IMG/VR virus record: IMGVR_UViG_3300030104_003337
Coordinates: 1-35,240 of that record
DNA length: 35,240 nt
Strand: one strand, 5' to 3'
Source of the DNA: a virus
Shown here: in pieces, positions 1-35,240 of the stretch
Layout: the number at the start of each line of letters is the position of its first letter
Position numbering within the stretch: the first letter of the stretch is position 1
Translations under genes and position numbers: made by a program
Notes under the pieces: generated by a model
Database searches by the model: none
What the model was told of the DNA's origin: nothing
The model's input: only the letters and a program-made list of their open reading frames with translations

Positions 1-267
1 AAGTCAGTTCAGTCAGCGCAGATTGACGAATTGATGCAACCCCCAGCCCCACCGCCAATAGATACGTCACAGCCTATTATTCCATACATTGAGCGGTGTA
101 CCAGGGAAGTTCGCCAAATGAACACACTGGCGCAAATGGAAGCATACAAACAAGAGCATGAAGAAACATGGCAAGCCTATCGAGCAATAAGTGAAAGCAA
201 TAGGAAAATTATCGGTAATTTTTTTACTATATGGCAGCAACAAAAACAAGCAAATGAGGAAAAATAA
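1..267 (+). CDS. Erf/Sak-like annealing protein, 3' part (starts at 34827)
   Basis: Frame 1 is open from the first base (KSVQSAQIDEL) and ends with TAA at 265-267. It contributes the last 88 residues of the protein begun at 34827. This part holds a proline-rich linker (MQPPAPPPIDTSQP) and a charged helical tail ending in QQQKQANEEK, as expected for a C-terminal extension after an annealing core. An in-frame ATG at 31 could look like a start, but codons upstream are open to the edge and no Shine-Dalgarno sequence precedes it. The stop overlaps the next start (TAATG), which suggests translational coupling with the SSB gene. Confidence 0.65.
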   Translation, partial: KSVQSAQIDELMQPPAPPPIDTSQPIIPYIERCTREVRQMNTLAQMEAYKQEHEETWQAYRAISESNRKIIGNFFTIWQQQKQANEEK

Positions 268-623
268 TGTCAAGAAAACCACACTTAAATTTTGTCAATT
301 CAAAGAATGAAGCTAATGATATGGGTCAAATCCTTACTGGATCAGCCTGGATAAATTGTATGGACAAAACGGACCCTAGTGCTGAAGAAAAAATCAATCA
401 AGTGTTTGAACTTATGGTAAAGAATAAAACGTATTTGTCAGTCCAGGTGCGTAGCAAGAAAGATCGGGATGGACGTGTTTCTGATGAATATCGAGATTGG
501 CAGATGCAAGCATCCGTTGCTGTTTTCCCAAATACAAAAAGAGATGAACCGCCTGTTCAGCAAACACAAGCGCAACCACAACAAGCTCCCATAGGTATGG
601 ATGATGACCCGCTCCCTTTCTAA
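267..623 (+). CDS. Single-stranded DNA-binding protein
   Basis: This 118-aa protein ends in MDDDPLPF, the acidic tip ending in proline-phenylalanine that is typical of bacterial and phage SSBs and binds partner proteins. Before it lies a glutamine/proline-rich disordered linker (about residues 93-110). The N-terminal ~90 residues could form an OB fold (TYLSVQVRSKKDRDGR, then WQMQASVAVFPN), although the sequence is divergent from E. coli Ssb. The ATG at 267 overlaps the stop of the annealing-protein gene. SSB next to an annealase and a nuclease points to a recombination module. The tail motif and context carry the call; the core is not clearly matched. Confidence 0.65.
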   Translation: MSRKPHLNFVNSKNEANDMGQILTGSAWINCMDKTDPSAEEKINQVFELMVKNKTYLSVQVRSKKDRDGRVSDEYRDWQMQASVAVFPNTKRDEPPVQQTQAQPQQAPIGMDDDPLPF

Positions 624-873
624 AAAACAATTACTAACACCGCGTGACGTTCAGGAAATTCTTTTTGGCAGTAGTGAGCAATCTTTCTATGAAAAAACAC
701 TCAGAATTATCAAGCAAGACATGGATCACCTCAAAGTCGGGCAACAATACTTCGTCAAAAGAAAAACACTTGACGCATGGCTTGGATTTTTGGATGGGGA
801 TTTACCCAGGGAAAATAATGTTACTCCCATCATGTCTCATAGGGGAACCAGTAGAAGTAAGGGTAACAGCTGA
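601..873 (+). CDS. Small excisionase-like HTH protein (possibly frameshifted)
   Basis: This 90-aa reading frame contains LLTPRDVQEILFGSSEQSFY, then HLKVGQQYFVKRKTLDAWL. That layout (helix-turn-helix, short wing, 'VKRKTLDAWL') is the MerR-like fold of excisionases and phage HTH_17 proteins. The start is ATG at 601 or 604, inside the SSB gene's last codons, behind AGG at 593-595. After 'NNVTPIMSH' the frame becomes unconvincing (RGTSRSKGNS), while the +1 frame continues with good protein sequence (next entry). The second HTH gene at 1102 has a similar order, HTH then 'VTP.GTH' then a hydrophobic helix. The gene may therefore be one longer protein broken by a one-base shift near 838-845. Confidence 0.5.
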   Translation: MMTRSLSKKQLLTPRDVQEILFGSSEQSFYEKTLRIIKQDMDHLKVGQQYFVKRKTLDAWLGFLDGDLPRENNVTPIMSHRGTSRSKGNS

Positions 874-961
874 ACAGCTTGAACATATAGCGTTCACGGC
901 TCTTAAATCAGCCATAGAGATGAGGAATACCAATGTCAAACGTGTCAAACGTGTCAAATAG
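818..961 (+). CDS. Short helical ORF overlapping the HTH gene, or its frameshifted C-terminus
   Basis: From ATG at 818 this frame reads 47 codons: EPVEVRVTAEQLEHIAFTAL, KSAIEMRN and finally NVKRVKRVK. The central part is a plausible amphipathic helix and resembles the region after the HTH in the gene at 1102 (LVRLASLALQGVLERRT). An AGGGA at 808-812 could serve as ribosome site if this is an independent gene. Alternatively it is the missing C-terminus of the protein starting at 601, reached by a +1 shift or disrupted by an indel in the GGGG run at 842-845. The last three repeats (VKRVKRVK) come from a 9-nt tandem repeat at the start of a larger array. Confidence 0.4.
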   Translation: MLLPSCLIGEPVEVRVTAEQLEHIAFTALKSAIEMRNTNVKRVKRVK

Positions 962-1084
962 CAGCTATTTAGTGCTAAAAACGTGTATTTAGCTGTAAAA
1001 ACCGTGCGTTTACTACGTTTACACCGTTACTGGACATGTAGGACATGTAGGACATGCAGTTAACCGCATTAACTGCATTAACTT
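932..1084. repeat. Phased 9-nt triple-repeat array A (fills the gap 962-1101)
   Basis: Read in one fixed 9-nt phase from 932, the sequence breaks into groups of similar nonamers. At 932 they are aatgtcaaa, cgtgtcaaa, cgtgtcaaa. At 959-1003 a looser, roughly 18-nt periodic stretch repeats tttag..taaaaac. At 1004 follow gtgcgttta, ctacgttta, caccgttac; at 1031 tggacatgt, aggacatgt, aggacatgc; at 1058 agttaaccg, cattaactg, cattaactt. Each group has three units, and the phase is not lost between groups. The first group is within coding sequence; the rest is intergenic, just upstream of the ribosome site of the HTH gene at 1102. The function is unknown. It is not a CRISPR: units are far too short and have no spacers. 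Confidence 0.8.
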
Positions 1085-1101
1085 AGAGGAGAAATAATAA
1101 A

Positions 1102-1599
1102 GTGAAAAAAGAAAATCAGATAGGCATTAGCGTCAAGCAGTTCTCCGAAATGTTAGGCATCAGTCTACCTCATGCTTACCGTATGGTAGAAAAGGGAGAA
1201 GTACCTACTATGAAATTAGGAAGCAGGTACATCATTTCTAAAAAATATATAGACGATCATTTGCATGGTTTTAATGAAGATGAGATGACGAAATACATTC
1301 TTAACGATAATGTAAAAGTGACCCCTCATGGAACGCATATTAACATTACAATTAATAAGGATAAATATATTGTTGAAGTTAATGATCCTGTACTACTCGT
1401 GAGACTAGCTTCACTCGCTCTTCAAGGGGTACTTGAAAGAAGGACTACTAAAATAGTGGAAAGCAAGTATGTTAATCCACCACCTGAAAAATTAGCTGGA
1501 AAAGATTATTGGCATCAACAATACATAAAAATGAGCGAAAAAGATAAGATAAGATTAGGTTATAAACAAAAAAAAGCCCCCAATAATGGGGGCAGTTGA
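1102..1599 (+). CDS. Excisionase-like HTH DNA-binding protein
   Basis: This 165-aa protein starts at GTG 1102 behind a strong AGAGGAG (1085-1091). Its N-terminus, ISVKQFSEMLGISLPHAYRM then GEVPTMKLGSRYIISKKYID, is a textbook MerR-like HTH_17 'excisionase family' domain: recognition helix then wing. The C-terminal part (residues ~75-120, IVEVNDPVLLVRLASLALQG) is predicted helical; the tail is basic. It is encoded convergently with the integrase gene, 14 nt apart, which makes an excision or directionality role plausible. It could equally regulate integrase or early transcription. The last codons overlap the integrase terminator. Confidence 0.6.
   Translation: MKKENQIGISVKQFSEMLGISLPHAYRMVEKGEVPTMKLGSRYIISKKYIDDHLHGFNEDEMTKYILNDNVKVTPHGTHINITINKDKYIVEVNDPVLLVRLASLALQGVLERRTTKIVESKYVNPPPEKLAGKDYWHQQYIKMSEKDKIRLGYKQKKAPNNGGS
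1567..1593 (-). terminator. Rho-independent terminator of the integrase gene
   Basis: On the minus strand GCCCCC-ATTATT-GGGGGC (1593-1576) forms a six-pair GC stem with a six-base loop, followed by eight T residues. It lies just past the integrase stop at 1614, so it ends integrase transcription. It sits inside the last codons of the convergent HTH gene. For the + strand there is no T run after the stem, so it works mainly in one direction. Confidence 0.85.
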
Positions 1600-1613
1600 G
1601 GGGATGGGGGTTA

Positions 1614-2888
1614 TTACCCGTTGTAGAACCCATCATCAGTACCTGTCATTTTGACGGGGTGCTTCATAGAGAACAATCGGTCAAAGCTTGATCTATCTTC
1701 TTCCACTTGTTCTTCAGTTTCAAACCAATGCCGGTACACTTTCCTCGTAACCCCTTCGTCAGCATGACCCATCCAATAGGTGATCTTACCTATATTATCA
1801 GAGTAATTTAGGAAGAGCATGGAAGCATAATAATGCCGAAACAAATGCCAGTTAATGGGCTTAACATTGGCCTTTTTAATGCTAGCTCTAAGGGCTTCAC
1901 CAAACCGTGTATCCGAAATAAAACGCCTGTTTTTAGAAGACCACACAAAATCTTCTGGACCTGTGTGTTCGCATTGCAGTTTGTATTCTTTTAAAAGAGA
2001 AGCAGTTTCGGCTGGGATAGGGATAATTCTTTTATCGTCTTTTGAATTTACTTTTCTTAGATCCCCGCCTTTGGTTCCTATCTTAACATGAATGTCGGTA
2101 TACTCAAGTTTCTCACCGGTCTTTTCATCTATCGTTATGACCTTCTCAGAAACAACCCTTTGATTAATACGCATCTTAGGATTGTCATCTAAGATAAGAT
2201 TACCCCATGTTAATGCCCGTTGTTCACCTTGTCTAATACCAGTGAATGCAGCCGTACTCATTGCTGAACGCCAAAAAAGGTTATGTGCATTGTTAATTAT
2301 TTTAACAATCTCTTCTGGGTAAATATCTTCTGGGGATATGGTTTCTTTTGGAGCTACAGTACCAGCAACCGCTATGCACTTTTCTCGTAAAGGATTGTTC
2401 AACCTACACCTATAGCCAACCGCCTCATCAAACATAAGGCAAATGCTGTTGTGCTTGTTCTGTGCTGTTTTAGTCGTTGAACCTTTTGCTAATACAGGGA
2501 TGATGTATTCCTTGTACATGATTGTATCGACTTCACGCACCAGGATATTTTTAAATTTCGTAGACCCAATCTTAATGTCTAAAATAAATTCAATGTCACG
2601 AAACTTATTTTTAATATTTTTATTTTTGCCTAGAGCTATGAATACAGCGTCTTCCAAACAATCTTTTTGAAAACGTCTATTCAAATCTCCAACCGTCCAA
2701 TGGATGGCATTGTCTAGTTTTGATCCAGCAGCAAATTTAAGTTTCTCAATAAAGTTGATAGCTTCTTCATTGCTGTCAAATTGTCTTCTGCTTCCACCAG
2801 TACCTAAAGGTCTTGTGTCTACGATCCATTTACCGGTAAGTTTCTTACCCTTTTTCTGGGGAATTGGTTTTATCTTTAAAATGTCCAT
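1614..2888 (-). CDS. int: Phage integrase, tyrosine recombinase
   Basis: This 424-aa protein catalyses site-specific integration between attP and the host attB. The catalytic set is visible: Arg219 in FTGIRQGEQRALTW, a probable Lys in SKDDKRIIPIP (~283-286), His348 and Arg351 in INWHLFRHYYAS, His375 in MGHADE, and nucleophile Tyr385 in TRKVYRHWF. The N-terminal ~60 residues look like an arm-binding domain (WIVDTRPLGTGGSRRQFDS), followed by a SAM-like core-binding domain. Length is normal for this family. The ATG at 2888 has TAGGAG upstream. A strong promoter at 2927-2955 with an overlapping repressor operator lies directly upstream, and attP follows, the usual int-attP arrangement. Confidence 0.95.
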   Translation of the reverse strand: MDILKIKPIPQKKGKKLTGKWIVDTRPLGTGGSRRQFDSNEEAINFIEKLKFAAGSKLDNAIHWTVGDLNRRFQKDCLEDAVFIALGKNKNIKNKFRDIEFILDIKIGSTKFKNILVREVDTIMYKEYIIPVLAKGSTTKTAQNKHNSICLMFDEAVGYRCRLNNPLREKCIAVAGTVAPKETISPEDIYPEEIVKIINNAHNLFWRSAMSTAAFTGIRQGEQRALTWGNLILDDNPKMRINQRVVSEKVITIDEKTGEKLEYTDIHVKIGTKGGDLRKVNSKDDKRIIPIPAETASLLKEYKLQCEHTGPEDFVWSSKNRRFISDTRFGEALRASIKKANVKPINWHLFRHYYASMLFLNYSDNIGKITYWMGHADEGVTRKVYRHWFETEEQVEEDRSSFDRLFSMKHPVKMTGTDDGFYNG

Positions 2889-2911
2889 TGTGTACTCCTA
2901 CGCATATGTTG

Positions 2912-2927
2912 TGACCTATTAAGTCAA
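2912..2927. promoter_or_regulatory. Repressor operator upstream of int (site O5)
   Basis: TGACCTATTAAGTCAA is an imperfect odd palindrome with half-sites TGACCT and AAGTCA. It shares those half-sites with the operators at the divergent repressor/Cro region (31846, 31977) and at 29063 and 29842. It covers the predicted start point of integrase transcription, so binding should repress int. Its centre differs from the other four sites, so affinity may differ. Confidence 0.6.
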
Positions 2928-2955
2928 ATATATGTGCGTGGTACGCATATGTCAA
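2927..2955 (-). promoter_or_regulatory. Integrase promoter
   Basis: On the minus strand TTGACA (2955-2950), a 17-nt spacer and TATATT (2932-2927) match the sigma-70 consensus at 11 of 12 positions. Transcription would start near 2920, inside the operator at 2912-2927. A direct repeat TACGCATATGT (2899-2909 and 2942-2952) flanks the promoter and may be another protein site. Confidence 0.75.
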
Positions 2956-3351
2956 GACCCTACCGCCAGGGGCATTTCCGTTGACATTGACGAGAAACCG
3001 GTCGTAGGGTTCGTTAACATTTGTCATATGCTCCGTTGACATAAAAAACAAACTGGCGGTAGGTTCCTACGATTTTCTCAAATTAAAATGTCAACAAAAT
3101 GTCAATATCGGGAATTACACCCTTATTTATATGGCTCCGGCGGTAGGGATCGAACCTGTGACCACCCACATGTGTCGGAGATTAACCCAGTATACATTGG
3201 GCTGTCAACGATTGAGAAACCTTCATTTCAAATGGATAGGACTGGTTCATGTCAACGAAATGTCAACGTCAATATTTGGAAGCGGTCGTAGGTTCTTGAA
3301 GAACTGGCGGTAGGTTCCGTTGACATTAGAAAAGATCCGGTCGTAGGTTCC
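2951..3351. repeat. attP: attP region with two families of integrase arm-type repeats
   Basis: Two short motifs recur around the tRNA-derived core. Family A, TTGACATT or its complement AATGTCAA, occurs near 2981, 3035, 3088, 3099, 3250, 3260 and 3319; three are paired at about 11-nt spacing, one helical turn. Family B, C(C/T)GG(C/T)(C/G)GTAGG, occurs at 2958 (inverted), 2998, 3053, 3282, 3304 and 3337, and resembles the core itself. This pattern on both sides of a core fits arm-binding sites for integrase and accessory proteins. The stretch 2889-3442 holds no convincing gene. After 3351 I see nothing but the tail of the lysis operon. Confidence 0.75.
3132..3156 (-). promoter_or_regulatory. 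attP core: 3' end of a tRNA gene
   Basis: On the minus strand this reads as the T-loop (GGTTCGATCC) followed by CTACCGCCGGAG and CCA, the 3' end of a tRNA with discriminator G. Further upstream the sequence does not make an anticodon arm or paired T-stem, so it is only a fragment. A temperate phage that integrates into the 3' end of a tRNA gene carries exactly such a piece, which restores the gene. Discriminator G would fit for example tRNA-Asn, Ser or Asp, but the target cannot be fixed from 25 nt. Confidence 0.75.
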
Positions 3352-3442
3352 TAGAAAAATCGCCATGTCATCATGCTTATAACCCACACTATACAAAACC
3401 CCATACGGCTCTGTACGCCTAATTTAAAGGGCATAGAGGGGA

Positions 3443-3898
3443 TTATAGAGAACACTCAAAATGTGGGCCATCTATAAACGGCCTACGGCCTTGCGATCTT
3501 CGCAAGTCAATGTACTCGTTCATCAAATCCTCACAGGTGCCATCATGGTCTGTAAGGTTTTTGTGCCAAGCTGCACCCCACTTAATAGACAAACCAATAG
3601 CTTTTGCCGATGCTTTCATTGCATCTGCAATATCATCATACACGCCAATTTCCCAAACAACTTCGCCATCAATATAAGCTACAAGGTCTACAGCATTTCC
3701 ATCTATATGTTTCGATTTAAGGGTCTGTGATCTTTTTTGAGCCAAAAGCTGTTTTTGGCGTTCAAGACTTCTTAGACCTTCCGTGACTCCAAAGTCTACT
3801 TTTGTATGAACCCCAATAGCATCATGGACGCACCGGACCAACATTGGATTTACACCCTCTAATCTAGTCAGTGATCTTTGTGATAATTTAAACGCCAT
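3443..3898 (-). CDS. Endolysin, M15-type peptidase (VanY/L-Ala-D-Glu peptidase-like)
   Basis: The 151-aa protein should cut the peptide part of peptidoglycan at the end of infection. It has the zinc-binding signature of the M15 family: SKHIDGNAVDL (Ser62, His64, Asp71) and DGPHFE near the C-terminus (Asp143, His146). The segment FGVTEGLRSLERQKQLLAQK is the usual first helix region. Length matches single-domain phage M15 endolysins. There is no signal peptide, so it needs a holin; two small membrane proteins are encoded directly upstream in the same operon (start ATG 3898 immediately after the 3TM gene stop). It is the last gene of the minus-strand late region. Confidence 0.9.
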   Translation of the reverse strand: MAFKLSQRSLTRLEGVNPMLVRCVHDAIGVHTKVDFGVTEGLRSLERQKQLLAQKRSQTLKSKHIDGNAVDLVAYIDGEVVWEIGVYDDIADAMKASAKAIGLSIKWGAAWHKNLTDHDGTCEDLMNEYIDLRRSQGRRPFIDGPHFECSL

Positions 3899-4255
3899 TT
3901 ATCTTTTACCTCCAAAAAATTTAGTTGCCGATCTAATCCCAAATGATGCAGCTATTACCACACCAAAACTATAAGTGTACCAAGCCGGGGCCATGTCCAA
4001 AGCTTGAAATCCTCTAAAAGCCATCTCTCTTGTTGTGTCATTAATGAAGCAAAGCAAAAATGGAATTGATAACAAAAGTGTAATCCATTCATCCTTCCAG
4101 CTAGACTGTGTAGCTTTGATAGCTTCTAAATCCCAATCAATCTCACCAGTTAATTGCTTTTTCTGTATCTCGGCTTTGACCTTTTGTACTTGCACCTTGC
4201 TTTCCATGTAACCAGAGGCAAGAGAGCTTACTGACTTAATGAGTGTTAGTATCAT
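3899..4255 (-). CDS. Holin, 3TM GTA-release type
   Basis: The 118-aa protein has a first short hydrophobic stretch (MILTLIKSVSSLASGYMESK), a charged coiled region (KVQVQKVKAEIQKKQL), then WKDEWITLLLSIPFLLCFIN and a third hydrophobic segment (WYTYSFGVVIAASFGI). The KDEW plus hydrophobic pattern is typical of the 'holin of 3TMs' family found in gene transfer agents and alphaproteobacterial phages, which permeabilises the inner membrane. I place the start at ATG 4255, with GGAG eight to nine bases upstream; an upstream ATG at 4270 lacks a good ribosome site. It overlaps the preceding small membrane gene by 20 nt. Confidence 0.75.
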   Translation of the reverse strand: MILTLIKSVSSLASGYMESKVQVQKVKAEIQKKQLTGEIDWDLEAIKATQSSWKDEWITLLLSIPFLLCFINDTTREMAFRGFQALDMAPAWYTYSFGVVIAASFGIRSATKFFGGKR

Positions 4256-4451
4256 TTTTCTTTTCTCCATTCATCCAGATCCCAAAACATCCTGTCAAAG
4301 CACCCATACAAACAGAAACTAAACCACTTTGCTGAATTGTAGGATTGTCTAATGCCATGTACCAATGAACGCTTTGATAGGTAAGTATTGTTACAACAAG
4401 CATCATTAGCCTGGGGAATATCTTGTAATTATCAATAAAAGTTTGTGCCAT
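4236..4451 (-). CDS. Small holin-like membrane protein
   Basis: This 71-aa protein has two predicted membrane segments: FPRLMMLVVTILTYQSVHWY and, after a short ALDNPTIQQSG turn, LVSVCMGALTGCFGIWM, then a charged C-terminus. The FPRLMM... WYMAL... QQ.GLVS pattern is common in small lysis-cassette proteins of marine phages and fits a second holin or antiholin. Its position between the 162-aa membrane protein and the 3TM holin supports a lysis role. Function is inferred from topology and context. Confidence 0.65.
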   Translation of the reverse strand: MAQTFIDNYKIFPRLMMLVVTILTYQSVHWYMALDNPTIQQSGLVSVCMGALTGCFGIWMNGEKKNDTNTH

Positions 4452-4455
4452 TTAA

Positions 4456-4548
4456 TTACCTTAATAATAACCATGTTGGGGGAAAATAGATGCACCAGAG
4501 ATAACTAAGAAAGATACTGATGATAAGTAATAGTGTTTCAACTTGCAT
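4456..4548 (-). CDS. Possible 30-aa membrane microprotein in the lysis cassette
   Basis: Between the two annotated membrane genes, a short frame starts with ATG at 4548 inside the last codons of the upstream gene and ends with TAA at 4456. It encodes MQVETLLLIISIFLSYLWCI then YFPPTWLLLR, almost entirely hydrophobic, so it would be a single membrane segment. It fills the gap exactly, four bases before the next start. The ribosome site is weak (AGG adjacent to the ATG), so expression relies on coupling. It may be a small holin regulator or chance. Confidence 0.4.
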   Translation of the reverse strand: MQVETLLLIISIFLSYLWCIYFPPTWLLLR

Positions 4549-5026
4549 CCTGTTTTTTCTTTAACCAAACAATAAAGATGATGAAGCCAATCACCGTAAC
4601 AAATAGAAGAAACATAAAAAAACCTTCAACAATTTGCTGCTTCAACTTTTGCGCTTTATAGATATTCTCAGTCCTGACTTTTCTAATACGAGCTTCTTCC
4701 TTTAAAACATCTTCCCAGGCTTTCACTCCCCACGACATTTTAATTTGCATTTCGAGCGCATAGCGCATTTCTGCACATTTCTTTTGTGCGATCACGGATT
4801 GCACGGCTGCATTTTCAACCGTGTCACCGGATAAAAATTTACGGTAGAATGGTGGGTTTTTTGTCGATTTTACAGCTTCGTCAATGTCACTGGTTGCCCT
4901 CATCCAGCGCGACAAATCAGACCCCATGCTTTCAATATCCCTACCCATTGCAAACGCTTTTTTCAAATTATTAAAAGCGGATGTGGCTGTGGTTAACACA
5001 GCCCCAACTGTAACAGGATCAAACAT
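4538..5026 (-). CDS. Conserved phage protein with C-terminal membrane anchor
   Basis: The 162-aa protein begins MFDPVTVGAVLTTATSAFNN and contains GRDIESMGSDLSRWM, a pattern shared by a protein found near lysis genes in many marine podo- and myoviruses. A long helical middle (residues ~75-125, rich in Lys, Glu, Arg) leads to one membrane segment near the C-terminus (FFMFLLFVTVIGFIIFIVWL) and a short basic tail. The topology resembles an inner-membrane lysis protein or spanin-like factor, but the long soluble part is N-terminal, so the order is unlike Rz. Function remains unassigned. Confidence 0.6.
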   Translation of the reverse strand: MFDPVTVGAVLTTATSAFNNLKKAFAMGRDIESMGSDLSRWMRATSDIDEAVKSTKNPPFYRKFLSGDTVENAAVQSVIAQKKCAEMRYALEMQIKMSWGVKAWEDVLKEEARIRKVRTENIYKAQKLKQQIVEGFFMFLLFVTVIGFIIFIVWLKKKQDAS

Positions 5027-5031
5027 TTTGA

Positions 5032-5205
5032 TTAAGTTCGGATGACCAAAGAGATTAATAAAAGGATGGTAGATCCAGCGGAACCAATCAGGATCATTTC
5101 CAGGCGTTTAATAGCCTTCGTCAAGGTATCTAGTCGGGTATCATTAACGGCCTTGTACGTTTCGAAATCGGACCGTAACCGTCTTATATCATCGAGTTCT
5201 GTCAC
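5032..5205 (-). CDS. XhlA-like small coiled-coil/membrane protein
   Basis: A 57-aa frame starts with GTG at 5205 in a GTGA overlap with the upstream stop and ends at TAA 5032. It reads VTELDDIRRLRSDFETYKAV, NDTRLDTLTKAIKRLEMILI, then a membrane segment GSAGSTILLLISLVI. The order (short coiled coil with 'NDTRLDTL', then one membrane helix) is that of haemolysin XhlA and related phage lysis helpers. Its length is near the family's 60-90 residues. It sits between the DUF7936-like gene and the 162-aa membrane protein, inside the lysis group. Confidence 0.7.
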   Translation of the reverse strand: MTELDDIRRLRSDFETYKAVNDTRLDTLTKAIKRLEMILIGSAGSTILLLISLVIRT

Positions 5206-5525
5206 CAGGGTGTTCCGCTGGCCGTCACAGGCTCTTTAGACAAATTTATCTGTGCAGCCACACTGTCCTCTGTTGCTTTTACCTGATCGTCACCCATGAT
5301 AGCCTTGCACCAATTCTCGCAATTTTCGTGCGTAACAGAAGCATAAGCTATAAAAGTTCCGCTTGGTTCTGGGATGTCTATTGATCCACGAGATCTACCA
5401 CTATGCACCACACCATCGACTGTGTTACTGTCCGTGCAAATCCAATGAAGGGTCGTAATTAAATTATCACCATGATCAGATTTTAGCTGATATTCAGTAT
5501 TCATTATTTTCCATGTTGCTGCCAC
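5202..5525 (-). CDS. DUF7936-like small phage protein
   Basis: The 107-aa protein has the pattern W(K/E)I..(L/M)...LKS..GDNLITTLHWICT, a Gly/Ser-rich turn (SRGSIDIPEPSGTF), ENCENWCKAIMGDD and a C-terminal TASGTPW. These marks match a family of small proteins encoded just downstream of tail fibre genes in short-tailed phages (DUF7936). Biochemical function is not known; a structural or fibre-associated role is possible. It begins one base after the fibre gene ends and its stop overlaps the GTG of the next gene. Confidence 0.6.
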   Translation of the reverse strand: MAATWKIMNTEYQLKSDHGDNLITTLHWICTDSNTVDGVVHSGRSRGSIDIPEPSGTFIAYASVTHENCENWCKAIMGDDQVKATEDSVAAQINLSKEPVTASGTPW

Positions 5526-5526
5526 G

Positions 5527-8500
5527 TTAACTTCCTTCCAATGCTGTTAATCTTGCTTCAATTGCTGTAAATCTTGTTTCGTTGTAGCTTGCAATAAAAC
5601 TTAATAATTCTGGATAGCGAATACCCATACGAGTTTTTTCTGAATAACCATCAGTTTTAACATATTTATTATCCATGTATTTATAGGCATCTTTTGCTTC
5701 TATACCTTTTTCTTCATCAGCTTCTACTGCATCTACAGATATTTCTTTTTCCCACCAAGTGTCGCTGCAAAACAAAGCATACTTAGTAGCATCTAAACTT
5801 TCTGCTTCAAAAGCTGCTTTAACTTGTTGGGCAATAATCCCAGAGTGTGTTCTGGCTTTGTCTGCCTTTTCTGTAACCTTGCTTTTCCATTTAAAAGTTT
5901 TAAACAATGTTGATAGACGCTTACCTACAGCTAGTTCAGCCGTTGTCATGGAAGCTATGTCTTGCTTTTCATTTTCATCAGAAGTTTGAATTGTCCCATT
6001 TGTTGCAAAAACATCATCAAATCTATTCCCAGATGAACCAACATCATACGCATCATCAGTTTGAGGATACAAATATGAGGCCTCTATATGAACCCTATCA
6101 TTTCCAACAGTACGCAAAGATAGCCCACCTCCTTGACTATTGATTGCCAACCTGTCACCGACTGCTGTTAGCTCCCCAATATTATCGTTATCCTCATACA
6201 GTTTAAGCAAAGTGCCATCAGATGCACCTTCCCTATTAATCGCTAGAGGGTAATCAGCCGTTGCAGTAAACCAGGATGTTCCAGAGGGAGTGAGAACAAC
6301 ACCGTTAACAGTGCTATCATTAGAAGTTTTGCCGACTAAAACTTGGCCACCTTCAGACATATCAAGTGTAAGGGCAGTAACAGGAGAACCACCATCGTTG
6401 CCTTTAAATACAATATCCGAGTCTGTAGCTGCACTATAAAAAGTTGGACTGTCTCCTGACCCTATAGTCAAATCAAGTCTAGAATGACCACCATCTTTAA
6501 ATCGCCATGCCCCACTGTCAGCATCAAAGATAATGTCATCAGTAGCATCTATTGTTAAATCGTCTGTGCTATGATCAAATACTATTGACCCTCTAGCATT
6601 GCCACCAGCATCGTCAAAATTAATCGTGCCTTTCCCACTTGTAGAAGATAAAAGTGTCATCCCAGAATTGCCATCATTCTCTAAGATTAAAGTGTCAGCA
6701 TCAGCATGTGCCGTTCCACCTGTGTCACCACCCTCAAAAAGATGCAAAAGACCATCTGGAACATTTGTACGAATACCCAGACTATCCGCACTCGCATCCC
6801 AATGAAGTTTTACAGCACTCCCTGCTGAATTATAAAAACTAATATCCCCTGTGGCATGGTCTATTCTAAATCTATCTGTGGTAGAAGAACGGTCATCGTT
6901 AGATGTCGTAATAACAAAGTCACCACCAGAGTTCCACAAGCTAGTATTTACATCTGTGGTATCATTTTCTTCTAGTCTCAATACTGCGTAATTCGTACTA
7001 GTAATTCGCACTCCATCATTGTCTGGGGTAACAACAACATCACCACCAAAAGTGGAATTACCACCCACCGTAACACCCCCTGCAATAGCAACAGTCGAAC
7101 TTGTGACAGTAGCGTGAGGGGTAATCGTAACATGAGCTACGTTAGATCCTGAAATATCATTTCCGATTGTCAGTGTATTGTCTGTATTAGCAATAAAAGA
7201 CCAATCATCCCCATCGTTATCACTTTCATCAGAAACAAGCATCAGGGTTGCAGATTCACTTTCAGCGGCAACAATTTGCATTGTGTCAGAATTTACTATT
7301 AAATCACCAGAACCATTTGGAGCAATAGCAAGACTCCCATTTGTATCTGTCGTTGTAATGTTGTTGCCAACTATGTTTATATTATCGATGTTGATCCCTG
7401 CGTTAGCTGACAAAACTCCTGTCACTGCAACAGTACCAGCAAAAGTCGCATTTGCAGAATTGCAGGTCATCACAGCCGTTGGGCTTGTTCCTGACTTAAC
7501 AACTAAATTATCACTACTGCCTGAGATTGCACCAAAAGTAGCTCCATTATCCCTAAAGATAATATCATCACCTTTAGCATCTAAATAAATATCCGTTTCC
7601 GCATCTAGTATTATGCTGCTTGTACTTGAAATGGTGGCACTTGCAGAAACAGAAATTGTATCACCATTAATTGTAATATTATCAGCAACAAGAGAACCAC
7701 CAGTAACCGCACCTGTAGCTGTCATGTTCCTTGCGCCTGTAAAATCCTTATTGGCATCAACCGTAATAACCTTACTTGCTGCAACCGTACCAGCCGTAAC
7801 ACCATCAATGGCTTCAAGATCATTTTCATTAATATCCGCAGACCCGATAATAAAACCAGTTGCCGTCACAGTAGAATTAAAAGTGGCTGCACCAGCATTT
7901 GCCCCAGAGATAGTTAGAAAAGTAGTATCCGCAGAACCATCTGTGCCTTTCAAAATTATATCACTATTATTAGCCTGGGCATCGATTGTGATGTTACCAG
8001 ATGTTGTTGTAAGAGTAACAGCTGCATCACCCACCGTGATGTTGTCAGCAGCAACAGAACTAGCAGAAGCGGAAATATAAGTATTTAGCTGGCTTGCGTT
8101 GATATACTTAGATGTACCACCATCATCAATCAAAAGCTTGTCGGTGTCGGCAATCGTAATGCTTGTGCCATCCGTAGCCCCATCCACCTGGATAGCAGCT
8201 GCACTGACCTTATCAGCCGTTGTAATTGTGTTTAAATTGCTGTCAGCAATTCCACCTGACACAGTTAAAGCTCCAGTCACATTTAAAGCAGCCCCAAATG
8301 TTGCAGCACCATCGCCATCAAATTTTAAATCATCCCGACTATCATTATAATTTCTTATTCTAAAAAGGTTTGGCTGGTCGATGCCAACTTTCCAAGTGTC
8401 CCCCCCATCCGTATCCGTAAAAGTTATATCTGGGATATTCCCTGTCGTAAGCGCAAGCTGACCTGTAACAATGTCACTGGAAGCAGTAAGCGTACCTGTA

Positions 8501-9726
8501 AGAGTAGCCCCTGTATTTGATGTTTCAAATTTAGCGTTGTTGTTATAATGAAGGATCGATGAACCACCAGAATTAAACCTGGCATTGGTTGCATTTCCAG
8601 CATTACCTATCTCTACCTCTGTGTCAGATAAAATATAAAGCTTACCAGAACCCCTTTCATCAATATAAGAATTATCACTTTCATGGTAAATTCTTAAATC
8701 ACTGCCACTTCCAATTAATATTTTAGCATTATCTGGAAATAAAATATCATCCGTTCCTGTAGGAATTGTAAAAACCGTTACATCATTATCATTTTTTACA
8801 GTAACGTCAGAAACAGCCCCTTGCCCTGTAAGAATTAAACCCTCATCACTTGTGTAGCCAATTGCAGCATTATCACCAGATGAGGTATCGCCAGTAGCTT
8901 CAATCGTAGACCCTGTAATAACTCCAGATGCAGTAAAAGTAGCTCCTGTAATAGTCCCAGATGCCGTTATATTGGTATAAGTTCCATTATTTAAAATTAC
9001 TGTATATTTTGCGCTATTTGCATTGGTCGTTAAAGGCTCTGACCCACTGCTAGTGTGGGCTGTATTAACAATAAAAATATTATTTGTTGATGTGTCTCTT
9101 ACAATATCGCGTTCTTGATAGACCGTGCTTGCAGCCCAATTCCCTCGCGTAGTGCCAATTTCTTGTGTAGCAATGGGAACACCTGTGCTGTCAAAGCTTA
9201 AAATCTTATTTGCCCTAGCCGTTGTATCTTCTTCGATTTCTGGATAAGCAGTCGAAATTGCAGAACCGGAGCTATCCAGCAAATTAGAACGGCTGAATTT
9301 AAAGGATCTGTCAACAGCTTCCTGGACCCCGTGGATCTGCATTACAACCTTATCAAGCTGTTCTTCAATCAAAGTTGCGCTAAAAGGATCGTTGTCTACT
9401 AAATCAAGTTCCTGGGTTTGGGGGATTTCACGCCTTAATATTACCTTTTCACCAGATGCCGGACGATAATCTGTGGTCGAATAATGAGCGTCACTAGACG
9501 TGCCGGTATTATATTTAAACAAAATATTCCCGCCACTCGAATTGCCTACAGAGCTATCCGCAATAATGTAATGGGAATTGAGGGTTTTAACCGTTTCAAC
9601 ACCAGCCGTAGAACGTACAATAACTTTTAAATCGGATGCAGCGAAAATCTTAAAGGTAAAGGCAAAACTGTGCGTAGAGCCATCAGCCGATAAAATAACA
9701 ACATTGGTGCTGGATGATACGGTCAT
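5527..9726 (-). CDS. Tail fibre with T7-type N-terminus and S74 chaperone C-terminus
   Basis: This 1399-aa protein is the likely receptor-binding fibre. The first ~150 residues (SFAFTFKIFAASDLKVIV, then YRPASGEKVILRR and DPFSATLIEEQLDKVVMQIH) match the T7 gp17 attachment domain that docks to the tail. The long middle is repetitive, rich in Gly, Ser, Thr, Asp and Asn, with recurring motifs like 'DNITI' and 'ATFNSTVTATG', as in trimeric beta-fibres. The end (SDENEKQDIASM, SGIIAQQVKAAF, YPELLSFIASYNETRF and a short coiled coil) is an intramolecular chaperone of the peptidase S74 type, which cuts itself off; the Ser in TSDENEK is the expected nucleophile. It overlaps the next upstream gene by four bases. 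Confidence 0.9.
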   Translation of the reverse strand: MTVSSSTNVVILSADGSTHSFAFTFKIFAASDLKVIVRSTAGVETVKTLNSHYIIADSSVGNSSGGNILFKYNTGTSSDAHYSTTDYRPASGEKVILRREIPQTQELDLVDNDPFSATLIEEQLDKVVMQIHGVQEAVDRSFKFSRSNLLDSSGSAISTAYPEIEEDTTARANKILSFDSTGVPIATQEIGTTRGNWAASTVYQERDIVRDTSTNNIFIVNTAHTSSGSEPLTTNANSAKYTVILNNGTYTNITASGTITGATFTASGVITGSTIEATGDTSSGDNAAIGYTSDEGLILTGQGAVSDVTVKNDNDVTVFTIPTGTDDILFPDNAKILIGSGSDLRIYHESDNSYIDERGSGKLYILSDTEVEIGNAGNATNARFNSGGSSILHYNNNAKFETSNTGATLTGTLTASSDIVTGQLALTTGNIPDITFTDTDGGDTWKVGIDQPNLFRIRNYNDSRDDLKFDGDGAATFGAALNVTGALTVSGGIADSNLNTITTADKVSAAAIQVDGATDGTSITIADTDKLLIDDGGTSKYINASQLNTYISASASSVAADNITVGDAAVTLTTTSGNITIDAQANNSDIILKGTDGSADTTFLTISGANAGAATFNSTVTATGFIIGSADINENDLEAIDGVTAGTVAASKVITVDANKDFTGARNMTATGAVTGGSLVADNITINGDTISVSASATISSTSSIILDAETDIYLDAKGDDIIFRDNGATFGAISGSSDNLVVKSGTSPTAVMTCNSANATFAGTVAVTGVLSANAGINIDNINIVGNNITTTDTNGSLAIAPNGSGDLIVNSDTMQIVAAESESATLMLVSDESDNDGDDWSFIANTDNTLTIGNDISGSNVAHVTITPHATVTSSTVAIAGGVTVGGNSTFGGDVVVTPDNDGVRITSTNYAVLRLEENDTTDVNTSLWNSGGDFVITTSNDDRSSTTDRFRIDHATGDISFYNSAGSAVKLHWDASADSLGIRTNVPDGLLHLFEGGDTGGTAHADADTLILENDGNSGMTLLSSTSGKGTINFDDAGGNARGSIVFDHSTDDLTIDATDDIIFDADSGAWRFKDGGHSRLDLTIGSGDSPTFYSAATDSDIVFKGNDGGSPVTALTLDMSEGGQVLVGKTSNDSTVNGVVLTPSGTSWFTATADYPLAINREGASDGTLLKLYEDNDNIGELTAVGDRLAINSQGGGLSLRTVGNDRVHIEASYLYPQTDDAYDVGSSGNRFDDVFATNGTIQTSDENEKQDIASMTTAELAVGKRLSTLFKTFKWKSKVTEKADKARTHSGIIAQQVKAAFEAESLDATKYALFCSDTWWEKEISVDAVEADEEKGIEAKDAYKYMDNKYVKTDGYSEKTRMGIRYPELLSFIASYNETRFTAIEARLTALEGS

Positions 9727-12700
9727 AAGTTATCCCTTCTGTCTTCGTAGGCGTATCTAAGGTTTTCATTGCCCTCTAGGTTTAAAAAATCATCCAAAGC
9801 TTGATCATAAAATCTTGTATTAAGCTTTTCGATAATACTAATTTTTTTAGCGGTCGTTGTGTCAGGATGATGGTATTCACGCGACTGGAACCGTCTTCCT
9901 TTAGCCGTATCATTAATAAGGGCTTCCAGTGCTTCATAGAAATAAAGGCCATGAACCTCAACGGCATTATCCTCTAGCTTTTTGCCTTTGGCTAATCGTG
10001 TATAATCTGACTGCTGCCCAGGCGATAACGTAATGCCATTAACCTCTTTTTTATTACTTAATGGATAATTGTCCGTACCTGAGAGACTAGTTAAAATTAA
10101 CAGTTCTTTTTCTACAGCATCTAAATCCTTAGACGATTTAAGATTTAATCCAGTCCAAAAGTTCCAGTGGGCTTTTTTCGGTGATGATGAAAATGAATAC
10201 CCATCTTCCCCCACAACATTTCCCAGGGGATCAAATTGCTCTACTAACCCTTCTGTATCCTTAAAGGAAGTACGTTTTAATAACATACTATTGGCCCAAT
10301 TAGACCAGTCAGACCAGACATCATCGTTAAGTTCAGACGGCATTCCTAACATATTATAATTAACTTCTCCGTTAGCTAAACGGTAATCATTTATATTTTT
10401 TAGGGTAATAAGGGTTTTATCGTCACGGGCTGTTAGCTTTCTCGGATCTCGCCCTCTTTCAATAGCTCCGGTCAAAGAGCTGTAAACAAAGGGAACATTT
10501 TCAGCAATGGTTCTTCCCAGCATTTTGTTAGTAAATTCCAAAACATTTTGCAAGCCTACCCCATCTTCCTCGTTCTCCAAGGCTGTCTCCATAGCTGTAA
10601 AAAAATTATCGACACTTTGAAGAGTAGGTAATTCTCTGTAATATTGAAGCGTTGCATAAATAGACCCCCAACCAAGTTCCATAAATGTCTGCATGTCATC
10701 TTTATTAGTCATTTTTGATTGCAGCATTGTTTCGGCAGCCGTTCCATAAATCGCCAGTAAGGATGCCATAGGCCCAAAGCCTTGGATTGATACATACTCT
10801 ATCGGCCCATTAGGAACACCAAAATCATCGAACAAAGGCATGTCTTTAGGAAACCCATCCCCTTTAAAAGCAAAACTAAAAGGCTGTTTTTTCTGCGCAT
10901 AGAAAGCATCTCTAGCATTTTTATTTCTAGGAGCAGGGCCAATAAAACGACCTTCCTCTACCATTTCATATACGTGATACGCTACCATACCCCCAAATGC
11001 CATTTTACCCATTGCTGCTTGATGTTCTGCGGGTCCAGATTTGCCTAGCAACGCATCGCGTGTTTTAGGCCGTAACATATTTAAAATTGGAATAAATTCT
11101 GTGGTATTAAGAATGTCGTTGGTGGGTGCTGTGGAAAACGCTACTAGAAAACGTCCAACTAAAGTCTTTTGGAATTTCTGAACGGTTTTACCATAATCCC
11201 CTAACTCAGTCGTTAAGGTAACGTAGGCTGCTTCCGTATCAAGTTTCTCATCGATAGACCTGGGGTCTAAATAAACCATTAATCCGGCATCAACAGCATC
11301 ATCATAATCTTGATCACTTAATTTACCATCTATCTCATAGCTTCTTTGCCTTAGAAACTGTCTGTACCTTCTATGAGCTTGAACCCCCAATTCGCCCCTG
11401 GCAGCCAATGTTTTAAAGAACTCATCTCCAGCTAGTAATAAGCGAAATGGAATACCCATAGCCTTTGAAACAAAATCAACAGATTTACCCGCAATAGTTT
11501 GTTTAACCGTTGTCTGCTGCATAGACGCTGTTAGATCAAGCTTTGATCCTCTTGCCGGTAAGTTTGTCACAGCAGCTATTCTTCCAGCTTCCAGGGCATC
11601 TCTAAAAGCCCCCTTCCATGCGCCCAGCCTGTATACAAAATCCATTGTGGATACATTGTCCATAGACTTGGCAAATTTTGCGTTAGGGGCCACAGTTCTT
11701 AATATATCGCCATAAATACCAGCAAGCATTTCAGCTGGAAGCTTGCCTAGCATAAAGGTAGCATTTCCAATAACATTCTTAAATTGCGTTGCTGGCGCAC
11801 TTAATATGCTTGCCATAAACGCTTTATGAACTTCATCTTTTGCCTTTATATGCCAGGCCTTCTCTGCAAAGGTATTAACCGTTTGTAAGATGTCTGACGG
11901 ATCACCACCATGTTTGGTAATAAGGTCTTTTGCTTTGACTAGTCTTTCCGCTAATTCTTCAACAACGCCAGTATTTAAATCTTCACGCTGTGCCTGGTTA
12001 AGCACAGCCTTAACAGCTTGATCAGACATTTGCTCATCAATAGTCTGCCCTACCCTGAGATTATACGACTGCAATGCCCTTGCTGCTTCTGTTTGCGCCC
12101 CTTTCATTTGGGCTTGTATCGCAGAGTGAATAGATAATTGTCTTCTAAACTGCAACTTCATTAAGTCTGTCGCTACACTAGGATTTCCTATGGCTGCTGC
12201 TAATTTAGTCAGTTTTTTTGCGCTATGAATTAAAAGCTGTCTACCGGCAACAAGCTGGGCAGAGCCGAAAGTCTCACCTTTTTTCCTTTTAATAATAGAT
12301 CGCGTTAACCCCACCTCATCTTTCAGTAATTCAATAGCCTTTTCCATTGTTTCCTGGTTTGTAACCGTACCACCGGTAAAACCAGCCATGTCGGCTTCTA
12401 ACATCTTAGACATAGCCTGGATAGTTTGGGTTAGGTCTTCCCCTGTTTCTATCCGCTCAAAATTAAAGTCATCAACTTTCTTTACATCGTTTTTTAAATA
12501 ATTAAGGAGTTGCGCTGCTTTGTTAGGGGAAGCTGCACCCATTTCAGTTTGAAACCCGCCCTTTTCAGCTGTGACTGCTTTTCCCGCTGCATCAATGATT
12601 TCTGTAGCTTTATCAGGATTATTAGCCTCATCTAATATATCCAGTGCTTCAGCTGCTATTCTATCCTGAACGTCTGGTAATCCTTGAAACCCACGATTTT

Positions 12701-13106
12701 TAAATGCATCAAAACCCTCTTGGGTTAATACCCCTCGCTCAAGAAGCTTGTTTGCTACTTCTTCCTGGGTTTGCTTATAAGAAAAATTACCACGATCAGG
12801 AATGATATTGGTTTCTTGACCAGTAGGAACATTACTAGGCTGCTGTGAAAGAACGCCTGGAGCCACAAGGTTGTCATCACCATAAGCTTGACCACCATCA
12901 AAAGGTTTAAATACCCTTGAAGGTTCCCGCACGGGGCCAGGTGGGGAAAGCAATGTTTTAAGAAGTTTAACGCTGCTGCCAACATTCATGGCAAGCTCCA
13001 AAGGGTTACCGGCCACTTCTCTTGGTGGGCCAGCTACGTCCATGCTTTGGGTAATCGTATTCGTTTCCGCAATTTTCTGCGGATCAATCCTAGGATCTAT
13101 TGCCAT
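9723..13106 (-). CDS. Large internal virion protein (DNA ejection, T7 gp16-like position)
   Basis: The 1127-aa protein lies between the fibre gene and two other large virion genes, the place of T7 gp15/gp16 ejection proteins. It is mostly helical, with motifs seen in large internal proteins of marine podoviruses such as PFRLLLAGDEFFKTLAARGE and RPKTRDALLGKSG. Moderately hydrophobic stretches near residues 430-470 and 705-720 might help it enter the envelope. No lysozyme or transglycosylase motif is evident. The ATG at 13106 is four bases from the previous stop. Role is inferred from size, position and composition. Confidence 0.65.
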   Translation of the reverse strand: MAIDPRIDPQKIAETNTITQSMDVAGPPREVAGNPLELAMNVGSSVKLLKTLLSPPGPVREPSRVFKPFDGGQAYGDDNLVAPGVLSQQPSNVPTGQETNIIPDRGNFSYKQTQEEVANKLLERGVLTQEGFDAFKNRGFQGLPDVQDRIAAEALDILDEANNPDKATEIIDAAGKAVTAEKGGFQTEMGAASPNKAAQLLNYLKNDVKKVDDFNFERIETGEDLTQTIQAMSKMLEADMAGFTGGTVTNQETMEKAIELLKDEVGLTRSIIKRKKGETFGSAQLVAGRQLLIHSAKKLTKLAAAIGNPSVATDLMKLQFRRQLSIHSAIQAQMKGAQTEAARALQSYNLRVGQTIDEQMSDQAVKAVLNQAQREDLNTGVVEELAERLVKAKDLITKHGGDPSDILQTVNTFAEKAWHIKAKDEVHKAFMASILSAPATQFKNVIGNATFMLGKLPAEMLAGIYGDILRTVAPNAKFAKSMDNVSTMDFVYRLGAWKGAFRDALEAGRIAAVTNLPARGSKLDLTASMQQTTVKQTIAGKSVDFVSKAMGIPFRLLLAGDEFFKTLAARGELGVQAHRRYRQFLRQRSYEIDGKLSDQDYDDAVDAGLMVYLDPRSIDEKLDTEAAYVTLTTELGDYGKTVQKFQKTLVGRFLVAFSTAPTNDILNTTEFIPILNMLRPKTRDALLGKSGPAEHQAAMGKMAFGGMVAYHVYEMVEEGRFIGPAPRNKNARDAFYAQKKQPFSFAFKGDGFPKDMPLFDDFGVPNGPIEYVSIQGFGPMASLLAIYGTAAETMLQSKMTNKDDMQTFMELGWGSIYATLQYYRELPTLQSVDNFFTAMETALENEEDGVGLQNVLEFTNKMLGRTIAENVPFVYSSLTGAIERGRDPRKLTARDDKTLITLKNINDYRLANGEVNYNMLGMPSELNDDVWSDWSNWANSMLLKRTSFKDTEGLVEQFDPLGNVVGEDGYSFSSSPKKAHWNFWTGLNLKSSKDLDAVEKELLILTSLSGTDNYPLSNKKEVNGITLSPGQQSDYTRLAKGKKLEDNAVEVHGLYFYEALEALINDTAKGRRFQSREYHHPDTTTAKKISIIEKLNTRFYDQALDDFLNLEGNENLRYAYEDRRDNL

Positions 13107-13109
13107 GAT

Positions 13110-15503
13110 TTATTGCCTTGTTTCTTTACCTGATAATGCTAAAGATGCACCCCCAGCCGTTGCAACTGCCGGTGTGAATAAGGATTGCCCTTTTGAAACT
13201 GCTTCTTTGAGTTTAGGCGTTAATATAATAGTAAAACTAACTTTATCTTTAAGAATTACTTTAGGCAAACGCCCTATGCTATCAGTTATTGGCAAAGACC
13301 CAATTGCATTTTTATCCATTTTATTAATTATTTTCTTTATTCTTGCAGGGATAATTTCATCATAAAATTTTACATTACCTTCTGCGCCATATCTATCTTT
13401 CTGAATATGACCAGGACTAAATGATATGTAATCGTACCCTTCTTCATTAGCTATAGCTAACAATCGTTTAATAGTTAAATCTGTCCATTGGCTTGTACTT
13501 GTTACAAATGGTGCTTTTTGAGGTTTACCATCATTCTGTGTAATAAATTGAGCAGTTTCTCTAAGGTAGTTAGCAGCCATATTCGCTTCATCTAGCTCTT
13601 TTCCTTTAAGGTCTTCCCCAGTTTTTTCTACTTTTTCTTTATATTTATCAAGCAATGCTTGGGCTTCTTTTCTTTTTGCAGAAATTTCTTTTAATTCTTC
13701 TTCTGATTTACTAAAACCGCTTTTTCTGCCAGTTTGCGCCCAATCTGATTGTATTTCCTCAACATAAAGAATTTTACCACCATCTACAGCTTTTCGGTCT
13801 GTGGTTCTTATATGTGCTATTATATCTTCTTCTGGAAAATGATCGCTTTGAAAAACTGCATTTTCTAATGCCGGACTTCTATTTTCATCTGATAACGATA
13901 ATGTAAACTCACGATAATTTTCACCACCAGGAATAGTATAACCTTTAAATAAAGTTGCTTCGTAGTCAGGGGCAATCAAATCGTTTTCCATAGCGTGTTG
14001 CTGTACCTGTATTTTTGCTTCATTAAGATTGAAAACATAATCATCTTCATTGATAGCATTTTTATTATTTGTAGCATCAGCTCTACTTGCAAAAAATAAC
14101 CACCCAATACTATCATTACCTGTTAAAACTAGACCAGTATTTGAATCTTCCAATATTCTTATTGGATCACTGTAATATTCATTTAAAGCCTCTTGTTCTA
14201 GTGTTGATCCTTTTGGTCTAGGATCAGTATCATCTTTTAGTTCATCAGCTCTATTTGCAATATATTCTGGCCCAAAAGCTTCTTCCGGTGTCATTGTTGC
14301 TTTTAATTTGTCTGGTATAACCCCTTTGTCTATTGCAAGATCATCAAGACGTATATCATCAGTATTCCAATTTAAATATAATTCACTTTCGTCACGATCT
14401 CTAACGTGTTCTCTTATTTCAATTTTATTTAAATCAAGATGTTCAACAATTTCCTGTTTTGTAACATTATCCTTTTTTAATACCTCATCCAGACCCGTCC
14501 ATTCAATTTCATCCTTTTTAACGCCGGCATTAATTAACATATTTTTAAATTGTTCTCCCATACCCTTTTCCTGGGTAAGCTTTAAAGCTTCATCCTGTGC
14601 CTTAGAGAAAAAACCTAAATAATCCAGACCTGCTTTTATCAATGGCTTAATTCCTGCTGCATCCGCTTCTTCCTGTGTGGCTGCCGCCCCAAATCCACCA
14701 GCAATAGTAGCTTTTCCTAGAGTTGATGCAAGAATTTTAGCAGCTGCTAAAAAGGATGCGTAAATCACTCCACCAGCACCAATCGTATCTGTGGCAACGC
14801 CTTTTAATCCAGCCTTTAATCTTTCAAAAGCAGATACATCGTCAGGGTCTTCTAGCTTTGCATTGAGAAAAGCTACCCATTCGTTTTCAACGCCTAGTTC
14901 CTGGGCTAGAGTAGCAATATTGCCAATCTCAGGAGTGACTGACATATCGGCCCCAGTTCCCTTCATCAACCCCTTTACAAGATTTGAGCCTTTGGCCGGA
15001 GTTATTGAGGCAGCAACAATATACATTGTTAAATCTCGACCTACCTGACCCAACTCTGTTCCCGGTTCTACACTTTTTAAGGCATTGTCAAAGTCATTAG
15101 AAGTTAGACCCAAAACAGGCATAATCATGTCAACAACATCAACATTATCAAAAGACATGCCATACAGTTCTTGATACTTTTGCTGAAGCATTGCATTGCC
15201 TATTGGATCTAAAACAGACCCCACAACACTGGTTAAATCTTTAAAGGCATTTAAGCCACTTTCAACACCCTTGATAGTTCCGCTTGCGATAGCCTTCCCA
15301 TATTCAGGCCCAGCTGGTGTTTTGTTTATTTCTTCACCGGACTGGATCAATGCTTGACCTTGAGTGTTAACGCCTGGAGAAAACCTGGATAATGTTGAGA
15401 AAACACTTTCCATAAGACTTGTTTGTTCGACACGCTCATCCGTATCCAAATCATCTAATTTTTCTAAATTAGTTAATACATAATTTTCTAATAGTGGGTC
15501 CAC
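13110..15503 (-). CDS. Internal virion protein with polyvalent-type 'EIQSDW' domain
   Basis: This 797-aa protein has two parts. The N-terminal ~300 residues are helical with Gly/Ala-rich segments (GGVIYASFLAAAKILAST), as in ejection proteins. The C-terminal ~260 residues carry a recognisable phage domain: EEDIIAHIRTTDRKAVDGGK, ILYVEEIQSDWAQTGRKSG, QWTDLTIKRLLAIANEEGYD and FYDEIIPARIKKI. This 'EIQSDW' module occurs in large phage and polyvalent proteins thought to be injected with DNA; its activity is unknown to me. Neighbours are other virion genes, so it is probably packaged and delivered to the host. Confidence 0.65.
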   Translation of the reverse strand: MDPLLENYVLTNLEKLDDLDTDERVEQTSLMESVFSTLSRFSPGVNTQGQALIQSGEEINKTPAGPEYGKAIASGTIKGVESGLNAFKDLTSVVGSVLDPIGNAMLQQKYQELYGMSFDNVDVVDMIMPVLGLTSNDFDNALKSVEPGTELGQVGRDLTMYIVAASITPAKGSNLVKGLMKGTGADMSVTPEIGNIATLAQELGVENEWVAFLNAKLEDPDDVSAFERLKAGLKGVATDTIGAGGVIYASFLAAAKILASTLGKATIAGGFGAAATQEEADAAGIKPLIKAGLDYLGFFSKAQDEALKLTQEKGMGEQFKNMLINAGVKKDEIEWTGLDEVLKKDNVTKQEIVEHLDLNKIEIREHVRDRDESELYLNWNTDDIRLDDLAIDKGVIPDKLKATMTPEEAFGPEYIANRADELKDDTDPRPKGSTLEQEALNEYYSDPIRILEDSNTGLVLTGNDSIGWLFFASRADATNNKNAINEDDYVFNLNEAKIQVQQHAMENDLIAPDYEATLFKGYTIPGGENYREFTLSLSDENRSPALENAVFQSDHFPEEDIIAHIRTTDRKAVDGGKILYVEEIQSDWAQTGRKSGFSKSEEELKEISAKRKEAQALLDKYKEKVEKTGEDLKGKELDEANMAANYLRETAQFITQNDGKPQKAPFVTSTSQWTDLTIKRLLAIANEEGYDYISFSPGHIQKDRYGAEGNVKFYDEIIPARIKKIINKMDKNAIGSLPITDSIGRLPKVILKDKVSFTIILTPKLKEAVSKGQSLFTPAVATAGGASLALSGKETRQ

Positions 15504-15512
15504 GGTATTTCC

Positions 15513-17594
15513 TTAGAAATTCATACCAAAGTTTTTGGCAGCACGTTTAAAATATTCTAATTGTTTTTTTAGCTCGTTTATTAACGCAACCTCTCCTGGG
15601 GCAACATCAATAACGTGATTAAGCCTAGTTCTTGAAACTTTATAAGCTTGCCTTACATACTCCAATAATTGATCCCCATCAGCACCATCAATATTATCAA
15701 CCACCTCAAGATCAGCGAATGCCCGTGTCCAATTTGGCGCAGTTTCTCCATCCTCTGACCTTAGTTCTGCAAGTGGGGTTTCTATTCTAGCTCTTCTCTC
15801 AAATTCAGCTATTCGATCCCTCATATCTTTTGCAACATTGCTTTGAAACTCGCTTTCTGCTGTTGCCTTGTACTTTTGGTATTCATCTTGGATTTCTTGT
15901 GTCGTGACCTGTCTGTCATTTAGGTCTGGACTAGTTCTTTTCAAACGTACAAATTCCCGTAATCTTGCTTCAAGATCATTAACAAACTTAGCAGCAGCAA
16001 TGTATAAAGTATCTTCCTGTAGACCCTGGCTTCTTAACTCAAGTAAACTTGCACCGGTTCTATTCTTTTCTTCTTTTATAATATTGGTAATTGTGGTGTA
16101 CGCATTATTATCTTCTTTTTGCAGCTTAATTTTTTCTGCATATTCTTTAAGAATATCGCGTTGATCAAAGCGATCAAGACTCTTGCCACCAAATGTGTAA
16201 TCTTCCACCATTTTTCTTAAAAGTGTATTGGTTAATGCGCCATCTTCTAATAGCGCATCTAAATCTTCTTTAATTGGAGTAAAATAAGCTACCCTTAAAT
16301 CTGGACGATATCCACTTAACCCTCTAGTCACTCTAAACGCATATTCTTCAACATTAGGATCAATAGCTTCGTTAATATTCTTTTGTTCTGCATCCGTTAT
16401 GCGCAACGATCTTAGCAGCTCTGGGTCATTAAGAAAATTAACAATCTTTCTTTTTACATCAACAGTAAAAACCGTCCTTGCAGTTAAAGTATCTATTAAA
16501 CCTACTCGACCATTTCTTATAGTTGGATGATTTTCTAAGCCAGTACCTTCTAAAAATTGATCAAAAGCTTTGTTTATCGCGTCTTTAGTCCCTAATTTCC
16601 CATTACCAGGAATTACTTGAAGCCGTGTAATTAAAGTGGACTTGTTTTCTGATACTTCAGCTTCTTTTCTTTTTGTAAAGTCATCAAACTTTTTTCTGCT
16701 TTGTGAGGCATCATCTAGCAATTTATTAAGTAGTTCTGTACCATCAGCGTCCGTCATTTGCGATAAGGCAAATAGAACTTCGGGCGGATTTTCTAGCATA
16801 AAAGCTTTTTTTTGTGCATCATCAAAACCAAGGTTAGCAAGCTTTTTATCAATCGTATTTCCTTCAGCATTATGAAAAGCTATGAGATCAAATACTCTGG
16901 CATCTCCCTTACTGGGGTCGTCTTTTATAAAATCTGAAGTAATTTTCACTCCATATGTTTGATGATAAGTCTGTAAGGCAATTTTACCTTTTTCCGTTAT
17001 GACCATCTCACCAGCTTCATTGCGGGTAAAATTCCCTGATGAGGTCTTTAGAAGAGCATTTTTAGAAGTTATCTGTTCTACAATTGTTGTCCGGCTATTT
17101 AAATTATCAAATACTGCATTTTCTTTTTGCTTTTTTGCCAATGCAGCCCTGGCAGCTATAGCCGTATCTATCTTAGAGCGTAGCCTTAATCTTGCGCCCT
17201 GTTCAGCAATATTAAACTTGCTTTCAAATTTCATTACGGAATTAACATTGGTTCCGATATTATTGCGCAGTGTAGCCTTAATTTCAGCAACCCTCTGCTG
17301 CCAGCGTGGGTTATCGCCATCGAGTACGGAATAAATATTACTATCCCGACCCATATCATATTCTAGCTGTCTAAGCTGGTCACTCGCTGCCAATAGGTTT
17401 TCATCAAGCTTTAATTCTTCAGCCACACGATAACGCTGTAAAGCAACTTCCCGTACCTGGTTTACAAATTCGTTAACAGGGGCTGCTTTATCCAGTTCAG
17501 CCTTTGCTACACTAAAGCTTTTTCTTGCCCGTATAGAAGCTCCTGGAGCGCGGTTGGAAGGATTAAAACTTGCTGTGTAAGTTGGAATACGCAT
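15513..17594 (-). CDS. Helical internal virion protein
   Basis: The 693-aa protein is nearly all charged helix (many Lys, Glu, Arg, Gln), without membrane segments or cysteine clusters. It is followed by the 797-aa and 1127-aa genes and preceded by a gp14-like gene, the position of T7 gp15. Such proteins form the core inside the head and part of the ejection channel. No enzyme motif is seen. The ATG at 17594 follows the previous stop directly. Confidence 0.6.
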   Translation of the reverse strand: MRIPTYTASFNPSNRAPGASIRARKSFSVAKAELDKAAPVNEFVNQVREVALQRYRVAEELKLDENLLAASDQLRQLEYDMGRDSNIYSVLDGDNPRWQQRVAEIKATLRNNIGTNVNSVMKFESKFNIAEQGARLRLRSKIDTAIAARAALAKKQKENAVFDNLNSRTTIVEQITSKNALLKTSSGNFTRNEAGEMVITEKGKIALQTYHQTYGVKITSDFIKDDPSKGDARVFDLIAFHNAEGNTIDKKLANLGFDDAQKKAFMLENPPEVLFALSQMTDADGTELLNKLLDDASQSRKKFDDFTKRKEAEVSENKSTLITRLQVIPGNGKLGTKDAINKAFDQFLEGTGLENHPTIRNGRVGLIDTLTARTVFTVDVKRKIVNFLNDPELLRSLRITDAEQKNINEAIDPNVEEYAFRVTRGLSGYRPDLRVAYFTPIKEDLDALLEDGALTNTLLRKMVEDYTFGGKSLDRFDQRDILKEYAEKIKLQKEDNNAYTTITNIIKEEKNRTGASLLELRSQGLQEDTLYIAAAKFVNDLEARLREFVRLKRTSPDLNDRQVTTQEIQDEYQKYKATAESEFQSNVAKDMRDRIAEFERRARIETPLAELRSEDGETAPNWTRAFADLEVVDNIDGADGDQLLEYVRQAYKVSRTRLNHVIDVAPGEVALINELKKQLEYFKRAAKNFGMNF

Positions 17595-18143
17595 TTATTT
17601 TCCTATGTCTTTCCCACCGTACATTTCATAGCCCATTTGAGCTGACTGGCCTAAACTGCTAATTAATGATTTGGTTCCTTGCGCCTGTAAGCTGGCTGCT
17701 TGTGCGCCACCTTCCATACGCGATAATTCTGCCTGTAATCGGGCATCTTCCTGTTTATCGCTGATTTCCATATTAATCATTTCATTTTCAAACTCCATTT
17801 GGGATAGAGTAAAATCAAATTCCCTTGCGCTTTCCAAACCCACAAAGATAGGCGTACCCTGGGAAAGATCTACACCCGCATAGGCAAATCCGGCACGTTG
17901 CTCACCACGCAAGGCATCAAAGTCCTTTCTGGATCTTTTCTTGGCCGTAATCAGGTTTTGATTAATAATCCCCCGTTGTTTTTCCAGGAGATCAATATCT
18001 CGTTCGATCAAACCGGCATTAAACTCGCCAACTTCCCTGGCTGCTTTCGCTGCACTGTCAGCAGCACGTTTTTGGGTTAATCCCCCTAGGATTGATAACC
18101 CCACACTTACTGCTGGATTAGCTAAAAAAGTAAAAATGCCCAT
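17595..18143 (-). CDS. Internal virion protein, T7 gp14-like
   Basis: The 182-aa protein starts MGIFTFLANPAVSVGLSILG, a hydrophobic Gly/Ala-rich segment, and continues with long helices (AAREVGEFNAGLIERDIDLL, then RSRKDFDALRGEQRAGFAYA) and the GVDLSQGTP motif typical of gp14-like internal virion protein B in short-tailed phages. A TTG-initiated form four residues longer is possible, but ATG 18143 is the better start, next to the tail-tube stop at 18145. It likely forms part of the ejection conduit across the outer membrane. Confidence 0.75.
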   Translation of the reverse strand: MGIFTFLANPAVSVGLSILGGLTQKRAADSAAKAAREVGEFNAGLIERDIDLLEKQRGIINQNLITAKKRSRKDFDALRGEQRAGFAYAGVDLSQGTPIFVGLESAREFDFTLSQMEFENEMINMEISDKQEDARLQAELSRMEGGAQAASLQAQGTKSLISSLGQSAQMGYEMYGGKDIGK

Positions 18144-18144
18144 A

Positions 18145-20517
18145 TTAAATATCAAATGTTGTTAATCGTGGATAAATCGCCAACACAGTGAGTGGTAAAG
18201 CTTGCGTTTGCCTTATAAACACCGTGTCGTTGTCATAAAATGTGCCTGTAAATTCCACCTCTTTATCTCCTGTAAATAAAGGTACAGCTTCACTAGCTGC
18301 CATAGAACTATCCCTAAAAGGAACACTTTCCAGTGTGGAACTATTTGGACCTACGTCCAGCCCTACCGTATTCAACAATCGAACCGTTACACCATGTAAT
18401 CTCTTGGGCTTACCCTGGCTTGTGCCATCCACACTGCCAGCTTCTAAACGTAGGGTTTTCATATTGGAATTATAGCCTAAACCCATTACAGCCAAGGTGC
18501 TGTCATAGCTTAAAGTAACATCACCACCGCTTACTGTTCTCACAGCATGAGCCGCACCATTTGCCGTAATAGAAATAATTTGACCCTCTAAATGCCATAA
18601 TCCTGTCATGGCTGTCGTTCTTGCTGTGGAATAGTCCACAGGCGTAGGCCAAGCATCAGGGCCAGGAAACGTTAAAGCACTATCGCAGAAAAAAGCTTCT
18701 TCCGTTGTCGTTCCAAATTCTATTGATTTTAATCTTTCTATATACCTTTTTGTGGCCCCATTAATTGTTCTTTTAACAATTAAATATAATTCATCTTCCC
18801 CATCACTTGATGGTAAGGTTGCAATACTTTCTACAACGGCGTTTGTTTGTGATGCACATCTTAAATTGTTGTCATCTGAGGATGTTGCTGTAACCACCTG
18901 ACCAATGGACGATTTAATTGTTACAGCTGCTGAACTGGCTGTCGCTGTGAAATCACTATGGTTATTGATCGTTGTTGCTAGATTTGTAGCCGTTGTATTA
19001 CTATCATTAAGAACGGGAATAAAATGCAGCGTGGATGTTGCTGACGTTGTTCCTGGGGGATCAGATGTAAAAGTTACACTTGTTCCATCCCCTTTTGCTA
19101 ATGTTATTGTTTTCCCACCAAAAGAAGAAGTGACACTACCCACATTTACCGTTGTTGTTCCTATGACCCCGCCAATAACGTGCTTGGACCACGCAACCAC
19201 CTGTTCTTCCCGCCTATACGTCATGGAAAGAAGTGTACCGTCTGATCTTAACGCCCAGACAATACTATCTGGTTCTTGTTGATAGGCAAATTCCGTAATA
19301 CCACCTTTTGTAATATGCTCAGAAAGTATGGTCATATCAGGGGCTTGGTACCCAAACTCATCGACATCACCAACATACTTAAACTCTCGGACTTTTCGCC
19401 CATTACGCTGCAAAAACAAGGTAACATCAGCGACCTGTACAGGAGCTACCGTGGCAGAACCGTAATTACTGTATTTTCTAATGAGCGTTGTGGTCGGTGT
19501 TATTGGACCTTCATTGGATGTTGTGACAACAAATTCACCGCCAGCCGTACCCACCGTTAAAACACGGGTTGCACTCATCCATCTAATTTCATTAACAGTA
19601 TTACTTGCAATGGTGTAAATCAAAGCATCATCCGCTGTTGCAGATCCAACAGCAAAATTATCGTAATCGCCATTTTTTGAAAACCACAGTGTTTGTGGGT
19701 TCGTAGCCGTATTGGCAAATACCAGCCGTTGCTCAAAAAACGTAACGACAGAGGGATAATGGTTGGCACTATTAATGGTTGGTGATGGTGTGCCGGCAAC
19801 GCTGAAATCAGAAAAAGCCCAGGCGTTATTAGCCGTTCTTGTTAATGTTTGTATTTTATAACTTGAGTGAACAAAATACATCGTGTCGGCACTTTGAACA
19901 TAGTTTAACCCTGATAAATCTGCTTTTGGATAAATCGTTGCTATTTCATAAATTTTATCAACGGTTTGAGTTTCGCCGGCTGAAAACGTACCTTCACTGG
20001 TAGTATTAATTGCCGCTCCATGTAAATCCGTTAGGGTAAACGTTGTATTAGTTTTATTTGCTATTCTGAAATTTCTGTTTTGCAAATTTGGCAAATAAGT
20101 TGCAGCCTTACCCTCAATATTTAAAAATATTTCATCCCCATTACTTAGCCCGTGATCTGTACTTGTGGTAAAGACCCCAGGATTAGCATTAGTCATGGCT
20201 GATAAGGTTTTAGGGGAAACAGTTAAAACTTGCTGTCCATTGCGATACACACGCATGATTTGATCGCCAAATTCTAAAATATAAGTATCTGACGTTTTAA
20301 ACTGAAACGGAATTAACCGCGTTTCATCGTCACTATCCTTAACCTCGCCTAGAAACTCCGTGCCTGGTCTTCGCGTTACCCCACCTTGAGGCAGCACTAA
20401 AAAGTTTGTTAAATCGGACAATCCTTCGGCATATTTTGCCAAACCCGTTCTGCCCGATAAACGGGGCGTGATTTCTCCACCTGTAAAAGAGGATAAGGAT
20501 GGGGCCGATTTAGCCAT
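18145..20517 (-). CDS. Tail tubular protein B (nozzle, T7 gp12-like)
   Basis: The 790-aa protein starts with SFTGGEITPRLSGRTGLAKY, then NFLVLPQGGVTRRPGTEFLG and RLIPFQFKTSDTYILEFGDQ, the hallmark N-terminus of gp12-like nozzle proteins. Later blocks PSVVTFFEQRLVFANT and NPQTLWFSKNGDYDNF (residues ~250-290) are also characteristic. It should form the distal tail tube to which fibres attach. It is coupled to the adaptor gene upstream (shared base at 20517). Length is typical. Confidence 0.9.
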   Translation of the reverse strand: MAKSAPSLSSFTGGEITPRLSGRTGLAKYAEGLSDLTNFLVLPQGGVTRRPGTEFLGEVKDSDDETRLIPFQFKTSDTYILEFGDQIMRVYRNGQQVLTVSPKTLSAMTNANPGVFTTSTDHGLSNGDEIFLNIEGKAATYLPNLQNRNFRIANKTNTTFTLTDLHGAAINTTSEGTFSAGETQTVDKIYEIATIYPKADLSGLNYVQSADTMYFVHSSYKIQTLTRTANNAWAFSDFSVAGTPSPTINSANHYPSVVTFFEQRLVFANTATNPQTLWFSKNGDYDNFAVGSATADDALIYTIASNTVNEIRWMSATRVLTVGTAGGEFVVTTSNEGPITPTTTLIRKYSNYGSATVAPVQVADVTLFLQRNGRKVREFKYVGDVDEFGYQAPDMTILSEHITKGGITEFAYQQEPDSIVWALRSDGTLLSMTYRREEQVVAWSKHVIGGVIGTTTVNVGSVTSSFGGKTITLAKGDGTSVTFTSDPPGTTSATSTLHFIPVLNDSNTTATNLATTINNHSDFTATASSAAVTIKSSIGQVVTATSSDDNNLRCASQTNAVVESIATLPSSDGEDELYLIVKRTINGATKRYIERLKSIEFGTTTEEAFFCDSALTFPGPDAWPTPVDYSTARTTAMTGLWHLEGQIISITANGAAHAVRTVSGGDVTLSYDSTLAVMGLGYNSNMKTLRLEAGSVDGTSQGKPKRLHGVTVRLLNTVGLDVGPNSSTLESVPFRDSSMAASEAVPLFTGDKEVEFTGTFYDNDTVFIRQTQALPLTVLAIYPRLTTFDI

Positions 20518-21122
20518 TAAAATCTGCTTTCAATAAAATCAGAAGCTTCAACACGCTGTGGCGCACCTTCTGTAGCATCCACAAACCGTGCTTCTTTAAG
20601 TTTTTCCTGATAAAGCTGATACGTTGAGTTCATCAGGGTATTGGACCCCGTAATGGCATAACAAACCTCATGGGCCAGTCTTGCCGATAACGCTTCAATT
20701 AAACCACTGTCGTACTGGGTGGTATCGGTAATCTGTCCAATATACTTGATTTTTGCCGTACCCTCATTGGTTAACAGCTTTTTACCTTCAATAACAAACA
20801 CCGGTGATCCATCTGTGGAAGTCATATTATCCTGGGGATAGGTTAAGGTTCCATTGCTAAATTCAAGAACTCTTAAACAAGCCGGATCTGTCGGGAGAAT
20901 AAACTGGCTTTCATAGCCAAAAGCCGGAGAGGAACTGTCCTTAGATAACGCTGCCCTTGAAATTAAACTATTCCAGGGATGCGCTCTAAACACACTGTCA
21001 CGGACATTATCAAACCTTTGATTAATGACGGTCGCTGCCTTTACATTTTCCGTTAGGGAACTAATGGTGCTTGCGCCAATAATATTTAAGGCAAAGTTTG
21101 CAATATCAACTTTTGAGGCCAT
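20517..21122 (-). CDS. Tail tubular protein A (adaptor, T7 gp11-like)
   Basis: The 201-aa protein has the gp11-like layout: helical start (DIANFALNIIGASTISSLTE), FDNVRDSVFRAHPWN, then FILPTDPACLRVLEF and a C-terminal helix ELKEARF-type segment (here KLKEARFVDATEG). It forms the ring between portal and nozzle. It lies next to the nozzle gene as in T7. The promoter is not evident, and a strong terminator stands just upstream at 21147-21164, so part of its transcript must come from read-through. Confidence 0.9.
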   Translation of the reverse strand: MASKVDIANFALNIIGASTISSLTENVKAATVINQRFDNVRDSVFRAHPWNSLISRAALSKDSSSPAFGYESQFILPTDPACLRVLEFSNGTLTYPQDNMTSTDGSPVFVIEGKKLLTNEGTAKIKYIGQITDTTQYDSGLIEALSARLAHEVCYAITGSNTLMNSTYQLYQEKLKEARFVDATEGAPQRVEASDFIESRF

Positions 21123-21134
21123 AAAAAAATCTCC

Positions 21135-21164
21135 AAAAAAAAAGAAGGGGGGATTGCTCCCCCC
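21135..21164 (-). terminator. Terminator between capsid and tail genes
   Basis: On the minus strand GGGGGG-AGCAAT-CCCCCC (21164-21147) forms a six-pair GC stem with a six-base loop, followed by TTCTTTTTTTTT. It comes immediately after the 154-aa decoration-protein stop and before the tail adaptor. It probably sets capsid transcript levels above tail transcript levels. Confidence 0.85.
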
Positions 21165-21172
21165 AACTAGTT

Positions 21173-21637
21173 TTAATCAATGACGTAATGCATTGTGAGT
21201 TCAACGGTGCCTGTACCAGCAGCACCACCCATCACAACAGTAATAGGAATGCCGGTTTTGTCTGCATTCACAACGGAATTTCTTCCTAGTGCAGACGTAG
21301 CAGCAATATCCACTGTCGTAATGCTCGTGCTTGCAGCAGCAGCTTTGTACTCATCAACATCCAGCGCAACGTCTGTGCCGTCACTGTCTTTGTAAGCAGC
21401 ATGGCCTACAGACAAGGTTGTTGATGAACCCATTGCATCATGGACAAGCTCTCCTGAGAGTATTCTTGCGCCATTTGGCAAGTTGAACATTTCGATAACA
21501 TCACCAGACGCTAGGCTGGAAGCTTCATAGAGCGCATACGCAACCCTCATTCGGCCACCCATCTCATTGGGCTTGATGTTTTCTTTCGGATCATTTTGAT
21601 CCCACTTGGTTTTCTGTGCAGAATAAACAGTAGCCAT
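21173..21637 (-). CDS. Small structural protein, probable head decoration protein
   Basis: The 154-aa protein follows the major capsid gene by 13 nt and precedes a terminator. It is small, Gly/Ala/Ser/Thr-rich and beta-like: DVIEMFNLPNGARILSGELV, TTLSVGHAAYKDSDGTDV, ITVVMGGAAGTGTVELTMHY. Proteins with this look directly after the capsid gene of short-tailed phages are virion components, often decorating the head. No enzyme motif is present. Assignment is by position and composition. Confidence 0.6.
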   Translation of the reverse strand: MATVYSAQKTKWDQNDPKENIKPNEMGGRMRVAYALYEASSLASGDVIEMFNLPNGARILSGELVHDAMGSSTTLSVGHAAYKDSDGTDVALDVDEYKAAAASTSITTVDIAATSALGRNSVVNADKTGIPITVVMGGAAGTGTVELTMHYVID

Positions 21638-21650
21638 AATTCAGTTCTCC

Positions 21651-22301
21651 TTATTCGTTACATGCGATTTGGACTACAGAAGTTTCCTGTAGACGAGTCG
21701 CACCAAATGATGAACAATAATAAACTTGAGTGGCGTACGACTTGTCTGCCCTCTCATCTATTTTTGCGGTTGGTTCTTTGCCGATAGCCAACTTCGCGCC
21801 ATCTTGTGCAAAAGCATAGCAAAGTCTGCTTGTACCATCGTCCGTTAGGCGATTGGAACGAATGAACTTAAAGCCCATAAACGTATCAATCTCACCTTGA
21901 ACAAGAGCTTTTACAGTATTGTAATCTGCACTTGTAACGGTTGATAGATTAAGCAAGTCTTCGATTTGCTCCGGTGATACCACCATGTATCTTGGAATAG
22001 ACGGATCAGTATCCGCTTCGTCCAAAATCTTTTTAGCAGAAATCATTTTTGCCAATGATAGCCCCGTGCTGCCATGCACGATCTTTTGTGCTGATGGTAA
22101 AGCTGTGGATGTAGAACCAGTAGTTCCTGTCTTGGCTGTTCCACCAAGAGCAGCAATGATTACGTCATCCATTGCCCGACCAATCGCAGCTGCTGCTGCC
22201 CTGGCATAGGTTGATGTTGGATCAATCAACATGCGTAGCTTATCCTGATCGTCAATAAGATCCGCATATTCATAATCGGTTAGAGTTACCATGCGTCTTG
22301 C
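21651..22301 (-). CDS. Major capsid protein, exon 2
   Basis: Exon 2 gives 216 residues beginning ARRMVTLTDYEYADLIDDQD, directly continuing exon 1 (..DTPLMDTPH + ARRMVTL). The join restores the DTPH.RRMVTL..YE.AD sequence normal in capsid proteins of this phage group. Further blocks AAAAAIGRAMDDVIIAALGG, KMISAKKILDEAD, RYMVVSPEQIEDLL and FMGFKFIRSNRL are typical of HK97-fold capsid subunits. The spliced protein is 285 aa. Without splicing, translation could start at an AUG formed by the last three intron bases (22304-22302), with AGGGTGA seven bases upstream, giving an N-terminally shortened form. Confidence 0.9.
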   Translation of the reverse strand, partial: ARRMVTLTDYEYADLIDDQDKLRMLIDPTSTYARAAAAAIGRAMDDVIIAALGGTAKTGTTGSTSTALPSAQKIVHGSTGLSLAKMISAKKILDEADTDPSIPRYMVVSPEQIEDLLNLSTVTSADYNTVKALVQGEIDTFMGFKFIRSNRLTDDGTSRLCYAFAQDGAKLAIGKEPTAKIDERADKSYATQVYYCSSFGATRLQETSVVQIACNE

Positions 22302-22547
22302 CATTTATGTTCACCCTGGCTCGTTAGTTCCAGGACCGCCTTTCGGCTGCTGTATATCACTATACAGATCAGACTATATCATCATCCTTTTAGGATGCTC
22401 TGCGCTTCGGATCACTTGACCCTACGCCTTTCGGCTAGTCGTTGAACCTTCCTGTTTCCAGGCTTGGCTGCTGATTATCTCATTGAGACTTCCCAGCAAT
22501 TCACAGAGTTTTCAAATTATATTGCTATAATAGGCCACTACAAGTTA
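22302..22547 (-). ncRNA. Group I self-splicing intron in the capsid gene (IA-like)
   Basis: The 246-nt intron (base 1 = 22547) shows every core element. P1: exon CCAU plus UA pairs with UAGUGG (i8-13), a U.G at the 5' splice site. P2: i17-22/27-32 with GCAA loop. P3: i40-46/144-150. P4: i50-54/75-79. P5: i60-63/67-70. P6a: i86-89/94-97 with GAAA loop. P7: GACUA i108-112 with UAGUC i172-176. Two extra hairpins, i113-122 and i126-139, are P7.1/P7.2 as in subgroup IA. P8: i151-156/160-165. P9: i181-187/192-198, then P9.1 and P9.2. P10: i4-8 with exon 2 GCAAG. The last base is the required G. The P, Q, R, S sequences are canonical (AAUCAGCAGCCAAG, GUUCAACGACUA, GAUAUAGUCU). There is no endonuclease ORF. 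Confidence 0.95.
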
Positions 22548-22754
22548 ATGGGGTGTGTCCATCAATGGGGTATCCCCATGTCTGGTCGTTCTGGCTTGAG
22601 CAGCAGCACTGCCGACTTGCTCAAAAAATGCCTTGTCACCATTAACAGTTTCAACGTCTACTGCTTCACGCAAAAGGGAACCCATTTGCTGTGACAACAT
22701 TTGGACATTGGCACTGTACTGATTGACAAAGGCGGTGGTTACTTGGGTACTCAA
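22548..22754 (-). CDS. Major capsid protein, exon 1
   Basis: Exon 1 encodes 69 residues, STQVTTAFVNQYSANVQML after the initiator, ending RTTRHGDTPLMDTPH. The start is TTG at 22754, six bases after a perfect AGGAGG, so strong translation is expected despite the rare start codon. The first three intron bases are a UAA in frame, so unspliced RNA makes only this 69-residue fragment. The N-terminal sequence (TAFV.QY..NV, GEKAFF-like GDKAFFEQVG) is that of capsid proteins in T7-like marine phages and fits scaffold and portal genes upstream. Confidence 0.9.
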
Positions 22755-22874
22755 AGTACACCTCCTAAGTTAAGTTTATTTAAGGGTTTTTGCGTCTGAT
22801 TATCCCGATAACGGGGTCATTCTTGCTTTTAAGGCCAAGCTATACCGTTGATTTACAACTTACGGGCTGGTCCG

Positions 22875-22901
22875 TGTTATAACTGTTATAAGTGTTATAT
22901 T
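22875..22901. repeat. Triple 9-nt repeat upstream of the capsid gene
   Basis: Three nonamers in a row, tgttataac, tgttataag, tgttatatt, lie in the 152-nt gap between scaffold and capsid genes. Bases 22875-22898 are identical, in opposite orientation, to 27992-28015 in array B upstream of terL. The rest of the gap holds the strong capsid ribosome site and a small CCCG-TTAT-CGGG hairpin near 22805-22815, without a T run. No clear promoter is visible. Confidence 0.75.
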
Positions 22902-22906
22902 GCCGG

Positions 22907-23716
22907 TTATCCAACCATATGATCACGCAGCGATAAGGCTTCCTGAACATAAAAATCGTGCTGTGGATGGGATTTATCCCAGTACGGCGTGTCTTTTGCC
23001 GTGACTTCCATCAGTTTTCTATTGGCTTCCTGGGGGGTCATAATTAAATCAGTTGTTTCACCTTCCAAGGTATCTTCCCCCATTTGACTGGCTAGACCGA
23101 CAAACATACGGATAACTTCCGGATGATCGCCTAAAAGTCTGCCATCAGCTAATTCTACTTTATCTAGCAAGTCCGTTGATCCCATTAATTGATTAACGGC
23201 ATTCTTTGCCAGTTTCATTTTCTGGTCGAACGCTTTGCCGTATTCTTTCTCAAGTTCTTCCCTTCCCTCTTTAACGAGGGTTTCGGTTTTTTCTTTTTGG
23301 ACAGATATTTCGGTACTGGCTTTTTCGGCAATCGATTTCGCCATACGTTCAGCTTGCTTTCCATTAAGACCGGTATCATAAGCAATCTGCTTAAAAGCAT
23401 CCAAATCAGGTTCATCAAAGCCTTGAACAGCTTTAAAGTCATACTGATTGGCAGCATCAGGACGGCCAAGCTTTTGGTAAACATTATTCCATTCCTCATC
23501 AGTTGCGCTTTTGCCAGGGAGTGGCAGCTTATCCGCGCCAATCATTTTCTGGGCGTGGACATAAGATTTCGCTAATCCCGCTGCATCTGTGAAATTCCGT
23601 AAGGATGGTTCGGTTTGCAGTTCTTCGGGTAGGGTATTAATAAAATGCACTGGGGCAGCTTCGGTTGCGGGAGCTTCCTGAGATCCAGGGTTTTCCTGGG
23701 TTGTCTCTTCATTCAT
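22907..23716 (-). CDS. Capsid scaffolding protein
   Basis: The 269-aa protein has the standard layout of podovirus scaffolds: an acidic, low-complexity start (EETTQENPGSQEAPATEAAP), then FINTLPEELQTEPSLRNF, DAAGLAKSYVHAQKMIGADK, LPLPGKSATDEEWNNVYQKL and GRPDAANQYDF. A long Lys/Glu helix (residues ~130-190) follows. It directs assembly of the prohead and leaves before packaging. Position between portal and capsid genes is as expected. The start overlaps the preceding gene by eight bases. Confidence 0.9.
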   Translation of the reverse strand: MNEETTQENPGSQEAPATEAAPVHFINTLPEELQTEPSLRNFTDAAGLAKSYVHAQKMIGADKLPLPGKSATDEEWNNVYQKLGRPDAANQYDFKAVQGFDEPDLDAFKQIAYDTGLNGKQAERMAKSIAEKASTEISVQKEKTETLVKEGREELEKEYGKAFDQKMKLAKNAVNQLMGSTDLLDKVELADGRLLGDHPEVIRMFVGLASQMGEDTLEGETTDLIMTPQEANRKLMEVTAKDTPYWDKSHPQHDFYVQEALSLRDHMVG

Positions 23717-23960
23717 TCGATATTCCTCTTTGTTGTTGCGGTTGTTTTTGTGGCTCCAACATTCTTAAAATATTCAAAACAACGGACCTCTGCCCTTCAA
23801 AGAAAGCAGTGTCATGGGAATCCCCTTTGGCATAAGTGGTCTGGTAAAACCCAAAGCATATTTTTAAATGCTCCAGCACCATTTCCCCATCATCACTTTT
23901 AAACACACGCTGATAGTTTCCCTTCAGCTGTTCTGTAGTAATTTCATTGATGTTCTTCAT
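23709..23960 (-). CDS. Bbp19-like small phage protein
   Basis: The 83-aa protein has a helix FKSDDGEMVLEHLKICFGFY followed by FFEGQRSVVLNILRMLE, the pattern of the Bbp19-like family (acquired next to portal genes in many short-tailed phages). Its function is unknown; location between portal and scaffold suggests a role in head assembly. It overlaps the portal stop by four bases (ATGA-type) and the scaffold start by eight. Confidence 0.7.
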   Translation of the reverse strand: MKNINEITTEQLKGNYQRVFKSDDGEMVLEHLKICFGFYQTTYAKGDSHDTAFFEGQRSVVLNILRMLEPQKQPQQQRGISNE

Positions 23961-25591
23961 GCAGCGGGCGGTGTCCCAGCTGCGGTTTCTCTGGCTTCAG
24001 CATCCGCAAGAACTTTAAGCATTGGGGCTGCTTTCTGGGCCTGTTCAGCGTTCATCATTTCCTGTTGCTGCTGGGCTTGCATTTGCTGCTGTTGAGCTTG
24101 CTGTTCTCTTAATGCACTTACCTCTTCATTACTGCGAATAACCTTGGCGGGCATTCCGGCAACATCAACCAAATACTTCACCAGGCCATCATCATCAATG
24201 TAATCCATAACCGGTAAGGCTTCCCCTAGCTGTAATAAGACCTCAAGACCGCGCATCATGGACTGTAAATCCGTAAGTTTCTGCGCTTTTGCTAATGGAG
24301 AGACATATTCAATATCAATATCCCTGCCCTGTAATTCTTCGGGTGGTGGCTCCAGCTTTCCGTTTCTCAGCATAAGCTTAAAAGAACGGTCAATTAACGG
24401 CTGTAATAATTCAGACTGCAAACGGCCCATCACCGGACCCAATAGCCTCATTTTCTCTTCGTTTCTCTGCAGCACTTCCGTGGCTGTCATTTGCGGTCCA
24501 GACTGTAATTGCAGCTGATCCACATAAAACGCAGCACGAATAGCATTTCTGCGCTGTTCTTCCATAGCAATGCCAATCGGATTGGTAGCACCGGCCTGTA
24601 AAGGTTCAAGCCTGTCTCTGGTTCCAGTCCGATAGAAATTCAATGCGCCTGGGGTAGTACGCACCGGGAGAAGAAAACCATCGTCTGGAACCATAAGGGG
24701 CGGGTCAATCTGCTTTTGGGCAGCCCGAATACTGACTTCGGACATTTTATTGACCATTTTAACGTCCGGTAAGCAGCTCATGGCCGGGGAACGTCCGTAA
24801 ATGGATACACTGTCCTTATTAAATCTTGGTACACAGAAAGGCAGTTCATCAAAACCGCCCTCTCCCAACAGCATTTTACTGTCAGGATGATAGTATAATG
24901 ATCCTACAGGCTTGCGGATTGTCGTTGATCCAAGCTTGTCTTCCCTGGGATACACCACATGAATAACATCATGGTCATTATAAGGATCTTTTTCGAGGTC
25001 TTTCTTAACTTTATCAGGGAGATTATCGTCACCAAAACGCTGCGCTATCTGCCTCGCATTAAGCTGAAACTTTCTATACACCGTATCCACACGGTCATTC
25101 ATATCCTCACTAATGCATATTTCCGCAATGTGCCTGGTGGAAAACCGTAATCCCTGATCATCAAAATCAACAAATAAACAACCCGTGCCGAATACAACAA
25201 GATCATAATATAATTCATGGATTTCCTGTTGAAAATTAGACCGCTGGTATTCCTTGTTAATCAGTTCCGCACAGCCCTCTAGCCATTCATTGGCAGTATC
25301 ATTGGCAGCTAATTCCAAATCACGGTAGCGCATGGAAAACCAGGGACTGGAAGGACTGGTTAACATGCCATGCAAACTAGACGCTAATAATTCCACCGCA
25401 TGAATAGCCGTACTATCATAGATTAATTCGGTTCTTTTATCGCCCTGGGTCCGTCTTTTGGTAATATCAGCCTTTCGGGGAAGCATATAATCAGCTAATT
25501 CTTGCCAATGGCTTTCCCATTGACTGCGCTGCGAATGCAGTTTTTGATACCGCCGGTCTAACGCAACCACCGTTTTGTTTGCACTTGCCAT
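23957..25591 (-). CDS. Portal protein (head-to-tail connector)
   Basis: The 544-aa protein belongs to the bacteriophage head-to-tail connecting family. Visible marks are RRYQKLHSQRSQWESHWQEL, the conserved YDSTAIHAVELLASSLHGML, TSPSSPWFSMRYRDLEL, FGTGCLFVDFDD, then YGRSPAMSCLPDVKMVNKMS and PQMTATEVLQRNEEKMRLLG. A Gln-rich tail ends the protein. It forms the dodecameric portal through which DNA is packed and leaves. The ATG overlaps the stop of the preceding small basic gene (TAATG). Confidence 0.95.
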   Translation of the reverse strand: MASANKTVVALDRRYQKLHSQRSQWESHWQELADYMLPRKADITKRRTQGDKRTELIYDSTAIHAVELLASSLHGMLTSPSSPWFSMRYRDLELAANDTANEWLEGCAELINKEYQRSNFQQEIHELYYDLVVFGTGCLFVDFDDQGLRFSTRHIAEICISEDMNDRVDTVYRKFQLNARQIAQRFGDDNLPDKVKKDLEKDPYNDHDVIHVVYPREDKLGSTTIRKPVGSLYYHPDSKMLLGEGGFDELPFCVPRFNKDSVSIYGRSPAMSCLPDVKMVNKMSEVSIRAAQKQIDPPLMVPDDGFLLPVRTTPGALNFYRTGTRDRLEPLQAGATNPIGIAMEEQRRNAIRAAFYVDQLQLQSGPQMTATEVLQRNEEKMRLLGPVMGRLQSELLQPLIDRSFKLMLRNGKLEPPPEELQGRDIDIEYVSPLAKAQKLTDLQSMMRGLEVLLQLGEALPVMDYIDDDGLVKYLVDVAGMPAKVIRSNEEVSALREQQAQQQQMQAQQQQEMMNAEQAQKAAPMLKVLADAEARETAAGTPPAA

Positions 25592-25785
25592 TAAGCCATT
25601 CCCAACATGGATTGTTTCTTTTTCTTTTTAAGGCCGGCCATACTGCGACCGTGGGTCTTTCCAGCTTGCTTTTGCTGTAATCGCTCCAGCGGATCAACAT
25701 TCATGGAAAAACGCATACTTTCCAGCGGCTGTGACGATAATGACCCCATCATGCCAGCCATATTCTTTTTTTTCTTGCCAAACAT
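25591..25785 (-). CDS. Small lysine-rich protein between terL and portal
   Basis: The 64-aa protein starts MFGKKKKNMAGMMGSLSSQP and ends GLKKKKKQSMLGMA; Lys clusters at both ends flank a short middle with VDPLERLQQKQ. It is methionine- and lysine-rich, with no known fold. Both ends overlap neighbouring genes, so it is translated within the packaging/head operon. Basic clusters might bind DNA or the portal, but this is speculation. Confidence 0.5.
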   Translation of the reverse strand: MFGKKKKNMAGMMGSLSSQPLESMRFSMNVDPLERLQQKQAGKTHGRSMAGLKKKKKQSMLGMA

Positions 25786-26363
25786 TACGCACTCGCCAGT
25801 AAGGATTGAGATGATCCAGGCTGATAGGATGCCAGCATTCCCATTCTTGCCCCTCTTTTTGGCCGTAATCCCGTTTTATCGCTCTTAGAAATGCCCTGGG
25901 AAGGGATGTCAGCCTCATTGGCTATCGTCCCGCCCTTTAATCCTATTTCCACATCTTGCAGCACACTTTGTATTGCCGGCGTGTTTACAGGCTGCTCCTT
26001 CTTTTCTTCTACTACTTCAGCTACTTCTTCCTCTTCTTCTTCAGCAACTTCCGTTACAATAGATTTCTTGGCTGCATTCCTGGCATCAGCCCTGTCATCT
26101 TTATCCTTTTCAGCCTGTGTGCGTGTATCCTCATAAGGACGCATAACATTCTCGCCATTAACTTTAATAACAGCGTTACTTCCCTGTTTCGCCAGTTCAT
26201 CAACTTGCTGCTGTGCGTTTAACTTCCAGTTATCCGTATCAGAACTATCAAGATAATCAGAAGCTGTTAGGTTCTTTTTCTTTTTATCTGATCCAAAATA
26301 ACTGCCCACAACCTGCGTAGCATCCCCTTTCGGTATCCCAAAGAAATCTAAAATACTTCCCAT
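25785..26363 (-). CDS. Uncharacterised acidic/coiled protein after terL
   Basis: The 192-aa protein begins MGSILDFFGIPKGDATQVVG and contains a Lys run (GSDKKKKN), a charged helix (RTQAEKDKDDRADARNAAKK) and a striking acidic stretch of about 14 Glu/Val/Ala residues (VAEEEEEEVAEVVEE). The C-terminus is Gly/Ser-rich (LRPKRGARMGMLASYQPGSS). It overlaps the terL stop. Similar spacer genes between large terminase and portal are common in short-tailed phages and have no known role. No motif permits a better name. Confidence 0.5.
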   Translation of the reverse strand: MGSILDFFGIPKGDATQVVGSYFGSDKKKKNLTASDYLDSSDTDNWKLNAQQQVDELAKQGSNAVIKVNGENVMRPYEDTRTQAEKDKDDRADARNAAKKSIVTEVAEEEEEEVAEVVEEKKEQPVNTPAIQSVLQDVEIGLKGGTIANEADIPSQGISKSDKTGLRPKRGARMGMLASYQPGSSQSLLASA

Positions 26364-27643
26364 TACATCCTCGCTTCAAATGGATTATAAGTCATTTCTG
26401 CCTGTTTTTGCGGGGGCCTGAGACTGCTCGATGTATCCCGATGACCCACCGCAAAGGTACGCCAGGCATCGGCTCCATGAGAAGCCCAGTTATGCACCGG
26501 CGTGGATCTAAATGTACGCATACGCTCGTTATATGCCCTGTGATAATGCCTTAAACTCTCCAAGCCAACCTTACACGCATCACGGTCAAACCAGCATTTC
26601 GGTATGATTATCTTGGCTGCGTGTATGCCATCTTCCAGGGGCAGTTTCGGCACTACTCTGAAATTAATTCCCAGATCATAGGCCGTTTCCCTTCTGGACT
26701 TACCAGAACCCAGCTCTCGCACCTCGATGTCATGGGGAGCATTGTGTGTTCCGTACAAATATCCCCGCTCTTGCAGTATTCTGACATAATACGGTAAGCC
26801 CTCGCCCCTGTTTTCATAATAATCAATCACATGAACGGCACGGCCTACCGTTTGCGTAAACCAAATGGATGTACTGTCATTCACACCCAGATCCCACCAG
26901 GTGTCCACCTTATGACCCTCATCATAAGGCACATGCGTAACCTGACCGTTGGAACTAATCTTTTCTATTTCCTTCGCATAAATAGCACCGGGAACATTCG
27001 CAACCCATGAACACTCATACTCCTGATTATACTGATCCTCAGACATGCTTTTCTTCGCACTGTCCAATTCCTCATCATCAAGAATACCGGTCTCAGAGGC
27101 CTTAAATATGGCCGTGTGCCAGTCATCCGACTCCAGGGCCATTTCATATAACTCATAGAAATGGTTCATGCCCTGGGGCGTTCCAGCCATAATACAGTAG
27201 CCCTTACGGTCACTTAATGCCGGCCGTATCACTTCCGGAAACAAAGACGGTAAAATCTGGCTGTATTCATCCAGAAAAACACCATCCAAATAAATACCCC
27301 TCAATGAATCAGGCTGTTCAGATCCCAGCAGCTGTATCCTCGCACCATTCGGTAAATCGCACCGCAGTTCCGTCTCGTTAAACCGGACCATAGGTATCGC
27401 AGAAGAAAACTGCTTCAAATAATCCCACGCTACCGCTTTCGCCTGTCGATAGGTAGGGGCTATATACGCAAACCTGGGGTTCGGCTTATCGGTCATAATC
27501 GCATCTCTAAGAAGATGATTAATCGCCATAACCGTCTTACCAGCCCTACGATGACAAACCACAACACCCCACCGCTTGGATTGCAGCTTGGCATGTAAAT
27601 CCCTCTGCAATGGACGGGGCGTATACGGGATCTTGATTTGCAT
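26363..27643 (-). CDS. terL: Terminase large subunit
   Basis: The 426-aa packaging motor has both domains. The ATPase part shows Walker A CHRRAGKT (residues 30-37), Walker B GVFLDEYSQI (Asp125, Glu126) and the coupling motif MAGTPQG (152-158). The nuclease part shows three acidic residues in the RNase-H-like fold: Asp251 (WWDLGVND), Asp305 (APHDIEV) and Asp392 (HGADAWR). It cuts concatemers and pumps DNA into proheads. It is somewhat short but complete. The ATG at 27643 is coupled (TGATG) to an 11-residue basic leader ORF. Confidence 0.95.
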   Translation of the reverse strand: MQIKIPYTPRPLQRDLHAKLQSKRWGVVVCHRRAGKTVMAINHLLRDAIMTDKPNPRFAYIAPTYRQAKAVAWDYLKQFSSAIPMVRFNETELRCDLPNGARIQLLGSEQPDSLRGIYLDGVFLDEYSQILPSLFPEVIRPALSDRKGYCIMAGTPQGMNHFYELYEMALESDDWHTAIFKASETGILDDEELDSAKKSMSEDQYNQEYECSWVANVPGAIYAKEIEKISSNGQVTHVPYDEGHKVDTWWDLGVNDSTSIWFTQTVGRAVHVIDYYENRGEGLPYYVRILQERGYLYGTHNAPHDIEVRELGSGKSRRETAYDLGINFRVVPKLPLEDGIHAAKIIIPKCWFDRDACKVGLESLRHYHRAYNERMRTFRSTPVHNWASHGADAWRTFAVGHRDTSSSLRPPQKQAEMTYNPFEARM

Positions 27644-27678
27644 CAGTAGGTCTTCTTCTTTTTCTTCTTCTTTGGCAT
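27643..27678 (-). CDS. 11-residue poly-lysine leader peptide ahead of terL
   Basis: A tiny frame, ATG at 27678 to TGA overlapping the terL ATG, encodes MPKKKKKKKTY. Its codons are an almost pure purine tract (AAG/AAA), which could instead be an S1-type enhancer or AG-rich ribosome site for terL. No good ribosome site precedes its own ATG. The overlap TGATG suggests that, if translated, it couples to terL. Confidence 0.35.
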   Translation of the reverse strand: MPKKKKKKKTY

Positions 27679-27776
27679 GGCTGTGTGTGTTTGGTTGTTG
27701 GATGGGTGATATAACAATACTAGAAGCGCGCGCAATTTTTGGGAGGGTGGGGGTCGGCTGCCCTCATAAAATACTA

Positions 27777-27853
27777 GGTCATAGGTTACAACCCTACGAC
27801 CATCCTCAATAAAATAAGGACATGATTATTCATATTGACATTTCGTTGACATT
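27777..27853. repeat. attP-like repeat cluster far from attP
   Basis: An imperfect dyad, GGTCATAGGTT (27777) facing AACCCTACGACC (27790-27801), matches family B of the attP arm sites. It is followed by two family A sites, ATTGACATT (27834) and GTTGACATT (27845), spaced 11 nt, the same spacing as in attP. The cluster lies in the 369-nt gene-free stretch upstream of terL (27679-28047). No gene or clear promoter is seen there otherwise. Confidence 0.6.
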
Positions 27854-27942
27854 TACGGGCATTCAATTTTAAAAATCAAACCAGGCAGGGGCATACGCGA
27901 ACAGGTAGAAAGTCTATACAATAGAATGGACATCCCCACATT

Positions 27943-28059
27943 CTCATGTCTCTCATAAGCCAGTTCGTACAGTTCGTATAGTTCGTTAGGCATAACACTT
28001 ATAACAGTTATAACATCCACCTACTCTTCCTACTCCCACTACTCCCACTACTCCCTTAC
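27943..28059. repeat. Phased 9-nt repeat array B
   Basis: In one fixed 9-nt phase from 27943, thirteen units form groups: ctcatgtct, ctcataagc; then cagttcgta, cagttcgta, tagttcgtt; then aggcataac, acttataac, agttataac; then atccaccta, ctcttccta, ctcccacta, ctcccacta, ctcccttac. The phase is kept across group borders, as in array A at 932-1084. The array runs into the stop codon region of the 71-aa gene (28048). The third group overlaps the 24-nt sequence found inverted at 22875-22898. Function unknown. Confidence 0.8.
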
Positions 28060-28263
28060 CCTACGCTCAATCCATAGCATCTCATCGTCAGTAACATCAC
28101 TCAGTTCCTTCACAATAATAGGATGCTCATTAAAACTATCTGTGTACTTCACTAGATCATAAGAACCTACAACATCCTTTAGAATAAACTCACGCAAAGT
28201 CCTGATCCTTTCAAAGTGCGTCCTGGTCCACTGTCGTTCTAACATCCATCCAGGGATCATCAC
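28048..28263 (-). CDS. Uncharacterised 71-aa protein after terS
   Basis: The protein reads MMIPGWMLERQWTRTHFERI, REFILKDVVGSYDLVKYTDS and ends EMLWIERRVRE. It is probably a small helical soluble protein. It overlaps the small-terminase stop (TGATGA), so it is coupled to terS. I recognise no family. A packaging accessory role is only suggested by location. Its 3' end is made of the last units of array B. Confidence 0.5.
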   Translation of the reverse strand: MMIPGWMLERQWTRTHFERIRTLREFILKDVVGSYDLVKYTDSFNEHPIIVKELSDVTDDEMLWIERRVRE

Positions 28264-28667
28264 TCCCTCTCCCAGCTCACAGTAATCGTACCGGACTGCG
28301 CCTTACTATCCTGTGGATTATTCCTAATACCACCTAATGGCTGGAGCTGTCTCTTCAGCTTATCCAGGTTATCCAGTTTAATCCTTCTCCATGTAGCTTC
28401 TGCCATTGCTATCTTAGGATCATCAGGTAAGGGCTTATTAATAATATCCCTCATCTGATCCTCAATATGCGCACCCTGTATAGCCCGTGCTTTAGCATAA
28501 GCCTCATACGCTTTATCATTATTCTGCACATATGCAGCAACAGTTTTTCTATGAGGTAAATGCGGAGTATTCTCACACATACTGGTTAAGCTTTCCCCAT
28601 CACATAACCGCTCAATCACTTCAGCAAATATATCCTTGGTAACAATACTGGTTCCTCTAGCTCCCAT
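28260..28667 (-). CDS. terS: Terminase small subunit
   Basis: The 135-aa protein has an N-terminal DNA-binding HTH-like part (TKDIFAEVIERLCDGESLTS, then HLPHRKTVAAYV), a helical middle EAYAKARAIQGAHIEDQMRD, and RIKLDNLDKLKRQLQPLGG with a short tail. 'YAKAR..Q' and the 'D.R.W..KL.P..YG'-like end are typical of small terminases that recognise the packaging site. It stands two genes ahead of terL. Start ATG 28667 follows AGGAAAC and overlaps the HNH stop. Confidence 0.8.
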   Translation of the reverse strand: MGARGTSIVTKDIFAEVIERLCDGESLTSMCENTPHLPHRKTVAAYVQNNDKAYEAYAKARAIQGAHIEDQMRDIINKPLPDDPKIAMAEATWRRIKLDNLDKLKRQLQPLGGIRNNPQDSKAQSGTITVSWERE

Positions 28668-28873
28668 TACTGTTTCCTTCTATTGGCATAAGCTGACAGT
28701 ATGGATAAATTCCTTTTCCCGTTATTCCTTGGGTTACCATCTCGATGATCAATATGCTTTCCATCTCCTTTGGATACTCTGCCTGATCGTTCAGCTGCCC
28801 TTCTATTCTTATTCCTCAACGCTCGTTCCTGTTTCATCCTGGTAGAGCTATGATACTTTTGATATTCACTCAT
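28667..28873 (-). CDS. HNH endonuclease-like protein
   Basis: From ATG 28873 this 68-aa protein has a basic helical start (TRMKQERALRNKNRRAAERS) and the HNH signature GKHIDHRDGNPRNN...NL...(A)NRRK: His40, Asp42, His43, Asn50/51, Asn55, Asn64. Such small HNH proteins sit next to terminase genes and can help cut DNA at packaging; others are homing nucleases. It is short, with no zinc-binding cysteines. A longer upstream reading frame to 28987 is unlikely because the promoter lies at 28992-29019 and the longer part is not protein-like. Confidence 0.75.
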   Translation of the reverse strand: MSEYQKYHSSTRMKQERALRNKNRRAAERSGRVSKGDGKHIDHRDGNPRNNGKRNLSILSAYANRRKQ

Positions 28874-28991
28874 AATTATTCCATAAAAAGACCGGTATCT
28901 GGTGACGAACCAAACACCGGCCAAGTTGGAGTACAATACGATGCAAAATAGGGGATCAGGTTTTACGAACAAAACAGAGCAAATCACCCCT

Positions 28992-29019
28992 ATTATAGTA
29001 TCAATATCTAGTATTTCAG
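28992..29019 (-). promoter_or_regulatory. Promoter of the HNH/terminase operon
   Basis: On the minus strand CTGAAA (29019-29014), a 16-nt spacer and a perfect TATAAT (28997-28992) form a good sigma-70 promoter. A second possible pair, TTGACT-16-TAGATA, overlaps it just upstream. It points towards the HNH gene at 28873, leaving a leader of about 110 nt. The repressor-type operator at 29063 lies about 45 nt upstream of the -35. Confidence 0.65.
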
Positions 29020-29033
29020 TTCATTGAGTCAAT

Positions 29034-29078
29034 ACTAAATGTTGCGCTTTACGCATTTAGTGTGACCTTAAAAGTCAT
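29034..29078. promoter_or_regulatory. Operator O4 with adjacent inverted repeat
   Basis: TGACCTTAAAAGTCAT (29063-29078) is a palindromic site of the repressor-operator family and covers the stop codon of the gene ending at 29075. Right beside it, ACTAAATG (29034-29041) and CATTTAGT (29054-29061) form an inverted repeat with a 12-nt loop; no T run follows, so it is a weak terminator at best or another protein site. Confidence 0.55.
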
Positions 29079-29455
29079 AGAACCATAGGTTTCTTCTGAG
29101 TAATGGTATAATGCAGCCTAATAAGAGCATCCATATAGTTCCTTTTTACTGTCCGTCTATCCTGATGATAAGTTCTTGCCAGGACACTCCACTTCGGACC
29201 ACGCTGTCTAAACGCACCAGAATGCGCTACAGCCCACAATAGTCTTCGATCAGTGTCTGAACACTTTTCTAAGAGAAGGTCTATCGTATGCTCGTATTTG
29301 GTGATCTGGAGCGTTGTTGCCCTTGGTAAGCTAGGAACATAGACCACAGTACCATAACTTAACCATTCGGTTTGATACTCAGGCCATGATGCTAGTTTCT
29401 GCTTTCGTATTGCCGGCGGAAGTCTGCGTTCTGTTTCAGCAGCTTCCATAATCAT
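29075..29455 (-). CDS. DUF6362-like protein, possible late regulator
   Basis: The 126-aa protein contains ETERRLPPAIRKQKLASWPE, the signature of DUF6362 proteins in alphaproteobacterial phages, and ends with a region like a sigma-factor or HTH segment: CSDTDRRLLWAVAHSGAF, WSVLARTYHQDRRTVKRNYM, DALIRLHY. Proteins of this type stand just before terminase genes, which suggests a role in switching on late genes. No catalytic residues are seen. Start ATG 29455 (or 29449) has a weak ribosome site. Confidence 0.6.
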   Translation of the reverse strand: MIMEAAETERRLPPAIRKQKLASWPEYQTEWLSYGTVVYVPSLPRATTLQITKYEHTIDLLLEKCSDTDRRLLWAVAHSGAFRQRGPKWSVLARTYHQDRRTVKRNYMDALIRLHYTITQKKPMVL

Positions 29456-29474
29456 CAGATCGAGTTCTTCAACA

Positions 29475-29798
29475 TTACTTGCGAAAATTAAACTGTCTTT
29501 CCAACTGTTTTAAGAATGTCTCTTTAGCCTTTCCTTCCAGGCTTTGAACATGAGCAATAATCTTTAGAAATTCTGATCTGGATAACTTCTTTTCAGCAAT
29601 TCTCATTATTTTCTGAGATAAGTATTCGACCTTATTATCATAATTAGGATCATTATAATGATCTATAGCATTCTTATAATTTAAGTTAGTATACTTAGCA
29701 GCTTTAGAAATCACTTTTTGGAGGTGATTTCTAAGCTGCTGATAATTATTCTTATTATTATTCTTATTGGGATTATTATAATTAGTGCCATCATCCAT
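29475..29798 (-). CDS. Asn-rich uncharacterised protein
   Basis: The 107-aa protein starts MDDGTNYNNPNKNNNKNNYQ, then becomes helical and basic (LRNHLQKVISKAAKYTNLNY; FLKIIAHVQSLEGKAKETFL). The DNA for the first part is a run of near AAT/TTA triplets, so it could vary in length by slippage. An AAGGT lies upstream of the ATG. The operator at 29842 is 44 nt further upstream, so the gene may be repressor-controlled. I recognise no family. Confidence 0.5.
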   Translation of the reverse strand: MDDGTNYNNPNKNNNKNNYQQLRNHLQKVISKAAKYTNLNYKNAIDHYNDPNYDNKVEYLSQKIMRIAEKKLSRSEFLKIIAHVQSLEGKAKETFLKQLERQFNFRK

Positions 29799-29841
29799 TT
29801 TACCTTGTCAACCCCCTAAATGCCTTATTACGAAATTAGCG

Positions 29842-29857
29842 TGACTTTCAAAGTCAC
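29842..29857. promoter_or_regulatory. Operator O3 between dcm and the Asn-rich gene
   Basis: TGACTTTCAAAGTCAC contains the perfect 15-nt odd palindrome TGACTTT-C-AAAGTCA; with flanks GTGAC...GTCAC it is 17 nt. It is the most symmetrical copy of the operator family (compare 2912, 29063, 31846, 31977) and lies in the 80-nt gap between the methyltransferase stop and the next gene. A weak promoter (TTGAAA-15-TAATAA) may overlap it. Confidence 0.65.
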
Positions 29858-29878
29858 AGATTATGTTATTATTCACCA

Positions 29879-30961
29879 TCAAAAGCTCTCCCTAATCGCT
29901 ATGCCAATACGCTGTGCAATCTGTGGAACAATGGCATTTCCTAGAGCTTTAAGCCTATGTGTTCTGTCTTTCTGACCACTTGCTACCCTTGGTATGTCTA
30001 AAGGCTCGTCCAGCCACGCGGATAACCCATCAGCCACTCGACCCATTCGCTGTTGAGCTGCTTGCTTTCCTTTTGTTGGTTGTTGGTCGGCAACATCCCC
30101 ATTAGTTTCCTTGCTTCTGGCGTGTGACAAGCTACTGCGTCCTGTAGGGTCACTTGATGCCCATTCTGATTTCTCCTGGCTCCCCGTGGACTTGCGTCTG
30201 GTGTCGGCCACATCTGCACCTGGGCATGAAGATTGTGATGCAGTGCTGCTTTCAATCCCTTCCTTTTGATTAATGTTTCCAAGTTTTCCTTTCCTGTCAC
30301 CCTGGGCGTTGCCCACATCATCATGGTTTTCTCGTCCACTTGTTCCCTCAAATTGCTTGGTCTTGATCTCCCCTTTCTGTGACCCTTCTGCATCTTCTCC
30401 GTTGCTTCCTCTGATCTCGGTGGTAGATGATCCATTGTCGTTGGCGTTGCCCAGGTTTTTTGCGATAATCCAGAGTCGATCACGCCTGTGCGGTGCGCCA
30501 ACCGCTTCAGCTGGCAATATATATACCCGTGTTTGGTACTGCGAACCTTGTAAATCATGCAAAACTTCATCAAGGCCGAGGGAAATGTGGCCAGCAACGT
30601 TCTCGAAAACGCATACATCAAATCGTTCTTGTTGAATAATTCTAAGTATCCACGGCCAGATATGGCGAGGGTCTTCTGTGCCTCTTTTTTGTCCGGCAAC
30701 ACTGAAGGGCTGACAGGGGTATCCGGCTGTGAGGATACGTTTTCTTCCGTTTGATCTGGGAATAAAGGCATTTGTGTCATCTGCTAGTTCCTTAACATCA
30801 TTACAAATTGGTACGTTAGGCCAGTGCTTCTTCAAGACCTTCTGACAGTATTCATCGATCTCGCAGAACAGTACGGGTTCGCTCAGTTTTGCCCATTGAA
30901 AACCAAGACTAAACCCACCAATGCCGGAACATAAATCAACGTGTTCCCAAAGATCTGTCAT
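29879..30961 (-). CDS. dcm: DNA cytosine-C5 methyltransferase
   Basis: The 360-aa enzyme should methylate cytosine in phage DNA, probably to escape host restriction. The motifs are in order: I, DLCSGIGGFSLGF (9-21); IV, AGYPCQPFSVAG with catalytic Cys83; VI, FENVAGH (119-125); VIII, GAPHRRDRLWII (155-166); X, LKALGNAIVPQIAQRIG near the end. The target-recognition stretch (about residues 170-310) is low-complexity and hydrophilic, with recurring 'VADT', 'VGNA', 'LGNA'. This same stretch codes a convincing protein in the +1 frame (next entry), which may explain its composition. The start ATGA overlaps the preceding small ORF. Confidence 0.95.
   Translation of the reverse strand: MTDLWEHVDLCSGIGGFSLGFQWAKLSEPVLFCEIDEYCQKVLKKHWPNVPICNDVKELADDTNAFIPRSNGRKRILTAGYPCQPFSVAGQKRGTEDPRHIWPWILRIIQQERFDVCVFENVAGHISLGLDEVLHDLQGSQYQTRVYILPAEAVGAPHRRDRLWIIAKNLGNANDNGSSTTEIRGSNGEDAEGSQKGEIKTKQFEGTSGRENHDDVGNAQGDRKGKLGNINQKEGIESSTASQSSCPGADVADTRRKSTGSQEKSEWASSDPTGRSSLSHARSKETNGDVADQQPTKGKQAAQQRMGRVADGLSAWLDEPLDIPRVASGQKDRTHRLKALGNAIVPQIAQRIGIAIRESF
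29998..30780 (-). CDS. Nested ORF in the methyltransferase gene ('WATP/PSNLREQV' protein)
   Basis: In the +1 frame relative to dcm, 260 codons run from ATG 30780 to a stop at 29998. The product looks real: TWATPTTMDHLPPRSEEA, RPSNLREQV, MMWATPRVTGKENLETL, QMWPTPDASPRG and the ending LNSEWVEWLMGYPRGWTSL. These blocks are familiar from phage methyltransferase-associated proteins and from target-recognition regions of other cytosine methyltransferases. The strand is the same as dcm. The first ~100 residues (from MTQMPLFPDQTEENVSSQPD) are less certain. It may be a separate protein or supply an alternative C-terminus by frameshift. Confidence 0.6.
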   Translation of the reverse strand: MTQMPLFPDQTEENVSSQPDTPVSPSVLPDKKEAQKTLAISGRGYLELFNKNDLMYAFSRTLLATFPSALMKFCMIYKVRSTKHGYIYCQLKRLAHRTGVIDSGLSQKTWATPTTMDHLPPRSEEATEKMQKGHRKGRSRPSNLREQVDEKTMMMWATPRVTGKENLETLIKRKGLKAALHHNLHAQVQMWPTPDASPRGARRNQNGHQVTLQDAVACHTPEARKLMGMLPTNNQQKESKQLNSEWVEWLMGYPRGWTSL

Positions 30962-31166
30962 TGCAGTTCTTCCGGTCTTGATGGTGGAATAGCACTGTAA
31001 TGGGCATGTCTTTCATAATGCTCATACCAAAAAGAAAAGCTCTCATCATGCGGTGTGCATGGGATATGAATGTTATGATGGGTGAACTGAAGCAGCTGCT
31101 TAACCACTTCAATGCATTGTTCTGGGTTTGGAAACTCTAAAAGAAGAACAGCTAGTTGGATTTCAT
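30958..31166 (-). CDS. Small ORF between VRR-NUC and dcm with a disrupted start
   Basis: A frame open from 31188 to TGA 30958 reads EIQLAVLLLEFPNPEQCIEV, VKQLLQFTHHNIHIPCTP, SFWYEHYERHAHYS, ending PSRPEELQ. It looks like a real ~67-aa protein and its stop overlaps the dcm ATG (ATGA). But it has no start codon in frame before a GTG well inside. ATG 31166, after GGGAAAG, is in the other frame: adding one A to the run after it would give MKIQLAVLLLEF. So either the start is broken by an indel, the sequence has an error, or a frameshift is used. Confidence 0.4.
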
Positions 31167-31616
31167 GCTGCGCTTTCCCGTCTTTTGATTAAGTTTACTT
31201 TGTTTCATTTTCCTAAGATCCCCACCCAGGGTTTCTTCAGCAAAGACAATGCCCTTCACATAGGGATGGTTTTGCAGCGGAACAATGTCCTTAATGGTTT
31301 CATAGATCTCGCCTATTGACCGTGCTACAAAGCAGTACACGCCCGTATCCAGCAGCATTTGATGGATGGTTCTCTGTCTAGGTGTTGGGTAGTTCCCAGG
31401 CTGTTTTAACTCAATAAAGATAGGCTTGACCCCTGGAATAAATAACTCTAGGTCCGGCCACCCTGATTTAAACCCTAATCCCTTTTGTTTGACATAGTAC
31501 TGGACCTTATTGTTTGATCCCTCGTTTGGACTATGATGAAAGATTGAATTGGGCGGTAAAGCATAATTCAACCACTTTACCACGTTCTTTTGTAAGTCAG
31601 CTTCTGATGTATACAT
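31152..31616 (-). CDS. VRR-NUC domain nuclease
   Basis: The 154-aa protein is a stand-alone VRR-NUC (PD-(D/E)XK) nuclease. Core motifs are FHHSPNEGSNN (early Glu), GFKSGWPDLELFIPG with the catalytic Asp, then KPIFIELKQPG (Glu-x-Lys). 'TPRQRTIHQMLLDTGVYCFV' and 'SIGEIYETIKDIV' complete the fold. Phage members of this family cut or resolve branched DNA in replication and recombination. Length is typical of single-domain forms; the last ~35 residues are basic. It starts directly at the stop of the Cro-like gene, in the same operon. Confidence 0.9.
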   Translation of the reverse strand: MYTSEADLQKNVVKWLNYALPPNSIFHHSPNEGSNNKVQYYVKQKGLGFKSGWPDLELFIPGVKPIFIELKQPGNYPTPRQRTIHQMLLDTGVYCFVARSIGEIYETIKDIVPLQNHPYVKGIVFAEETLGGDLRKMKQSKLNQKTGKRSMKSN

Positions 31617-31828
31617 TAATGCATTCTTTTCAAATAAAAGTCATTGGGCGTAACAGCTCCATGCGTAGCCCGTACAATAACATCCATGTACTTTCCTGGT
31701 ATTTGTCTTTCCGGATCATCAAATGGCTTGCACCATCTGTGGACCATCTTGGTATGATTGACCCCTAGCATTCTGGCTAGCTGGCCGTATGTCATATTCT
31801 TGGATAATCTAAATTCTTCGAGTGTCAT
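31616..31828 (-). CDS. Cro-like HTH regulator
   Basis: From ATG 31828 (AGGTGA upstream; a GTG six bases earlier is also possible) this ~70-aa protein reads MTLEEFRLSKNMTYGQLARM, LGVNHTKMVHRW, a short linker and GAVTPNDFYLKR. Helices 2 and 3 (YGQLARMLGVNHTKMVHRWC) form a clear HTH, and the 'TPNDFY' end is typical of Cro/YdaS-type regulators. It is transcribed divergently from the larger repressor and leads the early minus-strand operon, the place of cro in lambda-like switches. Confidence 0.8.
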   Translation of the reverse strand: MTLEEFRLSKNMTYGQLARMLGVNHTKMVHRWCKPFDDPERQIPGKYMDVIVRATHGAVTPNDFYLKRMH

Positions 31829-31845
31829 GGTCACCTGATGATAAG

Positions 31846-31861
31846 TTGTCTTTTGAAGTCA
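31846..31861. promoter_or_regulatory. Operator O2 in the Cro leader
   Basis: On the minus strand TGACTTCAAAAGACAA differs in one base from the operator at 31977-31992 and is in opposite orientation. It lies about 18 nt before the Cro start. Between the two operators a stem-loop CTGGTT/AACCAG (31889-31907) lies in the cro leader RNA. The gap 31829-32087 holds only this control region. Confidence 0.65.
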
Positions 31862-31968
31862 GGACTGGCGTGTGAAATAAAACGAACCCTGGTTGAAAGG
31901 GAACCAGCCCTGACAGGTCATTAGAGATTTTATGTCGGCTTGGAAAACACCCTTCAGACCATAAAATA

Positions 31969-32004
31969 ATTCTATTTGACTTCCAAAGACAAATCAAGTC
32001 TAAT
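31969..32004. promoter_or_regulatory. Overlapping divergent promoters with shared operator O1
   Basis: To the right (repressor): TTGACT (31976-31981), 17 nt, TCTAAT (31999-32004). To the left (Cro operon, minus): TTGATT (31997-31992), 17 nt, TAGAAT (31974-31969). The two promoters interlock face to face, and their common spacer is operator TGACTTCCAAAGACAA (31977-31992). RNA polymerase can use only one at a time, and one bound dimer would cover both. This is the likely lysis/lysogeny switch. Confidence 0.75.
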
Positions 32005-32087
32005 GCTTTATTACGAACAAAAAAGCAAAAAACAGCTTACTATCGACCAGACACGACATTGAGGTTAACCCGAAAGGAGCATGGACG

Positions 32088-32816
32088 ATGCTTCCAATTA
32101 CTGCTATGAGTGCGGCTTGCAATAGGAGCAGCAAGCGCATGACTAAGGAAGTAGCCAAACAGTTAAAGAAATTTGTTGAGCAAAGTATTTACGATAGAGA
32201 AACCATAAGATCCGCTGTAGGCGTTGATCGCAGTACCATGAGCCGGCATCTTAATGGCAAGCTATCCTTAACCTATAATAAAATTGAACAGTACAGCCGT
32301 GCGCTAGACATTAATGTGCATCAACTCATAGGCGTTAGCCCAATCCGTGTTTTAGGTCAGTGCTGGCAAGAGAAAGACCTGGACTGTGTGGCTATGTATG
32401 ACATTGATGACCGCCCAACGGTTATTTATCCAACCATTGGTTATGACAAAGATATTGTTTGCATTTTAAAAAAAGAGGATAGTTTGCGCCCGTGGCTGTC
32501 CAATTCAGTTGTTTGTTTTTCAGAAAAGAATATGCGCGAAAAACGTATCCCGGAAAATATGGTGGATACCTATTGCTTTGTTAAATACAGAAAAGAGAAT
32601 AACCGTACACAATTTAAGTTAGCAATCCCGTATGTCTTACCTCTAAGCCAGGATGGTAAACGAAAGTATTCCCTCGTTTCACCGTCAACGCCAGGACAAA
32701 TCAAACAAGAAGATCAAGTCGTAGATATTGTCTACGCTTGTCCGATTTTAGATTGGGTTTTAAAGGCAAAAACTAAAGACTGGAAAGTAGTGACAGAGGA
32801 AAGAGAAACATTATGA
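32088..32816 (+). CDS. CI-like repressor with XRE-type HTH
   Basis: The 242-aa protein starts at ATG 32088, eight bases after AGGAG (an out-of-frame ATG at 32081 is nearer but gives 14 codons). The HTH lies near residues 35-60: IRSAVGVDRSTMSRHLNGKL, followed by YNKIEQYSRALDINVHQLIG. The C-terminal ~150 residues (CWQEKDLDCVAMYDIDDRPT; KLAIPYVLPLS; VVDIVYACPILDWVLK) may be an oligomerisation domain; I see no Ser/Lys dyad of the self-cleaving S24 class. It is probably the lysogeny repressor acting on the TGAC...GTCA operators. An ATGA overlap couples it to the next gene. Confidence 0.8.
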   Translation: MLPITAMSAACNRSSKRMTKEVAKQLKKFVEQSIYDRETIRSAVGVDRSTMSRHLNGKLSLTYNKIEQYSRALDINVHQLIGVSPIRVLGQCWQEKDLDCVAMYDIDDRPTVIYPTIGYDKDIVCILKKEDSLRPWLSNSVVCFSEKNMREKRIPENMVDTYCFVKYRKENNRTQFKLAIPYVLPLSQDGKRKYSLVSPSTPGQIKQEDQVVDIVYACPILDWVLKAKTKDWKVVTEERETL

Positions 32817-33403
32817 CTTTATCAAGAGATCAATTAAATCCTTTTTTTTCGGATACAGAACAACAGGATAGTAACAATAAAAATTATAAAAAAAGAGCAA
32901 GCAACCCCAGAGACTATGGTGGTGCTTTTAGTACAAGCTGGCCTAACCCACCGACTGCTAGCCCAACCACTAACCTTGCGAAACTTACCCGCCTCATTGC
33001 AGAACGGGAACTAATTGTCTACCAACGGGTCGGGATGAGGTCCACGATCCGAAACCAATTCCAAGAAATCACAACCTACTTTAATGGCACGACAAACAAA
33101 GCTGCCTTTGCCTGTTACTTCTATGCTAATTTTTACGATGGGAAGACCACCACTTCTGGTCGTGCTGCGCATCGTCTAGGGATCAATAGAAGCAGTGTCT
33201 ATTCTATCATTACTCATTGCCTTAAAAAGGAATGGGCGATTGAAAGCAGCAAGGCAAAATATCACGCTAGTCCTTTTTTCGTTAGTGCCTGGCATAATTA
33301 TGTTGAGCAAGAAATTAAAAGGCACACAGAACTATTCCGCATTTCCAACGCCCTGGCAGAAGCCTATCTAACCGAAAAATCTGGGGTGCTACCCATCAAG
33401 TAG
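32813..33403 (+). CDS. Uncharacterised winged-helix-like protein co-expressed with the repressor
   Basis: The 196-aa protein has a disordered start (about 60 residues with NNKNYKKRASNPRDYGG), then a helical C-terminal domain including TTTSGRAAHRLGINRSSVYS, a clear helix-turn-helix, and ITHCLKKEWAIESSKAKYHA, which looks like a wing. It starts in an ATGA overlap with the repressor gene and ends before a terminator, so it is a lysogenic-operon gene. It may be a second regulator or a lysogeny-expressed accessory factor. I recognise no named family. Confidence 0.55.
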   Translation: MTLSRDQLNPFFSDTEQQDSNNKNYKKRASNPRDYGGAFSTSWPNPPTASPTTNLAKLTRLIAERELIVYQRVGMRSTIRNQFQEITTYFNGTTNKAAFACYFYANFYDGKTTTSGRAAHRLGINRSSVYSIITHCLKKEWAIESSKAKYHASPFFVSAWHNYVEQEIKRHTELFRISNALAEAYLTEKSGVLPIK

Positions 33404-33423
33404 CCCATCAGTTTCACTTTTTG

Positions 33424-33452
33424 TGTGGCGTAATACGCCACATTTTTATTTT
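33424..33452 (+). terminator. Terminator of the repressor operon
   Basis: TGTGGCG (33424-33430), loop TAATA, CGCCACA (33436-33442), then TTTTTATTTT. The stem is seven pairs, extendable by TA pairs into the loop. It follows the 196-aa gene stop by 20 nt and separates the lysogenic operon from the early recombination operon. Confidence 0.9.
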
Positions 33453-33471
33453 AAACGATTTATTTTTTCTT

Positions 33472-33504
33472 TATAGTCCTCATAACGAAACATTTGTTGT
33501 GAGG
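33472..33504 (+). promoter_or_regulatory. Putative early promoter and dyad over the nuclease start
   Basis: TATAGT (33472-33477) is a good -10; the -35 is weak (TTTTAA). Immediately downstream, CCTCATAAC (33478-33486) and GTTGTGAGG (33496-33504) form a nine-base inverted repeat with one G.T pair. The second arm contains the GAGGA ribosome site for the TTG start at 33514. It may be an operator at the transcription start or, if transcribed, a hairpin hiding the ribosome site. Confidence 0.45.
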
Positions 33505-33513
33505 ACTTTTCAT

Positions 33514-34500
33514 TTGCGACCAGTTGATATTCATTTTAGATGGCACTCAAATCCAGCATCCAAACCACTTTGGAAAACATTCTTTGATAAGTGTCATGTA
33601 CGCCCCAAAGTAAATACGGCCTGGGAAGTTATTAAAAGTCCTGATGCTACGGAAGCTCAAAAGGCAGATGCCTGGGAAGTTGTCCGAAAACTGGACCAAA
33701 ACCACAACCAATCCAATTCTGCGGTGATGCAAGGCGGGAAATCTGTGCAGCACGGATGTGATCAGCACTTCCTTGAAAATTGCCCCTCTCAGGAGTCCAT
33801 ACAGGCATCGAAAAAAGACTTTATAACCTACGAGTCCAGAAAGTGGGATAATGGCTTAGACAAGCTTAAAACGGCACTGGTGGCATCCGAAATAGAACAG
33901 GTCACTGAACAGGCTATATTAGGGTTAACAGAGGTATTTAGGGGAGAAAACAGGGTTATTGGTGAAAAAGAGTACCTGGAAAATGTCAAAGGTCTGGGTT
34001 TAAAATATTTTACCATTCCCGACTATTGTCACCGGATAGATTTGAAAACAAAATGGTCTACCCCAGCGGATACCAAGTCTGGGAAAAAAGCTGCAAGTCT
34101 ACCTAAAAAATTATCTGGGATGTATGACATGCGGAATGTGTATCAGGCAGCGGGATTTAAAATGTGTACTGGCAGAGATCCCGTTTTGGTTTATGCGAAT
34201 GCAAAAGAGTTTAGAATATTCGACAAGCATTCCTGTGATGAACTGCAACCGGATTTTCTTGATGATGTAATCGAGGACATAAAAAAGAAACTTAAAGCCA
34301 TTGAGATAAAAATCCATTTAGCCCCTAACCTAATGACCCTCTACTGTTTGGAACCACCGGATCTTAAAAGCCTGGCTTTCCCAGAACCGCCAGGAGTGAT
34401 TGAGGAAATAGAAACAATCCTGGGTCAAATTAATTATTCCAAAACATTAACCCCTAGCTTTGAAAAGGTTCAAGATGAATATGTCAAACATTCCAGTTGA
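33514..34500 (+). CDS. PD-(D/E)XK exonuclease, recombination type
   Basis: I choose the TTG at 33514 (328 aa), seven bases after GAGGAC, because the reading frame before it overlaps the promoter and dyad. The middle carries QGGKSVQHGCDQHFLEN, the Gly...His segment of phage exonucleases, and FTIPDYCHRIDLKTKW with a Pro-Asp pair (169-170) and Asp-Leu-Lys (176-178). Then NVYQAAGFKMCTGRDPVLVY resembles the Q..lY segment of Cas4/RecB-like nucleases. It should resect DNA ends for the annealing protein two genes downstream. Exact family is uncertain. Confidence 0.65.
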   Translation: MRPVDIHFRWHSNPASKPLWKTFFDKCHVRPKVNTAWEVIKSPDATEAQKADAWEVVRKLDQNHNQSNSAVMQGGKSVQHGCDQHFLENCPSQESIQASKKDFITYESRKWDNGLDKLKTALVASEIEQVTEQAILGLTEVFRGENRVIGEKEYLENVKGLGLKYFTIPDYCHRIDLKTKWSTPADTKSGKKAASLPKKLSGMYDMRNVYQAAGFKMCTGRDPVLVYANAKEFRIFDKHSCDELQPDFLDDVIEDIKKKLKAIEIKIHLAPNLMTLYCLEPPDLKSLAFPEPPGVIEEIETILGQINYSKTLTPSFEKVQDEYVKHSS

Positions 34501-34837
34501 TTATCAAGCAGTTCACAAAGACCCGACAGACACAGAGCTTGCTGCTTATAAGAAGGTTACCAAGAGCCAGCTTAGACGGGATGTTTTGTTTCATATCTTT
34601 ATGCAACGGCATACCCCAAGTGTGGGAGCCACCGGCAGTGAACTCGCAAACTTGATTGGCAAAAGTATTCTATCCGTACGGCCACGGCTCACAGAACTGG
34701 AAGCCTACGGCTATATTCAAAAATCAGACAAGCGCAGACCTAACGCTTCAAATTGTTCGGAAATAGTTTTTTGTATTTCAGCACTAGGGATTGTCAGCAT
34801 GAATAAGATTTTAGAGGAAGAAAAGAATGACCAATAA
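34475..34837 (+). CDS. Small winged-helix DNA-binding protein
   Basis: From ATG 34475 (AAAGG seven bases upstream) the 120-aa protein begins MNMSNIPVDYQAVHKDPTDT and carries SQLRRDVLFHIFMQRHTPSV, GATGSELANLIGKSILSVRP, RLTELEAYGYIQKSDKRRPN, the order helix, HTH, wing of a winged-helix domain ('S.RPRLTELEA.GYI'). Such proteins regulate or help start replication in phages. It overlaps the nuclease end by 26 nt and the annealing-protein start by 11 nt. Its DNA target is unknown. Confidence 0.6.
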   Translation: MNMSNIPVDYQAVHKDPTDTELAAYKKVTKSQLRRDVLFHIFMQRHTPSVGATGSELANLIGKSILSVRPRLTELEAYGYIQKSDKRRPNASNCSEIVFCISALGIVSMNKILEEEKNDQ

Positions 34838-35240
34838 AATAGCAGAAGCCATTATAGAAGCTGATGAACTTACCAAAACATCTGGGGTCCAGGTTAAAGG
34901 CGGGAAGAATTATCTGCAAGTTAAAGACAGGGTTTCCATCTTTCGTAAGAAGTTTGGTTTGGATTACGGGATTGATACAAACATTGTAGTCGATGATGGG
35001 CAGCGCATTGTTATTAAGGCTATTGTGACTGACCGTGATGGTCGATTGATAGGCTCCGGCTATGCAGAAGAAATCAGGGGTAGAGGTGTCAACCTTACGT
35101 CTGCAATCGAAAACTGCGAAACTTCTAGCATTGGCCGTGCATTGAGTAGCCTATCTTTGCATGGTGGTGAGTACGCATCAGCAAATGAAATAGAAGCTGT
35201 AGGACGTAAAGAAGAAGCGATTAAACAGCAAACTGATGAT
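34827..35240 (+). CDS. Erf/Sak-like single-strand annealing protein, 5' part (continues at base 1)
   Basis: The ATG at 34827 overlaps the end of the preceding winged-helix gene by 11 nt. Exactly 138 codons run to the window edge without a stop and continue in frame at base 1, giving a 226-aa protein. The N-terminal half has the pattern of phage recombinases of the Erf/Sak type: a GKNYLQVKDRVSIFRKKFG block, then NLTSAIENCETSSIGRALSS followed by SANEIEAV. Such proteins anneal complementary single strands during phage recombination. The nuclease gene at 33.5 kb and the SSB gene at 267 flank it in one operon, the usual exonuclease/annealase/SSB set. The exact family (Erf versus Rad52-like Sak) cannot be settled by eye. 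Confidence 0.65.
   Translation, partial: MTNKIAEAIIEADELTKTSGVQVKGGKNYLQVKDRVSIFRKKFGLDYGIDTNIVVDDGQRIVIKAIVTDRDGRLIGSGYAEEIRGRGVNLTSAIENCETSSIGRALSSLSLHGGEYASANEIEAVGRKEEAIKQQTDD

Follow-up and report, generated by a model that had tools for sequence, protein, structure and literature searches.

How does a group I intron that encodes no endonuclease come to interrupt the major capsid gene of a phage, and by what route could such an element reach new positions within that gene? The question is raised by a 35,240-nt stretch of viral DNA from IMG/VR (analyzed over its whole length and referred to here as the window; Table 1), a 35.2-kb record whose gene content includes an integrase, terminase subunits, a head-tail connector, and tail and virion proteins. 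Its source is a roughly 35-kb integrase-bearing phage, kin of the marine (Pelagibacter-type) podoviruses. Relatives of its capsid protein in cellular genomes are mostly alphaproteobacterial, and we infer an alphaproteobacterial host.

The capsid gene, which adjoins other virion and head-assembly genes, lies in two pieces. Exon 1 matches positions 1 to 66 of Pfam profile PF19821 (E = 2.9e-17) and exon 2 matches positions 68 to 293 (E = 5.9e-71), and against phrog_3437 the two match contiguous halves (4 to 72 and 73 to 292). Judged by these profiles, they are one major capsid protein (PF19821) of 285 aa, split between His69 and Ala70. Most of 80 IMG/VR relatives have a gap of 0 at the junction and read DTPH, then Ala or Ser, then RRM; their exon DNA joins as CCCCAT/GCAAGACGC at the position of the window intron (slashes mark junctions here and below). 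The best 40 capsid records listed from a phage collection, with Pelagibacter phages first, are all uninterrupted. A sequence-only reading of the window had proposed that the capsid gene is split in two and that splicing restores DTPH-ARRM. The contiguous profile halves bear this out, as do the relatives, which read through the junction without any protein insertion.

The sequence between the exons matches the Rfam group I intron model (Intron_gpI, RF00028) on the minus strand at 22350-22551, with 106.2 bits (E = 7.9e-27) against a gathering cut-off of 50 bits and over the full length of the model (1-253). The group I assignment of the sequence-only reading is thereby upheld, and so are its coordinates: the exon CCAU ending at 22548, the U22548·G22538 pair that marks the 5' splice site, the terminal G22302, and the P10 pairing of CUUGU with GCAAG all agree. 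Splice sites shifted one base downstream would also be in frame (H-S-R-R), but the U·G pair and P1 register would be lost, and the closest relatives have Ala. RF00028 is the sole Rfam match in the window at gathering scores, which argues against a group II intron. An intein is rejected because UAA is the first intron codon, leaving no in-frame protein insertion; translation of unspliced RNA would stop there. That the intron is ORF-less, as had been claimed, also stands: no ORF of at least 60 aa is contained in 22302-22547, where the longest stop-free run is 47 codons. With no endonuclease ORF in its 246 nt, it is not an endonuclease-encoding (homing) intron, and with no ORF and no fused transposase, it is not an IStron. 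The intron ends in ATG (window 22304-22302), in frame with exon 2, so that a separate C-terminal part of the capsid protein, 217 aa long, could be made from unspliced RNA; upstream of this ATG lies AGGG, which is not conserved in two relatives with an intron at the same site (contigs L350 and L401).

Table 1. Features of the window, the split capsid gene, and the intron with its helices.
Feature	Position	Strand	Details
Source window	1..35,240		IMGVR_UViG_3300030104_003337 (IMG/VR), positions 1-35,240; 35,240 nt, one strand
Exon 1, major capsid gene	22548..22754	-	69 aa, TTG start after AGGAGGT; ends ...DTPH / CCAU
Exon 2, major capsid gene	21651..22301	-	216 aa + stop; begins GCA AGA CGC (ARR)
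Group I intron, IA2-like (P7.1, P7.2, P9.1, P9.2)	22302..22547	-	246 nt, no ORF; RF00028 and covariation
In-frame UAA directly 3' of exon 1	22545..22547	-	ORF list and sequence
P1	22535..22551	-	5' exon CCAU (22551-22548) with guide GUGG (22538-22535)
P10 guide strand CUUGU	22540..22544	-	pairs with 3' exon GCAAG, 22301-22297
P2	22516..22531	-	22531-22526/22521-22516; 6/6 pairs with two-sided changes, 100% of cells paired
P3	22398..22508	-	22508-22502/22404-22398; 99% of cells paired, 4 pairs with two-sided changes
P4-P6a region	22447..22499	-	P4 22499-22494/22473-22468; P5 22489-22485/22481-22477
P6, P6a	within 22447..22499	-	P6 22467-22466/22448-22447; P6a 22462-22459/22454-22451
P7	22372..22440	-	22440-22436/22376-22372; 100% of cells paired, 2 covarying pairs, 3 invariant
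P7.1 and P7.2	22409..22435	-	P7.1 22435-22433/22428-22426; P7.2 22422-22418/22413-22409; 8/8 pairs with two-sided changes
P8	22383..22397	-	22397-22392/22388-22383; 5/6 pairs with two-sided changes
P9, P9.1, P9.2	22315..22367	-	P9 22367-22361/22356-22350; P9.1 22347-22345/22340-22338; P9.2 22334-22330/22319-22315
Terminal (omega) G	22302..22302	-	3' splice site after G22302; sequence and in-frame DTPH-ARRM as in relatives

Thirteen helices, from P2 through P9.2 and with P7.1 and P7.2 among them, were mapped onto the sequence and counted on an alignment of 14 related introns, in which 95.7% of cells are paired and 50 of the 64 pairs show two-sided changes. The covariation score of 0.672 compares with 0.209 ± 0.014 after shuffling, with none of 500 shuffles as high, and falls to 0.16 or less when partners are slid. 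Independently, RNAalifold gives largely the same nested helices; the crossing P7 cannot be drawn by that program. Minimum free energy folding of the single intron was only modestly better than shuffles (z = -2.5), and covariation was used as evidence instead. P3 encloses P4-P6a and P7.1/P7.2 and is crossed by P7, an arrangement common to all group I cores. The P7.1/P7.2 hairpins that the sequence-only reading had drawn are borne out, with two-sided changes in every pair, and sit between the 5' strand of P7 and the 3' strand of P3; P9.1 and P9.2 are also present. Hairpins P7.1 and P7.2 in that position, together with P9.1 and P9.2, are the defining features of the IA2 subgroup, and the window intron, classed by its helices, is IA2-like.

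A gene in two pieces might also result from degeneration of an insertion, from chimeric assembly, or from breakage of the capsid gene, and the window is a single contig. Such an origin is nevertheless highly improbable given the covarying fold, the intact core, two exons that are both intact and conserved, and the occupation of the same site (207, in spliced capsid nucleotides) in four other contigs from several samples. The element is very probably a functional, endonuclease-free group I intron, with self-splicing predicted from its sequence. In the late mRNA, the guide GUGG would pair with exon CCAU through the U·G pair, exogenous guanosine would attack after U22548, and G22302 and P10 would set the 3' splice site, so that exon ligation would produce an uninterrupted 285-aa capsid protein.

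The window intron appears to be a member of a mobile set that colonizes the capsid gene at many sites. The sequence-only reading could see neither that this phage group as a whole has at least 15 intron sites in the gene nor the signs of movement between them. An insertion search by chained tblastn covered 481 capsid loci (365 distinct capsid regions) and placed introns of 191 to 279 nt at window-capsid nucleotides 127, 180, 190, 194, 204, 207 (the window), 213, 251, 276, 455, 596, 604, 775, 819, and 833. Site representatives exceed the Rfam gathering cut-off, except some site-596 introns at 39 to 41 bits. Nine of the 15 sites fall within 150 nt (P of about 0.008 under uniform placement, for a window width chosen afterwards), and some capsid genes contain two introns. 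Scans anchored on exon 1 found at least one intron in 29 of 120 distinct complete genes, a proportion that describes the nearest relatives of two intron-bearing lineages and is not a population frequency. A first estimate of 30 of 328 loci was set aside as biased against exon-2 introns because exon-2 queries rank split genes lower. When whole records of two sets of 50 relatives (about 98 records, 2.15 Mb in union) were searched with Rfam, all 36 RF00028 matches accorded, in number per record, with mapped capsid introns; no record had more matches than mapped capsid introns, and no intron was found outside the capsid gene in the 2.15 Mb.

The set is not uniform. A second, shorter intron lineage occupies sites 194 and 596 (L021, L032, L355, L400, L450, and others); it is without P7.1/P7.2-like hairpins and resembles IC3. 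The site-596 intron is very common, and introns at 194 and 596 are up to 78% identical to one another; site-194 introns share about 50% identity or less with the window intron. At site 251 (L096, L097, L101, L102, and L416), exact restoration of ADLIDD needs A rather than G as the last intron base; a canonical G at the end would add one Tyr to the product (ADLYIDD).

Each guide is fitted to its own exon. Across 23 introns at 11 sites, every guide pairs with its 5' exon via a U·G at the splice site, and guides vary by site (GTGG, GCGG, GGGC, GAGCC, GGAG, GCAG, GGGAC, and GGGTCG), the shortest helices being those of the site-194 introns, with 3 pairs. At site 190, a synonymous codon change is matched in the guide: exon ACCAT occurs with GTGG and ACCGT with GCGG. 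The nearest capsid relative of the window (L003, 95% amino acid identity) has its intron, 76% identical to the window's, not at 207 but at 833, with a re-matched guide (CUGU/GCAG compared to CCAU/GUGG in the window). Several sites have a weak P10 or none (833 in L003, 213 in L033, and 180 in L101). Since a guide match would be needed for survival after any insertion, guide fit alone is no proof of RNA-guided entry: a poorly matched insertion would not splice and would be lost whatever its route. Between the window and L003, the segment at about 21690-21172 (the 3' end of the capsid gene and the next gene) is 96.7% identical, compared to about 70-75% elsewhere outside the capsid gene. Its upstream breakpoint, at spliced capsid nt 818/819, lies 14 nt from the L003 intron site, which suggests recent recombination near site 833.

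Evidence for movement comes first from site 207 itself. The intron recurs there in L350 (89-90% identical to the window intron), L506 (90%), L505 (93%), and L401 (88%), and the capsid genes of L401 and L505 are only about 65-66% identical to that of the window (nucleotides or exon-2 amino acids). Between the window and L505, the introns are 93% identical and the flanking exon is 50-83% identical right up to the junction. With intron identity so high and flank identity so low, the site-207 intron appears to have spread between divergent phages with no visible co-conversion.

A second line of evidence connects two different sites. The site-207 intron of L401 and the site-455 intron of L355 are 97% identical (8 substitutions), at positions 248 nt apart in capsid genes that are 66% identical and in contigs that are otherwise 69-73% identical. 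The only near-identical block that they share is CCAT, the intron, and GCAA; flanking DNA was not transferred. Site 207 in L355 is empty and a perfect match, CCCCAT/GCAAGACGC. The targets at 207 (CCAT/GCAA) and 455 (CCAT/TGCAA) pair with the same unchanged guide, and the 455 target, CCATTGCAA, is found in 10 of 295 intronless genes. With P1 matched, a P10 match as good as the one at site 455 is expected by chance at about 2% of positions. In IMG/VR (2.9 million viral contigs), a 23-nt guide-region pattern recovered five contigs, all in the capsid gene, four at site 207 and one at site 455. The intron of the window itself lacks a 97% counterpart elsewhere, and the L401/L355 pair is 87-88% identical to it; near-identical introns at guide-sharing sites without flank transfer are therefore a property of the lineage, not of the window's own copy. 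The 207/455 pair fits, but does not prove, a guide-directed ectopic transposition such as reverse splicing.

The spread of group I introns to new sites by reverse splicing is a proposal decades old. Here, intron RNA would reverse-splice into abundant capsid mRNA and the product would be copied into cDNA and recombined into the genome. As a tentative reading, we favor such guide-directed transposition into capsid mRNA, with reverse transcription and recombination as the later steps. The reasons are that the intron lacks an ORF, that no endonuclease gene was found nearby, that the flanks stayed in place, that the unchanged guide suits the new site, and that the sole gene affected is expected to be very highly expressed. 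If the most abundant late transcript were the preferred target, the restriction of the introns found to the capsid gene, at about 15 sites, would be explained. No reverse transcriptase family was among the Pfam matches listed for the scanned ORFs.

The same distribution could arise at the DNA level if a free-standing endonuclease cut intronless capsid genes and recombination copied the intron in, with site 455 representing relaxed cleavage. Collaborative homing of this kind is described in T7-like phages and for cyanophage psbA (PMC10448857), and HNH ORFs occur in some of the nearest isolate introns from other phage genes, as in the DNA polymerase gene of nACB1. The window itself has a weak HNH_3 ORF (28670-28987), which is below the Pfam cut-off and lies beside the small terminase gene. 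We consider this route rather unlikely here, since no HNH, GIY-YIG, or LAGLIDADG family is among the Pfam matches listed for ORFs of ten intron-bearing contigs, HNH_3 exceeds the cut-off in only 3 of 36 records and in none near the capsid gene, site-207 introns occur in divergent phages without a co-conversion tract, and about 15 sites are occupied. Beside the capsid gene in the ten contigs, the families listed include no endonuclease.

Illegitimate recombination during co-infection could instead have joined the intron to site 455 through CCAT and GCAA microhomology, with selection retaining the fitting guide, and the block shared by L401 and L355 is indeed bounded exactly by CCAT and GCAA. 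Yet two precise 4-nt junctions at the exact intron ends would be needed, and related introns occupy many other sites with different targets, making this route improbable.

A further possibility is that nothing moved within the gene and that introns immigrated repeatedly from a general phage pool residing in DNA polymerase, terminase, and ribonucleotide reductase (RNR) genes. In a core tree, the capsid introns are interspersed among those of other phage genes, and the 194/596 introns form a distinct shorter lineage; monophyly of the capsid introns is unsupported by that tree, in which support is low. Given this interleaving, at low support, repeated immigration probably also contributes. As the full account it is doubtful: it is probably contradicted by the 97% identity between sites 207 and 455, and it leaves unexplained why no introns were found in the rest of these genomes.

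An intron in a capsid gene has precedents. The sequence-only reading called such a location unusual, and phage introns do lie mainly in nucleotide- and DNA-metabolism genes and terminases (PMC11878797), but group I introns in capsid genes were already known. In mycobacteriophage LittleE, likewise, a group I-type intron interrupts the HK97-fold major capsid gene, with splicing proven by RT-PCR and N-terminal sequencing (PMC3706429), and that article cites a capsid-gene group I intron in lactococcal phage Tuc2009. The LittleE intron is 819 nt long with a LAGLIDADG-like ORF and sits at one site in an unrelated siphovirus, in contrast to the ORF-less 246 nt of the window at one of about 15 sites. 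The crAss-like Delta and Zeta phages also have group I introns in the major capsid gene, one Zeta gene being in five pieces (PMC7886860); those introns were recognized via endonuclease domains and occur in PolB, primase, and other genes as well, whereas the introns here lack an endonuclease and are confined, in the records searched, to the capsid gene. Phage IA introns in DNA polymerase, nrdE, terL, and rpoB genes (nACB1, phiNIT1, Vibrio R16F, and 201phi2-1) belong to the same structural lineage, and these nearest isolate introns share 68-81% nucleotide identity with the window intron over the matched core. The nearest, that of nACB1, lies in another host gene and, unlike the window intron, encodes an HNH endonuclease. 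In Vibrio phage R16F (L338), terL is annotated in four pieces with gaps of about 230-250 nt and is apparently multi-intron, with an intron of the same lineage.

Outside phages, related group I introns at different sites of one gene are known from fungal rDNA, a kinship that has been interpreted as circumstantial support for guide-directed transposition through reverse splicing (PMC1299323; review, PMC3984707). The genes concerned there encode nuclear rRNA, in contrast to a phage protein-coding gene with 97% inter-site identity and an intact empty original site. Mirusvirus capsid genes are similarly intron-rich, with sites that vary among close relatives (PMC12768974), but their introns are spliceosomal and reside in eukaryotic viruses. 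In the mainly open-access literature searched, we found no endonuclease-free, capsid-confined intron set with near-identical copies at different sites, and no report of introns in Pelagibacter-phage capsids. What is less ordinary than a capsid-gene intron is the population picture, with 15 sites in the capsid gene and none found elsewhere in the relatives searched.

For annotation, it matters that introns of this kind break capsid genes in marine viral contigs into two or three apparent fragments. For phage biology, a 2025 study asks why introns colonize only nucleotide- and DNA-metabolism genes (PMC11878797), and the present comparisons suggest that endonuclease-free capsid introns can move to new sites without a DNA-cutting enzyme of their own. 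The question of how introns spread could be tested directly in this system: the ribozyme is small and free of an endonuclease, the target encodes a protein, copies that are 97% identical occupy two sites, the original site persists intact and empty, and nature supplies many guide/exon variants.
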